Assembly: GCF_000016665.1 (NCBI RefSeq)
Contig: NC_009523.1
Coordinates: 124,001 to 188,000 of the forward strand
Reading direction: 5' to 3'
DNA length: 64,000 nt
Source: Roseiflexus sp. RS-1
Lineage (GTDB): Bacteria > Chloroflexota > Chloroflexia > Chloroflexales > Roseiflexaceae
In this document: in pieces, positions 1 through 64,000 of the stretch
How positions within the stretch are numbered: position 1 is the stretch's first letter
Layout of the letters: every line of letters begins with the position of its first letter
Translations under genes and position numbers: made by a program
The notes under the pieces: generated by a model
Database searches by the model: none
What the model was told of the DNA's origin: nothing
Seen by the model: the letters and a program-made list of their open reading frames with translations, nothing else

Positions 1-669
1 GCGACCCGGCAGTTTGAACGGCGTGCCGCCGGTCGAGACGGCGGCAGCCAGGTTCCCGTAGCGGTCGAGCGCCACAGCGCCGACAGTGTCGCCGGGGTGC
101 TGGATGCGCAGACCGGGGTGGTCGGGCGCGTGATCACCACCCGCTACGATGCCGCGCAGACCGGCAACCTCACCCGGCGGGCGCTGAAAGGCGTCCGGCG
201 TGCGGTATGCTGCCAGACGGCGCAGTTCTTCCCAACGGGCGCGTTCACGCGGCACGATCATATCCTCGTCGGCGCAACGTTCAATGCCCACCGTATCGGC
301 GAAACGTTCGGCGCCGCGACCAACCAGCAGCGCCGCTTCGCTTTCGAGGACGCGACGCGCCAGTGAGATCGGGTTGCGAATGCCGCGCACTGCTGCGACG
401 GCGCCTGATCGTAACGTCGCGCCGTCCATGATTGCGGCATCGAGTTCAACCAGACCATCACGGTTGAGCACCGAACCGACGCCGGCGTCGAACGTTGGAT
501 CGTCCTCCATGATACGCACTGCAATCTCAACAGCATCGAGCGCGCTGCGACCGTTCGTCAGCGCTTCCCATCCGGCAGCCAGCGCACGACGGCATCCTGC
601 CAGGTGCGGCGCCACCTCGTCGTCGGGAATGTCCCACGCGCCGCCATGGACGATCAGAGCGAGCGACAC
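1..669 (-). CDS. Isoaspartyl peptidase / L-asparaginase, Ntn-hydrolase family (3' end outside window)
   Basis: The 223 visible residues begin with the family signature IVHGGAW (residues 6-12). Near residues 192-205 they contain GDTVGAVALD, where Thr195 is the expected N-terminal nucleophile exposed by autocleavage into alpha and beta subunits. Members hydrolyse isoaspartyl dipeptides or asparagine in protein-repair and peptide catabolism. I chose the GTG at 667-669 because a GGAGG sits just upstream; no ATG in frame fits better. The reading frame runs off the left edge, so most of the beta subunit is missing here. The family call is firm; substrate preference cannot be told. Confidence 0.88.
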   Translation of the reverse strand, partial: MSLALIVHGGAWDIPDDEVAPHLAGCRRALAAGWEALTNGRSALDAVEIAVRIMEDDPTFDAGVGSVLNRDGLVELDAAIMDGATLRSGAVAAVRGIRNPISLARRVLESEAALLVGRGAERFADTVGIERCADEDMIVPRERARWEELRRLAAYRTPDAFQRPPGEVAGLRGIVAGGDHAPDHPGLRIQHPGDTVGAVALDRYGNLAAAVSTGGTPFKLPGR

Positions 670-702
670 TTCTTCCTCCGTACCGGTGTTCAACCCATGG
701 GA

Positions 703-1269
703 TCAATCGGACGCCTCGCCGGTCGCCTGGATCAACTGGCGCAGGTAGACCAGCGCCGAGAGCGCAAAGGGCGCCATCGCTGCATATAGCGCAGGGCGCC
801 CGCTGCGCGGACCATCGGCGATGTAGAGTAACATTGCCAGCGTCAGCGCCAGCGTCGTTGCTTTCCCGGCAGGATGCGCCGTCGCAATGATCCGTCGCCG
901 ACGGTAGATCAACAAGCCGCCCAGGATGATCGCAACATCGCGCCCCAGAATGAGCGTCGTCGCCCACCACGGAAAACCGCGCACCCGTGAGAGGGTCACC
1001 GCCGTTGCATCGATCATGACCTTATCGGCGACCGGGTCGAGCAGTTTTCCCAGCGGCGACACCTCGTGCCGACGGCGCGCAATCGCGCCGTCAACAGCGT
1101 CGGTGAACATCGCTGCGCCGAGAATACTCAGCGCGCGCCAGCGTTGTTCCGGGCGTTGCATGGCATGCAGCGCAGCCGGCAACATCAGCAGACGCGCAAG
1201 CGTCAGCAGGTTGGCAGGGTAGAGCGCTTCACGCCAGTTGAATGCGTGGCGCAAACGTGCAGGATTCAT
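703..1269 (-). CDS. CDP-alcohol phosphatidyltransferase (PgsA-like)
   Basis: A 188-residue integral membrane enzyme with the class signature DAVDGAIARRR followed by GKLLDPVADK, matching D-x2-D-G-x2-A-R-x8-G-x3-D-x3-D. These acidic residues bind metal and CDP-diacylglycerol. The usual reaction is transfer of a phosphatidyl group to an alcohol such as glycerol-3-phosphate in the cytoplasmic membrane. Several hydrophobic segments follow. The ATG overlaps the stop of the upstream DUF4013 gene by one base (TGATG), so translation is probably coupled. Phosphatidylglycerophosphate synthase is the likeliest role because of the DPVADK motif, but the acceptor is not proven. Confidence 0.85.
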   Translation of the reverse strand: MNPARLRHAFNWREALYPANLLTLARLLMLPAALHAMQRPEQRWRALSILGAAMFTDAVDGAIARRRHEVSPLGKLLDPVADKVMIDATAVTLSRVRGFPWWATTLILGRDVAIILGGLLIYRRRRIIATAHPAGKATTLALTLAMLLYIADGPRSGRPALYAAMAPFALSALVYLRQLIQATGEASD

Positions 1270-1991
1270 CAGTATGACGGCGGAGGTCCGTATCCCGGCG
1301 GCGGACCGTAGTAGCCGGGCGCGGCATAGACCGGTTGCTGCGGCGGGAAGATGCGCTGCATCGCCTGACCGATCACGTGTCCGATCACGCACTGCGCATA
1401 AAACCCGGTAAAGAGAACGCCGATACCGCAGGCGATCACACCCAGACCGGCAGCCAGACCTGCCAGGATGCCTACAGCCAGAATCATCAGAAACGACCCG
1501 ATATGATTGCGCAGAGTTGCGATCACCTCGCCAAACTTGAACGCCTCACCGAGCGAGTCAGTCGCCAGGTAGCGCATAATCGCCGCCAGCGCTGCAAAGC
1601 CGCACACCAGCGCTACGACCGATTGGAGCGGAATGAGGCACCACAAACCGAGCAAACCGATAACCCCAGCACCTGCATCCGAGTCTCCTGCTGCCACTGC
1701 CGCTGCACCTGTCAGGAACGCAAAAACACCATAGAGCACGATGAGTGGCAGCAGGTACACGATCTGGATGACCAGCGCCATGAAACCTCGTCCCAGGAAG
1801 TCGCCAAACTCGCCCCACGCTGGCAGCGGACGCGGATTGCCGCGCGCCACATTCAGCGCCACACGGTAGGAGTACCCCAAAATAGCGATTGTTCCCAACA
1901 ACGGCACGAATTGAATCAGACCGCCGATCAGCACCTTGGTGATCCACTGTTCGTCTTCGGTCACGAAGCTGAACGCCTTGCCGATTTCCAT
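1269..1991 (-). CDS. DUF4013-like multi-pass membrane protein
   Basis: This 240-residue protein starts with a short amphipathic stretch and then has about five or six hydrophobic segments rich in Gly, Ala, Leu and Val. The pattern resembles the DUF4013 family of unknown function: an N-terminal SFVTEDEQW segment, then FVPLLGTIAILGYSYR. The last 25 residues form a Pro/Tyr/Gly-rich cytoplasmic or surface tail (PPQQPVY and repeated GPPPGYG). It follows a second DUF4013-like gene with a 15-bp gap and leads into the phosphatidyltransferase, so the three look co-transcribed. No catalytic motif is visible. Confidence 0.75.
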   Translation of the reverse strand: MEIGKAFSFVTEDEQWITKVLIGGLIQFVPLLGTIAILGYSYRVALNVARGNPRPLPAWGEFGDFLGRGFMALVIQIVYLLPLIVLYGVFAFLTGAAAVAAGDSDAGAGVIGLLGLWCLIPLQSVVALVCGFAALAAIMRYLATDSLGEAFKFGEVIATLRNHIGSFLMILAVGILAGLAAGLGVIACGIGVLFTGFYAQCVIGHVIGQAMQRIFPPQQPVYAAPGYYGPPPGYGPPPSY

Positions 1992-2006
1992 CGTTCCTTC
2001 TCCTTT

Positions 2007-2735
2007 CTACACCAACTCACGGACACGAGCCAGTCCCCGCCGTTCGAGTTCGCGTTCCGCAGCGACATAGATCTGGACGACGATGAGATGCGCATACAGC
2101 AACGCGCTCAACGTCAACCAGATCAGCAGCGCCACAATCAGCAACGTACCGGGAATGGTCAAACGACTGGCAGCCAGGAACGTCAGCGCACCGAGCGCGA
2201 CTGCCGGCAGGTATGCGGGCAGCGACGCCAGGCGGGCGCGAAAATACACAGCGCGCGCTCCGGGGCGCAACGCCTCGCGCATGGCGCGCATGCTCATGGC
2301 GTGCTCCGGCGAAGCGTCCTGCACATAGATCAGACGCCCCACCATCGAAACGCTGCTCAGAAAGACGAATGTCAGGTAAAGAGCGAGAATGGCGCCCAGC
2401 ACTGCGAACAATTGCCCGGCAAGCCCGGGCGAGTTGCTCAACACTGCTGAAAATGCAACGCAGAAGAAGAGAACGCCTGCGATCATGAGCGGCATCACAT
2501 AGAACAGAAAATCGATGATCCAGGCGAACATGCCCATAATCCAGCGCGTCGACCAGTCGAACCAGGGAGGCAGCGGCGTGGCATACCCTTTCCGTGAATT
2601 ATCGATATACTCGATAATCCACCCGCCAGCAAACGGCGCACCAATGATCGACATGAATAACGCGCCACCGATCAGGATTTTGCGCCACCAGAGCGGGTCG
2701 CTGTGGACGGTTCGGATAGCAGTGCGAAGATTCAT
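2007..2735 (-). CDS. DUF4013-like membrane protein, second copy
   Basis: A 242-residue membrane protein with the same organisation as its downstream neighbour: an N-terminal segment ending WWRKILIGGALF, a glycine/proline loop (GYATPLPPWFDW), then four or five transmembrane stretches. It probably arose by duplication, though the two are well diverged. The ATG at 2733-2735 is preferred because an upstream extension would overlap the end of cinA. No clear Shine-Dalgarno is present, so expression may depend on read-through from cinA, 34 bp upstream. Function unknown. Confidence 0.7.
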   Translation of the reverse strand: MNLRTAIRTVHSDPLWWRKILIGGALFMSIIGAPFAGGWIIEYIDNSRKGYATPLPPWFDWSTRWIMGMFAWIIDFLFYVMPLMIAGVLFFCVAFSAVLSNSPGLAGQLFAVLGAILALYLTFVFLSSVSMVGRLIYVQDASPEHAMSMRAMREALRPGARAVYFRARLASLPAYLPAVALGALTFLAASRLTIPGTLLIVALLIWLTLSALLYAHLIVVQIYVAAERELERRGLARVRELV

Positions 2736-2769
2736 GCAGTCACGCAAGAATGGAGCAATCAACCAGCAC

Positions 2770-3945
2770 CTATGCTGACGCAAGGTGCTGGCGCAGCGCA
2801 TCGAGCGCCATCGTTCCGGCAAAGTCCCAGACATCGTCACTTCGCATATCGAAGCGGCGTTGCCATTCATCGACCCCGCCGGTATGCGCAATTGCCACGC
2901 ATACCGTTGCGAAGCCATCAGAGGCGATCAAACCGGACGGTTGCAACGCCAGTCCGATGTCGGTGCGCCAGCGATGACGCACGTCAATGGCGCCGGTGCG
3001 CGCAAGACTCTGCGCCGCATCATCATCAGCCGGGATGTCGGTGGGATGCATGATAACCCCGCGCACGCTTTCGAGCGCTTCTTTGCTCAATGCACGGTAG
3101 AGCGGCGCCGTCACCGCGCCCTCATACAGTGCAAGCGTCTTCCCGCGCTCGCGGAGCATTCGGGCGACAGTCTGATCAAGCCGTTCATCACCAAGCAGAT
3201 GCGAACCGAGGCGCTCACGGATGACCGCCTCGACCTGCGCGATCATCGTTTCGGCGGCTGCGCGACTGCTGGCTTTGGCGCCGATGCGCAATTCATACCG
3301 GGCGTGCTTGGCGGAAATGCCGAGAGTCGGATTCGTCTGCGCCATCAGGTCGGCAAGCCTTTCGCCGATCACGCTCTCGCCGAGACCGACGGCGTGGAGT
3401 GTGCGCACCAGGATGATCCCGGTTTCACCACGTTCGTCGCGCAGGTACGGCAGAATGGCGTTCTCCCACAGGTAGCGCATTTCGGAAGGAACGCCAGGCA
3501 GAACCACCACAGTCCCGCGAGCATCCTCAACAATGAAGGCGGGGGCGGTGCCGCGCGGATTTTCGACAATGCGCGCCCCCTCAGGAACATACGCCTGCCG
3601 ACGATTGCTCTCCGGCATAGACCGACCGAAAGCGCGGAAACGCGCCTCGATCTGATCGAGCAGGTGCTGGTGGAACACCAGCGGTCGTTGCAGGGCGCGC
3701 GCCACTGCCTCACGGGTAACATCATCGACCGTTGGACCAAGCCCGCCGGTGCAGATGACAAGATCGGCGCGATTGAGCGCTTCGTCAATGGCTGCGGCGA
3801 TACGCATTTCGTTGTCGCCGACGACCGACTTGCGAAACAGGTCGATGCCTATCGACGCCAGTTGCCGCGCCAGATAGGCGCTGTTGGTATCGACCGTCTC
3901 ACCGAGCAGCAACTCCGAACCGACCGCCAGGATTTCAGCGTTCAT
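2770..3945 (-). CDS. cinA: CinA-family protein with degenerate C-terminal amidase domain
   Basis: The 391-residue protein has the MoCF/COG1058 domain at its N-terminus: AEILAVGSELLLGETVDTN, CTGGLGPTVDDVT, and LPGVPSEM. In CinA this domain is linked to ADP-ribose or nucleotide pyrophosphatase activity. The C-terminal third should be a PncC-type nicotinamide mononucleotide amidase carrying A-E-S-C-T-G-G around the catalytic serine. Here that place reads ALYEGAVTAPLY, so the nucleophile motif is gone. The rest of the domain is also short and diverged. The start ATG at 3943-3945 overlaps the end of the small upstream gene by 11 bases. NMN deamidase activity is therefore unlikely. Confidence 0.86.
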   Translation of the reverse strand: MNAEILAVGSELLLGETVDTNSAYLARQLASIGIDLFRKSVVGDNEMRIAAAIDEALNRADLVICTGGLGPTVDDVTREAVARALQRPLVFHQHLLDQIEARFRAFGRSMPESNRRQAYVPEGARIVENPRGTAPAFIVEDARGTVVVLPGVPSEMRYLWENAILPYLRDERGETGIILVRTLHAVGLGESVIGERLADLMAQTNPTLGISAKHARYELRIGAKASSRAAAETMIAQVEAVIRERLGSHLLGDERLDQTVARMLRERGKTLALYEGAVTAPLYRALSKEALESVRGVIMHPTDIPADDDAAQSLARTGAIDVRHRWRTDIGLALQPSGLIASDGFATVCVAIAHTGGVDEWQRRFDMRSDDVWDFAGTMALDALRQHLASA

Positions 3946-4186
3946 ACGGCGCCCCCAGCGGATCGGGCGGATTTGGTCCGGTATGCGCAGCGCCGAAGGC
4001 GCGTCGCCGGCGCACATCGGCCCACATGTCCTGTTCGCAGGCTTCCATCGCCTGGCGACCGGCAGCAATTGCGCCGCGCACCCGTGCAGCCAGCGCTTCG
4101 ACCCCGCCAAAGCGCGACGTTCCAATTGCGACGGCAGCCGCGCCGATGGTCACACCGACAGCAAAGCCGATCACAAACCGCTTCAT
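3935..4186 (-). CDS. Small single-pass membrane protein
   Basis: An 83-residue protein starting MKRFVIGFAVGVTIGAAAVA, which gives one N-terminal membrane segment or uncleaved signal. A basic and Ala-rich cytoplasmic region follows and ends in a proline-rich tail. An AAGGAAG ribosome binding site lies upstream of the ATG. It sits 16 bp downstream of thrS and overlaps cinA by 11 bp, so it belongs to the same transcription unit. I do not recognise a family; the N-terminus resembles small YtxH-like proteins, but this is weak. Confidence 0.6.
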   Translation of the reverse strand: MKRFVIGFAVGVTIGAAAVAIGTSRFGGVEALAARVRGAIAAGRQAMEACEQDMWADVRRRRAFGAAHTGPNPPDPLGAPYER

Positions 4187-4202
4187 CGATGCTTCCTTGT
4201 TG

Positions 4203-5990
4203 CTATGCCTTTGCTTCGATTTCAGCCCGGGCGCGCTCAATGAACGCCGCAACCGACATCGCGCCAAGGTCCTCGCCGGATCGGGTTCGTACCGCAACCG
4301 CGCCAGCGCGCTGTTCCCTGTCGCCGATTATAAGCATATACGGTATCTTCTGCAACTGCGCCTGTCGGATCTTGGCTTGCATGCGATCTTTGCTCAGATC
4401 GACCTCGACCCGCAACTGAGCCGCTGTCAACTGGCGTCCGACCTCGGCGGCGTATGCGCTGTGCCGCTCGTCGGAGATGGGAATGACAATCGCCTGAACC
4501 GGCGCCAGCCAGAGCGGAAACGCGCCGGCATAGTGCTCAATCAGAACACCCAGAAAACGTTCGGTCGACCCGGTGACGGCGCGGTGCAACACCACTGGTG
4601 TGCGTGGTTGTCCATCCTCGGCGATATATTCAAGACCCAACCGACGTGGTTGAATAAAGTCCACCTGAATGGTCGACAATTGCCACTCGCGACCAAGCAC
4701 ATCGCGCGCCAGAAAATCGGCTTTCGGACCGTAGATCGCCGCCTCGCCGGGCGCTTCCTCATACTCAACACCGTAATGGTCGAGCGCCGTGCGCAGCGCA
4801 TGTTCCGCCAGGTCCCACGCCTCGTCGTCGGTGATATACTTGCCGCCCGCGCCACGCAACGAAAGGCGCACGCGATAATCGGTGAACCGATAGGTTTCAA
4901 GCACCTCGCGGATGAGACGCAGCGCCAGGCCGAATTCCTCCTCGATCTGATCAGGACGGCAAAAAATGTGACAATCGTCCTGCGTCAGCGCCCGCACCCG
5001 CGTCAACCCGGTCAGCGTTCCGCGATCCTCATAGCGGTAGAGCGTTGCAAATTCCGCGAAACGCAGCGGCAGGTCACGGTACGAGTGGATCCCCATCTCT
5101 TTGTAGAGTGTCATATGACTGGGGCAGTTCATCGGTTTGAGCCGGTAGATATGCTCTTCATCCTCGACCATCGGCGGGAACATGTTCTCGCGGTACGCCT
5201 CATAGTGACCGGACTTCTTGTAGAGCGCCTCCCTGACGATATGCCCGGTCCAGACATGCTGGTACCCGTAGCGCGTCTGCACCTCGCGCACGTATGACTC
5301 CATGAGATGGCGCAGCATCTCGCCCTTTGGCGTAAAGAGCGGCAGACCGGGTCCAATATCATCGGAGAAGTAGAACAGCCCCAGTTCTTTTCCAATACGA
5401 CGGTGATCGCGCCGTTTTGCCTCTTCGAGACGGTGCAGGTAGGCATCGAGTTCTTCTTTGCTGTTCCAGGCAGTACCGTAGATCCGTTGCAGCATGGGTC
5501 GGTTCGAGTCGCCACGCCAGTAGGCGCCGGCCACACTCATCAGTTTGAAGGCGTCCGGCGGTATCTGTCCGGTGTGTTCCAGGTGCGGACCGCGACAGAG
5601 ATCCTCGAACGTGTCGTGCTTATACGTCGAAATAACAGTGCTCGACCCGCTCTGTTCGCCATACTCGTCCTGACCGTGCAACAATCCTTCGATCAACTCC
5701 AGTTTGTATGGTTGATCCCGGAAGAGCGCTCGCGCCTCATCAGGATCGACAACACGGTAGACAAATGGATGTCTGCCGGCGATAATACGGCGCATTCGCT
5801 GTTCGATCTCCTCCAGATCATCAGGTGTCAATGGGCGCGGCAGGTCGAAATCGTAGTAGAACCCATCCTCGATTGGCGGACCAATGGCGATTTTCCCTTC
5901 GGGAAAGATTTCGAGCACTGCCTGCGCCATCACGTGCGCAGCAGAATGGCGCAGACGGTAGTAGGGATCTGTTTCTGGTTTGACTGGCAT
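4203..5990 (-). CDS. thrS: Threonyl-tRNA synthetase lacking the N-terminal TGS domain
   Basis: A class II aminoacyl-tRNA synthetase that attaches threonine to tRNA-Thr in the cytoplasm. The 595-residue protein opens directly in the editing (N2) domain with RHSAAHVMAQAV, whose HxxxH residues bind zinc for Ser-tRNA-Thr proofreading. Class II motifs follow (MNCPSHM, RDLPLRFAEF, motif 2 TRVRALTQDDCHIF, motif 3 GSTERFLGVLIEHY), then the anticodon-binding domain. Enterobacterial ThrRS is about 640 residues and starts with a TGS domain of about 60 residues, absent here. The ATG is at 5988-5990 with GAGG upstream; a TTG two codons earlier is the alternative. The T-box leader at 6605-6870 probably controls it. 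Confidence 0.95.
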   Translation of the reverse strand: MPVKPETDPYYRLRHSAAHVMAQAVLEIFPEGKIAIGPPIEDGFYYDFDLPRPLTPDDLEEIEQRMRRIIAGRHPFVYRVVDPDEARALFRDQPYKLELIEGLLHGQDEYGEQSGSSTVISTYKHDTFEDLCRGPHLEHTGQIPPDAFKLMSVAGAYWRGDSNRPMLQRIYGTAWNSKEELDAYLHRLEEAKRRDHRRIGKELGLFYFSDDIGPGLPLFTPKGEMLRHLMESYVREVQTRYGYQHVWTGHIVREALYKKSGHYEAYRENMFPPMVEDEEHIYRLKPMNCPSHMTLYKEMGIHSYRDLPLRFAEFATLYRYEDRGTLTGLTRVRALTQDDCHIFCRPDQIEEEFGLALRLIREVLETYRFTDYRVRLSLRGAGGKYITDDEAWDLAEHALRTALDHYGVEYEEAPGEAAIYGPKADFLARDVLGREWQLSTIQVDFIQPRRLGLEYIAEDGQPRTPVVLHRAVTGSTERFLGVLIEHYAGAFPLWLAPVQAIVIPISDERHSAYAAEVGRQLTAAQLRVEVDLSKDRMQAKIRQAQLQKIPYMLIIGDREQRAGAVAVRTRSGEDLGAMSVAAFIERARAEIEAKA

Positions 5991-6009
5991 ACGCAAAACC
6001 TCGTTATCG

Positions 6010-6591
6010 TTATGCGTCGGTTAACGTGACGACCAATACACCGGGGGTGATTCGCAGATCGGTGATCCGGCGCCCCTGCGCTTTGAGCTGGTCGTTCAAC
6101 TGCTGCTCAAGCGGCGCCAGCAGTTCGTCGAGGGTAACGAGACGGCCAAGCGGACCGTCAAGACGCGGATTGAGCGCAATGACCCGACCATTCTGGAGCG
6201 CCAACCCCATACGCGCCGTGCCATCGAGACCGAAGGCGCGCACATCAACTTCCAGACCATCGGAGACGAACCGGAGGCTTGCCTGTTCGATCGGCGCAAG
6301 CAGATCGGCATGCGCCTGAAGGTAGGCATTCGCCTCTTGTTCGGTAATCCGCATCTCGCCAGCAGGAAGCGCGGCGACCAGAGTCGGCAGCACGCCGGTT
6401 TCCGCCGCAGAACCTCCGGTATCGAGCCGTAGCGCGGTTTGTTCGCCGATCATGCGGCTGAGAGACGGACGCAACCAGAACAGGTAGAGCGCCACCAGCG
6501 CCACCAACAACCAGATAAGCGCCACAGTCCACCCCAGGCAGGAAAGACTGCGCCGCGGGCGCGCTTGAAATCGTGTCGAGCGAGATCGCAT
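6010..6591 (-). CDS. Membrane-anchored protein of unknown function in the thrS operon
   Basis: A 193-residue protein with a basic N-terminus, one membrane helix (about residues 20-42, VALIWLLVALVALYLFWL) and an extracytoplasmic domain. It is the first gene behind the T-box leader and ends 19 bp before thrS. The outer part contains EANAYLQAH and a C-terminal DLRITPGVLVVTL, resembling lipid-binding or LmeA-like domains of Chloroflexota proteins, but I cannot name the family. Its place between a threonine-responsive leader and thrS suggests co-expression rather than a translation role. Confidence 0.65.
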   Translation of the reverse strand: MRSRSTRFQARPRRSLSCLGWTVALIWLLVALVALYLFWLRPSLSRMIGEQTALRLDTGGSAAETGVLPTLVAALPAGEMRITEQEANAYLQAHADLLAPIEQASLRFVSDGLEVDVRAFGLDGTARMGLALQNGRVIALNPRLDGPLGRLVTLDELLAPLEQQLNDQLKAQGRRITDLRITPGVLVVTLTDA

Positions 6592-6604
6592 CGTCCTTCT
6601 CGAA

Positions 6605-6640
6605 TAAAAAACCCCTCATCCCCTGATGGGACGAAGGGTC
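6605..6640 (-). terminator. Intrinsic terminator of the T-box leader
   Basis: On the minus strand, CCCTTCGTCCC and GGGATGAGGGG form an 11-bp stem with a short ATCA-type loop, followed by TTTTTT. It lies just after the T-box bulge and is mutually exclusive with the antiterminator, as in other T-box leaders. Confidence 0.85.
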
Positions 6641-6870
6641 GCTTCGTGGTTCCACCCATGTTTGGAACAGCGTTGCGCTGGCCCATGTCAGCATGCCGCA
6701 ACGCTTTCCCTCGTGATCGCTGTATCGGGCGAACCCGCGCTTCCATACTTGTCGGAGACGTTCAAGAAGCGGCTCGGAGGTGGTTTTCGCTGCATCTATC
6801 GCCGGGTGCGCTCACAGTCATCGGCGCGCCCTCCCTGAAGGCGGTCTCACAGCTACTCGTCCTCGTCAAC
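6605..6870 (-). promoter_or_regulatory. T-box leader (tRNA-Thr-sensing) upstream of the thrS operon
   Basis: Read on the minus strand, the leader has GGACGAGTAG and CTGTGAG segments of stem I. It then has the near-invariant T-box bulge TGGGTGGAACCACG (positions 6658-6645), which pairs with the tRNA acceptor end. A terminator hairpin with a T run follows. The stretch AAAACCACCTCCGAG near 6786-6772 fits a specifier loop with ACC (Thr) at 6784-6782. Uncharged tRNA-Thr should stabilise the antiterminator and allow transcription into the membrane protein gene and thrS. T-box identity is seen directly; the exact specifier is inferred. Confidence 0.88.
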
Positions 6871-6890
6871 GCAAACGGATAAACTATCGA

Positions 6891-6918
6891 TGTACCATAC
6901 ACACGCCCGCATGGTACA
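6891..6918. other. 8-bp perfect inverted repeat, possible operator
   Basis: TGTACCAT (6891-6898) and ATGGTACA (6911-6918) are perfect inverted arms separated by 12 bases. They lie upstream of the T-box leader and about 50 bases downstream of the end of the symporter gene. The spacing suits a dimeric regulator site; there is no T run to suggest a terminator. Confidence 0.4.
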
Positions 6919-6967
6919 CGACCGGGATGCGCATGTCAAGAGCGCCATTCTGTAGCGTCTCCACGTT

Positions 6968-9349
6968 CTACGGACGTCGAACGGCATCGATCAACGTCTG
7001 GGTCGCTGGCGGAGGCGGGGGGGTCAGGAGGCTGACAACGATGGTCATGACCAGTGCGGCGACGATGCCGAAGATACCGGTTGCGGGACCGGAAATACCA
7101 AGGAAATTCGTGGATGGACTCAACAGGTTGATGACGATGGCGCCGGCAACGGCGAGCAGACCGGTGATCATGCCGGCAATCGCCCCCTGACGATTGGCGC
7201 GTCGCCAGAAGATGCCGAGCGTCAGCACCGGGAACAGGGTTGCCGCCGCGATGGAGAACGCCCATGCAACCAGTTCGACAATAATACCCAGCTGGCGCAG
7301 TGCGGTGAGCGCAGCCAGCACCGCTGCCAGGAACAGGGCGATACGCCCGATCGCAAGCAAGGTACGCGCCGGTGCGTGCCGGTTCAACGATTGATAGACA
7401 TCGAGCGCCACCGACGACGTAATGACGATCAACAATCCATCGGCAGTACTCAACGCCGCCGCCAGCCCGCCGGCGATCACCAGTGCAGCGACGGCGCCAG
7501 GAAGACCAACGATTTCAGGCGTCGAGACCACGACCAGATCGGGGCTGATTTTCAACTCGTTGTACTGTAAGATGCCGTCAATCGACGTGGGAGTAACCGC
7601 GCGCCCGCTCAACTCTTCGATCTGGATGCGCCCATCACCGTTCGCATCGACAAATTGCAGCCCCCCGCTTTCCAGCAGACTCTTCGCCCATCCCGGCACG
7701 GTCGCCACCGTCTCTCCTTCAAGCGTCGTCAGGTCGGTAATGCTCAACAGTCCGGCATTCCCCCAGTTCACTGCCCACTGTGGCAGCGAACGCACCGACT
7801 GACCAACGACGTGCGCAAGGATTTCCCAGCGCGAGAAGGCGGCATACGCCGGGATGGTCAGATAGACCAGCGCAATGAACAAAAGCGCCCAGCTTACGCT
7901 GCGCCGGGCATGGATCACCGACGGCGTCGTATAAAACCGCACCAGGATATGAGGCAGACCGGCAGTGCCGCACATCAGACAGAACGCCAGCGCCAGAAAT
8001 TGCCAGACCGACCAGTCATTGAATGGTTCGGCATATGATTTTGGGATATTCTGGGTGGATTCAAGATCGGCAATGACATCGAAGGCAGCGCCATACATGA
8101 TCTGCGGCAGAGCGACCCCTGTATCTCTGAGCGACAGCAGTGCGGCAGGGATCAGATAGGTCGCCACGATCACGATCGCCTGGATAACCTGCGTCCATGT
8201 GACCGCCTTCATTCCTCCCAGGTAGGAGCAGAACAGCACCGCGCCAAGACCGATCGCAACGCCAAACAGGTAATTGACGCCAAGAAAGCGCCCCATAATC
8301 AGACCAATCCCGGACACCTGCGCCGTCAAATAGGTGAACGAAACGATAACCGTCACAATCGCGGCGACCAGGCGTGCGACAGTCGAGGCATAGCGCGCGC
8401 CGATAAACTCAGGAATGGTGTACTGTCCGAACTTGCGCAGATAGGGCGCCAGCAGCAGCGCCAGCAACACATATCCGCCGGTCCAGCCGATGATGTACGC
8501 CAGCCCTTCATAGCCCAACATCCAGAGCGTACCGGCAAGCGAGATAAAGGTCGCCGCGCTCATCCAGTCCGCACTGATCGCCAGCCCATTGAACAACGCC
8601 GGGATGCGTCGCCCCGCCACATAGTACGCTTCCAGGTCTTGGGCGCGGCCGCGGATGCCAATTGAAGCATAGACCACGATCGTCAGGATGATCAAGCCCC
8701 AGCCAATGATGGTCACCGGCAGTCGAAACACCACATCGACAACGACAATCAGCGCACCGCCGCCGATCACCAGCGCCACCGGCAACATTGCGTCGGCAAC
8801 CGGCAGGGATGGATCGACCTGGCGCCCTCCCAACTGACGATCGCGGCGTGTCATGATCGCGGTATAGAGTGCAGCCAGGACAAGGAAAAGGATTGGAGCG
8901 CCCTGTGCAGCGAGAAAGTAGGACAACGGAAAGCCGGTCAACACCCGTATCCGGTTCAATTCAGCCGCGAACATGGCTGGTAAGAACACACTCCCGCCCC
9001 ATACCAGCAGCAAGATGCGAATCAGCCGCGTATTTGCCGACCAGTAGGCAGTTTGCACTGAACGGGAGAGACTCGCAGTTTTCGGGGTTTCAACGATCGT
9101 CACCGCCGGCATAGAGGGCTGCTCAGATTGACGACGGGGCACATACGGCGGCGTCAGTGTGCGGGGACGCTCTTCGTCGCGGCGTTCAAGTTGCGGAAAC
9201 AGCAATGTCAGGAGCAGCAGCGCGATGGAGACCATCGCGAGCCAGAACATGCCCCCAACCAACAGACCGGTCCAGTTCAGCGTGCGCCTCCTGCTATGCC
9301 GGGTCTGAACAGGCGAATACCTGTACGTTCGGCTTCTCCAACGCCACAA
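6968..9349 (-). CDS. Sodium:solute symporter (acetate-permease-like) with fused DUF4212-like N-terminus
   Basis: A 793-residue multi-pass transporter. Residues about 100-170 (AYWSANTRLIRILLLVW ... FPLSYFLAAQGAP) look like the DUF4212 small subunit that usually stands as a separate gene before these symporters; here it is fused. The remainder is a solute:sodium symporter core (ISADWMSAATFISLAGTLWM, GLAAALSTADGLLI) like the VC_2705/ActP group, which takes up short carboxylates with Na+. Between membrane segments lies a calcium-loop-like stretch, DANGDGRIQIEE. The start is uncertain: TTG at 9349 is given. A strong AGGAGG (9292-9287) stands six bases before a CTG at 9280, which may be the true start. 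It follows a two-component pair. Confidence 0.85.
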   Translation of the reverse strand: MWRWRSRTYRYSPVQTRHSRRRTLNWTGLLVGGMFWLAMVSIALLLLTLLFPQLERRDEERPRTLTPPYVPRRQSEQPSMPAVTIVETPKTASLSRSVQTAYWSANTRLIRILLLVWGGSVFLPAMFAAELNRIRVLTGFPLSYFLAAQGAPILFLVLAALYTAIMTRRDRQLGGRQVDPSLPVADAMLPVALVIGGGALIVVVDVVFRLPVTIIGWGLIILTIVVYASIGIRGRAQDLEAYYVAGRRIPALFNGLAISADWMSAATFISLAGTLWMLGYEGLAYIIGWTGGYVLLALLLAPYLRKFGQYTIPEFIGARYASTVARLVAAIVTVIVSFTYLTAQVSGIGLIMGRFLGVNYLFGVAIGLGAVLFCSYLGGMKAVTWTQVIQAIVIVATYLIPAALLSLRDTGVALPQIMYGAAFDVIADLESTQNIPKSYAEPFNDWSVWQFLALAFCLMCGTAGLPHILVRFYTTPSVIHARRSVSWALLFIALVYLTIPAYAAFSRWEILAHVVGQSVRSLPQWAVNWGNAGLLSITDLTTLEGETVATVPGWAKSLLESGGLQFVDANGDGRIQIEELSGRAVTPTSIDGILQYNELKISPDLVVVSTPEIVGLPGAVAALVIAGGLAAALSTADGLLIVITSSVALDVYQSLNRHAPARTLLAIGRIALFLAAVLAALTALRQLGIIVELVAWAFSIAAATLFPVLTLGIFWRRANRQGAIAGMITGLLAVAGAIVINLLSPSTNFLGISGPATGIFGIVAALVMTIVVSLLTPPPPPATQTLIDAVRRP

Positions 9350-9366
9350 ACGACCCTGCGTCCGGT

Positions 9367-10515
9367 TCAGCCATCCGCAACAGCGATCTGAACCGGCTGG
9401 TAGACGACGGCGGTCGGCAGGGTGACATGAAACGTCGATCCCTTGCCGGCGCCATCGCTTTCCGCCCAGATCTCACCGCCGCTGGCATACACCAGGTGCC
9501 GGGCAATGGTCAATCCAATACCAGTTCCGCCGCTATTGCGCGTGCGCGACTTGTCCACGCGATAGAAGCGCTCAAAAATGAGCGGCAGATGTTCGGCTTC
9601 AATGCCGATGCCGGTGTCGCGCACCGAAATGCGCACATACTCGCCGAGCGGCGTCAACGACACCTCCACCAGACCGCCGGCGGGGGTGTAGCGCAGCGCA
9701 TTCGATAGCAGGTTCACCATGACCTGCATAAGGCGATCAGGATCGGCATAGACGGTGAGGGACTGAACCGACAGGTACAGACGCAACTCGACCTCGCAGG
9801 CGGCGAACTGCGGCTGAAAGCGAGCGATCAACTCCTGCAACATGGTACAGAGATCGAACAGGCGCGGCTGGACGCGCAGTTCGCCAGCTTCGGCGCGTGA
9901 CAACAGACCAAGTTCCTCGGTCAGACGACGCAACCGCGCCGCTTCATGGCGGATCAGCGTGAATGTTTGCTCGTCCGGTGCAATAACGCCGTCCAGCAAG
10001 CCTTCCATGTACCCCTCAATCGTGGTCAGCGGCGTGCGCAACTCGTGCGCCACATCTGCGATCAGTGCCAGGCGACGCTGTTCGGTGCGATCGAGCGCCT
10101 CCGCCAGATGATTAATACTCTGGCTCAACTCAGCCAGTTCATCATCGGAATGAATGAACGTCCGCTCACGGTAGTACCCCTGCGCCAACCGACGACTCAC
10201 GGCGGTCAGATCCTGCAACGGCTCAACGATGCGCCGGGAGACGAACAGACTGACGACGACTGCTGCGGCGAGCGCACCAAAACTTGCGAGTAACAGCGCC
10301 TGTTCAAGAATAGACTGAAACCGGCGTTGCACGGCGACTTCACCTGACGCAATCAGCAGATCATCCCCTGCGGACAATGACGCCAGGGTCGCGCTTTCCA
10401 TCATGCTGCTGCGCACCAGAATCTGCGCGGCGCCAAGCAGCACGACCACCGCGATCACAATAATGATCGCGTGGGAAACAAACAATTTCCAGCGGAGTCG
10501 ATGAAACCAGGACAT
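9367..10515 (-). CDS. Sensor histidine kinase (HAMP, HisKA, HATPase)
   Basis: A 382-residue membrane sensor with a first helix (residues about 11-34), a short extracytoplasmic loop, and a second helix (about 72-92). A HAMP linker follows. The dimerisation domain carries the phosphorylated His157 in DVAHELRTPLTT. The ATP-binding domain has NLLSNALRYTP (N box), DTGIGI (G1) and GGTGIGLTIARHLV (G2). The small periplasmic part suggests membrane or intracellular cues. It lies 53 bp downstream of the response regulator and 17 bp before the symporter, so it probably controls solute uptake. Confidence 0.93.
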   Translation of the reverse strand: MSWFHRLRWKLFVSHAIIIVIAVVVLLGAAQILVRSSMMESATLASLSAGDDLLIASGEVAVQRRFQSILEQALLLASFGALAAAVVVSLFVSRRIVEPLQDLTAVSRRLAQGYYRERTFIHSDDELAELSQSINHLAEALDRTEQRRLALIADVAHELRTPLTTIEGYMEGLLDGVIAPDEQTFTLIRHEAARLRRLTEELGLLSRAEAGELRVQPRLFDLCTMLQELIARFQPQFAACEVELRLYLSVQSLTVYADPDRLMQVMVNLLSNALRYTPAGGLVEVSLTPLGEYVRISVRDTGIGIEAEHLPLIFERFYRVDKSRTRNSGGTGIGLTIARHLVYASGGEIWAESDGAGKGSTFHVTLPTAVVYQPVQIAVADG

Positions 10516-10568
10516 ATGCGGTCACACACAACGTGGATCAATCCCGCACTAACGGTTGAACGACCCGA

Positions 10569-11258
10569 TCAACCGGTAAACTTATATCCAACCCCCCGCA
10601 CCGTCTGGATCAGCGTCGGCTCAGCGGGATCATCCTCAAGTTTCCGGCGTAACAGACTGATATGCACATCAACAACGCGATCAACGCCGTCGAAATCGTG
10701 ACCCCAAACCCGTTCCAGGAGTTGCTCGCGCGTAAACACACGTCCCGGCATTGCAGCCAGCGTGTAGAGCAGATCGAACTCACGCGCCGTCAGCGTCACC
10801 GGCACGCCGCGCCGCTGCACCTCTCGTCGCGCAACATCGATTTGAAGATCGCGAAACGTCAGGAGCGTATTCTCAGCTGGCGCCGCCCCCGTATGCCGCC
10901 GGCGGCGCAGGATCGCCTTGACGCGCGCTACCAGTTCGCGCGGGCTGAATGGTTTGGTCAGATAGTCATCGGCGCCCACCGACAGACCAACGACCTTATC
11001 AACCTCCTCTGCACGCGCAGTGAGCATAAGGACATACGGACCGCCATCGTGCTGCAAGCGGCGACAAATTTCAAGACCATCAATTCCGGGAAGCAGGAGG
11101 TCGAGCACAACCAGGTCAGGACGCACTATCTGCGCCTGTTGCAGTGCCGATTCACCATCGCGCGCAGTATGAACGACAAAGCCGTCGGCCTTGAGATAGG
11201 CGACGACCAGATTCAGAATCGGCTCCTCATCCTCAACAACGAGGATCGTAGCGGCCAT
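10569..11258 (-). CDS. OmpR/PhoB-family response regulator
   Basis: A 229-residue two-domain regulator. The receiver has the acidic pair at residues 10-12, the phosphoacceptor Asp53 (PDLVVLDLLLPG), the switch Thr in MLTARAEE, and the conserved Lys in LTKPFSP. The C-terminal winged helix (residues about 130-229) contains TAREFDLLYTLA and the recognition helix VVDVHISLLRRKLE, then GVGYKF. It is the partner of the histidine kinase downstream and the first gene of this three-gene unit, with a long upstream region. Confidence 0.95.
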   Translation of the reverse strand: MAATILVVEDEEPILNLVVAYLKADGFVVHTARDGESALQQAQIVRPDLVVLDLLLPGIDGLEICRRLQHDGGPYVLMLTARAEEVDKVVGLSVGADDYLTKPFSPRELVARVKAILRRRRHTGAAPAENTLLTFRDLQIDVARREVQRRGVPVTLTAREFDLLYTLAAMPGRVFTREQLLERVWGHDFDGVDRVVDVHISLLRRKLEDDPAEPTLIQTVRGVGYKFTG

Positions 11259-11781
11259 ATCGGTTACCTCACCGTAAGCGAATCCGGCGCGCGGATGGGT
11301 GTGTCGGGAGCAAGATTATTGTTACCTTATGTATACGATAGAGTCGGCGTGCTGTCAATGCAGCGGCGAAGAAAAGCAGGGTCGCACATACCGACGTCGA
11401 ATACAACTCCAGGGCTCACGCTCCGGGAATCCCCAGAACATGTTCTTATTTTGAGAAGAAAGACCGTCGTGATAGTAGTGGGTGTGGATTAGTGGAAGAA
11501 GACGCGAAGCATGCTCCAGGACGCGCTGCAATCCCTGGGACGAAAAGTGGAACTGTTTCCCCTTTTGTCCAGAGAGCATGGGTGGATTGACCGATCTCTC
11601 CCTATGCCTCCACCTCCCAGGCACACCCGATCCACCGACTTATCCACATAATCATGGCGTTATCCACAAAATCACCCTTGTTTTCCACAAAAAGAGTCAG
11701 AGACGACCTGCTGAACAGGTGCGTCCTCCTGAACCCAGGAGGACGCATCCCGCAACGACGAGTGTGCGTATCGTCAGCCTG
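11259..11781. other. Intergenic region with a DnaA-box cluster (candidate origin or DnaA-binding locus)
   Basis: No gene fits this 523-base gap. It contains TTATCCACA at 11640-11648 and at 11660-11668 (spaced exactly 20 bases), TTTTCCACA at 11681-11689, and TGTGGATTA (one mismatch, opposite strand) at 11483-11491. The first two match the DnaA-box consensus perfectly. The cluster lies about 1 kb from parS-parA-parB, an arrangement common at bacterial chromosome origins. No dnaA, dnaN, rpmH or gidA gene is in the window, so origin function is only a possibility. Confidence 0.55.
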
Positions 11782-12363
11782 CTACTGGTTCTTCCCCTTA
11801 TTCTTTTCATCGTCATCAATGTCCAGGGTGTTGATAAAATCGCGGAAAAGCGACAGGCCCTCATCGGCGGATGTGTCGGCATCTGGTTCATCAGTCTCAG
11901 CCATGCTTGCGGAAGGTCGCGCTGCACTCATCGGTTGCTCATCGGCTGCGGTGGTTTCCTCCTCGTCGAAGAGCACACCGGCAGCCTCAAAGACATGCGT
12001 TTCGACATAGATCGGCGCATCGGCGCGAACCGCGAGCGCGATCGCATCGCTGGGACGGGAGTCGATCTCAATGGTGTGGCTGCCCTGCTCGACGACGATC
12101 CGCGCAAAGAAGGTGCTATCCTGGATGTCATTGATGACGATGTGGCTGATCGTCGCGCCCAGTTCACCGAAGACCGATTTGAGCAGATCGTGCGTCATCG
12201 GGCGCTGTGGTTCGTGCCCCTGCATAGCGAGCGCAATCGCATCCGCCTCGAAGGCGCCGATCCAGATCGGCAGATAGCGCCGACTCTCGGCTTCGCGCAG
12301 GACGACGACACGGTGCTGTGTCAGCAGACTCACGCGGATGCTGTCAACAGTTACACGGATCAT
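11782..12363 (-). CDS. DUF151 bifunctional nuclease-family protein
   Basis: A 193-residue protein whose first 135 residues match the DUF151 (BFN) fold: VTVDSIRVSLLTQHRVVVL, YLPIWIGAFEADAIALAM, and the signature SRPSDAIALAVRADAPIYV. Relatives have been described as nucleases, and the fold is common in Chloroflexota, Thermotoga and cyanobacteria. The C-terminal 55 residues are acidic and low complexity and look disordered. AGAAAGG precedes the ATG at 12361-12363; a longer in-frame start is less likely. A promoter on the same strand lies at 12441-12470. Confidence 0.85.
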   Translation of the reverse strand: MIRVTVDSIRVSLLTQHRVVVLREAESRRYLPIWIGAFEADAIALAMQGHEPQRPMTHDLLKSVFGELGATISHIVINDIQDSTFFARIVVEQGSHTIEIDSRPSDAIALAVRADAPIYVETHVFEAAGVLFDEEETTAADEQPMSAARPSASMAETDEPDADTSADEGLSLFRDFINTLDIDDDEKNKGKNQ

Positions 12364-12440
12364 CGGTCGACCTTTCTGAGGATCGCTTGCACGTTTGCGC
12401 GCAGCAAGCGTAAAGATGTCTGATAGTAGCGTCAGTCTCC

Positions 12441-12470
12441 ATACTAACACGGTGTGAGTTGGTACGTCAA
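12441..12470 (-). promoter_or_regulatory. Sigma-70-type promoter of the DUF151 gene
   Basis: On the minus strand, TTGACG (12470-12465) and TAGTAT (12446-12441) are separated by 18 bases, about 80 bases upstream of the start codon. Confidence 0.55.
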
Positions 12471-12603
12471 GGTGGATGCAAAAGAGTCTTTAAGGATAGC
12501 CAGCGGATGGGATGGTCCAAGCCGTCGGCGATCAAGTCATATGTGAGCAATTCGCCTGGTGCAACCTGTGACAACGCGGTTCGCGCAAAGTGTCGCCTCG
12601 TGC

Positions 12604-12609
12604 TACAAT
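12604..12609 (+). promoter_or_regulatory. Probable -10 element (TACAAT) of parAB
   Basis: TACAAT lies about 43 bases before the parA start. The -35 region (TTCGCG about 18 bases upstream) is poor. Transcription from here would carry the parS site in the 5' leader. Confidence 0.35.
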
Positions 12610-12633
12610 GGAGCGGCGTCGGCGGGGCGCGTG

Positions 12634-12649
12634 CGTTTCACGTGAAACA
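12634..12649. promoter_or_regulatory. parS: parS centromere-like site
   Basis: CGTTTCACGTGAAACA matches the near-universal chromosomal parS consensus TGTTTCACGTGAAACA at 15 of 16 positions. The inner 14 bases (12635-12648) form a perfect palindrome. ParB dimers load here and spread as CTP-dependent clamps. The site ends two bases before the parA start codon, where a ribosome binding site would normally be, so ParB loading could repress parAB directly. Confidence 0.93.
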
Positions 12650-12651
12650 GT

Positions 12652-13458
12652 ATGGCGATGGCGGCGATTAGCTCTTCCGAACCGTATATTCTTGCCCTGG
12701 CCAACCAGAAGGGGGGCGTCGGGAAAACGACGACGGCGGTCAATCTCGCAGGCGAACTTGCGAGTCGCGGTCAACAGGTGCTCCTGGTCGATTGCGATCC
12801 GCAGGGAAACGCCACAACCAGCCTGGGAGTCGCCAAACGCGATCTGCGCTTCTCAACCTATGAGGTCCTGGTCGGCATCGCCGGTCTTGACCGATCGATC
12901 CGCTCAACCGGTCGTGACGGACTGGATATCGTACCGGCGAATGAACACCTTGCTGGCGCGATGGTCGAACTGGTCTCCGCCGAACGACGCGAGTGGCGTC
13001 TTGCCGATGCGCTCAGTCAGGTGGCCGGGTACGACTGGGTCGTCCTCGATTGTCCGCCATCGCTCGGACTTCTGACGCTCAACGCGCTCTGCGCTGCGCG
13101 CGGTGTGATTGTTCCGCTTCAGTGCGAGTACCTGGCGCTTGAAGGACTGGCACAGTTGAAGGGGACAATCGACCGGGTGCGTGATCATCTCAACCCGCGT
13201 CTGACGATTGTGGGGGTGGTGATGACCATGTTCGATGGCCGCACCAATCTGGCGCAGCAGGTGGTCGAGGAGGTGAGGCGCTACTTCCCGCAGCGCATCT
13301 TCAATACGCTCATCCCGCGCAGCGTGCGCATCAGTGAAGCGCCCAGCTACGGACGCACCATTGCCGAGTATGATCCTTCCAGTCGCGGCGCGCAGGCGTA
13401 TGCCGCGTTCGCCGATGAGGTGATGCGCCGTATTGATCGACAGGCGGTTGCGCGATGA
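12652..13458 (+). CDS. parA: ParA/Soj chromosome-partitioning ATPase
   Basis: A 268-residue deviant-Walker ATPase with KGGVGKTT at residues 20-27 and switch motifs CDPQGNATTSLG and VVLDCPPSLGLLTLNAL. It binds the nucleoid non-specifically as an ATP dimer and is stimulated by ParB, moving origin regions apart. It overlaps parB by four bases (ATGA). No Shine-Dalgarno is visible because parS occupies the space; a second in-frame ATG two codons later is possible. Confidence 0.95.
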   Translation: MAMAAISSSEPYILALANQKGGVGKTTTAVNLAGELASRGQQVLLVDCDPQGNATTSLGVAKRDLRFSTYEVLVGIAGLDRSIRSTGRDGLDIVPANEHLAGAMVELVSAERREWRLADALSQVAGYDWVVLDCPPSLGLLTLNALCAARGVIVPLQCEYLALEGLAQLKGTIDRVRDHLNPRLTIVGVVMTMFDGRTNLAQQVVEEVRRYFPQRIFNTLIPRSVRISEAPSYGRTIAEYDPSSRGAQAYAAFADEVMRRIDRQAVAR

Positions 13459-14360
13459 AACGTCCTCGAGGGCTTGGCAGCGGTCTGGCAGCATTGATCC
13501 CCGGCGACACCGAGCGCACGATCGTGCGCGAGGCGTCGATCGATAGTATCGATGCCAATCCGTATCAACCACGCTCGGATTTCGATGAGTCCGCGCTCGA
13601 TGAACTGGCAGCGTCGATCCGCGAACACGGGATCATCCAGCCATTGATCGTCACAGAACGTGATGATGGTCGGTATGAACTGATCGCTGGCGAGCGACGT
13701 TTGCGCGCTGCCCGGCGTGCTGGTCTTGATCGCGTGCCGGTTATCGTTCGTGAAAGCACTCCCCAGCAGGCGCTCGAAATTGCGTTGATTGAGAATATTC
13801 AGCGTGCCGATCTGAATGCGCTCGAAGAGGCGCACGCCTATCAGACGCTGAAAGATGAATTTGGTTTGAGCGATGAAGCCATCGCGCAACGGGTCGGTCG
13901 GAGTCGCGAGGCGGTCGCCAATACACGCCGCCTGCTGGGACTGGCGCCGGTGGCGCAACAGGCGTTGCTGGCGGGACGGATCAGCGCCGGTCACGGACGC
14001 GCACTGCTCAGGCTTGTCGATCAGGCGGCGCAGGAAGCGACTGTGGCGGCGATCATCGATCACGACCTGAATGTCCGCGAGGTGGAGCGTCTGACCGACT
14101 ACGCCCGGACGACCGGCGATATTCATCGTGCGCTGTCGGCTGTTCGCCCGCGCCTGGACGCTGAGAAGCCCGACAGACGTCAACGCGCTGCGCGTCCCGA
14201 TCCGTCCCCCGATGACCAGGCGATCCGCCGTGAACTCGAACGTCTGCTGGGAACGCCGGTGAGCCTGGTTCGCAGCGAACGCGAACTTCGGGTCACTATC
14301 GTGTTCCATACCGGGGAAAAGTTGCAGGAGTTTTTTGATCGCCTGTCGATGGGCAGGTAA
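13455..14360 (+). CDS. parB: ParB/Spo0J partition protein
   Basis: A 301-residue CTPase and parS-binding protein. The N-terminal ParB/Srx domain has NPYQPR, the GIIQPLIV segment and the CTP-binding GERRLRAA (residues 79-86). A helix-turn-helix follows (SDEAIAQRVGRSREAVANTRRLL). The C-terminal 45 residues are the dimerisation domain, preceded by a charged linker. Its start overlaps the parA stop, so the two are translationally coupled. The parS site lies immediately upstream of the operon. Confidence 0.95.
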   Translation: MKRPRGLGSGLAALIPGDTERTIVREASIDSIDANPYQPRSDFDESALDELAASIREHGIIQPLIVTERDDGRYELIAGERRLRAARRAGLDRVPVIVRESTPQQALEIALIENIQRADLNALEEAHAYQTLKDEFGLSDEAIAQRVGRSREAVANTRRLLGLAPVAQQALLAGRISAGHGRALLRLVDQAAQEATVAAIIDHDLNVREVERLTDYARTTGDIHRALSAVRPRLDAEKPDRRQRAARPDPSPDDQAIRRELERLLGTPVSLVRSERELRVTIVFHTGEKLQEFFDRLSMGR

Positions 14361-14409
14361 TCGTCCTCTCCGAGGCGACCCCCTTGCTGATACTATTGAG
14401 GTTGAGTCG

Positions 14410-15039
14410 ATGTTCACGAAGCGATACAACACGCGCATTCGTCAGTGGACGGGCGATCTGGTGGCGCGAACGCTTGGACGCACCGGTCTGCACGCATCCA
14501 CGCTGACACTCTTGAATCTGCTGTTGACACTGGCCAGCGTCTGGTGGCTGGCATCGGGACAGTTTTTCATCGGCGGGTTGATCGTCGCGTTCGCCAGTCT
14601 CTTCGATGTGCTCGATGGCGCGCTGGCGCGGGCAAAGAATCAGGCCAGTCGCTTCGGTTCGTTCCTCGACTCCACCCTTGATCGCTATGCGGATATGCTT
14701 ATTTTCCTCGGGCTTCTGATCTACTTCGAACGTTCGACTGTTCACACGGTTGAGACTCTGCTGATCTTCGCGGCAACAGCAGGTTCGCTGCTGACCAGTT
14801 ATATCCGCGCGCGCGCCGAAGGATGCGGCTTCGATTGCAAGGTGGGGCTGCTCGAGCGTCCTGAACGGATCGTGCTGATCGTTCTCGGATTGCTGACCGG
14901 TTGGGTGACGCTTATGTTGTGGTGTCTTGCGATCCTGAGCAACATCACAGCCATCCAGCGCTTCATCTACGTGTGGATGCAGAGTCGCGCCAGTCCGGTT
15001 GCCAAACGCCCGATCCAGGCGGTGGAACGTGGGAAGTAA
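14410..15039 (+). CDS. CDP-alcohol phosphatidyltransferase (phosphatidylinositol-phosphate-synthase-like)
   Basis: A 209-residue membrane enzyme with DVLDGALARAKN and GSFLDSTLDRYAD, the complete CDP-alcohol transferase signature. The segment SYIRARAEGCG followed by VGLLERPER resembles the branch that makes phosphatidyl- or archaetidyl-inositol phosphate, more than the PgsA branch seen at 703-1269. It would act in the cytoplasmic membrane on CDP-diacylglycerol. I chose the ATG at 14410 because the upstream extension covers the parB end region. Two such enzymes in one window implies different head groups; the inositol assignment is tentative. Confidence 0.8.
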   Translation: MFTKRYNTRIRQWTGDLVARTLGRTGLHASTLTLLNLLLTLASVWWLASGQFFIGGLIVAFASLFDVLDGALARAKNQASRFGSFLDSTLDRYADMLIFLGLLIYFERSTVHTVETLLIFAATAGSLLTSYIRARAEGCGFDCKVGLLERPERIVLIVLGLLTGWVTLMLWCLAILSNITAIQRFIYVWMQSRASPVAKRPIQAVERGK

Positions 15040-15071
15040 GCGCGTGATCGAAGCCATGCCGCAACCGGCTG

Positions 15072-15080
15072 TGGTACAAT
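15072..15080 (+). promoter_or_regulatory. Extended -10 promoter element of recN
   Basis: TGGTACAAT forms an extended -10 (TGn plus TACAAT), 46 bases before the recN start. No clear -35 is needed for this class. Confidence 0.5.
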
Positions 15081-15125
15081 TTTGCTACCTGTGCAGTCAG
15101 GTGTGATGCATACGCCGTCACGTGC

Positions 15126-16925
15126 ATGTTGCTTGAACTCAACATCAGCGATTTTGCGATTATCGAACGCCTCAATCTGCGCTTCTGCGACGGGTTCAAT
15201 GTCCTGACCGGCGAAACCGGCGCTGGCAAGTCGATCATTATCGATGCGCTAGGCACGCTGCGCGGCGAGCGGACTGACCCCTCGTTTGTGCGCGCCGGAA
15301 GTGAGCGCGCGCGGGTTGAGGGGATTTTCAGCATCGCCGATCGCCCCGATCTCCTCGCGCTCCTCGATGAGTATGGCTTGCGCGACGACGACGATCAGGT
15401 GATCCTGTCACGCGAGATCATCCGTGAGAGCGGGCGCAGTGTTGCGCGCGTGAACGGTCGTGCGGTAAGCAGCGCCGTGTTGCGCGATATTGGCAGCCGC
15501 CTGGTTGATATTCACGGTCAACACGAAGGTCTTTCGCTCTTCAACAGTCGCACCCACGGCGAGATGCTCGATCGGTTCGGCGGTCTGATACCGTTGCGTG
15601 AACGGGTTGCGGCGCAGGTTGCGGCGCTGCGCCAGGTGCGCGACGAACTCGATGCGTTGCGGCGCGCAGCGCAGCGTCGGACTGAGCGCATCCAGGAGTT
15701 GACGTTCCTGCTCGAGGACGTTCGAGCAGCGCGTCTGCGTCCGGGTGAAGAGGAGGAGTTGCTGCGCGAGCGTGCGCTGCTTCAGAATGGTGCGCGCATT
15801 ACAGAACTGGTGACAACGACATATGCGCTCCTGTATACCGGCGATGAGACAGGGCGACGCGCCGCTCGACCCGCCGTCGAACTCCTGGGCGCTATCAACG
15901 ATGCGCTGACCGAACTCGCCCGCCTTGACCCGACGCTGAGCCAGGCAGCCGAACAGGCGGCTGAACTGCTCTACAGTGTTGAGGATCTGGCAACGCGCAT
16001 CCGCGCCTATCGCGATTCCATGGAGTTTGATCCGGCTCGTCTCGATGCTATCGAGGATCGTTTGACGCTGATCCGCGATATGCAGCGAAAGTATCGCGGC
16101 AGTATCGAGCATATCCTGGAGCGCGCAGCATCCGCTGAGGCGGAGATTGAACGCCTGACCCGCAGCGCGGAGCATCTGGCTGACCTGGAAGCGAAAGAAC
16201 AACGCCTGCTCGATGAGATCGGTCGTCTCGCTGGCGAGTTGTCGCAACGGCGGCGTGAAGCAGGTGATCGCCTGGCAGCGGCGGTCGAACAGGCAGCGCG
16301 CGATCTCGCTCTCCCACATGTGCGCTTCGCAGTCAATCTGGAACGCACTGAAGATCCGGAAGGGGTTCCAATCATCGAGAACGGCGTTGAGCGCCGCTGG
16401 TCGTTTGATCGCTCCGGTGTCGATACGGTTGAATTCCTGCTCTCGCCCAACCCCGGCGAACCGCTCAAGCCACTGGCGCGGATTGCGTCGGGCGGCGAAA
16501 GCGCCCGTCTGCTGCTGGCGTTGAAATCGATCCTTTCGCGCGTTGATGACATTCCGACCCTGGTGTTCGATGAGATCGACGTCGGCGTTGGCGGTCGCGC
16601 CGGTCAGGTGGTGGGCGAGAAACTCTGGAGCATCAGCGACCGGCATCAGGTCATCTGCATCACGCACCTGCCGCAGGTCGCCGCATTCGCCGATGCGCAC
16701 TACGCAATTGCCAAACTCTTCAGTGACGGCCGAACGCGCACGGTGGTGGCGCAACTCGACGATGCCCAGCGAGCGCATGAGATTGCTGCCATGCTCGATG
16801 GTACGCCGGTGAGCGAACACAGTCTTCGGAGCGCTCTGGATATGCTCGAACGGGCGCGGGCGTACAAACAGCGGACTGATCGCAATCTGTCACCTGACGC
16901 ACTTCACGTTGAGGTCAAGCAATGA
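15126..16925 (+). CDS. recN: DNA repair protein RecN (SMC-like ATPase)
   Basis: A 599-residue SMC-family protein for double-strand-break repair. The N-terminal ATPase half has GETGAGKS (residues 29-36) and the Q-loop GQHEGLSLF. A long charged coiled coil fills the middle (about residues 160-360). The C-terminal half carries the ABC signature IASGGESARLLLALKS, Walker B TLVFDEIDVGVGG, and ITHLPQVAAFAD. Length is usual for RecN (about 550-600). Confidence 0.96.
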   Translation: MLLELNISDFAIIERLNLRFCDGFNVLTGETGAGKSIIIDALGTLRGERTDPSFVRAGSERARVEGIFSIADRPDLLALLDEYGLRDDDDQVILSREIIRESGRSVARVNGRAVSSAVLRDIGSRLVDIHGQHEGLSLFNSRTHGEMLDRFGGLIPLRERVAAQVAALRQVRDELDALRRAAQRRTERIQELTFLLEDVRAARLRPGEEEELLRERALLQNGARITELVTTTYALLYTGDETGRRAARPAVELLGAINDALTELARLDPTLSQAAEQAAELLYSVEDLATRIRAYRDSMEFDPARLDAIEDRLTLIRDMQRKYRGSIEHILERAASAEAEIERLTRSAEHLADLEAKEQRLLDEIGRLAGELSQRRREAGDRLAAAVEQAARDLALPHVRFAVNLERTEDPEGVPIIENGVERRWSFDRSGVDTVEFLLSPNPGEPLKPLARIASGGESARLLLALKSILSRVDDIPTLVFDEIDVGVGGRAGQVVGEKLWSISDRHQVICITHLPQVAAFADAHYAIAKLFSDGRTRTVVAQLDDAQRAHEIAAMLDGTPVSEHSLRSALDMLERARAYKQRTDRNLSPDALHVEVKQ

Positions 16926-16963
16926 TCAACTGGCTTGAGGATTAACTAGCAGGAGGTTCTCAG

Positions 16964-19900
16964 GTGTTACGTCCATCTCCTGTCGCAGTCTGGTGCGAGC
17001 GTGTGATCGAGGGTGGATGGTTGCTCGCGCTGCTCCTGATACCAACATACTTCAATCTGCTGTCAGCCCGTCACTTCGAGCCGGATAAAGCCACGACGCT
17101 GCGCTCGATTGTGATGATCATGCTGGCAGCGGCGCTGATCCATGCACTCGAAAAAATCTCTGCCTCACGCCCTCCTGCCGACGGGGACGCAAACGGCGCC
17201 TCCTGGTGGCGTCGTGTCGCCGCTGTGCCGCTCGCTGTTCCAACCCTGATCTATGCTGCGGTCTTCGTGCTGGCGACAGTGGTGTCGGTCGCGCCAGCGG
17301 TCAGTTTCTGGGGGTCCTACCAGCGCTTGCAAGGCACATTCACGAACCTCTCCTATATCATGCTCGGCGTCCTGATTGCGCTCTACCTGCGTCGTCGCGC
17401 GCAACTTGATCGCCTGGTCGTCGTGATGATCCTGTCCAGCCTGATCGCCGCTGGCTACGGTCTCGTGCAGCATCTTCAGCTCGATCCGCTCCCCTGGCGC
17501 GGCGATGTGGTGTCCCGCGTCGCTTCCACGATGGGAAATTCGATCTTTGTGGCAGCGTACATGATCATGGTGCTGCCCTACGCGCTCTATCGCGGCATTA
17601 TTGCCGTGCATCATGCGCGCAGCAGCCAGGTCTCCCCTTCGCAGCCGTCGGTCGATCTCGGATGGGGAGCGGCGTATGCGCTCCTGGCGCTGGCCGCGCT
17701 GGCGCTGGTTTTCGCCGCCATGATGTTCAGCGCAGTGGTGCGCGCCGCCGATCTGCGCTACTGGTGGGTCTACCCCGGTGCGCTGGTGGTTGCGGGCGGG
17801 TTGTTTCTGCTGATCGCACTGGCGCCGCACCGCGCTGAGCGCCTGACATTCGGGACGCTGATACCAGGCATCCTGCTGCTCGGATACGTCATCCTTCTCG
17901 GCATTTCGTATACGCTGGGGCAGGGACCGAACCAGCGGGTGGTTCCGCTGGAGGGGCGGCCGGGGGTTGAGTGGCCACTCTGGTTGGGGATTGCGACCGC
18001 GCTCATGACAGCCGGTTATGCGCTGGTGATTCTGCTTCCGCGGCGCCCCGACACTCCATCGCGCCTCAGTTACGCACTCGAAGCGGTCGGTGCATTCGTG
18101 ATCACAGCCCTGCTGCTGATCGCCACCTTTTTTACCCAGAGTCGCGGACCCTGGATCGGCGGCTTTGCAGCCCTGTTTGTGTTCTTTACCCTGCTGATTG
18201 TGCTCGCGTTGCACCGGGCGCGTCGGGATAACCCGGCGCGTGTGCGACTCTGGCGCGGGTTGCTGATCGGTGAAGTGACGCTGGCGATTGCGCTGGGCGG
18301 CTTCCTGGCAGCCTTCAACCTTTCTGATGCGCCGGTCTTTCAGCAGTTGCGCGATGTTCCGTACATCGGTCGCATGGGGCGTCTGCTCGAAGTGGAGAGC
18401 GGCACAGGACGGGTGCGCTGGTTGATCTGGTTCGGCGATGATAAAGCCGGCGGCGCCGCCGGTCTCATCCGCTCCGACCCATTGCGCATGATCGTCGGAT
18501 GGGGTCCCGAAACCATGTTTGTGGCGTACAACCCGTTCTACCCCCCATCGCTCACCAGCCTCGAAGCACGATCAGCATCGCCGGATCGATCCCACCAGGC
18601 GTATCTCGATGAGATCATCAACAAAGGGTTGCTCGGGCTGATCAGTTACCTCTTTCTCCTGTTCAGTTTCTTCGCGCTGGCGTGGCGTCTGATGACGCAC
18701 CTGGACGATTGGGGGTTGCAGGTGCTGATCATCGCTGCGGTTGCCGCCGTGACGGCGCACGCGGTTGAGGGATTGACCGGCATCCCGATTGTATCGACGT
18801 TGATGCTCCAATGGGTGTCTTTTGCGGTTGTCGTGTCTGCTGGCGGAATCGCCGGCATGTACCGCCTGCCCGGTATGCCGCCTGTACAGACCATGCCGGA
18901 GAAGGCATCAGCTTTGCCTGGAGCGCCAACTCCCGATAACGCGACCCGTTCAAGCAGAACGCCGAAAGACAGAGCGCCGGAGAAAGCGACAACATCTGCC
19001 CGTCAGCGCAGCGGGCGACGCGCCGAGGCGGTCAGGCGCGGATCGTCGCCTGCTCGACCGGCTGCGTCACGCACCCGCCAGGAAGGGCGTGCAGCGGCGA
19101 TGGCCGTGTACGCCGTGATTCTCATCATCGCCCTGCTGGGCGTCTGGGCGTTCAATGTGGACAGCGTGCTCGCGGATATGCGGCTGCAACAGGCGCAGGG
19201 GTATATCGACAATCCGGGCGGCAGGCTGGAACAACAGATCATCGGCGCCAGTTATCTGCTCGACGCGATCCGCATGGAGCCGGATCAGGACTTCTACTAC
19301 CTGACCCTTGGTCGGTCGCTGATGACCATGGTCACGCTGCGCGTCAATGAGGCGCGCCAGAACGGTGCATCGCTCGGTCAGATCGACCCGAATGCCAGCG
19401 TTGCAACGCTGCTGCAACTCGATGACACGGCGGCGCTGCAGTCGTTTGTGCTGCAACGCACGCCGATGGAACTGCTGAGTTATGCCCGCGCCGTTCTGCT
19501 GCGCGCGCAGCAACTGGCGCCGCTCAACAAGGATCACGCTGCCAACCTGGCGCGCATGTACAATTTCTGGTACCAGAACCTGAGCGGTGGTCAGGATCGC
19601 GAAGCGCTGACGCAGGCGATAGAATGGTATCAACGAGCGCACGCAATTGCGCCACAGGATGTCGCCATTCTGAACGAGTACGCTGCCGCCGTCGCCCGAT
19701 CCGGCGACTACGATCAGGCGCTGGCGTTGCTCGAAAAGTCGCGCTGGCTCGACCCGCTCTACAACGATACGCCTCTGCGGATGGGCGACATCCTGCGCAC
19801 GCAGGGGAAATTCGCCGACGCTGTCGATCACTACCTGATGGTGCTGGAGCGTGACCCGCGCGCGCTCGATGGGCAGATCACCGCCATCGCCGCAGCGCTC

Positions 19901-20251
19901 TCCTCTGATCCTGATCAGATGAAACGCCTGCGCGACGGCTACCTGGCGGCGCGATCTTCCCGCCCCGATGACCCGCAACTGTCGTCGATCATCGGATTGC
20001 TGTCGGTGCGCGCTGGCGACCTCGAAACCGCTGCAACCGCGTTTGCCGAAGCGGTACGCTTGCAACCGGACAACCTGGAAGCGCGCCAGAACTACACGAT
20101 CGTGCTCAGTGATCTGCTGCGCTACGATCAGGCGGCGCAACAGGCGCAGGAACTGTTGACGCGTGCGGCGCAACGCCAGGAGACGACCGACCAGCAGCGC
20201 GCTGCGATCGAAGCCTTGCTCGGTTATCTCCGACAACGCGCGGGCGGTTGA
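16964..20251 (+). CDS. O-antigen polymerase/ligase-like membrane protein with C-terminal TPR domain
   Basis: A 1095-residue protein. Residues about 15-640 hold roughly 14 membrane segments. The Wzy_C-like signature FFTQSRGPWIGGFAALF is followed by a large extracytoplasmic loop containing GWGPETM, SHQAYLDEIINKGLLGL and a further membrane bundle. A basic Ser/Arg/Pro linker (about 650-710) and one more helix lead to TPR units (EWYQRAHAIAPQD, ALALLEKSRWLDP, AFAEAVRLQPDN). The class polymerises or ligates cell-surface polysaccharide. The GTG start has AGGAGG seven bases upstream. No glycosyltransferases lie beside it, so its substrate is unknown. Confidence 0.82.
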   Translation: MLRPSPVAVWCERVIEGGWLLALLLIPTYFNLLSARHFEPDKATTLRSIVMIMLAAALIHALEKISASRPPADGDANGASWWRRVAAVPLAVPTLIYAAVFVLATVVSVAPAVSFWGSYQRLQGTFTNLSYIMLGVLIALYLRRRAQLDRLVVVMILSSLIAAGYGLVQHLQLDPLPWRGDVVSRVASTMGNSIFVAAYMIMVLPYALYRGIIAVHHARSSQVSPSQPSVDLGWGAAYALLALAALALVFAAMMFSAVVRAADLRYWWVYPGALVVAGGLFLLIALAPHRAERLTFGTLIPGILLLGYVILLGISYTLGQGPNQRVVPLEGRPGVEWPLWLGIATALMTAGYALVILLPRRPDTPSRLSYALEAVGAFVITALLLIATFFTQSRGPWIGGFAALFVFFTLLIVLALHRARRDNPARVRLWRGLLIGEVTLAIALGGFLAAFNLSDAPVFQQLRDVPYIGRMGRLLEVESGTGRVRWLIWFGDDKAGGAAGLIRSDPLRMIVGWGPETMFVAYNPFYPPSLTSLEARSASPDRSHQAYLDEIINKGLLGLISYLFLLFSFFALAWRLMTHLDDWGLQVLIIAAVAAVTAHAVEGLTGIPIVSTLMLQWVSFAVVVSAGGIAGMYRLPGMPPVQTMPEKASALPGAPTPDNATRSSRTPKDRAPEKATTSARQRSGRRAEAVRRGSSPARPAASRTRQEGRAAAMAVYAVILIIALLGVWAFNVDSVLADMRLQQAQGYIDNPGGRLEQQIIGASYLLDAIRMEPDQDFYYLTLGRSLMTMVTLRVNEARQNGASLGQIDPNASVATLLQLDDTAALQSFVLQRTPMELLSYARAVLLRAQQLAPLNKDHAANLARMYNFWYQNLSGGQDREALTQAIEWYQRAHAIAPQDVAILNEYAAAVARSGDYDQALALLEKSRWLDPLYNDTPLRMGDILRTQGKFADAVDHYLMVLERDPRALDGQITAIAAALSSDPDQMKRLRDGYLAARSSRPDDPQLSSIIGLLSVRAGDLETAATAFAEAVRLQPDNLEARQNYTIVLSDLLRYDQAAQQAQELLTRAAQRQETTDQQRAAIEALLGYLRQRAGG

Positions 20252-20310
20252 TGATGGTTGTCGGTATCAGGAAAGAAACCCCTTTCTGCTCGCCATGGAG
20301 CGTCTGTTTG

Positions 20311-20349
20311 AACACCGTTTCGCCGATTCCGAATCGGCGGAACGGTGTT
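20311..20349. other. 39-base near-perfect palindrome (hairpin)
   Basis: The arms AACACCGTTTCGCCGATTC and GAATCGGCGGAACGGTGTT are complementary over 19 positions apart from one G-T wobble, with a single central base. It lies between the TPR membrane protein and the AEC carrier. No T run follows, so it may be an operator, an mRNA-stabilising hairpin or a factor-assisted terminator. Confidence 0.6.
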
Positions 20350-20386
20350 GATCAGTGTTCGCTCTGTCTGTTGTGTGGAGTGCGAT

Positions 20387-21298
20387 GTGCCTGCTCTGCT
20401 GTCGATCTTCCTCAACGTGCTCGCGCCGGTGTTCCTGCTGGTGTCCTTTGGTTACGTCGCCGGTCCGCGTCTCAACCTTGAATCGCGGACGCTGACCCGT
20501 TTCTCGTACTTTATTCTTATTCCCGCGTTCACCTTCGACGTCATGAGCAGCGCCCGCATTGGCGCAACCCTTGCCGGGCAAATGGTGGCATATACGATTG
20601 TCGTTCACCTGGGTTGTGCGGCTGTGGGCTATCTGGTCGCAACAGCGCTGCGGCGCCCGCCGAAAATGGTGGCTGCGTATATGCTGATCGCCATTTTTGG
20701 CAATGTTGGCAACTTTGGCATTCCTATCATTCAATTCCGCTTTCCCGGCAGCGATCAGGCGCTGGTTGCCGGCACCGTCTATTTCCTGGCGATTTCCAGC
20801 ATTGCCTTCGTTGTTGGGGTGGCGGCGGCAAACTGGCACCGCGGCAGCGCCTGGCGCGCAGCCCTTGCTGTTGTCAAAACGCCAGCCCTGATCGCAGTGC
20901 CGCCCGCACTGCTGGTCAACAGTTTGCAGATCGAACTCCCACCCCTCATCGCACGGTCGATCAGTCTGCTTGCTGCGGCAATGATCCCAACCATGCTGGT
21001 GGCGCTCGGCGTTCAACTTTCGGGCGCAGGTATGCCGCGCCTCACCTTCGATACCGTTCTGGCGGCGGCAGTCCGCCTGGCGGCAGGTCCGGCGCTGGCG
21101 CTGGCGCTGGCGCCGCTGTTCGGTCTCGACGGCATCGAGCGCGCGGTTGGCGTGTTGCAGGCAGCCATGCCAGCCGCCGTGCTCGCGTCGATCATTGCGG
21201 TCGAGAACGATCTGCTGCCGGAGTTTGTTATCACCACCGTCCTGTTTTCCACCCTGCTCAGCATCGTCACATTGACCATCGTTCTGGCGATTGTCTGA
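20387..21298 (+). CDS. AEC (auxin efflux carrier) family transporter
   Basis: A 303-residue membrane protein with about ten hydrophobic segments in two halves: FLNVLAPVFLLVSFGYVAG at the start, FGNVGNFGIPI in the first half, and PTMLVALGVQLSG in the second. Bacterial AEC proteins transport malate, malonate or other carboxylates. The GTG at 20387 is preferred because GGAG lies seven bases upstream; the longer in-frame start at 20345 lies inside the palindrome. It stands apart from the TRAP genes, which have their own promoter. Confidence 0.85.
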   Translation: MPALLSIFLNVLAPVFLLVSFGYVAGPRLNLESRTLTRFSYFILIPAFTFDVMSSARIGATLAGQMVAYTIVVHLGCAAVGYLVATALRRPPKMVAAYMLIAIFGNVGNFGIPIIQFRFPGSDQALVAGTVYFLAISSIAFVVGVAAANWHRGSAWRAALAVVKTPALIAVPPALLVNSLQIELPPLIARSISLLAAAMIPTMLVALGVQLSGAGMPRLTFDTVLAAAVRLAAGPALALALAPLFGLDGIERAVGVLQAAMPAAVLASIIAVENDLLPEFVITTVLFSTLLSIVTLTIVLAIV

Positions 21299-21306
21299 GA
21301 GAGTTA

Positions 21307-21315
21307 TGGTATAAT
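21307..21315 (+). promoter_or_regulatory. Extended -10 promoter of the TRAP transporter genes
   Basis: TGGTATAAT is a perfect extended -10 hexamer just past the AEC stop codon. It leaves a 5' leader of about 180 bases before the small permease gene. I see no riboswitch class in that leader. Confidence 0.6.
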
Positions 21316-21504
21316 AAACGTTGTCGGATCCTTATCTCTGCCTTCCCGTGATGTCCGTCTGATGCGCGTCATAGATATACGTGCGCTACGCATGGATAGT
21401 GCGTACCTGTGCACAGGGCTACACGTGTACTTTGATCTGCACGTTTTTTATAGAGTGGTAACGGTGCATTCCGGGTATCCGTACAAAAGCGTCAGGAGCG
21501 TTCT

Positions 21505-22101
21505 ATGCAGTTCCTCTTGCGCGTGAGCGATGCTATCGATGCGCTCAATGAATGGATTGGCAGCAAGACGGCGTACATTGTCATGGCGATGGTGGCGATC
21601 GGTTTTGTCAACGTTGTTGCGCGCTATGTCGGGCGTTTCATCGGCGTCCGTCTCACCTCGAACGCCATTATCGAGTTGCAGTGGTATCTCTTCTCGATCA
21701 TGTTCTTTCTGGGTTTTGCCTATATTTTGAAGCACAACCTGAATGTACGGGTCGATTTCTGGTACGCGAACTGGACCCCACAGCGCCGCGCCCTGATCGA
21801 TCTCGCCGGAACGCTGCTCTTCCTGATCCCCTTCTGTATCATTGCGATTATTGTGACTTTCAATCCGGTTATGTTTTCCTGGGGACGCCTGCCCAACGGC
21901 AGGTGGGGACCCTGGGAGATGTCGCCCGATCCTGATGGTCTCCCACGGGCGCCGATCAAGTCGATGATTATCGTCGCTTTTGTGCTACTCCTTTTGCAGG
22001 CGATCTCCCAGGCGATCAAATACCTTGCGATTGTGACCAATGCTGTTCGCGCCGAACAGGCGGCGCAGATCGAAGAGTACCATGCACCTGTAGTCGAATA
22101 G
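21505..22101 (+). CDS. TRAP transporter small permease (DctQ-like)
   Basis: A 198-residue protein with four membrane helices: ..[20 protein letters not shown], then [22 protein letters not shown] with NLNVRVDF, the usual DctQ pattern. It forms the membrane complex with the large permease for Na+-driven uptake of carboxylates captured by a periplasmic DctP protein. AGGAG precedes the ATG. No dctP gene lies upstream or downstream in this window. Confidence 0.9.
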
Positions 22102-22110
22102 GAGAGTACG

Positions 22111-23445
22111 ATGGGGTACGAGTGGCTGGCTATCGCCATGTTCGTCGGGTTCTTCTTTCTCCTGATTAGCGGGTACCCGGTGGCTTTCTCATTTGCGGGA
22201 ACGGCGATTGTCTTCGGGTTGATCGGATTGTCGCTCGATGCGTTCAAACTCGACCTGCTCCGCCTGCTGCCGAACCGCTGGTTTGGGACGATGTCCGACT
22301 TTACGTTGCTGGCGATCCCTTTTTTCATCTATCTCGGTTCGGTGCTCGAAAAATCAGGGCTGGCTGAAGAGCTGCTCGAAACCGTTGGCATTCTGCTCGG
22401 TCCGCTACGCGGCGGCATCGCTCTCGCCGTTGTTGCAGTGGGGACGCTCCTGGCAGCCACCACCGGCGTTGTTGCTGCGACGATCATTGCGATGGGGTTG
22501 ATCTCGCTACCGATCATGGTGCGCCTGGGGTACGACAAAGGCCTGGCGACCGGCGCGATCACATCATCGGGAACGCTGGCGCAGATGATTCCGCCGAGTC
22601 TGGTGCTGGTGGTGCTCAGCGATCAGATCGGCGTTTCGGTCGGCGATCTCTTCGCCGGCGCATTGATTCCGGGGTTGATGCTGGCCGGTTCGTATGCGCT
22701 CTACTGTCTGGTCATCGCCTATCTCAAACCAGACCTCGCGCCTCCTCTGCCACTGGAAATGCGCCAGATCCGTGGATGGGCGCTGTTCGCCAAATCGATG
22801 AAGGCGCTGGTACCGCCAATTGCGTTGATCTTTGCCGTGCTCGGAAGTATTTTCTTCGGTCTGGCGACGCCGACTGAAGCTGGATCGGTTGGCGCGGTCG
22901 GTGCGATCCTGCTCGCCTGGGCGAATAAGCGCCTGAGCTGGAAGTTGCTGGCAGACTCGGCGCTCAGCACGGCGCGCACCAGTACGCTGGTGATTATGAT
23001 CCTGTTCTGCTCCACGTTCTTCTCCCTGGTGTTCGATGGTCTGGGCGGCACAAAGTTTGTCACCGAGATTCTGACCGGTCTTCCGGGCGGGTTGCTGGCG
23101 TTCATTATTGTCAGTAACATCGTTGTCTTCCTGCTCGGCATTTTCCTGGAATTCGTCGAGATCTGCTTTATTGTCATGCCGCTCTTTGTTCCCGCCGCAA
23201 GTGCGCTCGGCGTCGATATGGTCTGGTTCGGCATCATGATGGCGGTCAATCTCCAGACCGCGTTCATCTCGCCACCGGTCGGCTTCTCGCTCTTCTACCT
23301 TCAGAGTGTGGCGCCAAAGGAAGTGGAAACTGCCGATATTCACAAAGGGGCAATACCGTTCATGGTGTTGCAACTCGTTGTGCTGATCCTGGTCATTCTG
23401 TTCCCCGGCACCGTTACCTGGCTGGTCGAGCGGGTCGCGGGGTAG
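22111..23445 (+). CDS. TRAP transporter large permease (DctM-like)
   Basis: A 444-residue membrane protein of about 12 helices, nine bases after the small permease. DctM hallmarks are present: [47 protein letters not shown]-like ([19 protein letters not shown]), and near the C-terminus [18 protein letters not shown]. It is the translocation subunit. A matching solute-binding protein is not encoded nearby. Confidence 0.93.
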
Positions 23446-23512
23446 CGCCGGTGTGGAATATGACAAATGCGCCTGCCGCTCCTTCGCTGCGGGGAAGGCA
23501 GGAAATAGTGGA

Positions 23513-24424
23513 ATGATGAACACGAATCTCCTTGAGGACGATGTTGTCGGCAAAATCTACCTTGCCGACAACATCGACGTGCTGCGCACCCTTCCGTCGG
23601 AATCGGTAGACCTGATCTACATCGATCCCCCCTTCAACACCGGAAAAGTCCAGGAGCGCACCCAGCTCAAGACCGTGCGCTCTGAAAGCGGCGACCGTGT
23701 CGGCTTCCAGGGACATCGCTACGAGAGTATTGTTGTAGGGAAGAAGCGCTTTGCCGATCTCTTCGACGACTACCTGGCATTCCTGGAACCGCGTCTTGTC
23801 GAGGCGCACCGTATTCTGGCGCCGCATGGGTGCCTCTACGTTCACCTGGACTACCGCGAGGTGCATTACTGCAAGGTGCTGCTGGATGCCATCTTCGACC
23901 GCGCCTGCTTTTTGAACGAGATTATCTGGGCTTATGACTACGGCGGGCGTCCGAGGGACCGATGGCCTCCCAAGCACGACACCATCCTGCTCTACGCGAA
24001 GGTTCCCGGTCAGCATGTGTTCAATCTGGACGCAATCGAGCGCATCCCGTACATGGCGCCGGGACTGGTCGGACCTGAGAAGGCGGCGCGCGGGAAACTC
24101 CCAACCGATACATGGTGGCACACGATTGTTCCGACGAACGGTTCTGAGAAGACCGGGTATCCGACCCAGAAGCCGCTGGGGATTCTCCGCCGGATCATCC
24201 AGGCATCGTCTCACCCAGGGGCAGTCGTGCTCGACTTCTTCGCCGGTAGCGGGACGACGGGGATAGCGGCGCTGGAGTTGGGTCGGCGTTTCATTCTGGT
24301 GGACAACAGCCAGGAAGCCCTCCAGGTGATGGCCAGGCGATTCGATGGTATCAGGGGTATTACGTGGGTCGGTTTCGATCCGATGCCGTACCAGAAGGGC
24401 GAAAAGCAATATAGGCTGTTCTAA
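23513..24424 (+). CDS. Site-specific DNA methyltransferase, beta class (probable N6-adenine)
   Basis: A 303-residue S-adenosylmethionine-dependent methylase. Motif IV DPPFNTG lies near residue 40 and motif I FFAGSGTTG near 240, with a target-recognition region between. This order defines the beta class. DPPF usually means N6-adenine, less often N4-cytosine methylation. The motif YPTQKPLGILRRII precedes motif I, as in type II and type III Mod proteins. It is followed 29 bases later by a nuclease-like gene, and the pair looks like a type II restriction-modification system. The start ATG at 23513 (or 23516) follows AGGAAA. Confidence 0.9.
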   Translation: MMNTNLLEDDVVGKIYLADNIDVLRTLPSESVDLIYIDPPFNTGKVQERTQLKTVRSESGDRVGFQGHRYESIVVGKKRFADLFDDYLAFLEPRLVEAHRILAPHGCLYVHLDYREVHYCKVLLDAIFDRACFLNEIIWAYDYGGRPRDRWPPKHDTILLYAKVPGQHVFNLDAIERIPYMAPGLVGPEKAARGKLPTDTWWHTIVPTNGSEKTGYPTQKPLGILRRIIQASSHPGAVVLDFFAGSGTTGIAALELGRRFILVDNSQEALQVMARRFDGIRGITWVGFDPMPYQKGEKQYRLF

Positions 24425-24453
24425 ATGCCTACAAGACGGGATCAGGTGAACGG

Positions 24454-25008
24454 ATGCAACAGATCAAAGATCCTGATGTCCAGACACTCGTGTCAATCGC
24501 AGGCATGTTAAGGAAAGACTATGTTCGCGATGAGGATAATGACCCCTGGGCTGATAGCCCATTCGGATGGATTAGGACACGTCCCTCCCGGCAGCGCGGC
24601 AGGATCGGCGAGCAGCTTGTGGCTGGTTGGTGTGCGGCAAAAGGACTTGATGTCACGTCAAGCAGAAAACCAGAGGTAGACCGGGTCATTGCTGGAAAGC
24701 GTGTTGAGATCAAATTCTCAATGCTTTGGGAGAGTGGTATCTACAACTTCCAGCAAATTCGCGATCAGGATTACGAGTATGTCATCTGCCTCGGCATTTC
24801 GCCGTTCGACGCGCATTGCTGGGTGATCTCGAAAGATGTTCTTCGACAGTACGTCATTGGCCACACTCCTCAGCATACCGGAAGGCGCGGCACTGATACG
24901 TTCTGGCTTCAAGTCACAGTAGCGTCTCCTCCTGAGTGGTTAACAGCATACGGCGGAAGCCTCGCAGAAGCATACGAAATTATGCGGAAATGGCAGGCGA
25001 ATCTCTGA
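24454..25008 (+). CDS. Probable type II restriction endonuclease, PD-(D/E)xK-like
   Basis: A 184-residue protein directly downstream of the methylase. The stretch VDRVIAGKRVEIKFSMLW fits a PD-(D/E)xK core: an acidic residue in PEVDRVI, then E-x-K in VEIKFS. RGRIGEQLVAGWCAAKGL resembles the helix before the core in many restriction enzymes. It ends with WLTAYGGSLAEAYEIM. Codon use is less GC-rich than its neighbours, which fits horizontal acquisition. The recognition sequence cannot be told. Methylase neighbourhood is the main support. Confidence 0.7.
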   Translation: MQQIKDPDVQTLVSIAGMLRKDYVRDEDNDPWADSPFGWIRTRPSRQRGRIGEQLVAGWCAAKGLDVTSSRKPEVDRVIAGKRVEIKFSMLWESGIYNFQQIRDQDYEYVICLGISPFDAHCWVISKDVLRQYVIGHTPQHTGRRGTDTFWLQVTVASPPEWLTAYGGSLAEAYEIMRKWQANL

Positions 25009-25548
25009 TGCCAGATCGTCAGTCGCCGGTTGCGGAGCCTGTTACTGTAGCGAAGTGCAAAATTATCGTGCTACGTGGCGCGAGAAGCGCAGACGTCTGT
25101 TGATGGGTGGCCACGGAGTCTCAGATGCGTCGACCATTGCCTGAGTCTGCCGTGTCGCACAAGATGCCCGCTTGCGGCAACAGGTGCAGCCTTATCCAAC
25201 GGGCCCTGTAAGTGCTGCGCATCCACGCACTGCACCTTAGCGCCTCTGTGTGAGCAGGTCTGATGCATGCGAGCGGCAATTTCGGCAATCTTCCGATCTG
25301 GAGCGGGCGAGATGCCCGCGCACTCGGGACGTACATAAAAAATGCGGATTTAATGCTCAATCTCCATCAGCCCGACGGCTCGTTCGGGATAGCGGATGTA
25401 TAGCAGTTCTCATAGAGGTTGAACCTCCTCGGATGACCGCAGTCACCATCGCGCTCCCCGCGCAGCGACCGCCGTGCATGTCGGTCGGTAAGAGAAGACA
25501 TCCGCCGTCGTCCCCGTCGTCGGGCGTGACCCGCGGCAGTGCGGGCTA
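25009..25548. repeat. Gene-free accessory block with decayed interspersed repeats
   Basis: I see no gene in these 540 bases. They hold a right-end fragment of the MITE-like family (GGATTTAATGCTCAATCTCCAT, about 25346-25367) and a GAGCGGGCGAGATGCCCGCGC hairpin related to the arrays at 27.4 and 40.7 kb. A segment at about 25480-25548 recurs inverted at about 41280-41345. Confidence 0.6.
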
Positions 25549-25664
25549 ATGGTCTTTGAGTAAATAGTCCGGTATAGCCCGCGTAGGCGGGCTTCGCCTT
25601 GGCTAGCCGAGGGCTTCAGCCCCACGGCTAGCGCGGTAGAGCGGATTTAATGCTCAATCTCCAT
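25549..25664 (+). mobile_element. MITE-like element, copy 1 (116 bp)
   Basis: It starts ATGGTCTTTGAGTAAATA and ends AATGCTCAATCTCCAT, imperfect inverted repeats, with two internal hairpins (AGCCCGCGTAGGCGGGCT; AGCCGAGGGCTTCAGCCC). It interrupts GGGCTA/AAGCCC. The uninterrupted form, in reverse orientation, is at about 41273-41290, so this is a filled site next to an empty site in the same window. It has no coding capacity. Confidence 0.8.
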
Positions 25665-25920
25665 AAGCCCTCCCTGAGCGCCTGGAAGCCCCTGCGGGGC
25701 TGGCGTTTCGGTTATCCTTGCCATATGCCGGGAGGACTGGGGTTGATCCAGCCCGCAGGGCTTGCCCGACCTCAGCAAGGGCTTATGGTCTTTGAGGAAA
25801 TAATCCGCCGTAGCCCGCGCAGGCGGGCTTTGCATTCCATAGCCGAGGGCTTATGGACTTTGAATAAATATTCCGTTATACTAATATTCATCCGTGTCAA
25901 GCCTTGCTCAGGAGGTTGCG

Positions 25921-26196
25921 ATGCCGGCACGCCGGACCCTTCACTTGTGCATCGAGGAACGGGAGGCCCTCGAAGACCTGCGCGATCACGCTCCCAAGCC
26001 CTATTTGCGCGAACGGGCGGCGGCATTACTGCTCATCGCGTCCGGCGTACCGCCTGCCGTCGTGGCGCGCGAACGCTTGCTGCGTCCGCGCCATCCGGAA
26101 ACCGTCTCTCGCTGGCTGAATCGCTGGGAAGCCGAGGGCATCGATAGCCTCCCCATCCGGGACGGACGCGGGCGCAAGCCCGCTTTTTCCCCCTGA
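25921..26196 (+). CDS. IS630-like transposase, frame A (N-terminal DNA-binding part)
   Basis: A 91-residue product with an HTH region (YLRERAAALLLIASGVPPAVVA, then PETVSRWLNRWEAEGIDSLP) that binds the terminal repeats. An AGGAGG precedes the ATG. It ends at TGA in the context TTTTTCCCCCTGA (26184-26196), where a shift by +1 on CCC (CCC to CCT) would join frame B exactly at GAC. A full transposase of about 387 residues would result. Confidence 0.8.
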   Translation: MPARRTLHLCIEEREALEDLRDHAPKPYLRERAAALLLIASGVPPAVVARERLLRPRHPETVSRWLNRWEAEGIDSLPIRDGRGRKPAFSP

Positions 26197-27085
26197 CCAC
26201 CATGACCCCGAGACGGCGGCGACTGAGGTGGAGCATCTGGTCCGCCGTGACCCGCGGCAGTGTGGGCTGACCCAGACGCGCTGGACCCTGGACGCCATCC
26301 GCAGCCCGTTGGTGTGGGGACGCGACGCCGCGCTGCGCGGGATCGCCCGCATCCTGGATCGGTTGGGCATCACCTGGCAGCGCGCCCGCAGTCATGGGCA
26401 TAGCCCTGATCCTCACGATCAGGCCAAACTGCAGGAGATTGCGGACGTGGTGGAGGATGCCCGCGCGCACCCCAACCAGGTGGTGACCGTGTATCTGGAT
26501 GAAGTCACGGTCACCCGGCGCCCGACCCTGGCCAACGGGTATGGACGGGCAGGCGCCGATCAGGTGCGGGCGGAACGGAGTCGGGCGACCGATGGTGACC
26601 TGCGCATCGTGGGCAGTTTGGACGTCGTGACGGGCCAGGTGGTCACCCGGCGGGCGAAGACGATTGGCCTGGCGACGCTGGTGCGATTCTACCAGGATCT
26701 GCACGCTGCCTATCCTGAGGCTGAGCGCATCGATGTCATTCTGGATAATTGGCCGGTCCATTTTCATCCGGATGTCCTGGTGGCGCTCGAGCCGCAAACG
26801 ACCCGCTGGGCGTTTTCCCGTCCTGGCAATTGGCCGGCCACGCCCAGTGGACGGGCCGTGCGCCGGGCTGGAGATGTCCGCCTGCCCATCCAACTGATGC
26901 CGTTGCCGACGTATGCGTCGTGGTGCAATCCGATCGAGAAGCTGTGGCGGTGGATGCGTCAGGAGGTCACCCGCGTGCATCGCTGGGCGACGGATCTCGA
27001 TCAGTTGCGCAGCCATCTGGATGCCTTCTTCGCGTCGTTTGCAACCGGCTCGTCAAAGCTTTTACAGTATGTCGGTCTCGGATAG
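26195..27085 (+). CDS. IS630-like transposase, frame B (DDE catalytic part)
   Basis: The 296-residue continuation contains the DDE catalytic triad: Asp in VYLDEVTVT, Asp in VILDNWPVH, and Glu in WCNPIEKLWRWM. The first in-frame internal start is a GTG at 26228, but synthesis as a fusion with frame A by +1 frameshifting is more likely, since an active transposase needs both parts. The DDE core appears intact. Confidence 0.82.
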   Translation, partial: DHHDPETAATEVEHLVRRDPRQCGLTQTRWTLDAIRSPLVWGRDAALRGIARILDRLGITWQRARSHGHSPDPHDQAKLQEIADVVEDARAHPNQVVTVYLDEVTVTRRPTLANGYGRAGADQVRAERSRATDGDLRIVGSLDVVTGQVVTRRAKTIGLATLVRFYQDLHAAYPEAERIDVILDNWPVHFHPDVLVALEPQTTRWAFSRPGNWPATPSGRAVRRAGDVRLPIQLMPLPTYASWCNPIEKLWRWMRQEVTRVHRWATDLDQLRSHLDAFFASFATGSSKLLQYVGLG

Positions 27086-27156
27086 CGGATTATTTATTCA
27101 AAGACCATCAGCCCCACGGCTAGCGCGATAGAGCGGAATAAATGCTCAATCTCCAT

Positions 27157-27400
27157 CAGCCCGACGGCACGAGGCGTATACCGGATCAAATTCTCAATAT
27201 TAGCCCCACGGCAAGCTCTCCTGTCGGGTGTCGTGTATTGGCTATTCCTCTGCCCAGCAGCAAGCTCTCCTATCGGCTATCGGCTATCGGCTATTCCTCA
27301 GCCCCACGGCCACAACGTTCGGCATATTCAATAATGCTGCCCTTCGCCATAGAGCAGGTAAGCGACGGCGGCAATTCCGGCAATCTCCGGTCTGGAGCGG
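27157..27400. repeat. Repeat block, inverted copy of the block at 40.4-40.6 kb
   Basis: From 27157 to about 27310, CAGCCCGACGGCACGAGGCGT, the TGTCGGGTGTCGTGTATTGG segment and the CTATCGG heptamers are the reverse complement of about 40425-40625. Gene-free. The following bases up to 27400 are further repeat debris. Confidence 0.7.
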
Positions 27401-27585
27401 GCGGGGACGCCCGCGCACCCGGGGCATCCATAACGTGCTGACGGTTACCCCCCCACGGGCGTGGCGAGACGCCCGCGCACCCGGGGCGCGCATAGACTGC
27501 CTTCGCCAGATACGCCGGTTCGACGCGAGACGCCCGCACACCCAGAGCGCACAATGCCGCCCTTCGCTCTCGACCGACGTTTCGC
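27400..27585. repeat. Two GC hairpin repeats related to the 40.7-41.1 kb array
   Basis: GCGGGCGGGGACGCCCGCGC (about 27398) and GGCGAGACGCCCGCGCACCC (about 27463) are reverse-orientation copies of the array described at 40678-41105. No gene is seen. Confidence 0.5.
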
Positions 27586-27741
27586 TCAAACCGGCGAGAC
27601 TGGCGTATCTGGACGTTCGGATCGCCACATCCAGATCGAGATCGCCACCCCGACGACACAGAGCGTGACGCCCAGCGGCGCATCCCACGGACGGTAGCGC
27701 AGCGTCACCTCGGCGACCCCCGGCGGAATGGCGACGCTGAA
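27586..27741 (-). pseudogene. C-terminal remnant of a YfhO-like membrane protein
   Basis: The last 50 or so codons of a minus-strand frame read VAIPPGVAEVTLRYRPWDAP followed by a hydrophobic helix and a short basic tail. This resembles the conserved end of YfhO-type membrane proteins (PxGxxxVxxRYxPW, then a final helix). Nothing upstream on this strand continues it, so it is a truncated remnant left at the edge of the repeat block. Confidence 0.5.
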
Positions 27742-27754
27742 CCGGCAATGGTTG

Positions 27755-27760
27755 TATAAT
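27755..27760 (+). promoter_or_regulatory. Possible -10 element (TATAAT) before the small companion gene
   Basis: TATAAT, 62 bases before the start at 27822; no good -35 is seen at the usual distance. Confidence 0.35.
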
Positions 27761-27821
27761 TCGGAGGAGTGTATCATCTCAGTCTTCATATGAGGACTTG
27801 AAAGACTCTGGGGAGCGTGTC

Positions 27822-28295
27822 ATGCCGTATGCCAGTATCAAACTCATCTTCCGGGCAGCGCCGCATGCCGGCGCAAGCCCGGCGCTGGTCAGCGCAACTG
27901 CGCGCCAGGTGGTGGCGAGTCTTGTGCAACAGAACCAGCGGATCGAACCGGTGTACGACGGTTCGCGGGGCGGCGATCTGTATCAGTGGCTGGTGGAGAC
28001 CGCAAACGCCGCACAACCGCTGATTCCACTTGCAACCCTGGCGCTTACCGTCGCCCAGTTGTTGAAGGAGGTAAAGAATCTCAGCAAAAGCGACACGAGC
28101 ACCCCCAGAGACCAACCACCGATCGTCGTCGTTGTGACCTGCGGTGACGCCACATGCACACCGCCTCCCGACAGCGATCAGGCGCTGCTGGAACAGTTGC
28201 TGCGCGAAACGTTTCCCGACCAGATCGAGCCTGACCGACTGAGCGTTGAAGTTCAGGTCGGCTCGCCACCGCCGCCGCCATCCCCCTTCGATTGA
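27822..28295 (+). CDS. Small protein of unknown function upstream of the caspase-STAND gene
   Basis: A 157-residue protein: an N-terminal strand (ASIKLIFRAA), a helix (ALVSATARQVVASLVQQ), DGSRGGDLYQWLVE, a long hydrophobic helix (PLIPLATLALTVAQLLKEV), then a strand (PPIVVVVTC) and a last helix ending before a proline-rich tail. The alternation of strands with one apolar helix is reminiscent of the small effector-associated constant components that accompany caspase- or NTPase-based conflict systems, but I cannot show homology. GGAG lies six bases before the ATG. It shares orientation with the large gene 288 bases downstream. Confidence 0.6.
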   Translation: MPYASIKLIFRAAPHAGASPALVSATARQVVASLVQQNQRIEPVYDGSRGGDLYQWLVETANAAQPLIPLATLALTVAQLLKEVKNLSKSDTSTPRDQPPIVVVVTCGDATCTPPPDSDQALLEQLLRETFPDQIEPDRLSVEVQVGSPPPPPSPFD

Positions 28296-28316
28296 GGGAG
28301 CGGGCGTTCTTCTCTG

Positions 28317-28398
28317 ATGGTCTTTGAATACAAAATCCGCCGTAGCCCGCGCAGGCGGGCTTCGCCTTGCTTAGCCGAGGGCTTCAGCCCGACGGCAA
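28317..28398 (+). repeat. Left half of a MITE-like element
   Basis: ATGGTCTTTGAATACAAAAT at 28317, then the AGCCCGCGCAGGCGGGCT hairpin and GAGGGCTTCAGCCCGACGG; the right terminal repeat is missing. It lies between the small gene and the caspase-STAND gene. The remaining bases up to 28583 contain a TACAAT (28528-28533) that could be a -10 for the large gene. Confidence 0.65.
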
Positions 28399-28583
28399 CG
28401 GCGTTCCTTCTCCAATTTCGGGCATCAAGACGCCCCGTCTCCCCCTTCTCCTCTTGTGGGAGAAGGGGGACGGGGGGATGAGGGGGCAAACGCGCCTCGG
28501 ATCTTCCCCCACCTCAACCCTATCGTGTACAATAGTGAACAATATCGAGATCAGACATCACACCATTCCTTGCCGACCGCCCT

Positions 28584-31500
28584 ATGTCGAAACGCGCACT
28601 CATCATCGGCGTCAATCGCCCGCAGAACGATCCGACATTCGCTCCCCTGCGCAGCGCCGAACGCGATGCGAATGATCTGGCGAGCGCACTGCATGACTGC
28701 GGCTTCGCGGTGCAATCGCTGATCGGGCAACAGGCGACAACGGATGCCATCCGCAAGGCTGTTGCCAGATTGCGACGGCAGGCTGACAGCGAGAGTGATC
28801 TCTTCATAGCCTTTTCTGGTCACGGGGCCTGGATTCCTCCGGTGGCTGGACACCCCGATGGTACGACCTTCCTGGTCAGTGCCGATTACGAGAGCGAGAT
28901 CGCTACCGGCGACCCCAACTACTACCTCTCCCTCGACTGGTGGTACACCCAGTTGCTCGCCTGGGATAAGCCGCGTAGTGTGGTGCTGGCGCTCGATTGC
29001 TGCTTTGCCGGTAATGTCGCACAGGCTGCCGAGCGGCGATCTATCGGCGACGCGATTGAACAGCACTTTCGCGGCGTCACCGTTCCAACCGGACGCCTGC
29101 GCGCCTATCTGGCGGCAACTGTACCGGGCGAGAAAGCCTACGAAGATGACCGTGGCGGATTGTTGACGCAGGCAGTGGTGGCGTGTCTGCGCGATAAGGA
29201 CGGTCAGGGTGATGGGTTAGTCACGGTCCCGGCATTGATAGATGCCGTGAAAAAGCATGCTGCTCTGCACCCCGACCGGTCACATCCCTTCACCGAGTAC
29301 AAAGGTGATTACCACTGGGTGCTCGCCGATCACCGCGAAGCCCGACGAGCGGCACGGGAGGCGCAGCAGGCTGAGCAACGGCGCGCCGAGGCGCAACAGC
29401 GACTCAAACGCTGGCGGTCGCCGCGCAGCGCTGCCCGCCGCGACGAGTTGCTGCGCGGCTTTGTTGGGCGCGAAGCCGAATTGCGTGAACTTTCTAAAGA
29501 GATCGAGCGTCTGCGCGCCACCGGCGGCTACCTGCTGGTGACCGGCGTTGCCGGCCAGGGCAAGAGCAGCATCCTGGCGAAACTGATCGCCCACCGTGAA
29601 CCTGAACCAACCCCCGCCTACTTCATCCGCTTTACCCCCGGACCCTCAGAACAGGCTGCGCTGCTCGGTCACCTGGTCGCCGAGTTGCTGACCCTGGCCG
29701 AACGCGAAGCCGATGCGCTCACCTACCTGCCCGATGGCGACAGTGTCGTAGCGTTGTACAACAGCTTCGAGATTCTGCTGAACGATCTGGCAGCCCAACG
29801 ACCGTTGACACTGGTGATTGACGGGCTGGATCAGATCGAACCTGACCTGGCTGGACGGCGCGATCTGAGCTTCCTGCCCGAACGGCTGCCGCCCGGTGTG
29901 GTGCTGGTGATCGGCACCCGTCCCGACGACACGCTGAAGCCGCTCAAACTACGCACCCCGCACTGCGAATATTGCCTGCCGCCACTGAGCGAAGCCGACT
30001 TTGGCGAGCTGCTGCGTGATCGCGGCGTGACGCTCAGCGCGCATGAGCAATCGGAACTCTACCATGCGCTGCACGGTAATGCCTTCGACCTGGCATTTCT
30101 GGCGCAGGAGATACGCCAGACACCACACACTAAAATCGCCGCGTTGCTCCGGCGGGTCATCGCCAATCCACGCGACCTGTTCACGCCAACACTGGACCGG
30201 TTGCAGCGCGACTGGAACCTGTGGGAGAGGGTGTTGCGCCCCCTGCTGGGCACCTTGCTGGCTGCCCAGGAGCCGCTCAGCCGCGACGCTCTGCGCGAGA
30301 TTCTTAACGTCTCTCAGGATCGTATCCAGACCGCGATTGAGCGCCTGGGGGGGCTGCTTGGTGTGCGCGATGTACAGGGACAACCGAGGTACGGGTTGAT
30401 CCACCTGAAACTGATTGACTATTTGCGCACGGAGACGTTCGCCGCTGACGAACTGATCACCTGTCATGCCCAGATCGCAGCGTGGTGCGGTCGTGATCTG
30501 GCGCATCTCTGGCAACCAACAACCGATCTTGCCGAACAGGAACGGCGTGCCTACGGGCAAACCCACCTGGTCACGCATCTGGCAGCGGCGCAGAAGTATG
30601 ACGACGTCTGGCGTCTGTTAGACGCCGATGAGTACGGCGCAGCGAAGCGGCGTGCCGACCCTAGCCTGCGGGCGTACATTGCCGACCTTGATCGGGTGCG
30701 GCAGACAATAGCGGATGCGTCGGATCGCGACCGGCAGCAGATGGCGACATGGCTGGCGCGGGCCTGGCGCTATAGTCTGCTGCGGGTCAGCCTGACGGGT
30801 AAAGTTGACGCATGGCCGACGGAACTGTTCACAGCACTGGTTGCCATGGGGCGAGGCGCCGAAGCGCGTGACCGCGCCGAGTTGCTGAGCGATCCGAAAC
30901 AACGGGCAGAGGTGCTGACCGCAGTGGGGCGGGCGTTGCTGGAACGCGGCGCTGCCGGCGGGTTGGAGGCGTTCCGTCGTGCCCGCGCTGCTGCCGAGGC
31001 GATCTCTGACCCTTACAAGCGCGCCGAGGCCCTGCGCGCCCTGGCGCGGGCGCTGGCGGCGGCGGGGCAGTGGGAGGAGGCGCGGGCGGTCGTGGAGGCG
31101 ATAGCCGACCCCCTCTGGCGCGCCAGGGCGCTGGGGGATGTGGCAGGCGCGCTGGCGCGGGCGGGGCAGTGGGAGGAGGCGCGGGCGGTCGTGGAGGCGA
31201 TAGCCGACCCCGACGAGCGCGCCGAAGCGCTGGGGGATGTGGCAGGCGCGCTGGCGGCGGCGGGGCAGTGGGAGGAGGCGCGGGCGGTCGTGGAGGCGAT
31301 AGCCGACCCCTTCCGGCGCGCCAGGGCGCTGCGGAAGGTGGCAGGCGCGCTGGCGCAGGCGAGACGCTGGGACGACGCCCGCGCCGTCGCCGAGACGATT
31401 GCCGACCCCTTCTGGCGCGCCGAAGCGCTGCGGGAGGTGGCAGGCGCGCTGGCGGCGGCGGGGCAGTGGGAGGAGGCGCGGGCGGTCGCGGCGGCGATAG

Positions 31501-33779
31501 CCGACCCCTTCTGGCGCGCCGAAGCGCTGCGGGAGGTGGCAGGCGCGCTGGCGGCGGCGGGGCAGTGGGAGGAGGCGCGGGCGGTCGCGGCGGCGATAGC
31601 CGACCCCATCTGGCGCGCCAGGGCGCTGGGGGATGTGGCAGGCGCGCTGGCGGCGGCGGGGCAGTGGGAGGAGGCGCAGCGCACCTTTGCTGGAGCGCGG
31701 GCGGTCGCGGCGGCGATAGCCGACCCCGACAAGCGCGCCGAGGCCCTGCGCGCCCTGGCGCGGGCGCTGGCGGCGGCGGGGCAGTGGGAGGAGGCGCGGG
31801 CGGTCGCGGCGGCGATAGCCGACCCCAGAGAGCGCGCCGGGGTGCTGCGTGCGCTGGCAGGCGCGCTGGCGGCGGCGGGGCAGTGGGAGGAGGCGCGGGC
31901 GGTCGCGGAGGTGATAGCCGACCCCCTCCGGCGCGCCGAAGCGCTGGGGGATGTGGCAGGCGCGCTGGCGGCGGCGGGGCAGTGGGAGGAGGCGCGGGCG
32001 GTCGTGGAGGCGATAGCCGACCCCCTCTGGCGCGCCAGGGCGCTGGGGGATGTGGCAGGCGCGCTGGCGCGGGCGGGGCAGTGGGAGGAGGCGCGGGCGG
32101 TCGTGGAGGCGATAGCCGACCCCTACGAGCGCGCCTGGGCGCTGGTGGCTATGGCAGGCGCGCTGGCGGCGGCGGGGCAGTGGGAGGAGGCGCGGGCGGT
32201 CGCGGCGGCGATAGCCGACCCCAGGCAGCGCGCCGAAGCGCTGGGGGATGTGGCAGGCGCGCTGGCGGCGGCGGGGCAGTGGGAGGAGGCGCGGGCGGTC
32301 GTGGAGGCGATAGCCGACCCCTTCCGGCGCGCCAGGGCGCTGCGGAAGGTGGCAGGCGCGCTGGCGGCGGCGGGGCAGTGGGAGGAGGCGCGGGCGGTCG
32401 CGGCGGCGATAGCCGACCCCTACGAGCGCGCCGAAGCGCTGGGGGATGTGGCAGGCGCGCTGGCGCGGGCGAGACGCTGGGACGACGCCCGCGCCGTCGC
32501 CGAGACGATTGCCGACCCCTACAAGCGCGCCGAAGCGCTGGTGGCGCTGGCAGGCGCGCTGGCGGCGGCGGGGCAGTGGGAGGAGGCGCGGGCGGTCGCG
32601 GCGGCGATAGCCGACCCCCTCCAGCGCGCCGGGGTGCTGCGTGCGCTGGCAGGCGCGCTGGCGCGGGCGGGGCAGTGGACGGATGCCCAACAGACCTTCG
32701 CCGCCGCCCGGCAGAGCGCCGAGGCGATAGCCGACCCCTACAAGCGCGCCGAAGCGCTGGGGGATGTGGCAGGCGCGCTGGCGGCAGCGGGGCAGTGGGA
32801 GGAGGCGCGGGCGGTCGCGGCGGCGATAGCCGACCCCTTCTGGCGCGCCGAAGCGCTGGGGGATGTGGCAGGCGCGCTGGCGCGGGCGGGGCAGTGGGAG
32901 GAGGCGCGGGCGGTCGCGGCGGCGATAGCCGACCCCGACAAGCGCGCCTGGGCGCTGGTGGCGCTGGCAGGCGCGCTGGCGGCGGCGGGGCAGTGGGAGG
33001 AGGCGCGGGCGGTCGCGGCGGCGATAGCCGACCCCGACAAGCGCGCCTGGGCGCTGGTGGCTATGGCAGGCGCGCTGGCGGCGGCGGGGCAGTGGGAGGA
33101 GGCGCGGGCGGTCGCGGCGGCGATAGCCGACCCCAGGCAGCGCGCCGAAGCGCTGGGGGATGTGGCAGGCGCGCTGGCGCGGGCGGGGCAGTGGGAGGAG
33201 GCGCGGGCGGTCGCGGCGGCGATAGCCGACCCCAGCCAGCGCGCCGAAGCGCTGGGGGATGTGGCAGGCGCGCTGGCGCAGGCGGGTGATACCCAGGCGG
33301 CGCAGGCGACCTTTGCCGCCGCCCGCGCCGTCGCCGAGACGATTGCCGACCCCTACAAGCGCGCCGAAGCGCTGCGTGCGCTGGCAGGCGCGCTGGCGGC
33401 AGCGGGGCAGTGGGAGGAGGCGCGGGCGGTCGCGGCGGCGATAGCCGACCCCTACGAGCGCGCCAGGGCGCTGGTGGCTATGGCAGGCGCGCTGGCGCAC
33501 GCGGGGCAGTGGGCGTATGCCCGGCAGACCGCCGAGGCGATTGCCGACCTCCGCGAGCGCGCCGAGGCCCTGCGCGCCCTGGCGCAGGCGTTGATCCGCG
33601 CCGGTCAGATTGATGACGCCATGGCGCTGCTGGTCAGCGCATGGGCGCAGGCGCAGACTGTTGACGAGTTGACTAAACTTTTTACTATTGATGCCTCGTT
33701 ACTGCGTGCGTACCCGACGCTAGGCGGCGATCTGCCGGAGGCGTTCAATTGGGTAGAGCGAGTCGTGCGCGCCGGTTAG
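28584..33779 (+). CDS. Caspase-like protease fused to a STAND NTPase and about 25 TPR-like 33-residue repeats
   Basis: A 1731-residue protein. Residues 1-250 are a C14 caspase-like domain: RALIIGVN, catalytic His80 in AFSGHGAW and Cys140 in ALDCCFAGN. A charged helix (about 251-285) leads to FVGREAEL and a STAND-type NTPase: Walker A GVAGQGKS (321-328), Walker B LTLVIDGLDQ (408-417), VIGTRP (442-447), then a winged-helix-like region to about 650. Residues 823-1668 are 25 tandem repeats, mostly 33 residues (ALAAAGQWEEARAVAAAIAD, then PxxRAxALxxxAG), three of them 40 long. The STAND design suggests that ligand sensing by the repeats drives NTP-dependent oligomerisation and protease activation. 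Substrate and trigger are unknown. Confidence 0.9.
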   Translation: MSKRALIIGVNRPQNDPTFAPLRSAERDANDLASALHDCGFAVQSLIGQQATTDAIRKAVARLRRQADSESDLFIAFSGHGAWIPPVAGHPDGTTFLVSADYESEIATGDPNYYLSLDWWYTQLLAWDKPRSVVLALDCCFAGNVAQAAERRSIGDAIEQHFRGVTVPTGRLRAYLAATVPGEKAYEDDRGGLLTQAVVACLRDKDGQGDGLVTVPALIDAVKKHAALHPDRSHPFTEYKGDYHWVLADHREARRAAREAQQAEQRRAEAQQRLKRWRSPRSAARRDELLRGFVGREAELRELSKEIERLRATGGYLLVTGVAGQGKSSILAKLIAHREPEPTPAYFIRFTPGPSEQAALLGHLVAELLTLAEREADALTYLPDGDSVVALYNSFEILLNDLAAQRPLTLVIDGLDQIEPDLAGRRDLSFLPERLPPGVVLVIGTRPDDTLKPLKLRTPHCEYCLPPLSEADFGELLRDRGVTLSAHEQSELYHALHGNAFDLAFLAQEIRQTPHTKIAALLRRVIANPRDLFTPTLDRLQRDWNLWERVLRPLLGTLLAAQEPLSRDALREILNVSQDRIQTAIERLGGLLGVRDVQGQPRYGLIHLKLIDYLRTETFAADELITCHAQIAAWCGRDLAHLWQPTTDLAEQERRAYGQTHLVTHLAAAQKYDDVWRLLDADEYGAAKRRADPSLRAYIADLDRVRQTIADASDRDRQQMATWLARAWRYSLLRVSLTGKVDAWPTELFTALVAMGRGAEARDRAELLSDPKQRAEVLTAVGRALLERGAAGGLEAFRRARAAAEAISDPYKRAEALRALARALAAAGQWEEARAVVEAIADPLWRARALGDVAGALARAGQWEEARAVVEAIADPDERAEALGDVAGALAAAGQWEEARAVVEAIADPFRRARALRKVAGALAQARRWDDARAVAETIADPFWRAEALREVAGALAAAGQWEEARAVAAAIADPFWRAEALREVAGALAAAGQWEEARAVAAAIADPIWRARALGDVAGALAAAGQWEEAQRTFAGARAVAAAIADPDKRAEALRALARALAAAGQWEEARAVAAAIADPRERAGVLRALAGALAAAGQWEEARAVAEVIADPLRRAEALGDVAGALAAAGQWEEARAVVEAIADPLWRARALGDVAGALARAGQWEEARAVVEAIADPYERAWALVAMAGALAAAGQWEEARAVAAAIADPRQRAEALGDVAGALAAAGQWEEARAVVEAIADPFRRARALRKVAGALAAAGQWEEARAVAAAIADPYERAEALGDVAGALARARRWDDARAVAETIADPYKRAEALVALAGALAAAGQWEEARAVAAAIADPLQRAGVLRALAGALARAGQWTDAQQTFAAARQSAEAIADPYKRAEALGDVAGALAAAGQWEEARAVAAAIADPFWRAEALGDVAGALARAGQWEEARAVAAAIADPDKRAWALVALAGALAAAGQWEEARAVAAAIADPDKRAWALVAMAGALAAAGQWEEARAVAAAIADPRQRAEALGDVAGALARAGQWEEARAVAAAIADPSQRAEALGDVAGALAQAGDTQAAQATFAAARAVAETIADPYKRAEALRALAGALAAAGQWEEARAVAAAIADPYERARALVAMAGALAHAGQWAYARQTAEAIADLRERAEALRALAQALIRAGQIDDAMALLVSAWAQAQTVDELTKLFTIDASLLRAYPTLGGDLPEAFNWVERVVRAG
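31050..33587 (+). repeat. 25 tandem 99-bp (three 120-bp) in-frame repeats
   Basis: Units of 99 bases encode 33 residues; units 7, 17 and 23 carry a seven-residue insertion (AQRTFAG, AQQTFAA, AQATFAA). Most codons are identical between units, while positions 22-23, 26 and 29-31 vary. A partial 26th unit follows. Such high identity implies recent expansion by recombination, and copy number may vary between strains. Confidence 0.95.
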
Positions 33780-33810
33780 CGGCAGTAGAACGGCGCGGCA
33801 TCCGCCTGCC

Positions 33811-33838
33811 TTGTGCTGAACTCAGAATCCGCTATAAT
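33811..33838 (+). promoter_or_regulatory. Promoter of valS
   Basis: TTGTGC (33811-33816) and TATAAT (33833-33838) with a 16-base spacer, 75 bases before the valS start. Confidence 0.65.
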
Positions 33839-33856
33839 ACATGCACCGTCGCAGTG

Positions 33857-33884
33857 GCGCGCTATGCGCGCTGCGCGCTTTTTT
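33857..33884 (+). promoter_or_regulatory. Possible transcription attenuator in the valS leader
   Basis: Three GCGCGC blocks (33857-33862, 33866-33871, 33873-33878) are followed by TTTTTT. Blocks 1+3 can form a terminator-like hairpin and blocks 1+2 an alternative one. No T-box is present. Confidence 0.4.
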
Positions 33885-33913
33885 GCGAGTGATGATCCGG
33901 TAAGCGAAGTGCT

Positions 33914-36628
33914 ATGGATACGCCCGATACGCAGCAACTGCCTGAGATGGCAAAAGCCTACGAAGCGCAGCGCGTGGAACAGCGCCTCTACGCTTGGTGG
34001 GAGCGTAGCGGCTTCTTTACGCCGCCTGAGACGTTCGACCGCCCGCCGTTTGTGATCTCGATGCCGCCGCCCAATGTGACCGGTGAACTGCACATGGGGC
34101 ACGCGATGTTCGTGGCCATCGAGGATGTGTTGACGCGCTGGCATCGAATGCTCGGCGATCCGACCCTCTGGTTGCCCGGAACTGACCACGCCGGTATTGC
34201 GACGCAGTTGCAGGTCGAGCGTTTGTTGCAGAGTGAAGGCGTCACGCGCCAGCAGATCGGTCGTGAGGCGTTCCTGCGCCGTACCTGGGAGTGGAAAGAG
34301 AAGTATGGCGGCGAAATCACCCGTCAACTGCGGCGCCTGGGCGCATCGTGCGACTGGACGCGTGAACGGTTCACGCTCGACCCGATGCTCTCGCGCGCTG
34401 TGCGTGCGGCGTTCAAGCGGCTGTACGACGATGGCCTGATCTACCGCGGCTACCGGATGGTCAACTGGTCGCCGAACCTGCAAACCGCCGTGAGCGATCT
34501 CGAAGTCGAGTACGAGGAACGCGACGTGCAGATGTATCACGTCCGTTATCCGCTCGCCGATGATGGCTGGCATCCCGCTGCGTGGGGCAGCGGTCGCTGG
34601 GCGTCTGGCGCGCGGGAGTTCATCACCGTCGCCACCACCCGCCCTGAAACGATCATGGGCGATACTGCCGTGGCGGTGAACCCCGATGATCCACGCTATC
34701 GCCATCTGATCGGGCGAACGGTCGTGCTTCCGGCGATAGGGCGCCTGATCCCGATCATCGCCGATGAGTATGCCGATCCGCAGTTCGGTACCGGCGCGGT
34801 GAAAATTACGCCGGCGCACGACCCGAACGACTATCTGGTGGGTCAGCGGCACAATCTGCCGATGATCAACATCATGAATCCCGATGCGACCCTCAACGCC
34901 GAAGCCGGTCCCTACGCCGGTCTCGACCGCTTCGAGGCGCGGCAGCGCCTGCTCGACGACCTGGCGCGCGAAGGGTTGCTGGTCGAGGCGCGTCCGCACC
35001 GGATGTCGGTGGGTATCAGTCAGCGCGGCGGTGAAGTCGTCGAACCGCTCCTCAGCGAACAGTGGTTCGTGCGCGCCAGACCGCTGGCAGACCTGGCGCT
35101 TGCGGCGGTGCGCGAAGGACGCACCCGCATCGTGCCGGAACGCTTCGAGAAGGTCTTCTTCCACTGGCTGGAAAACATCCAGGACTGGTGCATCAGCCGG
35201 CAACTCTGGTGGGGGCACCGGATACCGGTCTGGTATACGCCCGACGGTCAGATGATCGTCCCCGGTCCCGACGACCCCGATCCGCAGGGTGAGGGGCTTG
35301 TGCAAGACCCCGATGTGCTCGATACCTGGTTCTCCAGCGCCCTCTGGCCCTTCTCGACCCTGGGTTGGCCCGACGATACGCCCGATATGCGGCGCTTCTA
35401 CCCGACGAGCGTGATGGAGACCGGGTACGACATCCTGTTCTTCTGGGTGGCGCGCATGATGATGATGGGGTGCTACCTGACCGGCAAGACCCCCTTCCAC
35501 ACCGTGTATCTCCACGGGTTGGTGCGCGACAAAGATGGTCGCAAGATGTCGAAGACCTACGGGAATGTGGTGAACCCGCTCGATGTGATCGAGCAGCACG
35601 GCGCCGATGCGTTGCGGTTCATGCTGGCAACCAGCAGTTCACCCGGTCAGGATCTGAACCTCAACCCGGAGCGCATCGAGGCGGCGCGCAATTTCGCCAA
35701 CAAGACGTGGAATATCGCCCGGTTTGTGCTGTCGAAACTGGATGCGCACACGCCCCCCGGCGATCCCCGACCGGCGACGCTGGCTGACCGCTGGATTCTG
35801 TCGCGCTACCATCGCCTGGTGACCGATGTTGATCGCCTGATGCGGTCGTACAATTTTGGCGAAGCCGGGCGGAGCATCCAGGAGTTCCTCTGGAGCGAAT
35901 TTGCCGACTGGTATGTCGAAGTCGCCAAGGTGCAATTTGAACAGGATGCCCTCCAGGAATCGACGCGCGCCGTGCTCTACACGACGCTGGAAGGCGCTCT
36001 GCGCCTGCTCCACCCCTTCATGCCGTTCGTGACCGAGGAGACCTGGCAGTATCTGGTGCGCAATTATCGGACTGATGCAACCCCGGCGTCGATCATGATT
36101 GCGCCGTATCCGCAACCGGATGCAGCCTGGATCGACGATGGCATCGAACGGGAGTGGGCGCTCGTCCAGGCGCTGATCACCGGCATCCGCAACATTCGGA
36201 CCGAGTACAAAGTCGAGCCGGCGCGGTTGATCGCCGCCACCATTGTGGCAGGCGCGCAGACGCCGCTGATCGAAGCGCAGCGCGCCGTGATCGCGCGCCT
36301 GGCGCGGATCGCCGACGACCAGTTGACGATTGGTGCGGCGATCGATCAACGCCCCGCGAATGCCGCAACCCTCGTCATCGGTTCCGTCGAGGCATATCTG
36401 CCGCTCGCCGGCATGATCGATCTGGAAGCCGAGCGCGCGCGCCTGCTCAAGGATCTGGAGGCCGCTCTGGCTGAGGCAGCGCGACGCGAAGCGCGACTGG
36501 CTACCCCTGGTTTCGTTGAAAAGGCGCCGGCGACAGTGGTGCAACGCGAACGCGACGGCCTGGCAGCTGTGCGCGAAACCATTGCCCGTCTGCAAGATCG
36601 CCTGGCGCAGCAAGGATTCCATCCATGA
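33914..36628 (+). CDS. valS: Valyl-tRNA synthetase
   Basis: A 904-residue class I synthetase that charges tRNA-Val. The HIGH motif is HMGH (residues 60-63) in [24 protein letters not shown] follows, then the editing domain ([15 protein letters not shown]), the KMSKS motif as [14 protein letters not shown], the anticodon-binding helices, and the C-terminal coiled-coil arm ([19 protein letters not shown]). Length and domains are standard. Its stop overlaps the next gene by four bases. Confidence 0.97.
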
Positions 36629-37668
36629 CAGCGTCTACGTACCTGATCACCGGCGGCGCCGGTTTCCTTGGCATTAATCTGACGCGCTATCTGCTCGCGC
36701 GCGGACATCACGTGGTTTCACTCGATATCGCCGATTTCAACTATCCCGAACGGGATCGGATCAAAGCCATCAAAGGCGACATCCGTGATCGCTCAAGTGT
36801 TGATCGGGCGATGGAAGGCGTGCAGATCGTCGTTCATACGGCGGCGGCTTTGCCGTTGTACAGGAAGGAAGACATTTTCTCCACCGACCTTGACGGCACG
36901 CGCAATGTGCTGCAATCAGCCTTCGAGCACGGCGTCGAGCGGGTGATCCACATCTCTTCAACCGCCGTCTATGGCATTCCCGACCATCATCCGCTGCGCG
37001 AGGACGACCCGCTTCACGGCGTCGGTCCCTACGGCGAGGCGAAGGTGAAAGCCGAGCAGATCTGCCTGGAGTACCGCGCAAAGGGGATGTGCGTGCCGAT
37101 CATCCGCCCCAAATCGTTCGTCGGTCCGGAGCGCCTGGGGGTATTCGCGCTGCTCTACGACTGGGCAAAGGATGGGAAAAACTTCCCGATGATCGGGAGC
37201 GGCAACAATCGCTATCAGTTGCTCGATGTCGAAGACCTGTGCGAGGCGATCTACCTGTGCGCAACGCTTGATCGCGACCGGGTGAATGACACGTTCAACA
37301 TCGGCGCCAAAGAGTTTACCACAATGCGCGAGGATTATCAGGCGGTGCTCGATGCTGCCGGATTCGGGAAGAAAATCATCCCCCTCCCGGCAGCGCCGGT
37401 GATCTGGGCGTTGCGCATTCTGGAGGCGCTGCACCTCTCGCCGCTCTACAAGTGGGTGTACGAAACCGCTGCCACCGACTCGTTCGTGTCAATCGAGAAA
37501 GCCGAACGAGTCCTGGGTTTCACGCCGAAGTACTCAAATAAGGAAGCGCTCGTTCGTAACTACCGCTGGTATATTGAGCACCTGAACGAGTTCGAGGGCG
37601 TTTCCGGCGTATCGCACCGCGTCCCCTGGAAGCAGGGCGTGCTGCGGCTGGCGAAGATCCTCTTCTGA
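36625..37668 (+). CDS. NAD-dependent epimerase/dehydratase (extended SDR)
   Basis: A 347-residue Rossmann enzyme with TGGAGFLG (residues 9-16), Asp at the end of beta-2 (SLDIAD, NAD preference), the active-site HISSTAVYG and the catalytic Y-x3-K in [11 protein letters not shown]. It probably acts on a nucleotide-sugar or related substrate. The ATGA overlap with valS means coupled translation, although the functions are unrelated. The envelope genes downstream (LCP, MurJ) support a cell-surface role. The substrate is not readable. Confidence 0.85.
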
Positions 37669-37687
37669 AATCGCTCTGTTAGATATG

Positions 37688-37696
37688 TGGTATAGT
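37688..37696 (+). promoter_or_regulatory. Extended -10 promoter of the LCP gene
   Basis: TGGTATAGT, about 40 bases before the start; same extended -10 style as at 15072 and 21307. Confidence 0.5.
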
Positions 37697-37735
37697 AGCA
37701 GAGCGAATGCCTGAAAGCGTAGCGGAGTTTTGCGC

Positions 37736-38797
37736 TTGATACGACACCACGCTGTGCGTCGCCGTTTCGTTCTCGGGTTGATCGGCGTGACGACGATCAT
37801 TGCTCTCGTCGCCATTGCTCGCCTCGGGTTTGAGTGGAAACAGGCGCTCGACGATGTGGACGCGATGATTGTCACGCCCGTCGTGCTTGCACCAACACCC
37901 GAACCCGCAGGCAGCGCCCCCGTAACAGTTGATGTTCCGGTTGTTGTGACGCCGACCGTCGCGCCGACGAGCGTGCCAGAAAATGATGATCCGGTCAATA
38001 TCCTGCTGCTCGGCGCCGATGCGCGGATCGGCGAGGAGATCAGTCGCACCGATGCGATCATCCTGATCCACATCAATCCACGATCAGGCCGCGTCAGCAT
38101 GCTCTCGTTCCCCCGCGACCTGATAGTTGAGACGCCGGGGTTCGGGCGACGGAAGATTAATTCGGTCTACCTGATCGGTGAAACGCGCCTCGGCAAGGGG
38201 TATGGCGCCGCACTGCTCAAACAAACCGTCTCGGATCTGGTCGGCGTCCCAATTCACCATTTTGCGTTGATCAACTTCGATGGTTTTCGTAAGGTGATCG
38301 ATCTGGTTGGCGGCATCTCCATCGATGTCCCGAAAGCAATTGACGACCCGCGTTATCCGGTCGATGCGTTCCCCGGCGATGTGCGTACCATGCAGGTGCA
38401 CTTCGATCCAGGACCGCAATGGATGGACGGGGAACGCGCGTTGATCTACGCCCGCACCCGTCACGCCGACAGCGATTTTGGGCGGAATCAACGGCAGCAG
38501 CAGGTGCTGCTTGCGCTGGTCGCACGGGTGCGCGAACGAGGGCTGTTGTCGCAGATCAATAAGATCGACGATTACACCGGTGCGTTGCGCGACTATGTGC
38601 GCACCGATATACCACGCAGCGAGATGATCCGGCTGGCGCGTGTCGCGCCCCGGCTCGACCTCGATAATATCCAGCGGTATGCGATTGACTCGAAGATGAT
38701 TATTACGCTGGGCAACCCCGATACCTTCACCGCCGATCCCGAAGCGGTTCGTGAAATGGTGGACCGCATGATTGCTGGCGGCGCGCCGACGCCGTAG
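37736..38797 (+). CDS. LytR-CpsA-Psr (LCP) family glycopolymer transferase
   Basis: A 353-residue protein with a basic N-terminus, one membrane helix (about residues 10-28) and a proline/valine-rich linker. The LCP domain has NILLLGADAR, RTDAIILIHINP, MLSFPRDLIV, RRKINSVYLIG, and ALIYARTRHADSDFGRNQRQQQVLLAL, with the conserved Arg and Asp residues. LCP proteins attach polyprenyl-linked polymers to the wall outside the membrane. The TTG at 37736 has GGAG eight bases upstream; a TTG two codons earlier is too close to it. Confidence 0.9.
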   Translation: MIRHHAVRRRFVLGLIGVTTIIALVAIARLGFEWKQALDDVDAMIVTPVVLAPTPEPAGSAPVTVDVPVVVTPTVAPTSVPENDDPVNILLLGADARIGEEISRTDAIILIHINPRSGRVSMLSFPRDLIVETPGFGRRKINSVYLIGETRLGKGYGAALLKQTVSDLVGVPIHHFALINFDGFRKVIDLVGGISIDVPKAIDDPRYPVDAFPGDVRTMQVHFDPGPQWMDGERALIYARTRHADSDFGRNQRQQQVLLALVARVRERGLLSQINKIDDYTGALRDYVRTDIPRSEMIRLARVAPRLDLDNIQRYAIDSKMIITLGNPDTFTADPEAVREMVDRMIAGGAPTP

Positions 38798-38807
38798 GAA
38801 TGGCGCC

Positions 38808-40394
38808 ATGCCCCACGCTTCGGGTGCGGTTGTCCGCCGCGTTGCGGTTGCGGCGCTGCTGATTGCGACCGGTAACATTGCCAGCCGGCTCATCGGCATG
38901 GTACGCGAGGCGGTCATTGCGGGCCTCTTCGGGCGCGGCGCCGATGTTGCCGCTTTCACCGCCGCCTCCACCGTTCCCACCATTGTGTATGACCTGCTAG
39001 TGAATGGCGCGATCAGCGCGGCCCTGGTGCCGGTGTTCAGCGCCTACGCTGAAGAAGATGAAGCCGCCTTCTGGCAGGTCGCCGCAACGGTCATCAACCT
39101 GGCGCTGGGGGCGATTGCACTGGTGGTGGGCATCCTCATCTGGCAGACACCGATGGTCGTGACGCTGCTGGCGGGCGGTTTTGAACCCGACCTTCGTGAT
39201 CAGACGATTGTGATGACCCGGTTGCTGCTTCCGGCAGTCTTCTTCATGGGTCTCTCAGGGTTGATCACCGCTCTGCTCTATGCCCGGCAGCGATTTTTGC
39301 TGCCGGCATTCACCACCAGCGCGTTCAATCTGGGGATCATCCTGGGCGCGCTGCTGCTTCAACCATGGCTCGGTTCGCTCAGCCTGGTCGTCGGGGTGCT
39401 GATCGGCGCGCTGTTCCAGGTTGTGCTGCAACTTCCGGGTCTGCGCGATGCGACACATATTCCGTTCCTGACGTTCGATCTGGCGCATCCCGGTGTGCGT
39501 CGCATTCTTGCGCTCTACGCGCCGGTTGCGCTGGGGATCGGCTTTTCGGTCGTCGGGATTGTTATCGACCGCCACCTGGCCTCGCGCCTGACGCCAGACG
39601 CCATCCCGACCATGCGCTACGCCACGGCACTGATCCAGTTCCCCCTCGGTCTGGTGGCGGCAGCCGTGTCGTTTGCCGTTCTGCCAACCCTTTCGCGTCA
39701 GGCGAGCGTCGGCGATGAGGCAGCGTTCCGTAGCACGCTTGCGATGGGGATCAACGTAGTGCTGCTCCTCATCCTCCCGGCAACTGCCGGTCTCGCAGCG
39801 CTGGCAGAGCCAGTCGTCGCGCTGCTCTATCAACGCGGCGCGTTTGGCAGCGAGGATACGCAGGCGACGGCGCGCGCGCTGCTGCTCTACCTGCCCGGAT
39901 TACCCGCCGCTGCGCTCGATCAGATGATCCTGTTCGCGTTCTATGCCCGACAACGCACACTGACGCCAAATCTGGTGCAGGGAGCGGCGATCCTGATCTA
40001 TCTGGCGACGGCGCTGCCGCTTCTGTTTCTGACGCCATTGGGGGTGGCGGCGCTCATCCTGGCGAATGCTGCGCAGTGGATCGGGCACGCGCTGATCCTG
40101 TATCTCCTCTCGCGGCGATTGGTCGATCTCGGCAGTCTTCGCATCGGCGAGACCCTCTGGAAGTGCCTGATCGCCAGCCTGGCGCTCTTCGGAGTCGCCT
40201 GGGTGCTGAGTGGCGCTCTGGCGTTTGCCGGACCGCCAGTTGCCTTGATAGTCGCCGGTGGCGTTGCGACGCTGACGTATGCCGGGATATGTCTGGCGCT
40301 GCGGATCGAAGCGCTCGACTTTCTGCTTGCGGCGCTGCGCCAGCGGCTCGTTCAGCGTCGTGGCGCGAACAGTCACATCAAATCTACCAAATAG
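38808..40394 (+). CDS. murJ: Lipid II flippase MurJ (MVF family)
   Basis: A 528-residue protein with about 14 membrane helices. Family marks include IASRLIGMVREAVIAGLFG with AADVAAFTAA-like GADVAAFTAA, then NLGIILGALLL, QFPLGLVAAAVSFAVLPTLSR, and LYQRGAFGSEDTQ. It moves lipid-linked peptidoglycan precursors across the membrane. The ATG lies ten bases after the LCP stop with AGGAA upstream. Together with the LCP protein it forms an envelope-assembly pair. Confidence 0.93.
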   Translation: MPHASGAVVRRVAVAALLIATGNIASRLIGMVREAVIAGLFGRGADVAAFTAASTVPTIVYDLLVNGAISAALVPVFSAYAEEDEAAFWQVAATVINLALGAIALVVGILIWQTPMVVTLLAGGFEPDLRDQTIVMTRLLLPAVFFMGLSGLITALLYARQRFLLPAFTTSAFNLGIILGALLLQPWLGSLSLVVGVLIGALFQVVLQLPGLRDATHIPFLTFDLAHPGVRRILALYAPVALGIGFSVVGIVIDRHLASRLTPDAIPTMRYATALIQFPLGLVAAAVSFAVLPTLSRQASVGDEAAFRSTLAMGINVVLLLILPATAGLAALAEPVVALLYQRGAFGSEDTQATARALLLYLPGLPAAALDQMILFAFYARQRTLTPNLVQGAAILIYLATALPLLFLTPLGVAALILANAAQWIGHALILYLLSRRLVDLGSLRIGETLWKCLIASLALFGVAWVLSGALAFAGPPVALIVAGGVATLTYAGICLALRIEALDFLLAALRQRLVQRRGANSHIKSTK

Positions 40395-40430
40395 GGTGCA
40401 TTCATCCGGTATGCGCCTCTTGCCGCGGGG

Positions 40431-40577
40431 CAGAGGAATAGCCGATAGCCGATAGCCGATAGGAGAGCTTGCTGCTGGGCAGAGGAATAGCCGATAGCCG
40501 ATAGCCGATAGGAGAGCTTGCTGCTGGGCAGAGGAATAGCCGATACACGACACCCGACAGGAGAGCTTGCCGTGGGG
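40431..40577. repeat. Three tandem copies of a 49-bp repeat
   Basis: Copies begin CAGAGGAATAGCC at 40431, 40480 and 40529, and each contains AGCCGAT heptamers and GGAGAGCTTGCTG. The third is diverged. Reverse-orientation copies are at 27200-27310. Confidence 0.85.
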
Positions 40578-40677
40578 CTAATGAAGATTGAGAATTTGAT
40601 CCGGTATACGCCTCGTGCCGTCGGGCTCATGGAGATTGAGCATTTAGAGCGATGTGCAGAATGATTGAACCATATGC
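40578..40677 (-). repeat. Fragments of the MITE-like family, reverse orientation
   Basis: Two right-end sequences, ATGAAGATTGAGAATTTGAT (40581) and ATGGAGATTGAGCATTTAGA (about 40629), follow one another, apparently nested and truncated copies. The first is shared with the block at 27157-27225. Confidence 0.6.
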
Positions 40678-41105
40678 GTCCTGGGTGCGCGGGCGTCCCC
40701 GCCCGCTTGCGGAGACGGCAGACTGAGCGCCGCCTGGGTGCGCGGGCGTCCCCGCCCGCTTGCGGAGACGGCAGACTGAGCGTCGCCTGGGTGCGCGGGC
40801 GTCCCCGCCTGCATGCGGAGACTGGTGAAATGTGCACGCCGGATGCGCACGATCCGCCTGAGTGGGCGGGCGTCCTCGCCCGCATGCGAGCCTGGGTGCG
40901 CGGGCGTCCCCGCCCGCTTGCGAGCCTGGGTGCGCGGGCGTCCCCGCCTGCATACGGAGACTGGTGAAATGTGCACGCCGGATGCGCGCGATCCGCCTGG
41001 GTGCGCGGGCGTCCTCGCCTGCATACGGAGACTGGTGAAATGTGCACGCCGGATGCGCGCGATCCGCCTGGGTGCGCGGGCGTCCTCGCCCGCATGCGGA
41101 GACTG
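40678..41105. repeat. Array of eight GC-rich hairpin repeats
   Basis: Eight copies of CTGGGTGCGCGGGCGTCC followed by CCGCCCGC-type complement recur at irregular 34-72-base spacing. Some are joined by GGTGAAATGTGCACGCCGGA, others by GACGGCAGACTGAGCGCCG. Each core can fold as GCGGGCG/CGCCCGC. Irregular spacing and internal dyads make it unlike CRISPR. No gene is seen. Confidence 0.75.
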
Positions 41106-41352
41106 ACGTTGCCCCTTACCTGGATTTCTGGAGCGTTCAATCTTCGCCTCCGGCGGGCTGAAGCCCCGGCTGAGGTCGGGCAAGCCCTGCGGGCTGGATC
41201 AACCCAGGTCCTCCCGGCATATGGCAGGGATACCTGAAACGCCAGCCCCGCAGGGGCTTCCGTGCGCTCAGGGAGGGCTTTAGCCCGCACTGCCGCGGGT
41301 CACGCCCGACGACAGGGACGATGGCGGATGTCTTCTCTTACCGACTGACATA
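41106..41352. repeat. Repeat block holding the empty MITE site
   Basis: The reverse complement closely follows 25480-25780 without MITE copies 1 and 2. It includes GTGCGGGCTAAAGCCCTCC, the uninterrupted form of the sequence split by copy 1. Confidence 0.7.
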
Positions 41353-41467
41353 ATGGAGATTGAGAAATACATCCGGTATGCGCCCTTGCCGTGAGGCTGA
41401 AGCCCTCGGCTATGGAATGCGAAGCCCGCCTGCGCGGGCGAGAGCAGAATAATTACTCAACGAACAT
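41353..41467 (-). mobile_element. MITE-like element, reverse orientation (115 bp)
   Basis: It starts ATGGAGATTGAGAAATACAT and ends AATTACTCAACGAACAT, with internal hairpins GGCTGAAGCC and AGCCCGCCTGCGCGGGC. Its right flank, CATTTCGGTC, is the same sequence that flanks the copy at 62691-62805. Confidence 0.75.
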
Positions 41468-41612
41468 CATTTCGGTCTACACTCAACCAGCAGCGAGGTC
41501 CTCGCGCGACACGGCGGAAATAATGGTCAACGTATCTGAGGAATGCTGATGCAGCGATGGAACCCACGCCGCGTGAGGGCGGGATGCCTGCGCTTCGTGG
41601 ACGGAATGTGAC

Positions 41613-41641
41613 TTGACGGTAATCACCCTTCTGGCTATACT
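41613..41641 (+). promoter_or_regulatory. Sigma-70 promoter of the riboswitch-ATPase transcript
   Basis: TTGACG (41613-41618) and TATACT (41636-41641) with a 17-base spacer; transcription would begin a few bases before the aptamer. Confidence 0.8.
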
Positions 41642-41652
41642 CTACTTCAACA

Positions 41653-41742
41653 GATGGGGAGTAGCGCCCGGTTGTCCGGGTCAGGCAGTCGTCACCACGG
41701 AAAGAGATTTCCCGGTTGCCTGAACGAAACCGCAAGACCATC
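41653..41742 (+). promoter_or_regulatory. yybP-ykoY (manganese) riboswitch aptamer
   Basis: The leader contains GGGGAGTAGC (41656-41665) and GAACGAAACCGCAAGACC (41722-41739), the two conserved loops of this class that together bind Mn2+. P1 pairs GATGG (41653-41657) with CCATC (41738-41742). The CCATC strand is also part of the following terminator stem, so Mn2+ binding should favour read-through (an ON switch). The downstream gene is a P-type ATPase, a known member of this regulon type. Confidence 0.9.
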
Positions 41743-41770
41743 GCCTGAGGAGCGGTGGTCTTTTCTTTTT
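41734..41770 (+). terminator. Riboswitch-controlled intrinsic terminator
   Basis: AAGACCATCGC pairs with GCGGTGGTCTT (one U-G wobble) around a seven-base loop, followed by TTTTCTTTTT. Confidence 0.88.
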
Positions 41771-41795
41771 GCAGTCAGAAGGGGGAGGCGCGTGT

Positions 41796-44539
41796 ATGAA
41801 ACCTCCAGTCGTCCAACCGGACCTTGATCGTCCGGCGTCTGATCCATCCAGGGGAGACCTGGCGCTTACGCATCTCTGGCATGCTGTTCCCGCTCCAGAC
41901 GCTTTTGACCTGCTCCGGAGCACACCTGACGGTTTGACCGGCAGCGAAGCCAGAAAACGTCTTGAGAGGTATGGTCCCAACGAGTTGCAGGAAACGCGAC
42001 GCATTTCGCCGTGGCAGATCCTGCTCGAACAGTTCAAGAATGTCCTGATCATCATTCTGCTTATCGCGACGGTTATTTCATTCTTTTTGGGGCATGGTCT
42101 CGAGTCGGTCGTTATTGCGGTCATCGTTCTATTTGCGGTTCTCCTGGGCTTCGTTCAGGAATATCGCGCCGAGCGCGCGATCGAAGCCCTGCGCCAGATG
42201 ACTGCGCCGACTGCGACAGTGATGCGGGATGGGGAAGAGGTGCGTATTCCCGCGCGCGAACTGGTTCCGGGCGATGTCATCCTGTTGTCCACCGGCGATC
42301 GCATCCCGGCGGATGCGCGTCTGATCGAAGCAATCAACCTGCAGGTCGAAGAATCGGCGCTGACCGGCGAATCCGTGCCGGTCGAAAAACATGTGCATCC
42401 GCTGGGGCATGACAACCTTCCCCTGGGGGATCGACGGAACATGGTGTATGCCGGCACATCGGTCACCTATGGACGGGGCAGGGCGCTGGTTGTCGCCACC
42501 GGGATGCACACCGAGTTCGGCAAGATCGCCCGCATGCTTCAGACGGTCGAGACAGTGCGCACACCGCTCCAGGAAAACCTGGACCGGGTCGGCAACGTGC
42601 TGGCGCGCGCGGCGTTCGTCGTTGTGGGATTGATCGTGGCGCTCGGGCTGCTGCGCGGCCAGCCGGTGATCGATATGCTCATTTTTGGTATCGCGCTGGC
42701 AGTCGCAGTCGTGCCGGAGGCGTTGCCGGCGGTCGTGACCATTTCGCTGGCAATCGGCGTGCAGAAGATGGCAAAACGTAACGCGCTCATCCGGCGCCTG
42801 CCAGCAGTAGAGACGCTGGGCAGCACATCGGTGATCTGCACCGATAAGACAGGGACGCTGACGAAGAACGAAATGACGGTGCGCACCGTGTTCACTGCCG
42901 GTCAATCCTTTGTCATCTCTGGCGCAGGGTACGCACCCGATGGCGAATTCTTCCTTGAAGATCGCCCGGTAGCGCCGCCTGAACCGTTGCTGCTCACCCT
43001 GAAAGCGGCTGCGCTTGCTTCCGATGCGCGTCTGCTGAAAAAAGAAGAGGGAAGTTGGGCGATCAAGGGTGATCCAACCGAAGGCGCGCTGATCGTCGCC
43101 GCAGCCAAAGCCGGTTTGTGGAAAGATGCGCTCGATGCGGAAAACCCCCGCATCCACGAAATCCCATTCTCATCCGAGACCAAACGTATGACCACCCTGC
43201 ACCAGACGGCGGAGGACGCCACGGCATACGCCAAAGGTGCGCCGGAGGTCATTCTCGAAGGGTGCGATTTCGTCCTTTCCGCCGATGGCGTTCAACCGCT
43301 CGACGATGCAAGGCGCGAACAGATCATGCGCCAGGCGCAGGACATGGCGAGCCAGGCGCTACGGGTGCTGGGCGTTGCATTCAAGCCGGGTGCAACGCCA
43401 GACAATGCTGCGACCGGGATGACATTTCTGGGACTGATCGGGATGATCGATCCGCCGCGTCCCGAAGCGCGGGATGCGATCGCCACCTGCGTTCAGGCGG
43501 GTATTCGCCCGGTCATGATCACCGGCGACCACCCACTGACTGCGCAGGCGATTGCACGCGACCTGGGGTTGCTCGATGGCGGTCGAATCGTCGCTGGCGC
43601 CGAACTGGAAGCCATGTCCGACGAACAGTTGAAGCGCCAGGTCCAGAACATCAGCGTCTATGCGCGCGTCTCGCCAGCGCACAAACTGCGCGTCGTCACC
43701 GCCTGGCAGGCGAACGGTCATATTGTGGCGATGACAGGTGACGGCGTGAATGATGCGCCAGCGCTCAAGCGCGCTGACATCGGCGTTGCAATGGGCATCA
43801 CCGGCACCGATGTGACCAAAGAAGCGGCAGCGATGACCCTGACCGATGATAACTTCGCCTCGATTGTCGCGGCGGTGGAAGAAGGGCGCGGCGTCTTCAG
43901 CAATATCAAAAAATACCTCATGTATCTGCTCTCGTCCAACATCGGCGAGATTGGGCTGATGGCAGGCGCGACGCTCCTCGGTCTGCCTCTGCCGCTCTCG
44001 GCGGTGCAGATCCTCTAAATCTGGCGACCGACGGCTTGCCAGCGCTGGCGCTGGCTGTCGATCCGCCCGAAGAAGATCTGATGAAGCGCAAGCCGCGCAA
44101 CCCGCGCATTGGCATTTTTACCCGCCCGGTCGTGACACTGATGGCGCTCGGCGGCGTCTGGTCGGCGCTGGTCAACCTGGGGCTGTTCATCTGGGCGCTG
44201 AATTCGGGGCGCGGATTGGAACAGGCAATGACGATGACGTTCGTTTCGCTGGTGTTGATCCAGTTTTTCAAAGCCTACAACTTCCGCTCAGACCGACACT
44301 CGGTGCTGCGGCGGCCCTTTGCCAACAAATGGCTCAACCTGGCGATCATCTGGGAACTGGTATTGCTGTCGTTGATCGTCTATCTGCCCTTCCTGCATGA
44401 CGCATTCGGCACCTATGCCCTGTCGCCGACAGACTGGTTGATCGTTGCGGGCCTGGCGGTTACGGTTGTGCCGGTGCTGGAACTCGCCAAGTGGATGGAG
44501 CGTCGGGGTTGGTTCGGCAGCGTGGACTCTGAAGCGTGA
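41796..44539 (+). pseudogene. P-type cation ATPase, interrupted by a frameshift at about 44016
   Basis: Frame 1 (41796-44018) encodes 740 residues: the N-terminal cation ATPase domain, four membrane helices with VVPEALPAVV, the phosphorylation motif CTDKTGTLT (Asp350), and GDGVNDAPAL. It ends inside the fifth/sixth membrane region at SAVQIL then TAA. The expected continuation, normally ILWVNLATDGLPA, resumes in another frame at 44018 (NLATDGLPALAL) and runs to 44539 with the last helices. Six bases expected between ATCCTC and AATCTG are only two, so four are missing. GGGGGAGG precedes the ATG. A sequencing error or rare frameshifting are the alternatives to true inactivation. Confidence 0.85.
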
Positions 44540-44739
44540 CGTGATGGTGCAGAACGGAAGAGTCCGGCAACCATCATCTGTGTCGATGGTGTTGCACGGG
44601 GTGCCCGCTTCGGGCAGAAAGGTTCATCCCAATGCCATAAACAGCGGTGCGCCCTTTTTGTGGTGTGACGGAAGAATGTAATCCAACATTTAGGATTCTA
44701 TCCACAGTTATCCACAATTTGTGCATAACGATGACGATT
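44540..44739. other. Convergent intergenic region with three DnaA-box-like sites
   Basis: CTATCCACA (44698-44706), TTATCCACA (44708-44716) and TTATGCACA on the opposite strand (about 44719-44728) lie within 31 bases. The genes on both sides end here, so this is not a promoter region. Confidence 0.6.
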
Positions 44740-45855
44740 CTATGACAGATTTGAAAAGTCCCGCCGCGCCCCAGTGCGGTTCACAGCGCGCTGCAACGCC
44801 GAACCAAGGTCGCTGAACACCTCGATATCACGCAGGTGCACGCCGAGCGCAACAATCGTCTGTGCAACTTCCGGGCGCACCCCGACCAGGGCGACATTCG
44901 CGCCGAGCAGCCGCAGCCCCTGGACAAGATTCATCAAACCCTGTGCGACATGGGTATCAATGATCGGGACGCCGGTGACATCCAGGATGAGCAGGCGGGC
45001 GTGTATGCGTTCTACCCGTTTCAGAACCTGGCTCTGCAACTGTTGCATCCGCTCCTGATCCAGCGCCCCGATCAGCGGCGCCACCAGCACCTCGCGCCCT
45101 ACCGGCAGGATAGGCAGGCTGAGTTCACGGATCACTTCACGCTGCCCGGCAATTTCTTTCAGCAACTGATCCTGATGGAACGTTTGCTGTTCGAGTTCCT
45201 GCAACGTTTTCCGAAGCGCCTCGGTTTGCATTTGAACGCGCCGGTCGAGTTCTTCATTGAGAACCTTCAGTTCCGCGTTTGCCAGATTGGCGCGCTTTAC
45301 TTCGTCGTGCAGCCGGCGCTGGAGATGAGTGTGACCGACACTTGTCAGGACGCCAATAAGCGCAGCGAACAGGATGATCAGCCCGCTAACCACAAAGATC
45401 GCCGACCGTAGTGCAGCAATCGCCTCAGGTAATGGCATAGTATAGATAAGCCCCATTCCTGTCAGGACTCCGACGAGCGCGACGATAATCCAGACCGGTC
45501 GCAGCGCAGCAGCAGCCATCAGCAGCGGAGTCACGAGAAATATCGGCGTGATGAGAGAGTCGTTACTGAAGATCGCACCGCCCGTGATACCGATAATCGC
45601 CATACCGACGAGGATTCCCCCTGCCAGATCGACAGAACCTCTGCGCGCCAGAACGATTACTATCGTCTGGACGATGAGACTGATAGCGACCGGTATCAGA
45701 ACTTGTGTCGACAGACGCCCGGCAAAGCCAGCATAGATCGTCAGCAAGAGCGCCATGATTTGCAGCCCGGCTGCTATGAGAATGATATTGACGCCTCTTC
45801 GCTGTACATCTTCATCAGTGTGGCGGACACGTATCAACCTCGACATATGATGCAT
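44740..45855 (-). CDS. Membrane protein with coiled coil and STAS domain (RsbR-like)
   Basis: A 371-residue protein: six hydrophobic helices (about residues 22-180), a coiled coil (about 185-245, rich in Glu, Leu, Gln), and a C-terminal STAS domain with ILDVTGVPIIDTHVAQGLM, like RsbR-type stressosome proteins where Thr or Ser in this segment is phosphorylated. It may couple a membrane signal to an anti-sigma or partner-switch pathway, but no rsbT, rsbW or sigma gene is nearby. AGGAGG lies seven bases before the ATG. Confidence 0.82.
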   Translation of the reverse strand: MHHMSRLIRVRHTDEDVQRRGVNIILIAAGLQIMALLLTIYAGFAGRLSTQVLIPVAISLIVQTIVIVLARRGSVDLAGGILVGMAIIGITGGAIFSNDSLITPIFLVTPLLMAAAALRPVWIIVALVGVLTGMGLIYTMPLPEAIAALRSAIFVVSGLIILFAALIGVLTSVGHTHLQRRLHDEVKRANLANAELKVLNEELDRRVQMQTEALRKTLQELEQQTFHQDQLLKEIAGQREVIRELSLPILPVGREVLVAPLIGALDQERMQQLQSQVLKRVERIHARLLILDVTGVPIIDTHVAQGLMNLVQGLRLLGANVALVGVRPEVAQTIVALGVHLRDIEVFSDLGSALQRAVNRTGARRDFSNLS

Positions 45856-45926
45856 GGCGCTGCCTCCTCTTCGTTCTCCTGATGTTCATCACTCAATGCA
45901 CAGGTTTCCATCAGTATCCGGAACGT

Positions 45927-46679
45927 CTACATCGCCAACCCGCGCAGGTACTCGTAACTCATCCGCACGCTTTCGAGCGGCGGGCGCTGACAGACATCCT
46001 GCTCGACGACGAACCATTGCGCACTGGCGTTGCGCGCGGCATTCAGGATCGCAGGGATGTCCAGCGTTCCAGAGCCAACTTCGGCGAATGTGCGGCTGCC
46101 GGGTGCCATGTCCTTCAGATGAACCAGCGGCGCGCGCCCGGCGAACTCGCCGATCAACTGCACCGGATCGACGCCAGCATACGCCGCCCAGTACACATCG
46201 ATCTCGAACGCCACGTGGCGCGGATCGCATTCGTGCAACAGGATGTGCAGTCCAGTCGTGTCACCAAAGGGGTGCAACTCAAAATCGTGGTGATGGTAGC
46301 AGAAGGTCAACCCGGCGCGGCTGACCCGCTCACCGATGCCATTGAGGACGCGCGCCAGCGCACGGTAGTCGTCGGCGCTGCTGCGGCGCTCTGGCGGCAT
46401 CCAGGGGCAGATCAGATAGGGCGCGCCAAGAGTCTGCATGTCTGCAAGAACGGTGTCGAGTTGACCCTCCAGCGCCTGGATTGGCACATGAGCGCCCGAC
46501 ACGATCAACCCGATTGCGTCGAGTTCGCGGCGCAGTTCTGCAGCGCCCATGCTGCCAACGCCTGCCACTTCGACAGCGCCATACCCGATCTCTTTCACCT
46601 TCTTCAGCGTCCCAACATAATCGACGGATGCCAGGTCGCGCAGGGTGTACATCTGAAGCGATAGCGGGTTCGTAGCCAT
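45927..46679 (-). CDS. Sugar phosphate isomerase/epimerase-like TIM-barrel protein
   Basis: A 250-residue protein of the xylose-isomerase-like (AP_endonuc_2) superfamily. Expected metal-ligand strands are seen: GYGAVEVAG, TFCYHHHDFEL, VAFEIDVYWAAYAG, PLVHLKDMAP and WFVVEQD. The Glu, Asp, His, Glu set suggests an active metal-dependent isomerase or inositol-catabolism-type enzyme. AAAGGA precedes the ATG. It is divergent from the FAD oxidoreductase across an 80-base gap. The substrate is unknown. Confidence 0.83.
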   Translation of the reverse strand: MATNPLSLQMYTLRDLASVDYVGTLKKVKEIGYGAVEVAGVGSMGAAELRRELDAIGLIVSGAHVPIQALEGQLDTVLADMQTLGAPYLICPWMPPERRSSADDYRALARVLNGIGERVSRAGLTFCYHHHDFELHPFGDTTGLHILLHECDPRHVAFEIDVYWAAYAGVDPVQLIGEFAGRAPLVHLKDMAPGSRTFAEVGSGTLDIPAILNAARNASAQWFVVEQDVCQRPPLESVRMSYEYLRGLAM

Positions 46680-46759
46680 ACGATGTATCCTTTAGAATAT
46701 AATGTACACCGTCTGTCAATGGTTTCACGTATCGTTAGTTTTGTCAAACGAGCGCAACT

Positions 46760-48037
46760 ATGCATGTGCTGATTGTTGGTGCAGGGCTTGCAGGGTTGAC
46801 CTGTGGCCGCATACTCGACTCGCTTGGGGTAAATGTCACTGTTGTTGAAGCCGGTGATGGCATCGGCGGGCGCGTGCGCTCCGACTACGCCGACGGTTTC
46901 ACGTTCGACCGGGGGTTTCAGGTCTTATTCGAGGCGTACCCGGCGGCGCGCCGCCATCTTGATATGGAAGGGTTGCATCTGCGGCGTTTTGATCCGGGCG
47001 CGATCATTTGTCTCCATGGTAGACGTTTTGTTCTGACCGATCCATTGCGTGATCCGACGGCAGCCATCGATGCCGCGCTCGCTCCGATTGTCCCGCCGTT
47101 CGATAAATTGCGCATCCTGCTGCTCGCACAGCGTCTGCGCCGTCAGCCAATCGATGCAGTGCTGGCAGGCGATGACGAAACAACGCTGGCGTATCTCCGG
47201 CGCTGCGGCTTGAGCGAACAGACAATCAACGTTTTCTTTCGACCGTTCTACGGCGGCATTTTTCTCGACCGCAGCCTGCGTACCAGCGCCAAATGCTTCC
47301 GGTTCGACTTCAAGATGCTCAGTGAGGGCGCAGCAGCGCTGCCGGCGCATGGCATGGGCGCAATTGCAGAACAACTTGGCACCCCGCTGCGCGAACGCGG
47401 TCTAATCCGATTGCACGCTCCGGTCACCGCACTCATCGACTCCAGCGGGCGGGTGACCGGCGTGCGACTGGAATCAGGGGAAGAACTGTCTGCCGATGCG
47501 GTGGTGGTCGCCACGCCAGCGCCGGAAGCGGCGCGGTTGAGCGGTTTGCCAATGCCGCAGGGCGCGTTGCAGACGATCACGCTCTACTTCGGCGGCGATC
47601 GACCTGTCTATCAGGGACGCAAGATCGTCCTCAACGCCGCTTCTGATGCGCTGGTCAATAACGCGCAGATGCTCAGCAATGTCGCGCCGGAGTACGCCCC
47701 GCCCGGTCGTCACCTGCTCAGCGTTTCGGTGCTTGGCGCGAGTTCGCTGAGTGATGAGGATCTCTCCCGCGCGGCGCTTGCCGATCTGCGGCGCATGTTT
47801 GCCGGTGATACCGCTGCGCTGGCGGCGCTCGAAGGGTATCAACCGCTGCGCATCTATCGCCTTTCCTATGCACAGTTTCCCCAGGCGCCGGGCATTCATC
47901 CTCTCCTGCCCGACAATCGGAGCGGGCGACCGGGACTGTACTTCGCGGGTGAGTTTACCGAGGCGAGCAGCCTGAATGCTGCGATGATCAGCGGTGAAAA
48001 GTGTGCAGCTGCGGTGATGGAAGACCGGCAGGCATAA
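46760..48037 (+). CDS. FAD-dependent amine-oxidase/phytoene-desaturase-like oxidoreductase
   Basis: A 425-residue flavoprotein. The dinucleotide-binding motif GAGLAGL is at residues 7-13, followed by VVEAGDGIGGRVRS, which contacts FAD, and TFDRGFQVLFEAYPA. The C-terminus has GLYFAGEFTEASSLNAAMISGE, the second FAD motif. The family covers protoporphyrinogen oxidases, carotenoid desaturases and amine oxidases. In a phototroph a role in isoprenoid or pigment metabolism is possible, but nothing around it proves this. Confidence 0.85.
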   Translation: MHVLIVGAGLAGLTCGRILDSLGVNVTVVEAGDGIGGRVRSDYADGFTFDRGFQVLFEAYPAARRHLDMEGLHLRRFDPGAIICLHGRRFVLTDPLRDPTAAIDAALAPIVPPFDKLRILLLAQRLRRQPIDAVLAGDDETTLAYLRRCGLSEQTINVFFRPFYGGIFLDRSLRTSAKCFRFDFKMLSEGAAALPAHGMGAIAEQLGTPLRERGLIRLHAPVTALIDSSGRVTGVRLESGEELSADAVVVATPAPEAARLSGLPMPQGALQTITLYFGGDRPVYQGRKIVLNAASDALVNNAQMLSNVAPEYAPPGRHLLSVSVLGASSLSDEDLSRAALADLRRMFAGDTAALAALEGYQPLRIYRLSYAQFPQAPGIHPLLPDNRSGRPGLYFAGEFTEASSLNAAMISGEKCAAAVMEDRQA

Positions 48038-48111
48038 ACGGCATCTCGAGACTCAATTTCAGCCGCCGCCTGAGGCACACGACGTTCATTGACAGGAGAT
48101 CGCTTCGCTCC

Positions 48112-50310
48112 CTACGACTCTCGTGATACGTTATCCGAATGAACGGTGTGATCGACAATGCCGTTGTCGGGATGCAGCGGTGCGGGACGCAACGCCAGCA
48201 TGCGCGCGGCGAATGGCGCCAGCGTGATCGACAATGCCGCCAGATCGTCGCGCCGAAGCGCATCCGTTGAGTTCTGCGGCGGATCGCCATCGAGCAGGTC
48301 ATCAATGAGGCAGTCGCCATCCGGCAGGTCTGCAAGCGGCAACGCAAGCGTCACCTGACGATGGAGGGGACTGACGTTCAGGAGCGTGACAACACACTCT
48401 TCCGGGTGTCGTCGCAGCACCGTAAAGACTGCCGGGTCGTCGCAGCGCACACCGTTCGGATCGATTGCGCCGCGGCGCAACGCAACGCTGCGCGCCCGTG
48501 CGTGGAGCAGGCGGGTGATACCGTCACGGTCGCCGGGTTCCTGTTCCTGACCGGCGCGGATCAACGGCACGTAGCCGCACCCTACCATGCCAGCAAGGAT
48601 CATGCGTGCCGGGCGTGAACCCCGGAGTACATCAGCCAGCGGATTGCTCACGCACGAATGATGGCTTTCGGTGAAACACGCACGCAGCCCTCCCGAATCA
48701 CCGATCGCCAGGTTGTCGATCAGCCACTCCTGCATCTCAGCTGCGCCAAGCGTTCCAATTGCCAGATAGGTAAACATATGGTGCGCCGATTTGTCGATGA
48801 TCAGATCCCGACAGGGCGCAAGCATCGGTCCTGCCAGATCGGTGACCAGCGCCGCGTCGGGTCGAACCTGGCGCATTGCGGCGTACAACATCTCGATCAG
48901 ACGCACCACGCCCATACTGCTGCCGCCGCTGATCGCTGCGCCAAGGGGCCATCCCGGCGGCACATCGCGTGCAACCAGCACGCGAAAACCGTCGATACCG
49001 CTCTGTTCCATCAGCATCATCAGCTCACCGACGGCATAGGTGCGCAGGGCATCATTGCGCCAGTCAAAATAGAAGGTATCGACCTCCCCCGCAAAGCGAA
49101 TGAACTGTCCGCTCTGATCCAGGCAGAACCAGTCTGGATGTTCTGATACGTAGGGCGAGTCAGCGGCGCAGCCGGAGAGGGGCAGATCGAGGATCACCCG
49201 CATCCCGCGCGCATGAGCGGCAGCCACAACATCGCGCAATCCTTCGATCCCTCCGATCTCTGGCGCCAGCATCGCAAACGAGCGTAGCGCATAGAGGTCC
49301 TCCGGTTGCGCCGGAGACCATTCTTCCGTGTACTGACGTGGGGCGGCAATATCGTGAACCGGCAGGAGGCAGAGTGCGGTGCAACCCAGGCGCTGAATGG
49401 CATCGAGCGCCTCGATTAATCCACAGGCGCCCCCGAAATGCGCCGGATGCGTCACAAACACGGCTGCGTCCGCCACCCATTCGGGCGGTGTTGCCGGGTT
49501 CGCCCGGCTGCGCGTCATCACCTGATGGATCCGTGGCAGGGCGTTGTGCCAGGGTGCGCGCTCCAGCAGCAGCGCCTGCACCCCAACGGATAGCGCCACC
49601 TCAACCCGCAGGCGCTCCGCGATGCGAATGTCGTGAAACAGTGTGACAGCGTTGCCATCACTTTCCACCCGCGGACGCGCCGCGTTGGAGGGGTCTTTGT
49701 ACCAGCACGCCAGCGTTTCGCCAACCATGTCGTTGTGCAGGGCGAGCAAACCGGGCGCATCGGCGGGCGCCAGAGCAAACGCCGGGATCTCCAGCGCCGA
49801 TGTGTCCGACCAGTGACGGTGGTGCGGGTCACCGCGCAGGCGAGCAATCGGCAGACGGGGACGGATCACATTTGCCGGCGCTTCGAAGCGACAGCGTTCC
49901 GGCATGCCGACGCACGCGTTGCTGATCGTCAGGCGCACTCCACACAACGCCAGTTCATCGTCGCCGGTATTTTCGATACTGATACGGCGTGTTATGAACG
50001 AACCGACTGCACGGTAGCGGTCGTAGATCTTCAGTGGACCGAGACCGACGACGATCACGATTTCGACGCCGCCAGGAATATCGTAGAGAAAATGGTTGAG
50101 ATAGCGAGCAAACGAACGCTGGGTCAACCAGCCGGTTTCCGCGAGCGAGACATCAACGCCCGTATGCGGTGCGCCACGCCCGATCACGTCCGGTCCGCCC
50201 GGTCGGCGCAGTGCCCGTAACCCGCCATCGTCGAGAGAGAACTCAAGTTCGAGTTCCGCCAGGGTCACAATCAGTGCGTGGCGGGTGGAACGCAGGGTGA
50301 AAGTAGCCAT
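48112..50310 (-). CDS. GH13 (alpha-amylase-fold) protein with degenerate catalytic motifs
   Basis: A 732-residue protein: an N-terminal beta-rich region (about 1-270), then a barrel recognisable from LDAIQRLGCTALCLLPVHD, MRVILDLPLSGCA, HPDWFCLDQSGQF, and a C-terminal beta domain. The four GH13 motifs are altered. The region normally D-x-V-x-N-H reads DLPLSG. The nucleophile motif G-F-R-x-D reads GFRVLV. The acid/base strand has TDLAG. The NHD motif reads ESHHS. Known GH13 hydrolases need all three acids, so hydrolysis is unlikely; a binding or scaffolding role is more plausible. Confidence 0.72.
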   Translation of the reverse strand: MATFTLRSTRHALIVTLAELELEFSLDDGGLRALRRPGGPDVIGRGAPHTGVDVSLAETGWLTQRSFARYLNHFLYDIPGGVEIVIVVGLGPLKIYDRYRAVGSFITRRISIENTGDDELALCGVRLTISNACVGMPERCRFEAPANVIRPRLPIARLRGDPHHRHWSDTSALEIPAFALAPADAPGLLALHNDMVGETLACWYKDPSNAARPRVESDGNAVTLFHDIRIAERLRVEVALSVGVQALLLERAPWHNALPRIHQVMTRSRANPATPPEWVADAAVFVTHPAHFGGACGLIEALDAIQRLGCTALCLLPVHDIAAPRQYTEEWSPAQPEDLYALRSFAMLAPEIGGIEGLRDVVAAAHARGMRVILDLPLSGCAADSPYVSEHPDWFCLDQSGQFIRFAGEVDTFYFDWRNDALRTYAVGELMMLMEQSGIDGFRVLVARDVPPGWPLGAAISGGSSMGVVRLIEMLYAAMRQVRPDAALVTDLAGPMLAPCRDLIIDKSAHHMFTYLAIGTLGAAEMQEWLIDNLAIGDSGGLRACFTESHHSCVSNPLADVLRGSRPARMILAGMVGCGYVPLIRAGQEQEPGDRDGITRLLHARARSVALRRGAIDPNGVRCDDPAVFTVLRRHPEECVVTLLNVSPLHRQVTLALPLADLPDGDCLIDDLLDGDPPQNSTDALRRDDLAALSITLAPFAARMLALRPAPLHPDNGIVDHTVHSDNVSRES

Positions 50311-50344
50311 GGGAGAGCGTCTCGATCAACCTGACGATCTGGCA

Positions 50345-51298
50345 TCACATAGCAGCAACCCGATCCGCAAGCGCCGCGAGCGCGTCACGGGTAGCGCCTG
50401 GCGGCAGCGCTGTCAACGTCTCGATCGCCTGTTGCACGTATTGCTGCGCTCTGGCGCGTGCAGGCGGAACGCCGTCACGCCGCACCCGCGCGATAACTTC
50501 TGCCGCGTGGCGCGCATCGAGCGGGTGCTGATCGATCACCGTCGCCAGTCCGGCGCCACCCTCTGCGTGCGCGGCATAGATCAACGGCAGCGTGATTCGT
50601 CCGGCGCGCAGGTCGCGCCCTGCATCACTGCCTCCCATCTCATAGTCACGCGCTTCGATAGCGATATGGAGCGCCATACCGAGCGCCCGACCAAACGGTC
50701 CCAGGAGATCGCCCAACGCATCATCGCCACTGCCGCACACAACCCCGACGCGCGCAGCAGCTTCGAGCAGTGCGGCAGTCCGGCTTTCGGCGACAAACTC
50801 GTGCTGCGCCAGCGCCTGATCGAGCGGATTGATCACGGTCACCGGCGCCAGTTTTCCTTCACAGAACGCCATGACCACCCGCGAATACATCCCAATGATG
50901 CGCGCATCCGGCGCCAGCGCCATCTCAGCCGCTGCCAGCGCCAGCAGATAGTCGCCCGACATCAATGCCACATCACCGTTCCAGTGCTGATCCCCGACCG
51001 GCTTCCCACGGCGGCGGGCTGCTTCGTTGATCAGGCTGTCGTGAACGGTTGTGGCGCTGTGGATAAGTTCGGCAGCGGCGGCGGCATGGACAACCCGGCG
51101 CGTATCATAGCGACCGAGACGCGCTGCCAGCATCACAAGCGCAGCGCGCAGGCGCAGTTTGTCTGCGTCGCGCATGGCAGCGTTCGCAGTCTGAGCGACG
51201 ATTGGGCGGGCATTCATCCGCACAGTAATGATCTGTTCCACTTCCGCCAGATCTCCGGCAATGTCGTCCGGAAGCGGGAGAGACGTTGCATACGTCAT
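50345..51298 (-). CDS. Polyprenyl-synthetase-fold protein lacking both Asp-rich motifs
   Basis: A 317-residue all-helical protein with the family frame HSATTVHDSLINEAARRRGKP and RDLRAGRITLPLIYA. In active enzymes the first motif is DDxxD; here it is D-S-L-I-N. The second DDxxD, expected near ALHIAIEARDYE, is also lost. These Asp residues bind the Mg2+ that holds the diphosphate substrates, so catalysis is unlikely. Such proteins can be regulatory partners of true synthases. The ATG at 51298 is chosen over upstream frame extensions that lack support. Confidence 0.75.
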   Translation of the reverse strand: MTYATSLPLPDDIAGDLAEVEQIITVRMNARPIVAQTANAAMRDADKLRLRAALVMLAARLGRYDTRRVVHAAAAAELIHSATTVHDSLINEAARRRGKPVGDQHWNGDVALMSGDYLLALAAAEMALAPDARIIGMYSRVVMAFCEGKLAPVTVINPLDQALAQHEFVAESRTAALLEAAARVGVVCGSGDDALGDLLGPFGRALGMALHIAIEARDYEMGGSDAGRDLRAGRITLPLIYAAHAEGGAGLATVIDQHPLDARHAAEVIARVRRDGVPPARARAQQYVQQAIETLTALPPGATRDALAALADRVAAM

Positions 51299-51563
51299 AG
51301 GTTTGTGTGAGCGTTGGTTATATGTCTTCAGAAGCATACCCCGAACGCATTCTGCTGTCAAACGAGCGAACGATTTCTCAGCGGTTTCTCATATGCGAGG
51401 TGAGGAGCATCGGGACAGGATCAGGCATAATGGATCATGATAGTTCCCGGGCGATTGCTTCGCCGCAGCTGACTGTTCGGGAAGATGCCGATCCTCCGGA
51501 TGAACTGGCGCAACGATGCAACGTGAATCCCCGCGTTTGAGCAAGTCGTAAGGAGAGTATGTG

Positions 51564-52919
51564 ATGCGTCTTTTTTCGATCCTGTTCGTTTTCCTCATTG
51601 TGGCGCTCGCTGGTTGCAATTCGATACCTGCCCGCACGCCGCTCGCCGACCGACCGGCAGGGACGTTGATCCCAACCGCAGCGACCACGCCGGTACCGCC
51701 GGCACAGCCGACTGCGGCGACCACGCCCGTGCCGCCTGGTCAACCGACGGCGGCGACGACGCCTGTGCCGCCTGGTCAACCGACATCCATTCCGCCGACG
51801 CCTGATGCCGCACCATCGGCGCCGGTTGCCACCGCACCGCCTGCGCCGCAACCGGCTGGGGCATGGCCCCCCACGATCGCGCTGCAACACATAGCCGATG
51901 GATTTGATCGTCCGCTGCACATAACGCACGCTGGCGACGGCAGCGGACGACTCTTTGTGGTGGAGAAGGTCGGGCGCATCAGGATCGTGCGCGACGGACA
52001 GGTGTTGCCTGAACCATTCCTGGATATTACCGATCGGGTAGGATCGCGCGCCAATGAGCAGGGATTGCTGAGCGTCGCATTTCATCCGCGCTACCGCGAG
52101 AATGGCTGGCTCTTCGTCAACTACACCGATAACGATGGCGACACCGTCGTCTCACGGTTCGAGGCGACCGGCGACCGCGCCGATCCGGTCAGTGAACAGG
52201 TGGTGTTGACGATTGGACAACCCTTTTCCAATCACAATGGTGGATTGATTGTGTTTGGTCCTGACGGAATGCTCTATATTGGGATGGGTGATGGCGGCAG
52301 CGCCGGGGATCCGCTTGGTGCAGGGCAGGATCGTTCGACGCTGCTTGGAAAGATACTGCGCATCAATGTCGAAGATCTCCCGTACACCATTCCCCCCGAC
52401 AATCCCTGGGCGGATGGCGTTGATGGTCGGCAGGAGAACTGGGTAATCGGCGTGCGCAATCCGTGGCGTTTCTCGTTCGACCGTGCAACCGGCGATCTGT
52501 TTATTGCCGATGTCGGGCAGAACCGGCTCGAAGAGGTGCACCTGCTGCGCGCCGGGCGGATTGCGGGTGCGAACCTGGGCTGGAATGTGATGGAAGGAGA
52601 TGAGTGCTTTCGCCGCAACGACTGTAACCGCGACGCTTTCGATCTGCCGATCGACGTCTATCCGCATAGCCTGGGGTGCTCCGTTACCGGCGGACATGTC
52701 TACCGTGGCGCGGCTTTCCCCGCCTTGCAGGGAGTCTATGTCTTCGGCGATTTTTGCAGCGGGCGCATCTGGGGGTTACGTCCGTCTGGTGCGGAGTGGG
52801 AGCGTGTCGAACTGTTGCAATCCGGTTTGCAGATTGCTTCATTCGGCGAAGACGAAGCCGGTGAATTGTACGTCGCCGGGTATAATAATGGCGCCCTGTA
52901 CCGGATCGTTGTAGAATAG
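51564..52919 (+). CDS. Lipoprotein glucose/sorbosone dehydrogenase-like beta-propeller (PQQ-type)
   Basis: A 451-residue exported protein. The signal peptide ends in the lipobox LAGC, so it is a lipoprotein on the outer face of the membrane. A low-complexity linker has three 12-residue PTAATTPVPP(A/G)Q repeats. The propeller follows: GDGSGRLFVVEKVGRIR, EQGLLSVAFHP, GPDGMLYIGMGDGG, GVRNPWRFSFD, IADVGQNRLEEV, and YVFGDFCSGRIWGL, hallmarks of soluble aldose-sugar dehydrogenases that oxidise sugars with PQQ. The ATG at 51564 has AGGAG upstream. No PQQ-synthesis gene is nearby. Confidence 0.87.
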   Translation: MRLFSILFVFLIVALAGCNSIPARTPLADRPAGTLIPTAATTPVPPAQPTAATTPVPPGQPTAATTPVPPGQPTSIPPTPDAAPSAPVATAPPAPQPAGAWPPTIALQHIADGFDRPLHITHAGDGSGRLFVVEKVGRIRIVRDGQVLPEPFLDITDRVGSRANEQGLLSVAFHPRYRENGWLFVNYTDNDGDTVVSRFEATGDRADPVSEQVVLTIGQPFSNHNGGLIVFGPDGMLYIGMGDGGSAGDPLGAGQDRSTLLGKILRINVEDLPYTIPPDNPWADGVDGRQENWVIGVRNPWRFSFDRATGDLFIADVGQNRLEEVHLLRAGRIAGANLGWNVMEGDECFRRNDCNRDAFDLPIDVYPHSLGCSVTGGHVYRGAAFPALQGVYVFGDFCSGRIWGLRPSGAEWERVELLQSGLQIASFGEDEAGELYVAGYNNGALYRIVVE

Positions 52920-52971
52920 ACGCGCAGACCCGATGTTCGTGGTCTGGCACACGACCGGTTGAGGTTGACCC

Positions 52972-54549
52972 ATGCCCCCTGTGACCGTTCAGGATGTCTT
53001 GCGCCTGGCGTTGCCAGACGGTTCAGAAGTCGTTGCTGGCAATGCCGGTCTCAACCACCAGGTGAGTTGGGTGACGACGCCGCGCGCAACGCCGCCGGCC
53101 TTTACCAATCTACGCGGCGGCGAATGTGTGGTCGTGGCGACCAGTGTGCTGCGCGCGCTCGATGAACGCCTGACGCTCGCCAATCTGATCGAGCGCCTGG
53201 CGCAGGTGCCTGTGGCAGCCATTGCGGTGCAGGGCGACATCCCCGATCCGGCGCACACGACTGCTGAAAGCCTGCGTCTGCCGCTCATTCGACTTCCCGA
53301 CTCCTGCGACATTCGGGAAGTCGAACGCGAGGTTCAGCGTCTGATCAGCGACTATGATGCGCAGATCGAACGCCGCGCCGCTCAGCTCGGCTCGGTGCTG
53401 ACGCAGCGTTCGCTGGCAGGCGCTGGAGTCAACGGGTTGCTGGAAACGCTCGTCGAGCGCACCGGACGCAGCCTGGCGTACTACAGTTCAGCCGGAGAGG
53501 TGCGCGCGTTACGGGCGCGCGGACCGGCGCGCGTCGCCTTGCAGACGCTGCAACCGCGCACGACCGGCGCAGTCGCACATTTGGGGCAGCATATCTGGGT
53601 GCAGCAGATCGGGCAGATGGCATCCGGCGATGCGGCAGGGCGCAACTTTGGCTACCTGGCGCTCTGCGGCGACACGCTCGACGACTGGGATCGATTGGCG
53701 GCGCAGCAGGGCGCATCGGCGCTGGCGCTGGAACTGGCAAAAGAACAGGCGGTGCTGGCTGCTGAAGAGCGTCTGCGCGGCGATTTTGTGCAGGCAGTGC
53801 TCGTCGGCGCCGCAACCGACGACAAAACGCTGGTGCAACGCGGGCGTGAACTGGGCTACGACCTGCGGCAACCGCACGTCGCTCTGCTCTGCGGCATCGT
53901 CGATGGAGATGATCGCACAATTGCGCGGATTGCCGATGCGCTCAGTGCCGCGCTCAACGCTCTTGGGGTCGCCGCACCGATGATGCGTCGGATCGATGAT
54001 GTGCTCTGCTACATTCCAGCGGTCAGTCGTGGGCGACGGTTCCACGAAGTGGCGGATCTGCTGCGCCAGCGTTTGGTGAACGATATTCCCAATGTGCTGG
54101 TCGCAATCGGGCGGGAGGCGCCGACGCTCACCGCCTGGTCGCGCTCACTGCGCGAAGCCGAACAGGCGCTCCTGATCGGGCGGGAACTGGTGGGCAATGG
54201 GCGCGTGCTCGACTTCAGCGATCTGGGGGTGTACCGCCTGCTCCTGCTGCTGCGCGAGTCGCCCGAACTGTGGGAGTTTTACCGCAGTACGCTTGCCACG
54301 CTCGTCGAGTATGACCGTGACCAGCACGGTGAGTTGCTGAAAACCCTCGAAGCGTTCTTCGAGCACAACGGCAACCTGGCGCGCACCGCCGATGCGCTGC
54401 ACATTCACCGCAACACCCTCCTCTACCGCCTGACACGGATCAAAGAGATCAGCGGGCGCGACCCGGATGTCGCCGAAGATCGCCTGGCGCTGTGGCTGGC
54501 GCTCAAGGCGCACCGCGTCCTCAAGACGATTACGGAACCGGTGGGATAG
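52972..54549 (+). CDS. PucR-family transcriptional regulator
   Basis: A 525-residue cytoplasmic regulator. The N-terminal PucR domain (TVQDVLRLALPDGSEVVAG, then NLRGGECVVV) is followed by a GGDEF-like linker region (about 170-400). The C-terminal HTH_30 domain reads LLKTLEAFFEHNGNLARTAD followed by HIHRNTLLYRLTRIKEI. Relatives regulate purine or amine catabolism. The gene stands alone between a dehydrogenase-like lipoprotein 52 bp upstream and convergent pcrA; its target may be the former, but that is speculation. Confidence 0.88.
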   Translation: MPPVTVQDVLRLALPDGSEVVAGNAGLNHQVSWVTTPRATPPAFTNLRGGECVVVATSVLRALDERLTLANLIERLAQVPVAAIAVQGDIPDPAHTTAESLRLPLIRLPDSCDIREVEREVQRLISDYDAQIERRAAQLGSVLTQRSLAGAGVNGLLETLVERTGRSLAYYSSAGEVRALRARGPARVALQTLQPRTTGAVAHLGQHIWVQQIGQMASGDAAGRNFGYLALCGDTLDDWDRLAAQQGASALALELAKEQAVLAAEERLRGDFVQAVLVGAATDDKTLVQRGRELGYDLRQPHVALLCGIVDGDDRTIARIADALSAALNALGVAAPMMRRIDDVLCYIPAVSRGRRFHEVADLLRQRLVNDIPNVLVAIGREAPTLTAWSRSLREAEQALLIGRELVGNGRVLDFSDLGVYRLLLLLRESPELWEFYRSTLATLVEYDRDQHGELLKTLEAFFEHNGNLARTADALHIHRNTLLYRLTRIKEISGRDPDVAEDRLALWLALKAHRVLKTITEPVG

Positions 54550-54563
54550 CCGCAGCGATAGAG

Positions 54564-56819
54564 TCAATCGTCGGCGCGCTGGAGGTTGGCGAAACTCGCC
54601 AGCAGACGTTTGACTCCCTTGCCCACAAAAGCGACAGTCACTTCTTCGTCGCCTTCGACCAGTTTTGAACTGACGACGATCCCCTCGCCGAACTGCGCGT
54701 GGCGCACTTTCTGCCCGGCAAAGAAGGCGACGTCGCGCGGTCCGTCGGGCGCGGAACGGCGCGACGGCTGTGTGCGTTCCTGGCGCTGCTCGCGCGCAAT
54801 TGCCGCGCGATTGGTGAACAGCGACGACTGCTGTGCAGCGTACCCGCGCTTCGGTGTGCGTTGCAGCAGGTCGGGCGGGATGTCGTGGAGAAAGCGCGAC
54901 GGTGTGGCGATGTCGGCGCGCCCATAGGTGGTGCGGCGAAAGGCGTGGAGCAGATAGAGACGCTCTTTTGCGCGGGTCGCGCCAACGTAGAACAACCGGC
55001 GCTCCTCATCGAGCGCGTCGCGGTCATCGGTCGAGCGGGCGTGCGGAAGCAATCCTTCTTCGAGACCGACCAGGAAGACGACGGGAAACTCCAACCCTTT
55101 CGCCTGATGCAGCGTAATGCATGTGATAGCGTCGCGCTCTTCCTGAAGAGTATCGATGTCGGAGACCAGCGCAACTTCTTCGAGAAACGTCGGCAACTGA
55201 CTCTCAATCGGCAGCGTGGCATAGTTCTCGGCAACGTTGCGCAATTCCAGCACGTTATTCCACCGATCCTCCCCTTCCTCTTCGCCATACTCACGCTGCA
55301 ACGCCTCACGGAACCCTACCTGCGCAAACAGCCATTCCATCAATGCGCCAAGCGTCAGGCGCTGACGCTGAGCTATCATCTCATCGATCAGCGAAAGAAA
55401 GCCGAGCAGGACATTGCGCGCACGCCCCCCCGCCCCTCCGCCTGCAGAGGACGCCGGATCGGTTTCAGCAGCGAGCATCTGGAGCGCCACATACAACGGC
55501 ACAGCAGCCGCGCCTGCGCGCCGCTCCAGGTCCTCCTGCGTGCGCTGCCCGATGCCGCGGGCGGGCCAGTTCAACACCCGACTCAGGCTGATGTCATCGA
55601 ACGGATTGAGCGCCAGACGCAGATAGGCAAGCGCGTCTTTGATCTCCTTCCGCTCATAGAAGCGCGTACCGCCGACGATCACATAGCGCAACTGACGCGC
55701 AAGCAACGCTTCTTCAACGGCGCGCGATTGCGCGTTTGTGCGATACATGATGGCAATGTCGCCTGGCTGATACGCACCGCTGGCAAGCAAACGGGCGATT
55801 TCCGCAGCAACCAGTTGCGCCTCTTCGTCCTGGTCGTACCCTTCGATGAGCTGGACTTTCGCGCCCGCGCCGTTGTGCGTCCAGAGGCGTTTTTCGCGCC
55901 GCCGCTGTGCGCTGCGGTTGATGACCGCCTGGGCGACATCGAGGATTGCCTGGGTGCTGCGGTAATTCTGCTCCAGCAGAATGACCTGCGCATCGGGGTA
56001 ATCTTGCTCGAACGAGAGAATATTCCGGATGTCGGCGCCGCGAAACGCATAGACCGACTGATCCTCATCGCCAACGACGAAGATATTGCGATGCCGCGCT
56101 GCCAGTTGCTTCAGCAGAACATACTGCGCCCGGTTCGTATCCTGGTACTCATCCGCCAGGAGGAAGCGGTAGCGTTCCTGATAGCGTTCGAGCACGGTCG
56201 GGTGATGATCGAAGAGACGCACCGTTTCCACCAGCAGATCGTCGAAATCGAGCGCATTCGAGTCACGCAACAGTTCCTGATACCGTGCAAAACAACGCGC
56301 CGTCACCTCCTCGAAGTACGAACGCGCATGGCGACTATAGTCGGATGGAGTGATCAATTCATTCTTGGCGCGCGAAATGGCGGCGTGGATAGCGCGCGGC
56401 GGATGTTTCTTCTCATCGAGGTTCAAATCGCGCAGGACACGCTTCATCACCCGTAGTTGATCATCAGTATCGTAGATCGCAAAATCGCGCTCCCGCCCCA
56501 GGTGAACAATGTCGCGGCGCAGAAAGCGCGCGCAGATACTGTGAAAGGTGCCGACCGTCAACGCCGCCGACTGTCCTGCGCCGATCAAAGCAACAAGGCG
56601 GTCGCGCATCTCACGCGCCGCCTTGTTGGTGAACGTCACTGCCAGAATCGTATGCGGATCGACACCCTGGACGCCGATCAGATACGCGACGCGATGGGTC
56701 AGCACGCGCGTCTTCCCGCTCCCCGGACCGGCGAGCACCAGCACCGGACCGGGATCAACCGTCACCGCCTGCTGCTGCGCCGGGTTCAACGCGCTCAGAA
56801 TTGCAGCAGAATCAGTCAT
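54564..56819 (-). CDS. pcrA: UvrD/PcrA-type DNA helicase
   Basis: A 751-residue superfamily 1A helicase. Motifs: LNPAQQQAV (Q motif), AGPGSGKTRVL (Walker A), DEYQDTNRAQ (Walker B region), VGDEDQSVYAFRGAD (III), ITLHQAKGLEFPVVF (V), and VGATRAKERLYLL (VI). The C-terminus has the PcrA-type tail VRHAQFGEGIVV, which binds RNA polymerase in relatives. It functions in DNA repair and replication-transcription conflict. Its ATG overlaps the stop of the macro-domain gene (ATGA), so it is the last gene of a four-gene unit. Confidence 0.95.
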   Translation of the reverse strand: MTDSAAILSALNPAQQQAVTVDPGPVLVLAGPGSGKTRVLTHRVAYLIGVQGVDPHTILAVTFTNKAAREMRDRLVALIGAGQSAALTVGTFHSICARFLRRDIVHLGRERDFAIYDTDDQLRVMKRVLRDLNLDEKKHPPRAIHAAISRAKNELITPSDYSRHARSYFEEVTARCFARYQELLRDSNALDFDDLLVETVRLFDHHPTVLERYQERYRFLLADEYQDTNRAQYVLLKQLAARHRNIFVVGDEDQSVYAFRGADIRNILSFEQDYPDAQVILLEQNYRSTQAILDVAQAVINRSAQRRREKRLWTHNGAGAKVQLIEGYDQDEEAQLVAAEIARLLASGAYQPGDIAIMYRTNAQSRAVEEALLARQLRYVIVGGTRFYERKEIKDALAYLRLALNPFDDISLSRVLNWPARGIGQRTQEDLERRAGAAAVPLYVALQMLAAETDPASSAGGGAGGRARNVLLGFLSLIDEMIAQRQRLTLGALMEWLFAQVGFREALQREYGEEEGEDRWNNVLELRNVAENYATLPIESQLPTFLEEVALVSDIDTLQEERDAITCITLHQAKGLEFPVVFLVGLEEGLLPHARSTDDRDALDEERRLFYVGATRAKERLYLLHAFRRTTYGRADIATPSRFLHDIPPDLLQRTPKRGYAAQQSSLFTNRAAIAREQRQERTQPSRRSAPDGPRDVAFFAGQKVRHAQFGEGIVVSSKLVEGDEEVTVAFVGKGVKRLLASFANLQRADD

Positions 56820-57448
56820 GAGTCGCCTGTACGCGCCGCACCGATCTCGCGCATTTTCCGATCGTACTCCACCTGTTTATCAAGCGATCTGGTCCACTCC
56901 AGGTCGCTCAGGACAATACTGCGGTAGGCGGTGTACATCTGGAACGCGGATCGTTCTGGCGGCATCTTGCCGACGCCGGTCGCCAGTCCCGGCACTGCAA
57001 TCGAACGAATGCGCTCATGCCCGAACTGTGCACTCTGGTTATGCGCTTCAACTGCGAGCAGAATGCCGCGCATCGCCAGGTAGGCGTTGATCGTTGCGCT
57101 GACGTCGCCGGGAACGCGCATCGTCGGCGCCACCACCACATAGCGGAAGCGATCGCTGCCGGTCGCCATCACAAGCGCCTGACCGACGAGCAACTCTCCC
57201 GCATACTGCCGGTCGATCACGGCGCGTAACCGTTCTTGCAGACGCCAGTCGAAGATTTCACGACTGATCGTCAGATCGATGCCGCCATCGGTATACCCAA
57301 AGGAGTTCGCCGGCACTGCCAGCGCCTCGACCGGCAGTGTCAGGATATTCCCCTTCACGATCCGCACCCCGAGATCGAGCGGGAAATAACGCTGCCAGGC
57401 GCGCACCATCTCCTCTGAGCGGTCGCAGAGCGTCAGAGCCACCGCCAT
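56816..57448 (-). CDS. Macro-domain-like (ADP-ribose-binding) protein
   Basis: A 210-residue protein of macro-domain type. KGNILTLPVEALAVPANSFG followed by YTDGGIDL gives the first ligand loop, and IAVPGLATGVGKMPPERSAFQMYTAY the second, which bind ADP-ribose or its derivatives. Ordinary macro domains have NAAN or NPAN at the first loop; here PANS is diverged. It lies between a nicotinamidase-like gene and pcrA and overlaps the latter. The context suggests use of an NAD breakdown product. Catalytic removal of ADP-ribose from proteins is possible but unproven. Confidence 0.8.
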   Translation of the reverse strand: MAVALTLCDRSEEMVRAWQRYFPLDLGVRIVKGNILTLPVEALAVPANSFGYTDGGIDLTISREIFDWRLQERLRAVIDRQYAGELLVGQALVMATGSDRFRYVVVAPTMRVPGDVSATINAYLAMRGILLAVEAHNQSAQFGHERIRSIAVPGLATGVGKMPPERSAFQMYTAYRSIVLSDLEWTRSLDKQVEYDRKMREIGAARTGDS

Positions 57449-57496
57449 ACCTGTCTTCCTTTCCGACGTCGTAGATGCAAACGTGGCGTTTCGCCA

Positions 57497-58213
57497 TTAT
57501 ACCAGCGCCCGCACCACTTCGATCCCGTTCATTGCCATATGGTGCAGGAACAGCACGTGGTGCAGATCGCCATCGTGCGCCTTGATACGCAGTTCGCGCG
57601 CCGTCGATACCGGTGTGTCGAACGTATCCACCGCATTGGCAGGCACAATCACACGTCGCTGAATGCCGTGCGCATTCGCCTCCAGGCGCAGATGCATCGC
57701 GCCCTGATAGGTGCAGAGATCGGTGCAATCGCCAACGACGATGAACCGATCGATCTGCGGGCGGGCGCCGATCCAGTCGCCCAAACCGGTGCCGATTATC
57801 GAACTGATCGAGTTCTTGGGAAAGACAGCAATATCGCCAAAGAACGGCAGCGCCTTCAACTCTTCGACCGTATCGCTCTCGGCGCTGCCAGCGATGCAGT
57901 GCGGCGGGTATGCTTCGAACTCCGGCGTCTGCGGATCGTGGGCATCCTGCGTCAACGCAAAGTTGCGCACCCCCAGCGCATAGGCATGCCTGAGCAGATC
58001 GGCGACCGGGCGCGCAATTCGACCCACGCGCTCGCTCGCCAGCGGACCGCTCTTGCAGAAGCCGTTGATGACATCGATCGACAGCACGGCGACACGTTCG
58101 GGTTCACCGGCGACAACGTCCGCCAGCGGTACATCCTGCAACGCGCCGAACCACTCATCGAGATACGTCAGGAATGCACGTGCGTGGTCAGCCAGGTTCA
58201 TCCGGGCAGGCAT
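57497..58213 (-). CDS. Nicotinamidase/isochorismatase-family hydrolase
   Basis: A 238-residue cysteine hydrolase. The triad is visible: Asp47 in SIDVINGF, Lys133 in FPKNSISS, and Cys167 in GDCTDLCTYQ. The metal-site segment TQDAHDP (Asp90, His92) and PPHCIAGS fit nicotinamidases, which turn nicotinamide into nicotinate for NAD salvage. AGGAGG lies five bases before the ATG at 58213; a longer frame upstream is unlikely. The neighbours (Nudix/NrtR-like, macro domain) support a NAD-linked role. Confidence 0.82.
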   Translation of the reverse strand: MPARMNLADHARAFLTYLDEWFGALQDVPLADVVAGEPERVAVLSIDVINGFCKSGPLASERVGRIARPVADLLRHAYALGVRNFALTQDAHDPQTPEFEAYPPHCIAGSAESDTVEELKALPFFGDIAVFPKNSISSIIGTGLGDWIGARPQIDRFIVVGDCTDLCTYQGAMHLRLEANAHGIQRRVIVPANAVDTFDTPVSTARELRIKAHDGDLHHVLFLHHMAMNGIEVVRALV

Positions 58214-58281
58214 AGGTTCCTCCTCAGGGCGATGCACTTTTGCCGGGCTGCGGAGCGCACCCGGCGCAAACCGGTTCCATC

Positions 58282-59040
58282 TCACGACGACGGATGATGA
58301 TCCTGCGGATCATCTGCGTCGATACGCGCCTCGCGCCAGCGGAAGACGAACTGCCCATCGCCGCGGTCACGGCGGAAGCGGTAGAGCCGCGTCGGGCGAC
58401 CGCGCCCCTCACGTAGCAGACCGGTCTCCTCCAGCACGCCGGCGTCCTTAATTTTACGATAGAAATTGCCTTTGTCCAGTTTTTCGCCGAAAATTTGTTC
58501 GTAGATATGTTTCAATTCCAGGATCGAAAAGACTTCCGGCAGCAGTTCGAACGCCAGGGTGGTATACTCCAGTTTTGAGCGCAACCGCGCCAGCGCTGTC
58601 GCCAGGATGCGGTCGTGGTCGAAGGCGAGCGGCGACGGAATCTCGCGCACCGGGAACCAGCGCACATCGAGGCTTTCGTCCGACACCCGCAGACGCTGCC
58701 GGTCGGCGCGAACCAGGGCAAAATAGGCAACGCTGATCACCCGCGTGCGCGGATCGCGATCCGGATCGCCAAAGGTATACAACTGCTCGATATAGATGTC
58801 GCGCACGCCGGTTTCTTCTTCGAGTTCGCGGCGCGCAGCATCCTCAAGCGACTCGTGCAGTTGCACGAAACCGCCGGGAATCGCCCAGAACCCTTCGTAG
58901 GGCCAGCGTTTGCGTCGCACCAGCAGAACGTGGAGTTCGCGATCGATCAGCGTGAAGATCACCACATCGACGGTGACGGAGGGGCGTTCGTAGCGCGCGG
59001 GGTCGTAGGTTTCGGCGGTTTCGTCAGTTGTGTCTGCCAT
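58282..59040 (-). CDS. Nudix-domain protein with NrtR-like winged helix
   Basis: A 252-residue protein. The N-terminal Nudix domain has an intact box (GGFVQLHESLEDAARRELEE followed by ETGV). The C-terminal region, LELKHIYEQIFGEKL then NFYRKIKDAGVLEETG and GRGRPTRLYRFRR, matches the winged helix of NrtR. NrtR repressors sense ADP-ribose and control NAD metabolism. Many have lost the box residues; here they remain, so hydrolysis of ADP-ribose-like compounds is possible. It is the first gene of the operon with a strong promoter at 59074-59102. Confidence 0.85.
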   Translation of the reverse strand: MADTTDETAETYDPARYERPSVTVDVVIFTLIDRELHVLLVRRKRWPYEGFWAIPGGFVQLHESLEDAARRELEEETGVRDIYIEQLYTFGDPDRDPRTRVISVAYFALVRADRQRLRVSDESLDVRWFPVREIPSPLAFDHDRILATALARLRSKLEYTTLAFELLPEVFSILELKHIYEQIFGEKLDKGNFYRKIKDAGVLEETGLLREGRGRPTRLYRFRRDRGDGQFVFRWREARIDADDPQDHHPSS

Positions 59041-59073
59041 CGCCGCACCTCAATTAGTGTCATTGCAACAATA

Positions 59074-59102
59074 ACTATAGCGGCAGACGCAGGTTTTGTC
59101 AA
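59074..59102 (-). promoter_or_regulatory. Promoter of the Nudix-nicotinamidase-macro-pcrA operon
   Basis: On the minus strand, TTGACA (59102-59097), a 17-base spacer, and TATAGT (59079-59074). It is the closest match to consensus in the window. Confidence 0.85.
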
Positions 59103-59118
59103 GGCAGGCGAATCGATC

Positions 59119-59147
59119 TTGACAGAAAACGCCGAAACTGTTACAGT
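59119..59147 (+). promoter_or_regulatory. Promoter of the tRNA-Gly gene
   Basis: TTGACA (59119-59124), a 17-base spacer, and TACAGT (59142-59147). The start of transcription would fall just before the mature tRNA 5' end at 59158. Its -35 faces that of the Nudix operon, 16 bases away. Confidence 0.8.
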
Positions 59148-59157
59148 ATCAATGCAT

Positions 59158-59232
59158 GCGGGAGTGGCGCAACGGTAGCGCATCTGCTTCCCAAGCAGAG
59201 GGCTGCGGGTTCGAATCCCGTCTCCCGCTCCA
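59158..59232 (+). tRNA. tRNA-Gly (anticodon CCC)
   Basis: The acceptor stem GCGGGAG/CTCCCGC, the D arm, the anticodon stem TCTGC/GCAGA with loop TTCCCAA (anticodon CCC at 59190-59192), and the T arm with GGTTCGAATCC are all present. CCA is encoded at 59230-59232. Confidence 0.97.
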
Positions 59233-59250
59233 TGAGGGCGGTACACCGGC

Positions 59251-59290
59251 AAACCCCGTCGCTCCTCCGGCGGGGTTTCTTCATTTCTAA
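59251..59290 (+). terminator. Intrinsic terminator after tRNA-Gly
   Basis: AAACCCCGTCG and CGGCGGGGTTT form an 11-bp stem (one G-U) with a six-base loop, followed by TCTTCATTT. Confidence 0.75.
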
Positions 59291-59362
59291 AACATCTCCT
59301 GCGCAGTATCTCGTGGTTGAACGCAATCGGGCAGCGTATCGCGCCGACCGGTTGTGCTGCGT

Positions 59363-59539
59363 TTATCTCATACTGTTCAACAGCCAGACCAGTGCGCCGA
59401 TCAGGACGATTGCGCCCGTGGCGCTCACGAGTGCGCCAATCAGGTTGATGAGCGCCTGGATGAGCACGCCGATCATCCAGCGCGCTGCTCCGATCAGGAT
59501 GACGGCGAAGATGATTGTCAGCAGGATGTCGAGATCCAT
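59363..59539 (-). CDS. Small membrane protein (58 residues)
   Basis: Reads MDLDILLTIIFAVILIGAAR, then a second hydrophobic stretch and a third, ending LLNSMR. There is a very strong ribosome binding site, GGGAGGAGAA, just before the ATG. Almost every residue is apolar, so two membrane hairpin helices are likely. It is convergent with the tRNA gene. I recognise no family; many Chloroflexota carry small proteins of this sort. Confidence 0.65.
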   Translation of the reverse strand: MDLDILLTIIFAVILIGAARWMIGVLIQALINLIGALVSATGAIVLIGALVWLLNSMR

Positions 59540-59721
59540 GGTTCTCCTCCCTTCTGTGACGCCTGAGGGGTTGTTCCCTCGATTGCAGCATATCGCGTCT
59601 GCGCCCCGTGCAACCTGCGACCTGGATGAGGGGTTGCCTGCGTTCTGGCATCGTGTTGTTCAGGGAAAGGAAGCGCGCGGCTCACCTGAGGCTCACCGCT
59701 CCCTGTCTGTTTGAAGACGGG

Positions 59722-59749
59722 TAGACAGGCGCTAAAAATGGTGTATAGT
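59722..59749 (+). promoter_or_regulatory. Promoter upstream of the radical SAM gene
   Basis: TAGACA (59722-59727), a 16-base spacer, and TATAGT (59744-59749). The predicted transcription start coincides with an ATG at 59756. The bases between 59540 and 59721 show nothing else. Confidence 0.55.
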
Positions 59750-59755
59750 AAACAT

Positions 59756-59881
59756 ATGCGCAATCTGCAAACCGCTCAGGAGCATCTTCGCAGCTATGCC
59801 GCAGGTCTGGCGTCGACAGGTACGTGTTCACATTTCTTCTGGGAGCAAAGGCATCTTGCCCTCGTAGACGCACCAGGGTAG
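59756..59881 (+). CDS. Possible 41-residue leaderless peptide
   Basis: Reads MRNLQTAQEHLRSYAAGLAS, then TGTCSHFFWEQRHLALVDAP and a final Gly before TAG. It begins seven bases after the -10 element, so it would be translated from a leaderless transcript, and it lies 95 bases before a radical SAM/SPASM maturase. It could be that enzyme's precursor peptide. It has one Cys and no known precursor signature, and chance is a real alternative. The bases 59882-59976 contain only the maturase ribosome binding site. Confidence 0.25.
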   Translation: MRNLQTAQEHLRSYAAGLASTGTCSHFFWEQRHLALVDAPG

Positions 59882-59976
59882 GACACCCTTGCTGCCTGGC
59901 GCGTGTGGTATCTCGGGTGTGAACAGGTACGTCGGCAGGAGTTGCTCCGGGCGGAAGTGAATAAGGGAGACCCACG

Positions 59977-61500
59977 ATGAACGATTCTGGCGCTGCACCG
60001 ATCCGATCAATGCCGGTGATCCTGTGCGCGATGGATCTGGAGTCGCACATGGCGAATGCGGTTGAGACCGACTGTTTCGCGCCGCCGGAGACCGATTGCG
60101 CATGCCCGGACGACGGTACTCCTCCGCTGCTCACTGCCAACATCGATCCAACGGTTGCGTATGCGCTGCCGGCGCTCCACACCGATGCTCTTCCGGGAGG
60201 GTGGGTGCTGGCGTTCAACCCGCACGGCGCTGCGGGTGTGGTTGTGCTCGATCAGGCAGCGTGGATGCTGCTCGACCGGTTTCGCCAGCCCCGACGGCTG
60301 GTTGATGCCGCCGATGAGGGTGACGACGTCGGGATGGTTCAGCGCGGGATGCTGCGCCTTGCCAGGTTGGGGTTGATCCAGCGCGTTGATCGACCATCAG
60401 GCGTCCAGCGCAAGGCATCTGAGACGTTGACTGTCTGGCTGCACATAACGAATGCGTGCAACCTGCGCTGCGACTACTGCTACATCAACAAGACGCCCGA
60501 TTCAATGGACGAGGCGCGTGGTCGGCAGGCGATTGATGCTGTGATCCGCTCTGCCATGGCGCACCAGTTTCGGCGGGTGAAACTGAAGTATGCTGGCGGC
60601 GAGGCGACGCTCAACCTTCCGCTGATAGTCGCGTTTCATCAGTATGCGCGCGATTGCGCAACCAGGCATAATCTTGCTCTCGATGGGGTTGTGCTCAGCA
60701 ATGGCGTCGCCCTCGGCGACCGCCAGATCCGTCAGATCCGCGACAGCGGGTTGCGCCTGATGATCTCGCTTGATGGCATCGGTGCGCTGCACGATGCGCA
60801 ACGGCGGTTCGTCAACGGTCGCGGTTCGTTTGCCCACGTGGCGCAGACGCTCGACCGGTTGGCACAGCATGGCGTGATACCGTCGCTCTCGATCACCCTG
60901 TCACGCCGCAATCTTGCCGGACTCCCCGAAACAGTCGCGTATGCGCTGGATCGGGGGTTGCCGTTTTCGCTGAACTTTTACCGCGCGAACGACTATGCTG
61001 CCGCCGATGCCGATCTCGCCTATGGCGAGGAGGAGATCACTGCGGCGATGAAGGCGGCATTTGCCGTGATCGAACAGCGCCTGCCGCCGTACCGTCTCTT
61101 CGGCGCGCTGCTCGATCTGGTTCGGTTCGACGCGCCGCACGACCATCCCTGCGGCGTCGGGAGCGCGTATATGGTCATCGACCAGCGCGGCAGGGTGGCG
61201 AAGTGCCACATGGAGATCAAGCGCACCGTGACCGACGTTGATGCGCCTGATCCATTGCGCCTGATCCGCGAAGATGCCACCGGTATTCAGCGCATTCCGG
61301 TCGATGCAAAGGAGGGATGCCGGACGTGTATGTGGCGCTCCTGGTGCGCCGGCGGTTGTCCGGCGCTGACGTACCGCGTGACGGGGCGCTTCGACGTCCG
61401 ATCGCCGAACTGTCGCATCTACCAGGCGCTCTTCCCTGCGGTGCTGCGGCTGGAGGGGTTGCGTTTGCTGCGGTACGCAGGAGGGCTGCGCCTTGCATAG
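59977..61500 (+). CDS. Radical SAM/SPASM peptide-maturase-like enzyme
   Basis: A 507-residue protein. The N-terminus (residues 1-50) has four Cys (17, 33, 41, 43). A region of about 60-145 resembles a PqqD-like peptide-binding winged helix (WVLAFNPHGAAGVVVLDQAA). The radical SAM core has CNLRCDYCY (Cys161, 165, 168) and AGGEATLN. The SPASM domain near the C-terminus (CGVGSAYMVIDQ, KCHMEI, CRTCMWRSWCAGGC, PNCRIYQ) holds seven or more Cys for auxiliary clusters. Such enzymes modify ribosomal peptides. AGGGAG precedes the ATG. No obvious precursor, protease or exporter gene is adjacent. Confidence 0.87.
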   Translation: MNDSGAAPIRSMPVILCAMDLESHMANAVETDCFAPPETDCACPDDGTPPLLTANIDPTVAYALPALHTDALPGGWVLAFNPHGAAGVVVLDQAAWMLLDRFRQPRRLVDAADEGDDVGMVQRGMLRLARLGLIQRVDRPSGVQRKASETLTVWLHITNACNLRCDYCYINKTPDSMDEARGRQAIDAVIRSAMAHQFRRVKLKYAGGEATLNLPLIVAFHQYARDCATRHNLALDGVVLSNGVALGDRQIRQIRDSGLRLMISLDGIGALHDAQRRFVNGRGSFAHVAQTLDRLAQHGVIPSLSITLSRRNLAGLPETVAYALDRGLPFSLNFYRANDYAAADADLAYGEEEITAAMKAAFAVIEQRLPPYRLFGALLDLVRFDAPHDHPCGVGSAYMVIDQRGRVAKCHMEIKRTVTDVDAPDPLRLIREDATGIQRIPVDAKEGCRTCMWRSWCAGGCPALTYRVTGRFDVRSPNCRIYQALFPAVLRLEGLRLLRYAGGLRLA

Positions 61501-61503
61501 GCA

Positions 61504-61601
61504 ATAGCCGATAATCGATAGCCGATAGCCGATAATCGATAGCCGATAGCCGATAATCGATAGCCGATAATCGATAGCCGATAGCCGATAATCGATAGCC
61601 G
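61504..61601. repeat. 14-unit heptamer array of two variants
   Basis: Fourteen consecutive heptamers are either ATAGCCG (A) or ATAATCG (B), in the order A B A A B A A B A B A A B A. Single A-like units also occur at 61858, 62124 and in the 40.4 and 27.2 kb repeats. Confidence 0.95.
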
Positions 61602-61620
61602 ATAGGCGAGAGGCAAGAGG

Positions 61621-62418
61621 GTCATCATTGGAGTTCACGTTCCGCGCAGGCAGGCTTTGCCCTGGCTAGCCGAGGGCTTCAGCCCGACGGCAAGCGGCGC
61701 ATAGCAGAAGATGGAACGTTCCAGAAAGCGTTCAGCGATTGAAATCGCCTCTGGAAGGCTTTTCGCCGGGCATCCACCTGCGTGGACGCTGCCACGGCGA
61801 CCGCATAGGCGGTCGCCCGGCGCGAAGCGTCCGCTCAGGCGCGGTTTCAACCGCTCATCGATAGCCGATGACCGATAGGCGACAGGGTCATCATTGGAGT
61901 TCGCGTTCCGCGCAGGCGGGCTTTGCCTTAGCTAGCCGAGGGCTTCAGCCCGACGGCAAGCGGCGCATAGCAGAAGATGGAACGTTCCAGAAAGCGTTCA
62001 GCGATTGAAATCGCCTCTGGAAGGCTTTTCGCCGGGCGTCCACCTGCGTGGACGCTGCCACGGCGACCGCATAGGCGGTCGCCCGGCGCGAAGCGTCCGC
62101 TCAGGCGCGGTTTCAACCGCTCATCGATAGCCGATAGGCGAGAGGCAAGAGGGTCATCATTGGAGTTCACGTTCCGCGCAGGCAGGCTTTGCCCTGGCTA
62201 GCCGGGGGCTTCAGCCCGACGGCAAGCGGCGCATAGCAGAAGATGGAACGTTCCAGAAAGCGTTCAGCGATTGAAATCGCCTCTGGAAGGCTTTTCGCCG
62301 GGCGTCCACCTGCGTGGACGCTGCCACGGCGACCGCATAGGCGGTCGCCCGGCGCGAAGCGTCCGCTCAGGCGCGGTTTCAACCGCTCATCGATAGCCGA
62401 TAGGCGAGAGGCAAGAGG
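61621..62418. repeat. Three tandem 266-bp repeats
   Basis: Copies start GTCATCATTGGAGTT at 61621, 61887 and 62153, and the start recurs at 62419. Each includes AGCCGAGGGCTTCAGCCC, GAAACGCTTTCTGG-type (CCAGAAAGCGTTCAGCGATT) and several inverted repeats. Minus-strand frames inside them are near-identical copies and almost certainly not genes. Confidence 0.93.
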
Positions 62419-62690
62419 GTCATCATTGGAGTTCACGTTCCGCGCAGGCGGGCTTTGCCCTGGTTAGCCGAGGGCTTCAGCCCCACGGCTAGCGCAGTAT
62501 AGCGGATTTAATTTTCAACCTCCATCAGCCCGACGGCTCGCGCGGGATAGCGGATTTAATGCTCAATCTCCATCAGCCCGACGGCTCGTGCGGGATAGCG
62601 GATTATAGCGGTTCTCAGATACGTTGACTCCTGTCCGGGTCTGCCGTGTCGTGCGAGGCGCCCGTTTCCGGCAGAGCGTAGACCGAAATT
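62419..62690. repeat. Decayed ends of the MITE-like family
   Basis: GGATTTAATTTTCAACCTCC and GGATTTAATGCTCAATCTCC follow one another at about 62505 and 62543, each followed by CATCAGCCCGACGGCTCG. No gene. Confidence 0.65.
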
Positions 62691-62805
62691 ATGGTCTTTG
62701 AGTAAATAATCCGCCATAGCCCGCGCAGGCGGGCTTTGCATTCCATAGCCGAGGGCTTTAGCCCCACGGCAAGGGCGTATACCGGATTTATTTCTCAATC
62801 TCCAT
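62691..62805 (+). mobile_element. MITE-like element (115 bp)
   Basis: It starts ATGGTCTTTGAGTAAATAAT, has the two internal hairpins, and ends CTCAATCTCCAT. It lies between GACCGAAATT and CATTTCGGTC, so its removal restores a palindrome with nine-base arms. Confidence 0.8.
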
Positions 62806-63336
62806 CATTTCGGTCACCGTGTCTGGCAGCGCGATTCTGGGAGTGTTCAACCCTGTCCAATTAGTTCAACCTCTATGGGAACTGCTATAAATGCTCAATC
62901 TCCATCAGCCCCACGGCTAGCGCGGTATAGCGGATTTAATGCTCAATCTCCATCAGCCCGCATCACGCCCAACGACGGACGATGTCGGATTGCTTCTCTC
63001 GCAGGCAGAAAGTTCAGCGATTGAAATCGCCTCTGGAAGGCTTTTAGCCGGGCCGGGCGTCCACCTGCGTGGACGCTGTCACGGCGACTGCATAGGCGGT
63101 CACCTGGCACGAAGCATCCTCTCAGGCGCGGTTTCAACCGCATGCCTGAGCAGTTACGGCAGAAATTTATTTCGGTCGCCGCGCCCGCAGAGCAAGGCAT
63201 ACTGGCAGACCAGACCTGTACCGCACACACGCACCGCAGCAACGCAACGAGCGCTGCGTTTTCCATCAATTGCTCGCTGCGTCCGCTGTGTCCGTTGTGG
63301 TGAAATGCACATGTTGCAGGCGACTCAGATGTGATG
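62806..63336. repeat. Further repeat debris
   Basis: Contains two more right-end motifs (about 62889 and 62937) and an inverted copy of part of 25395-25425 (GTTCAACCTCTATGGGAACT). It also has a diverged part of the 266-bp unit at about 63012-63142 (AGTTCAGCGATTGAAATCGC). I see no gene. Confidence 0.6.
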
Positions 63337-64000
63337 TTATTCAATCAGCAGCGCCCGGCTTTCGAGGAGGTCGCGCATCGCCGACCTGCCCACCGGGTAG
63401 TCGCGCTCGATGGCATGCACTGTCTGCGCAACGATGTCTAGTTCTTCGGCGCTCAAATCCTTCAGCCAGTTATACACAGTGTTTTTCGCCCGTAACCCGC
63501 CGGGATCGCTGAGACTGTACAGCCGATCATACTCGAATGCCAGCGCGTAATGATGGACTGCATAGCGCAAACAATCATTGACCGACTGAAAATCCGCAGA
63601 GATTTCATCAACGAACGACGCAGCGATCCTGGCATACTCCTGGGCGACATCTTTCACGTTGCCCGCTGACTGGACGAGACGGTGATAATGTTTGAACAGG
63701 CGACTGCCGATCAACATATGGATGCGCGCAAGTTGGGTGAACAACTGGCGATTCTGAATGTTCGGATTGTGGAGATCCGGCAACCCGCGACGGGTAATGA
63801 GATAGTCAGCAGGGATCGCTTCACGTGCTGCGACCAGACCCTTCTCGATGATGTCCAGCCGTTCTCCGTTAAAACCGGCGTAGGCGATATTGACACAGGC
63901 GTCCACCTGACGGAAGACATTGTTGGTCTGGCGCGCAAGGTCGGCGGCGCGTTCCTGCGCCTGCACACTCTGCTGCATCAGCGTATCGAGGTCTTCTTTC
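63337..64000 (-). CDS. C-terminal part of an unknown helical (TPR-like) protein; gene starts outside the window
   Basis: The visible 220 or so residues are almost all helical (AQERAADLARQTNNVFRQVD, then ACVNIAYAGF; RIHMLIGSRLFKHYHRLVQ; TVHAIERDYPVGRSAMRDLL). Repeats of this sort often form the C-terminal arm of large ATPases. The frame remains open to the right edge. No enzymatic motif is seen, and nothing more can be said without the N-terminus. Confidence 0.65.
   Translation of the reverse strand, partial: KEDLDTLMQQSVQAQERAADLARQTNNVFRQVDACVNIAYAGFNGERLDIIEKGLVAAREAIPADYLITRRGLPDLHNPNIQNRQLFTQLARIHMLIGSRLFKHYHRLVQSAGNVKDVAQEYARIAASFVDEISADFQSVNDCLRYAVHHYALAFEYDRLYSLSDPGGLRAKNTVYNWLKDLSAEELDIVAQTVHAIERDYPVGRSAMRDLLESRALLIE

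What the first reader, a model, noticed from the sequence alone, without database searches (positions are those of the whole stretch)
25549..27156. MITE-like family sharing terminal repeats with an IS630-like element, with nesting
Seen: the IS ends (ATGGACTTTGAATAAATA; ATGGTCTTTGAATAAATA) match the left end of the 115-116-bp elements (ATGGTCTTTGAGTAAATA). Removing the IS restores an exact 116-bp element. At least four whole copies and many fragments are in this window. The short elements are therefore probably moved by the IS transposase.
Basis: partly seen in the sequence, partly recalled or inferred. Interest (0 to 1): 0.7.

Follow-up and report, generated by a model that had tools for sequence, protein, structure and literature searches.

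The report
Self-nesting transposons that split hairpins
A bacterial jumping gene of the mariner-like IS630 group and its hundreds of 116-base short derivatives insert exactly at the mid-point of DNA palindromes without the usual two-base target duplication, and since each derivative carries such a palindrome they stack inside one another like Russian dolls.

Summary
The 116-bp element, the 1256-bp IS630-like element with matching ends, and an exact 116-bp element on removing the IS are all present. The end motif occurs 348 times in the 5.8-Mb genome (0 in the control). All 12 IS copies, and 48 of 85 elements parsed in 1.66 Mb, sit at one exact position, the centre T-N^N-A of a hairpin inside the MITE; hence the self-nesting (68-bp left halves, 48-bp right halves). 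Elements elsewhere lie mostly at centres of other palindromes. Uninterrupted copies of the targets, one in this window, show no target duplication and no loss. Eighteen relatives' insertions (Chloroflexota, cyanobacteria, others) and a second MITE family in Cyanosarcina show the same. The TA duplication that defines IS630/Tc1-mariner insertion is thus absent, though the transposase passes the IS630 model and its predicted fold matches Mos1. I call it a new variant: IS630-type elements addressed to palindrome or hairpin tips. Recognition of an extruded structure is inferred. Against: 14 of 37 non-nested sites are not clearly palindromic, one orthologous site fits a 2-bp duplication, nested orientation is biased 37:2.

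The parts
25549..25664 (+). 116-bp MITE, intact copy, inserted at palindrome GCGGGCT-A^A-AGCCCTCCC
   Evidence: its uninterrupted target lies at 41231-41350 minus
25785..25852 (+). left half (68 bp) of a second MITE copy, split by the IS
25853..27108 (+). IS630-like element, 1256 bp, ends ATGGACTTTGAATAAATATTCCG / ATGGTCTTTGAATAAATAATCCG, inserted at centre GGGCT-T^C-AGCCC of the MITE, no target duplication
25921..26196 (+). ORF1: helix-turn-helix part of the transposase (HTH_29, HTH_23)
26168..26193 (+). hairpin GCGGGCgcaaGCCCGC followed by T5C5: the slippage site reported for a Roseiflexus IS630 (removes one C, joins ORF1 to ORF2)
   Evidence: PMC5009743 passages
26195..27085 (+). ORF2: DDE catalytic part, D102, D184, E248 of P0001; DDE_3 and NF033545 transpos_IS630 (119.7 bits, cut-off 100)
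   Evidence: model matches Mos1 and Sleeping Beauty
27109..27156 (+). right half (48 bp) of the split MITE
25606..25628 (+). landing hairpin GCCGAGGGCTTCAGCCCCACGGC inside the MITE; insertions occur after base 68 of the element (25616)
28317..28396 (+). MITE left part (80 bp), truncated
41353..41467 (-). 115-bp MITE copy
41231..41350 (-). uninterrupted copy of the target of MITE 25549: 113 of 120 bases identical to the joined flanks without a gap, identical across the junction
62691..62805 (+). 115-bp MITE in palindrome GACCGAAAT-T^C-ATTTCGGTC
62510..62573 (+). right-end halves at 48-bp spacing (left by nested insertions or by half-unit duplication)
62890..62953 (+). right-end halves at 48-bp spacing

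Best explanation
An IS630-clade insertion sequence (IS630/Tc1-mariner DDE transposase, two ORFs probably joined by transcriptional slippage) and short non-autonomous elements with related ends insert at the exact dyad centre of DNA palindromes, between the two middle bases of T-N^N-A, with no target duplication and no target loss. The 116-bp MITE carries such a palindrome at its own position 68^69, so copies of the MITE and of the IS accumulate inside existing MITEs, building nests in which each new copy supplies the next landing site at the centre. Shown: the position, the missing duplication at hairpin sites, the nesting, the same pattern in relatives. Inferred: that the transposase moves the MITE in trans; that it recognises the extruded hairpin or cruciform rather than a symmetric duplex; that the two strand transfers occur opposite each other (zero stagger) in the loops.
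For: 12 of 12 IS copies lie at the MITE centre, in both orientations. In 1,664,000 bp, 85 elements parsed; excision in memory restores 17 further 114-116-bp MITEs in round 2 and 2 in round 3; 48 of 85 at the MITE centre. Middle bases at 48 nested junctions TC34 TT7 GC4 CC2 TG1, like the 27 empty centres CCGAGGGCT-NN-AGCCC[CG]ACGG: TC22 TT4 TG1; GGGCT..AGCCC spacer 2 nt in 61 of 68 and no NATN. Of 37 non-nested sites, 23 have >=5 of 7 complementary positions against 1.8% of random positions; complementarity 0.69 at dyad shift 0, 0.21-0.31 at shifts 1-4; sum 222 against permuted mean 139, max 184 in 10,000; 11 targets outside the two repeated palindrome families 61 against mean 29, max 56. Uninterrupted copies of non-nested targets: 269 places with 2-nt spacer, 0 with 4 nt; one in this window. 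Relatives: 18 insertions, complementarity 0.83-0.94 at positions 2-7, T at -2 in 17 and A at +2 in 17. Cyanosarcina short elements plus IS: 7 of 8 palindromic, with several different palindromes.
Against: 14 of 37 non-nested sites fall under the 5-of-7 criterion; some are rearranged nests, some look like plain T^A sites. The orthologous site of insertion 4684273 in G001 is 2 bp shorter, as an AT duplication (or an indel) would give; of the other sites compared, one (4614571) keeps an element-free hairpin with a loop 1 nt shorter and the rest are uninformative. Left and right half counts are not always equal, and left halves in some arrays are near identical while right halves differ, so some arrays probably grew by half-unit duplication. 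Nested MITEs follow the host's orientation in 37 of 39; a simple symmetric target does not predict that. No transposition was observed.
Confidence: 0.8

Rival explanations
1. Ordinary IS630 insertion at TA with TA duplication; the apparent lack of duplication comes from how the ends are drawn (X-TA-TGG...CCA-TA-Y).
For: Some sites are T^A (5 of 37 non-nested), where the TA reading and the no-duplication reading cannot be told apart; one orthologous site is 2 bp shorter. Another IS630-type copy in the same genome does show it (L217: CTAG with TA on both sides).
Against: Most junctions are T^C, T^T, G^A and so on, not T^A. Empty targets contain exactly NN between the arms in 269 places and never four bases; no GGGCTNATNAGCCC.
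Confidence: 0.07
2. The palindromic arms belong to the element (longer terminal inverted repeats), not to the target.
For: In single-copy relatives the arms simply extend the inverted repeat, and annotators would draw them so. In G394 three copies share GTGCGTT arms.
Against: Copies of one family have different arms: GGGCT, GACCGAAAT, CCTCCCGAAGT, CACAGGAT, ACGCGGTT, CCCCT and CCCT in G368, several in Cyanosarcina. Uninterrupted target copies exist.
Confidence: 0.04
3. The nests arise from tandem duplication of 68-bp and 48-bp half units, not from insertion.
For: Near-identical left halves in some arrays, unequal left and right counts, same orientation in 37 of 39.
Against: The IS sits at the very same position, in either orientation, 12 times; two-level nests with equal halves lie at palindromic outer sites (for example 4462941, 3652840, 4536890, 2403789); IS630 relatives elsewhere also split palindromes at the centre.
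Confidence: 0.08
4. The MITE is moved by another, now lost transposase; the IS shares only the target preference and part of the ends.
For: The MITE right end matches neither IS end closely; genomes G002, G003 and G009 have short elements and no detected transposase.
Against: The left end is shared (IS right end and many MITE left ends are the same 18-mer ATGGTCTTTGAATAAATA) and the target rule is identical; many open IS copies and many short elements occur together only in G000 among the 40 genomes.
Confidence: 0.3

Closest known systems
IS630 family / Tc1-mariner superfamily (Mos1, Sleeping Beauty)
   Same: HTH plus DDE transposase, over the NF033545 cut-off; predicted model closest to Mos1 and Sleeping Beauty, VIA Z 13.3 over 169 residues rmsd 3.1 and Z 13.2 over 195 residues rmsd 5.2; short inverted repeats; MITEs
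   Different: no TA duplication; insertion at palindrome centres
IS1272 (IS1182 family by recall) stem-loop-replacing transposition, PMC5678879 (abstract, the section on targets, and passages read)
   Same: target is an inverted repeat of any sequence, no target duplication
   Different: IS1272 replaces (deletes) the target stem-loop; here the stem-loop is split at the tip and both arms are kept; different transposase family
REP-targeting IS (IS1397, IS621, ISPpu9 and others), PMC1525189 passages
   Same: insertion into palindromic repeats
   Different: those recognise particular REP families; the paper lists families IS3, IS110, IS4, IS256 and IS5, not IS630; here unrelated palindromes are used
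IS630-linked MITEs: Correia elements and RUP (named as such in PMC2817692 passages)
   Same: short elements related to IS630
   Different: known for TA duplications (recalled); no landing site of their own and no self-nesting that I know of
Roseiflexus IS630 with T5C5 transcriptional slippage (PMC5009743 passages)
   Same: the hairpin GCGGGCgcaaGCCCGC + T5C5 is present letter for letter at 26168-26193, so this IS or a very close copy was already studied
   Different: the passages I read concern expression of the transposase, not its target

Membership tests
IS630 family | transposase over the curated IS630 model cut-off | tested here: met
   NF033545 119.7 bits, cut-off 100, ORF2
IS630 family | DDE triad | tested here: met
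   D102, D184, E248 invariant in 16 aligned proteins; D-to-E spacing 64 here, about 30 shorter in L175 and L177 by the alignment
IS630 family | Tc1-mariner catalytic fold | tested here: met
   model pLDDT 79.2; Foldseek E 5.4e-07 to 4u7b_A Mos1; Z 13.3, rmsd 3.1, 169 aligned, 4mdb; retroviral integrases follow closely (Z 12.8 and below)
IS630 family | TA target with TA duplication | tested here: not met
   three other DDE_3 copies in the genome as control, L217 with clear TA in CTAG
MITE | short, non-coding, many copies, inverted ends, related autonomous element in the genome | tested here: met
   62 of 77 parsed copies are 116 bp, 14 are 115, 1 is 114; 348 end motifs, IS ends included; 12 IS
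MITE | target duplication | tested here: not met
   one orthologous site fits a 2-bp duplication
IS1272-type stem-loop replacement | target stem-loop deleted on insertion | tested here: not met
   both arms kept next to the element; joined flanks equal the empty target
IS1272-type stem-loop replacement | inverted-repeat target, no duplication | tested here: met
REP-targeting IS | one repeated palindrome family as target | tested here: not met
   many unrelated palindromes, including some outside the repeated families

The most novel reading that the evidence does not exclude
A widespread IS630/Tc1-mariner clade has a structure-specific transposase: it recognises extruded hairpins or cruciforms of any sequence and joins both transposon ends opposite each other in the T-NN-A loops, giving clean insertions without target duplication. 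MITEs of this clade carry their own hairpin landing pad, so they form self-feeding, one-target-at-a-time nests that record the order of insertion.
Probability: 0.55. Interest if true: 0.8.

Novelty: new variant of a known kind. Interest (0 to 1): 0.64.

Why it matters
The 2-bp TA duplication is regarded as a constant of IS630/Tc1-mariner transposition. A clade that abandons it and goes to the tips of palindromes would show how a DDE transposase can change its strand-transfer stagger and read DNA shape, would give a marker for in vivo hairpin or cruciform extrusion, and would explain self-stacked repeats in this genus and in cyanobacteria. Flanking palindromes in such elements are easily mis-annotated as longer terminal repeats.

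Tried and rejected
Ordinary TA duplication, arms as part of the element, and half-unit duplication were tested (see rivals). A 2-bp AT duplication (element GG...CC) was rejected at hairpin sites because GGGCTNATNAGCCC is absent, but it remains open for insertion 4684273.

Age order in nests: inner copies are closer to the consensus in 9 of 14 pairs, Wilcoxon p=0.096, not significant. Orientation by replication arm: no clear pattern in six blocks.

Relatives dropped from the junction count: one search examined 20 loci and twelve; 18 went into. Left out because no end pair was resolved, the contig ended or they repeat another row: L193, L198, L200, L203, L205, L196, L197, L086, L174, L176, L178. 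L217, L218 and L225 served as controls. L206 was never examined. Related short elements of G001, G002 and G009 (17 rows) are mixed: some clear palindromes, some not.

Literature searches listed no paper, by title and start of abstract, on IS630 elements at palindrome centres without duplication; only the passages named were read, and subscription papers are mostly not held, so prior description cannot be excluded. Sequence search of solved structures gave no transposase.

Full report
1. Observation. MITE 25549-25664 is 116 bp; the IS 25853-27108 is 1256 bp; the flanking pieces 25785-25852 (68 bp) and 27109-27156 (48 bp) make one 116-bp element. The window belongs to a single-contig genome of 5,801,598 bp; from that size I recall Roseiflexus sp. 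RS-1, which no call confirms. The end motif is found 348 times at up to 2 mismatches, with 0 in the control.

2. The IS. ORF1 carries HTH domains; ORF2 carries DDE_3 and passes the IS630 model. Twelve copies occur in the genome, nine matched whole and three matched in two pieces by the protein search; all twelve are 1256-1258 bp, and the other eleven are 92.0-96.3% identical to the window copy. ORF1 and ORF2 lie in different frames; the hairpin plus T5C5 before the ORF1 stop is the site described for a Roseiflexus IS630, where slippage removes a C (passages of PMC5009743). The model of ORF2 (pLDDT 79.2) matches Mos1 and Sleeping Beauty best.

3. Where it inserts. All 12 IS copies lie between GGGCT-N and N-AGCCC of a MITE, in both orientations relative to it (in the sampled blocks 2 same and 6 opposite of 8). 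In 864 kb, MITE ends are repeatedly 68 bp apart on the left side and 48 bp apart on the right side, as expected if elements insert into one another after base 68. Parsing 1,664,000 bp by removing innermost elements in memory gave 58 MITEs and 8 IS, then 17 restored MITEs, then 2 more; lengths 116 (62), 115 (14), 114 (1). Forty-eight of the 85 insertions are at the MITE centre. The other 37 show arms complementary about the insertion point: 23 of 37 with at least 5 of 7 matches against 1.8% of random positions; the signal vanishes when the axis is shifted by one base. Examples: CGACCTCCCGAAGTGA^ATACTTCGGGAGGTCG, GCACAGGATG^CATCCTGTG, CAGGCACGCGGTTG^AAACCGCGCCTG.

4. No duplication, no loss. Uninterrupted centres contain the same two bases that flank the insertions: TC and TT mostly, in both sets. 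Uninterrupted copies of 17 non-nested junctions give a spacer of 2 bases in 269 places, 4 bases in none, 3 bases in 30 (all from one junction with a 1-bp loss), 1 base in 3 and 5 bases in 2. In this window the target of MITE 25549 exists uninterrupted at 41231-41350, 113 of 120 identical without a gap. A tandem repeat at genome position 2543501 shows filled and empty units side by side (sequence printed). Orthologous sites in relative G001 are few: one keeps an element-free hairpin (loop one base shorter), one is 2 bp shorter than the joined flanks, two are too diverged.

5. The same rule elsewhere. Relatives of the transposase were found in Chloroflexota, cyanobacteria and other bacteria. In the 18 insertions with resolvable ends, positions 2-7 of the flanks are complementary in 83-94%, with T at -2 in 17 and A at +2 in 17; for 15 of them (one per genome) positions 3-8 match in 78 of 90, permuted mean 34.8, maximum 59 in 20,000. 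Cyanosarcina (G425) has 68 end motifs (0 control), short 104-116-bp elements and the IS, with 7 of 8 at palindromes of several sequences. Two-level nesting is also seen in G001 and G009. Of three other DDE_3 (IS630-type) copies in the same genome, L217 shows the classical TA in CTAG, and none shows extended palindromes.

6. How it probably works. The arms vary freely but stay complementary, so what is recognised is likely the fold (hairpin or cruciform) or dyad symmetry, not a sequence. In an extruded cruciform the two strands present T-NN-A loops; joining at the middle of each loop gives exactly the product seen, with no duplication. This step is inferred. The MITE folds well as a single strand (DNA parameters -30.8 kcal/mol, z -4.76) and brings a landing hairpin; each nest offers its newest hairpin at the centre.

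7. What does not fit yet. Nested MITEs keep the host's orientation in 37 of 39, perhaps because the left end prefers T and the right end C of T^C. Some arrays have near-identical left halves and unequal counts, so half units probably also duplicate. Non-palindromic sites exist. Mobilisation of the MITE by this IS is inferred, and some genomes have the MITE without a detected transposase.

8. Known or new. IS1272 goes to stem-loops without duplication but deletes them (PMC5678879: abstract, targets section, passages). REP-targeting IS are known from other families (PMC1525189 passages). I found no description of an IS630 clade with this habit in ten searches of the open library, judged by titles, starts of abstracts and the passages named.

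Noticed in passing
genome places near 551438-552825, 1140832-1142359, 3644258-3645742, 3675390-3676770; short relatives in the window near 25403 and 62885: A transposase gene that looks like IS110 (by its start FIGIDVSKQTLDVAF, recalled, not searched) bounded by TATAGCAGTTCTCA ... TGAGAACTGCTATA sits in the MITE family's subterminal AATA^ATCCG-type sequence in four places; pieces of the same ends occur alone in the window. A second mobile family seems to use the MITE ends as its target.
   Followed up: partly
25575-25598, 25811-25834, 28343-28366 (minus): Rfam CRISPR-DR28 (RF01356) scores over its threshold on the MITE's other hairpin; probably a mis-assignment, since these are dispersed MITE parts and not arrays.
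   Followed up: no
61585-62506: 266-bp tandem repeat, about 3.5 copies (90-98% identical), which contains the MITE-type hairpin GCCGAGGGCTTCAGCCC[CG]ACGGC without the MITE left end.
   Followed up: no
25519-25547 and 41282-41304: Flanks of two MITE copies resemble a stretch inside the IS transposase gene (IS bases 388-416): a shared repeat or a relic of the IS.
   Followed up: partly
G002 loci (L110, L116, L126, L130, L254): Related species G002 carries 125-127-bp variants of the short element, with no transposase match.
   Followed up: no

What the first reader, a model, noticed from the sequence alone, without database searches (positions are those of the whole stretch)
28584..33779. Caspase-STAND-repeat protein as a candidate cell-suicide or defence sensor
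Seen: a caspase-like domain with His80 and Cys140, a complete P-loop NTPase of STAND type, and 25 near-identical repeats in one chain. Known: STAND NTPases sense ligands with C-terminal repeats and activate attached effectors, and several work in phage defence. Inference: this is a bacterial death-effector sensor, standing next to an R-M system and mobile DNA. I cannot tell whether this architecture has been described.
Basis: partly seen in the sequence, partly recalled or inferred. Interest (0 to 1): 0.85.

Follow-up and report, generated by a model that had tools for sequence, protein, structure and literature searches.

The report
Bacterial NLR-like caspase with hypervariable repeats
A hot-spring bacterium carries, in an inserted DNA segment, a large protein that joins a caspase-like protease, an ATP-driven switch and 26 almost identical repeats whose variation sits mainly on the predicted binding face, which makes it a likely self-destruct or defence sensor of a broadly known kind with an unusual way of changing what it recognises.

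Summary
In detail: ORF 28584-33779 encodes 1731 aa with a caspase-fold domain (His80/Cys140 align with metacaspase-4 His86/Cys139), an Apaf-1/MalT-like STAND NTPase, and 26 TPR units of 33 or 40 aa.

New here:
- The gene lies in a 10.4-kb insertion (about 23444-33805), absent from three sister genomes, with a type II restriction-modification pair and a transposase.
- Relatives in Chloroflexota keep the STAND and C-cap but swap the N-terminal effector (caspase, TIR, CHAT).
- A small unannotated upstream gene (27822-28295) accompanies the caspase versions. It resembles EACC1 in position and topology but fails the EACC1 model.
- The caspase-STAND half is 87% identical in DNA to one of Chloroflexus type, where valS is 71%, implying horizontal transfer.
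- The repeats are homogenised within each gene (50 of 50 nearest neighbours) and vary mainly at concave TPR positions, above all 33/34. No DGR is nearby.

Best reading: a bacterial NLR-like sensor whose ligand-triggered assembly activates a metacaspase-type protease. Caspase-STAND-repeat architectures are already described (Asplund-Samuelsson 2012; Kaur 2020, 2021). The concerted, surface-focused repeat evolution, like fungal HNWD genes, is the noteworthy part. Function is inferred; positive selection is suggested, not proven.

The parts
23444..33805 (.). Strain-variable insertion (island) between a TRAP-transporter DctM gene and valS; holds the R-M pair, a transposase, the small partner gene and the caspase-STAND-TPR gene
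   Evidence: Roseiflexus genomes G335, G316 and G395 align up to window 23443 and resume at 33805-33810, with only 125-639 bp between in their own DNA
23453..24424 (+). Type II DNA methyltransferase (N6_N4_Mtase)
   Evidence: Pfam E 9e-46; PADLOC MTase_II E 1.3e-141
24454..25008 (+). Predicted type II restriction endonuclease partner
   Evidence: PADLOC REase_II PDLC03515 E 3.1e-57
26228..27085 (+). DDE_3 transposase-like ORF
   Evidence: Pfam DDE_3 E 7e-19
27822..28295 (+). Small alpha+beta partner protein (157 aa) with a central hydrophobic helix (about residues 63-90); EACC1-like in position and topology; no Pfam family
   Evidence: Family found in 16 of 400 Chloroflexota genomes; adjacent to a caspase-STAND gene at 13 of 19 places; AF2 model pLDDT 78; no EACC1 match
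28584..29333 (+). Caspase (C14, metacaspase/paracaspase-like) domain, residues 1-250; His80 codon 28821-28823, Cys140 codon 29001-29003
29334..29414 (+). Helical linker, residues 251-277
   Evidence: AF2 secondary structure
29436..30533 (+). STAND/NACHT NTPase with winged-helix region, residues 285-650; Walker A GVAGQGKSS, Walker B LTLVIDGLDQ, GTRP sensor motif
30534..30995 (+). Helical arm between NTPase and array (residues 651-804)
   Evidence: Conserved in relatives with caspase, TIR or CHAT N-termini
30996..33632 (+). 26 TPR units (33 or 40 aa), hypervariable at TPR positions 33, 34, 2, 5, 6, 13
33633..33779 (+). Conserved C-terminal cap and stop
   Evidence: Similar C-terminal ends in G134, C. 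aggregans-size genome G230 and other relatives

Best explanation
This is a bacterial NLR-like receptor-protease with a small partner protein, carried on a horizontally acquired defence-type island. Shown: caspase fold with a conserved His/Cys dyad; STAND NTPase; a TPR array homogenised within the gene but variable on the concave face; an interchangeable N-terminal effector; a linked partner gene; and strain-variable, transferred DNA. Inferred: the resting protein is a closed, ADP-bound monomer; an intruder protein (or a tampered host protein) binds the concave face of the TPR superhelix; nucleotide exchange drives oligomerisation; clustered caspase domains become active and cut proteins, probably after Arg/Lys as metacaspases do, stopping growth or killing the cell. 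The small upstream protein probably docks the caspase at the membrane or gates it. Unequal recombination within the array reshuffles unit variants to change specificity.
For: Caspase and STAND folds and dyad. Same STAND-arm chassis with caspase, TIR (E 2e-12, 6e-11, 4e-8) or CHAT (E 7.5e-23) at its N-terminus. Partner gene adjacent at 13 of 19 places. Insertion absent in three sister genomes and shared with an R-M pair. Gene 87% nt identical to the G134 copy against 71% for valS. Nearest neighbour of every repeat is in its own gene, 50 of 50, shuffled maximum 39. Entropy at the seven concave TPR positions of Magliery and Regan (PMC1261162) exceeds the other positions: p 0.0014, 0.0038, 0.027 and 0.0069 in four genes. 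No retroelement nearby: the only RT lies 3.6 Mb away. Array end differs between strains: 77% nt identity in the array against 97% just downstream.
Against: No phage, toxicity or proteolysis data. Non-defence roles of STAND-TPR proteins exist (MalT). No PADLOC system is defined for this architecture, and the Avs2 match is trivial. Conservative event counts at positions 33/34 do not exceed the neutral expectation, so diversifying selection is not proven. Some 42-aa TPR arrays of a sister architecture also vary on the concave face while one does not, so the pattern is not exclusive.
Confidence: 0.66

Rival explanations
1. A STAND-caspase regulator of stress or development in a filamentous, mat-forming bacterium: the array senses a host protein or metabolite and the caspase performs limited proteolysis, not suicide and not anti-phage.
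For: STAND-TPR proteins such as MalT respond to host metabolites (general knowledge); MalT is among the best structural matches; metacaspases have non-death roles in general knowledge.
Against: Island location with R-M, patchy presence, transfer between families, effector swapping with TIR and CHAT, and fast turnover of the sensor face are unusual for a housekeeping regulator.
Confidence: 0.17
2. A kin or allorecognition device, as with fungal HET-D/E: the array senses a polymorphic host or neighbour protein and kills mismatched cells.
For: Same three features as the HNWD genes: NACHT switch, homogenised repeats, variation at interaction positions (PMC1805685). Alternative role also suggested for bacterial systems in PMC10907252.
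Against: No route for cytoplasmic mixing between Roseiflexus cells is known to me; the anti-MGE reading explains the island context without it.
Confidence: 0.1
3. The repeats are mere recombination noise in a GC-rich array; their variation has no specificity meaning.
For: Event-based counts at positions 33/34 fit neutrality.
Against: Variation concentrates at concave positions in four independently homogenised arrays, while framework codons stay fixed and the array stays at about 22 to 28 units.
Confidence: 0.07

Closest known systems
EACC1-caspase two-gene conflict systems (System 4, Kaur et al. 2020, PMC7159879)
   Same: Small 5' gene (alpha+beta, hydrophobic helix, alpha+beta) followed by a caspase protein with a variable C-terminus that may include STAND and repeats; best NCBIfam caspase model is NF047832 caspase_w_EACC1
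   Different: Small protein fails the EACC1 profile and a profile comparison with two Streptomyces relatives; caspase scores 53.7 bits against a cut-off of 140; in the C. aurantiacus-type loci the small gene is downstream
Prokaryotic metacaspases with NACHT or NB-ARC and repeats (Asplund-Samuelsson et al. 2012, PMC3501461)
   Same: Caspase plus NACHT/NB-ARC, Chloroflexi among the hosts
   Different: That survey does not describe the partner gene, the effector-swapped family or the repeat evolution, as far as the passages read show
Fungal HNWD/HET-D/HET-E NLRs (Paoletti 2007 PMC1805685; Dyrka 2014 PMC4986451)
   Same: Effector-NACHT-repeat layout, concerted evolution, variable interaction positions, TPR versions also known
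   Different: Fungal, HET effector, WD40 mostly; positive selection shown there, only suggested here; works-like, not a member
AVAST (Avs) anti-phage STAND proteins
   Same: N-terminal effector, STAND ATPase, C-terminal helical-repeat sensor; Avs3 is the top Foldseek hit
   Different: No meaningful match to Avs family models; Avs arrays are not homogenised as here (general knowledge)
DGR-diversified conflict sensors (PMC10907252)
   Same: Sensor diversification in multicellular bacteria with caspase, CHAT and TIR effectors
   Different: No DGR here; diversification is by repeat turnover

Membership tests
Caspase/metacaspase superfamily (C14) | Caspase-haemoglobinase fold | tested here: met
   AF2 model 1-250: MALT1 Z 20.4, rmsd 2.5, 194 aligned; metacaspase-4 Z 20.2; Pfam C14 E 7.7e-15
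Caspase/metacaspase superfamily (C14) | Catalytic His/Cys dyad with metacaspase-type DxC motif | tested here: met
   H80 with His86, C140 with Cys139 of metacaspase-4; H80, D138, C140 invariant in 15 rows
Caspase/metacaspase superfamily (C14) | Proteolytic activity and Arg/Lys specificity | not testable with these tools
   Needs biochemistry
STAND NTPase | P-loop NTPase with Walker A/B plus winged-helix region as in Apaf-1/MalT | tested here: met
   Walker A GVAGQGKSS and Walker B VIDGLDQ conserved; Apaf-1 Z 23.4 over 409 residues
STAND NTPase | Ligand-triggered oligomerisation | not testable with these tools
   Needs protein
EACC1-caspase system | Small gene adjacent to a caspase gene | tested here: met
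   13 of 19 places; upstream at nine of them, downstream at four
EACC1-caspase system | Small protein matches EACC1 (PF19953) | tested here: not met
   No match for any of 8 members up to E 10; none of these loci found by the EACC1 model; hhalign not significant, though the EACC1-side profile had only 2 sequences
EACC1-caspase system | Transmembrane helix with small-residue patch | tested here: inconclusive
   Peak KD hydropathy 1.52 in the window protein, 1.9-2.3 in three C. aurantiacus-type members
EACC1-caspase system | Caspase of the EACC1-associated subtype (NF047832) | tested here: inconclusive
   Best NCBIfam caspase hit, E 1.8e-14, 53.7 bits, below the cut-off of 140
AVAST (Avs) | Match to Avs family models | tested here: not met
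   PADLOC Avs2 E 5.8e-4, 15.7 bits; NCBIfam Avs2 11.7 bits against cut-off 1000
HNWD-like repeat-diversified NLR (works-like) | Concerted evolution of repeats | tested here: met
   50 of 50 nearest neighbours within own gene, while the rest of the gene is 87% identical between the two
HNWD-like repeat-diversified NLR (works-like) | Positive diversifying selection at interface codons | tested here: inconclusive
   Pairwise pN/pS at 33/34 is 5.2 and 18.5 in two genes, 0.8 and 1.5 in two others; event counts do not exceed neutrality

The most novel reading that the evidence does not exclude
A bacterial counterpart of the fungal HNWD repertoire: an NLR-like death receptor whose specificity is renewed without a retroelement, by recombination among near-identical TPR units with hypervariable concave positions (33/34 above all), giving a readable repeat code for recognising invaders.
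Probability: 0.35. Interest if true: 0.8.

Novelty: new variant of a known kind. Interest (0 to 1): 0.6.

Why it matters
Caspase-STAND-repeat proteins have been catalogued, but how such bacterial receptors gain new specificities is largely open. This family offers a natural experiment: the same switch and cap with different effectors, and arrays that differ mainly at a few predicted contact positions. That makes the link from repeat sequence to trigger directly testable by array swaps, and ties bacterial receptors to the fungal and animal NLR logic.

Tried and rejected
DGR hypermutation: variable codons are often NNC-NNG, but the genome has a single RT gene 3.6 Mb away and the unit motif occurs nowhere else in the genome; rejected. 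Small protein as EACC1 proper: no profile support; kept only as analogous. Fold search with the small protein: nothing above Z 6.2 and no Foldseek match under E 0.28; uninformative. Phage origin: no match in 50,697 phage records. 'Positive selection' was first read from pairwise pN/pS and weakened by event counts.

Full report
WHAT IS THERE. The ORF at 28584-33779 is real: 1731 aa, with C14 caspase, NACHT-like and TPR matches. The genome is a single 5,801,598-bp contig, the size of Roseiflexus sp. RS-1 as I recall it; identity was not otherwise tested, and 'RS-1' below is only a label for the window's genome. AlphaFold2 of residues 1-830 with 27 relatives gave pLDDT 86.9. Residues 1-250 match paracaspase MALT1 and metacaspase-4 (Z about 20), and about 280-740 match Apaf-1 (Z 23.4) and MalT (Z 21.6). 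His80 aligns with metacaspase-4 His86, and Cys140 with the Cys139 that was mutated in one of the solved entries. H80, D138 and C140 are invariant in 15 relatives. The conserved DxC aspartate suggests a metacaspase-like basic P1 preference; that step rests on general knowledge of metacaspases.

PARTNER GENE. A 157-aa ORF (27822-28295) lies 288 bp upstream. It has no Pfam family. A profile of eight relatives finds it in 16 of 400 Chloroflexota genomes, 19 places. At 13 of these a caspase-STAND gene is the neighbour: upstream small gene at nine, downstream at four of C. aurantiacus type. G316 and G052:C5 lie at contig ends. G253:C17 has only the end of a TPR ORF before it, at the contig start. 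G052:C20 is an orphan beside a tRNA-synthetase gene. G061 (partial) and G328 (weak) have no detected caspase neighbour. The predicted fold is beta-alpha-beta-beta-alpha-beta-beta-alpha-beta with the second helix hydrophobic. This matches the described topology and 5' placement of EACC1, and NCBI's nearest caspase model is the EACC1-associated one. But the EACC1 profile does not match, and hhalign against two Streptomyces relatives, one of them a weak EACC1 hit, is not significant. I call it EACC1-like, not EACC1.

SAME CHASSIS, DIFFERENT EFFECTORS. A search of 400 Chloroflexota genomes with residues 1-774 found relatives in 30. Many match only from about residue 270-290. Their N-termini are TIR (L042 by eye; L047, L050, L062 by Pfam), CHAT protease (L057 by Pfam; L049 its close homologue), an unassigned domain of about 180 aa (L044-L046, L065), or almost nothing (L051, L053, L063). 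STAND, helical arm and C-cap are shared.

ISLAND AND TRANSFER. Three sister Roseiflexus genomes are collinear with the window up to 23443 and again from 33805-33810, with only 125-639 bp between. The window's extra 10.4 kb holds a type II methyltransferase and a predicted restriction enzyme, a DDE transposase-like ORF, the partner gene and the caspase gene. A fourth genome, G330, whose DNA just downstream is 97% identical, has the gene too, but its contig breaks inside the array. In Chloroflexaceae genome G134 the first 2.34 kb of the gene is 87.1% identical in DNA, while valS is 71%; DNA similarity stops at the gene ends. The caspase gene has therefore moved between families. The partner gene is only about 61% identical in protein between the two, so the two genes may have travelled apart. 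The H. aurantiacus plasmid pHAU01 carries a relative beside an integrase and a transposase.

THE ARRAY. There are 26 units: 33 aa, with three 40-aa spacings. Between-unit identity is 79.8% nt within the gene but 65.0% to the units of G134, although the rest of the gene is 87% identical. The nearest neighbour of each of 50 units lies in its own gene (shuffled maximum 39). Exact duplications of up to 162 bp at spacings such as 912 bp show block recombination. So the array undergoes concerted evolution. Between the window and G330 the array end is 77% identical against 89% in the C-cap and 97% just downstream.

Variation is not spread evenly. Aligned to TPR numbering, the most variable residues are 33 and 34 (for example YK, FW, LW, DK, RE; 13 pairs in 25 units), then 2, 5, 6 and 13. 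Magliery and Regan list 2, 5, 9, 12, 13, 33 and 34 as the most variable TPR positions, exposed on the concave face (PMC1261162). Mean entropy at those seven exceeds the rest in four genes (permutation p 0.0014, 0.0038, 0.027, 0.0069). Units within a gene are not independent, so these p values are guides. Pairwise pN/pS at 33/34 is 5.2 in the window gene and 18.5 in G230, but 0.8 and 1.5 in the other two. With minimum-spanning event counts the nonsynonymous excess over other positions is p 0.05, 0.16, 0.01 and 0.15, and none exceeds neutrality clearly. Positional hypervariability is firm; positive selection is only suggested. As a contrast, a 42-aa TPR array of a caspase-NB-ARC-type relative (L055) is equally homogenised without the concave excess, while two others (L056, L066) show some. 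No DGR is involved.

HOW IT PROBABLY WORKS. By analogy with Apaf-1, Avs and fungal NLRs: ADP-locked monomer; ligand on the concave TPR face; ATP exchange and oligomerisation; proximity-activated protease; damage that stops the cell. Shown are the parts and their evolution; every dynamic step is inferred. Anti-invader suicide is favoured over developmental regulation because of island context, transfer, effector exchange and sensor turnover.

WHAT IS KNOWN. Caspase-NACHT and NB-ARC proteins from Chloroflexi are in the 2012 survey (PMC3501461). Kaur and colleagues describe caspase-STAND-repeat combinations and EACC1-caspase pairs, mainly in actinobacteria (PMC7159879; PMC8195603). Concerted, interface-focused repeat evolution is known from fungal NLRs (PMC1805685; PMC4986451). 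My searches found no report of it in bacterial STAND proteins, but the library holds only open papers, and relevant subscription papers may exist. I file it as a new variant of a known kind.

Noticed in passing
window 15126-20251: An SMC/RecF-like ATPase ORF (Pfam SMC_N; PADLOC mad3 E 4e-29) followed by a 1095-aa TPR protein; possibly another defence-type pair.
   Followed up: no
window 27211-27304, 40419-40570, 61497-62604: Short tandem repeats of ATAGCCG/CTATCGG and longer palindrome-rich units scattered in intergenic DNA, one block just upstream of the partner gene.
   Followed up: no
L057 5276-10027 (+) and 11783-14770 (-): A CHAT-STAND-repeat gene lies under 2 kb from a convergent caspase-NB-ARC-TPR gene: two different receptor-proteases side by side.
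   Followed up: partly
L044, L045, L046, L065 (N-terminal ~180 aa): Unassigned N-terminal domain in the effector position of the same STAND chassis, with no Pfam family where tested (L044).
   Followed up: partly
L055 and L056 (C. aurantiacus-size genome G118, and G198): Caspase proteins with 42-aa TPR units and C-terminal hydrophobic segments have the small partner gene downstream instead of upstream.
   Followed up: partly
L067 (G364) caspase ORF 4801-7566 (-): Caspase relative with Ala where the catalytic Cys is expected (LDCAYSG): possibly an inactive caspase.
   Followed up: no
L150 4529-4954: A 141-aa ORF of unknown family sits about 10 bp upstream of the caspase-STAND gene on H. aurantiacus plasmid pHAU01; perhaps a very diverged partner gene.
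   Followed up: partly

What the first reader, a model, noticed from the sequence alone, without database searches (positions are those of the whole stretch)
31050..33587. Hypervariable positions within otherwise identical 33-residue repeats
Across 25 units, residues 22-23 (the two after Asp-Pro) show at least 13 different pairs (LW, DE, FR, FW, IW, DK, RE, LR, YE, RQ, YK, LQ, SQ), and positions 26 and 29-31 also vary, while the rest hardly changes. This resembles repeat proteins that read a ligand with a few positions per repeat. Three units with a seven-residue insert look ancestral; the 33-mers look recently expanded.
Basis: partly seen in the sequence, partly recalled or inferred. Interest (0 to 1): 0.75.

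Follow-up and report, generated by a model that had tools for sequence, protein, structure and literature searches.

The report
Shuffled, diversified sensor of bacterial NLR
A bacterial protein built like an animal or fungal immune receptor carries 25 near-identical repeats that differ from one another mainly on one exposed face of a predicted helix, and the pattern suggests a fast-evolving recognition surface that is continually reshuffled.

Summary
The 1,731-aa ORF at 28584-33779 holds 25 in-register units (22 of 33 aa, 3 of 40 aa). All 13 listed residue pairs are present. Seven positions (unit 4, 5, 8, 11, 12, 13, 19) carry most of the variation. The array is the C-terminal part of a caspase-like peptidase + STAND (NACHT/NLR-like) NTPase + TPR protein, usually with a small gene just upstream. 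AlphaFold2 (pLDDT 91.8) gives a two-helix solenoid. All variable positions lie in helix A; all but position 13 (only V/L/M) sit on the face opposite its hydrophobic face and map to the known concave ligand positions of TPRs. In five genomes, replacement diversity at codons 4, 5, 8 is 2.1-8.2 times four-fold synonymous diversity. A horizontally related copy in another family keeps the enzyme half (87.5% aa identity, dN/dS 0.21), but its array has another consensus and no shared unit order. No diversity-generating retroelement was found. Best reading: a diversified sensor of an NLR-like, caspase-armed receptor, a bacterial TPR parallel to the fungal HET-E/HET-D WD40 receptors. Recognition of a protein, defence and cell death are inferred, not shown. 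New variant of a known kind.

The parts
27822..28295 (+). Small partner gene (157 aa, ATG start) immediately upstream; a homologue sits directly upstream of the related STAND-TPR gene in six other genomes, with one exception (G034)
   Evidence: no Pfam, NCBIfam or PADLOC match
28584..33779 (+). 1,731-aa ORF: caspase-like peptidase + STAND NTPase + TPR-like repeat array
28590..29201 (+). Peptidase_C14 (caspase-like) domain, aa 3-206; candidate catalytic dyad H80 and C140 conserved in the five aligned orthologues
   Evidence: Pfam PF00656 E 7.7e-15, above cut-off; alignment A1
29451..30653 (+). STAND/NACHT-type P-loop NTPase region, aa about 290-690 (Walker A GVAGQGKSS, Walker B LTLVIDGLDQI)
   Evidence: PADLOC STAND_TPR 109 bits
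30888..31004 (+). Divergent first repeat (39 aa), N-terminal cap of the array
31005..33542 (+). Array of 25 near-identical TPR-like units with hypervariable positions 4, 5, 8, 11, 12, 13, 19
31599..31718 (+). 40-aa unit (7-aa insert in helix B)
32610..32729 (+). 40-aa unit (7-aa insert in helix B; helix B is 16 residues in the model instead of 9)
33225..33344 (+). 40-aa unit (7-aa insert in helix B)
33543..33776 (+). Degenerate last unit plus C-terminal tail (cap); 82% aa identical to the tails of G047 and G001

Best explanation
The array is the sensor of an NLR-like (STAND) receptor. About 27 TPR-like two-helix units form a superhelix. Recombination between the near-identical 99-bp units keeps the scaffold homogeneous and reshuffles units, while selection diversifies about six positions per unit on the exposed (predicted concave) face of helix A, so receptor specificity changes quickly. 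By analogy with STAND receptors, ligand binding would release the NTPase to oligomerise and activate the N-terminal caspase-like peptidase, with the usually co-inherited small upstream protein as partner or target. Shown here: domain architecture, two-gene association, the hypervariable columns, excess of replacement over synonymous diversity, lineage-specific homogenisation, transfer between bacterial families, predicted fold and face. Inferred: that the ligand is a protein (phage or non-self), oligomerisation, and a cell-death or defence outcome.
For: Architecture: Peptidase_C14, NACHT-like P-loop NTPase and TPR, PADLOC STAND_TPR 109 bits and caspase 39.6 bits, Walker A/B and His/Cys conserved. 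Variable columns agree with literature TPR ligand positions: unit 4, 5, 8, 11, 12, 19 = TPR 33, 34, 2, 5, 6, 13; PMC1261162 gives 2, 5, 9, 12, 13, 33, 34 as hypervariable and 2, 5, 6, 9, 12, 13 as peptide contacts; top-7 overlap with the hypervariable set p = 0.0016. Model pLDDT 91.8, helix A = positions 3-19; one face, opposite the hydrophobic moment, with the same direction (70-100 degrees) in six genomes, though significant in only four. Selection: replacement diversity at codons 4, 5, 8 is 2.1-8.2 times four-fold diversity in five genomes, against dN/dS 0.21 in the enzyme half. Concerted evolution: scaffold identity between units is 0.89 and 0.76 within the two arrays but 0.71 between them; positions 4, 5, 8 show hardly any lineage difference (0.22, 0.26, 0.20); unit order is not shared. 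Transfer: 87.5% aa identity between families where ValRS is 72%. The sister-species locus drops from about 96% DNA identity over valS to 82-86% over the last repeats and tail.
Against: No ligand, phage phenotype or cell death is shown. Pfam NACHT alone is just under its cut-off (25.2 against 26.7). TPR positions 9 and 12 (unit 15 and 18) hardly vary here, while TPR 7 (unit 13) varies conservatively. Closest solved structures by VIA Z are designed PPR proteins that bind RNA or ssDNA (Z about 20) ahead of TPR proteins (Z 15), with rmsd mostly over 13 A over the whole array. Concavity is inferred from the TPR register, because no coordinates were available. The window is not in a recognised defence island; the downstream neighbour is valS.
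Confidence: 0.7

Rival explanations
1. Scaffold with neutral surface drift: repeats are homogenised by recombination and the variable positions are simply exposed sites free to drift; the array only provides length or a scaffold.
For: Variable sites lie on the face away from the hydrophobic core; single-step codon networks at positions 4 and 5 fit ordinary point mutation.
Against: Neutral drift should not give replacement diversity 2-8 times four-fold synonymous diversity, with bootstrap intervals above 1 in five genomes. Helix B varies less than helix A in the window array (mean entropy 0.56 against 0.77).
Confidence: 0.12
2. A PPR-like or TALE-like nucleic-acid reader: one unit reads one base through the variable residues.
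For: Best VIA matches are designed PPR proteins bound to RNA or ssDNA, Z about 20; weak PPR profile hits.
Against: Anchored on the helix-helix turn, PPR code position 35 maps to invariant A7 and position 2 to near-invariant A9 (other anchors differ). Residues used are large, aromatic and charged (Y F L D R I S; W K E R Q), not the small polar PPR code set (own knowledge). The array sits on a STAND-caspase receptor.
Confidence: 0.06
3. Targeted hypermutation by a diversity-generating retroelement makes the variation.
For: Codons are mostly NNC at position 4 and NNG at position 5; DGRs diversify sensors of similar conflict systems (PMC10907252).
Against: The only reverse-transcriptase match in the genome is about 3.6 Mb away; every perfect match to the unit motif listed for the genome lies in the array itself, so no template repeat was found. 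Variation spreads over about 25 units, unlike a single variable repeat.
Confidence: 0.02
4. Allorecognition rather than phage defence: the array distinguishes self from non-self filaments, as in fungal heterokaryon incompatibility.
For: Same evolutionary signature as HET-E/HET-D (PMC12222747); the carriers named by the tools include Chloroflexus and Herpetosiphon, which are filamentous (own knowledge).
Against: No cytoplasmic fusion is known in these bacteria (own knowledge); no polymorphic target gene identified.
Confidence: 0.1

Closest known systems
Fungal HNWD NLR receptors (HET-E, HET-D, HET-R of Podospora anserina)
   Same: N-terminal effector, NACHT-type NTPase, C-terminal array of near-identical repeats homogenised by concerted evolution, with a few codons per repeat under diversifying selection at the predicted interaction surface (PMC12222747)
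   Different: WD40 propeller instead of a TPR-like solenoid; HET domain instead of caspase; fungal; partner known (HET-C)
Bacterial antiviral STAND (Avs) and bNACHT proteins
   Same: Effector-STAND-repeat sensor layout, TPR sensors
   Different: As described in PMC10907252, known Avs sense conserved phage proteins; here the repeats are near-identical and diversified; only 15.7 bits to Avs2
EACC1-caspase two-gene conflict systems (System 4 of Kaur et al. 2020, PMC7159879)
   Same: Small 5' gene followed by a caspase gene with variable C-terminal modules, including STAND and repeats
   Different: The 5' protein has no match to EACC1; caspase 53.7 bits against a cut-off of 140 for caspase_w_EACC1
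Highly repetitive WD40 proteins of prokaryotes (PMC5587647)
   Same: Very high internal repeat identity, recent duplication
   Different: WD40 fold; no hypervariable recognition positions in the passages read
TPR and PPR repeat proteins
   Same: Two-helix solenoid; variable positions on helix A match TPR ligand positions
   Different: 33-aa period, helix A 17 residues and helix B only 9

Membership tests
STAND / NLR-like receptor | P-loop NTPase with Walker A and B between an N-terminal effector and C-terminal repeats | tested here: met
   GVAGQGKSS and L(V/M)IDGLDQ in orthologues; NPHP3_N above cut-off, NACHT 25.2 of 26.7 bits; PADLOC STAND_TPR 109 bits
STAND / NLR-like receptor | Ligand-induced oligomerisation and effector activation | not testable with these tools
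   Needs biochemistry
Caspase-like peptidase (C14) | Family profile and His/Cys catalytic dyad | tested here: met
   PF00656 55.6 bits, cut-off 21.4; H80 and C140 invariant in five orthologues
TPR repeat | TPR profile and helix-turn-helix units | tested here: met
   TPR_19 93.9 bits, cut-off 25; helices A 3-19 and B 23-31, pLDDT 91.8
TPR repeat | Canonical 34-residue period | tested here: not met
   33 or 40 residues; TPR-like variant
NLR with highly conserved internal repeats (HNWD-type behaviour) | Near-identical repeats with a few diversified codons per repeat | tested here: met
NLR with highly conserved internal repeats (HNWD-type behaviour) | HET-NACHT-WD40 family membership | tested here: not met
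   No WD40 or HET match in Pfam; works like, is not a member
NLR with highly conserved internal repeats (HNWD-type behaviour) | Allelic variation in unit number and composition within a species | not testable with these tools
   One genome per species held; metagenome scans capped at zero
EACC1-caspase conflict system | 5' gene with the EACC1 domain | tested here: not met
   No PF19953 match; none in this genome
EACC1-caspase conflict system | Two-gene order, small gene then caspase gene | tested here: met
   (exception G034, where the small gene is on another contig)
Diversity-generating retroelement target | Nearby RT and template repeat | tested here: not met
PPR nucleic-acid reader | Code positions 2, 5 and 35 variable | tested here: inconclusive
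   Only one of three varies with the turn-anchored register; other anchors shift this
TAL effector | TAL effector repeat profile | tested here: not met
   No such Pfam match up to E = 1

The most novel reading that the evidence does not exclude
Filamentous phototrophic bacteria use a recombining library of near-identical TPR-like modules, without any retroelement, as a rapidly re-assorting receptor repertoire on a caspase-armed NLR, a prokaryotic equivalent of fungal het genes, spread between families as a two-gene cassette.
Probability: 0.35. Interest if true: 0.82.

Novelty: new variant of a known kind. Interest (0 to 1): 0.62.

Why it matters
It would show that the receptor-diversifying strategy known from fungal HET-E/HET-D (homogenised repeats plus a few selected codons) also exists in bacteria on a TPR-like scaffold and without a retroelement. 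It gives a concrete list of about six specificity positions per unit, and hence a testable route to ask what a bacterial NLR of unknown ligand recognises.

Tried and rejected
DGR: no template repeat and no nearby RT. EACC1 identity of the upstream gene: no Pfam match even at E = 10; its AlphaFold2 model has pLDDT 49.5 and was not searched. Viral spread: no relative in viral contigs. Plasmids: only distant relatives, the best on the Herpetosiphon aurantiacus plasmids. Genome collection scan: four loci, three of them in Chloroflexus. Higher-order repeat structure: no lag stands out beyond a weak rise at 8. The Nei-Gojobori ratio at codons 4, 5, 8 was uninformative because path counting inflates synonymous changes at multi-step codons; four-fold diversity was used instead. 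Reading the RT locus by Pfam failed on frame and was not repeated. Marold 2015 on TPR-like proteins with high internal identity was not held.

Full report
Observation. The window holds one ORF, 28584-33779 (+), 1,731 aa. Its C-terminal half contains 25 in-register units from 31005 to 33542, 22 of 33 aa and three of 40 aa, between a divergent first unit (30888) and a degenerate last unit plus tail (33543-33776). All 13 residue pairs that it lists are present and there are no others. Mean pairwise identity is 0.30 at the six named columns and 0.87 elsewhere. Position 19 is a further variable column. Of 24 units, 22 have distinct signatures over the seven variable positions.

What the protein is. 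Pfam finds Peptidase_C14 (aa 3-206, above cut-off), a NACHT/NPHP3-type P-loop NTPase (aa about 313-480) and TPR families over the array. PADLOC gives STAND_TPR (109 bits) and caspase (39.6 bits). In five aligned orthologues the candidate dyad residues H80 and C140, the Walker A motif and the Walker B core are conserved. This is the effector-STAND-repeat layout of NLR-like receptors. A 157-aa gene lies just upstream (27822-28295). Homologues lie directly upstream of the related gene in G047, G054, G050, G056 and G062 and in a Chloroflexus MAG. G034 is an exception: its small-gene homologue is on another contig and none was found upstream of its caspase gene. So the two genes usually, not always, travel together. 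The small protein matches no family (weak single hit). The layout recalls the EACC1-caspase pairs of Kaur et al. 2020 (PMC7159879), but EACC1 itself was tested and not met.

Where else it occurs. Close orthologues are sparse: none at E below 1e-30 in five same-genus genomes for the enzyme half, but 87% in G047 of another family and 53-56% in three further genomes of that genus. ValRS is 72% identical between the window genome and G047, while the enzyme half of the receptor is 87.5% identical, with dS 0.35 and dN/dS 0.21. That indicates horizontal transfer and purifying selection on the enzyme half. One same-genus genome (G001) has the same locus beside valS, but its contig ends inside the array. 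There, DNA identity is about 96% over valS and drops to 82-86% over the last repeats and tail.

How the array evolves. Each genome has its own repeat consensus. For the window array and G047, scaffold identity between units is 0.89 and 0.76 within arrays but 0.71 between them; at positions 4, 5 and 8 it is 0.22 and 0.26 within and 0.20 between. Unit order by residue pair is not shared beyond chance (longest common subsequence 6, null mean 6.3). So scaffolds are homogenised within each lineage while the variable positions keep a diverse set of residues. Four-gamete combinations occur even between adjacent codons 4 and 5, which fits recombination or recurrent mutation. Replacement diversity at codons 4, 5, 8 is 8.2 times four-fold synonymous diversity in the window array (95% bootstrap interval 5.2-15.3), and 2.3, 7.9, 2.1 and 3.9 times in G047, G054, G050 and G042. 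The columns were chosen on the window array, so the other four genomes are tests of that choice. Diversifying selection is the simplest reading. A retroelement is not: the genome's only RT match is megabases away and no template repeat was found.

Where the variable positions are. AlphaFold2 on a 10-unit fragment, with an alignment made of the array itself and one relative, gives pLDDT 91.8, with helix A at unit positions 3-19 and helix B at 23-31. Positions 4, 5, 8, 11, 12, 19 cluster on one face of helix A (p = 0.005). By entropy weighting the face points to 93 degrees, against 275 degrees for the hydrophobic moment. The direction is 70-100 degrees in all six genomes tested, with p below 0.05 in four. 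Aligned on the helix-helix turn, these are TPR positions 33, 34, 2, 5, 6 and 13. Magliery and Regan report 2, 5, 9, 12, 13, 33, 34 as the hypervariable concave positions and 2, 5, 6, 9, 12, 13 as peptide contacts (PMC1261162). Five of the top seven columns fall in the hypervariable set (p = 0.0016). Structural neighbours include TPR and designed PPR proteins.

Most likely working. The array is a sensor superhelix whose inner face is diversified; binding is relayed through the STAND NTPase to the caspase-like domain. The relay, the ligand class and the outcome are inferred from the family. Rivals are neutral surface drift (disfavoured), a PPR-like nucleic-acid reader (possible by fold, disfavoured by residue chemistry), a DGR target (rejected), and allorecognition as the biological use.

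Relation to the known. The closest parallel is the fungal HNWD receptors: WD40 repeats over 80% identical, thought to evolve in concert, with four codon positions under diversifying selection at the predicted interaction surface (PMC12222747). That paper also notes that NLRs with ankyrin, TPR and HEAT repeats of high internal conservation exist in fungi, and that highly repetitive WD40 proteins are most frequent in fungal and bacterial genomes (citing PMC5587647). A bacterial TPR case with a mapped, selected face was not found in the papers searched, but the paper library is partial. The verdict is a new variant of a known kind.

Names. The tools name G050 as Chloroflexus islandicus (contig length equal to the record behind L080) and G042 as Herpetosiphon aurantiacus DSM 785 (plasmid lengths). 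The window genome is 5,801,598 bases in one contig; from memory this fits Roseiflexus sp. RS-1, which was not confirmed by a tool.

Noticed in passing
L065:3783-8306 (-), same genome at 4.098 Mb: A second array protein (1,508-aa open frame, no Pfam match, P-loop-like motif) with 32/36-aa units ALAALAPHLP..., again varying mainly in one short stretch between helices (DSEYRRSE, ADEYWRSE, RDADDQVA); a different consensus with a similar design.
   Followed up: partly
L066 (G042, Herpetosiphon aurantiacus): A related STAND-TPR array protein carries a CHAT peptidase instead of the caspase domain, an effector swap; this genome has ten enzyme-half matches.
   Followed up: partly
L110, L111, L114, L115: Distant homologues of the small upstream gene sit next to other TPR proteins, here downstream of them, so the small family is not tied to the caspase gene alone.
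   Followed up: partly
L108:670-5997 (-) with the small gene upstream (G062): A further two-gene relative whose 1,776-aa protein has a much less homogeneous array of 33/40-aa units.
   Followed up: no
window 27270-27294, 40438-40511, 61504-62494: Short 7-bp arrays (ATAGCCG and its complement) and a 266-bp tandem repeat with 3.4 copies at 95% match.
   Followed up: no
window 26228-27085: DDE-type transposase (HTH_33 + DDE_3) upstream of the cassette.
   Followed up: no
window 30618-33500 (-): A 960-aa antisense ORF overlaps the array; it follows mechanically from the GC-rich 99-bp repeats and is not taken as a gene.
   Followed up: no
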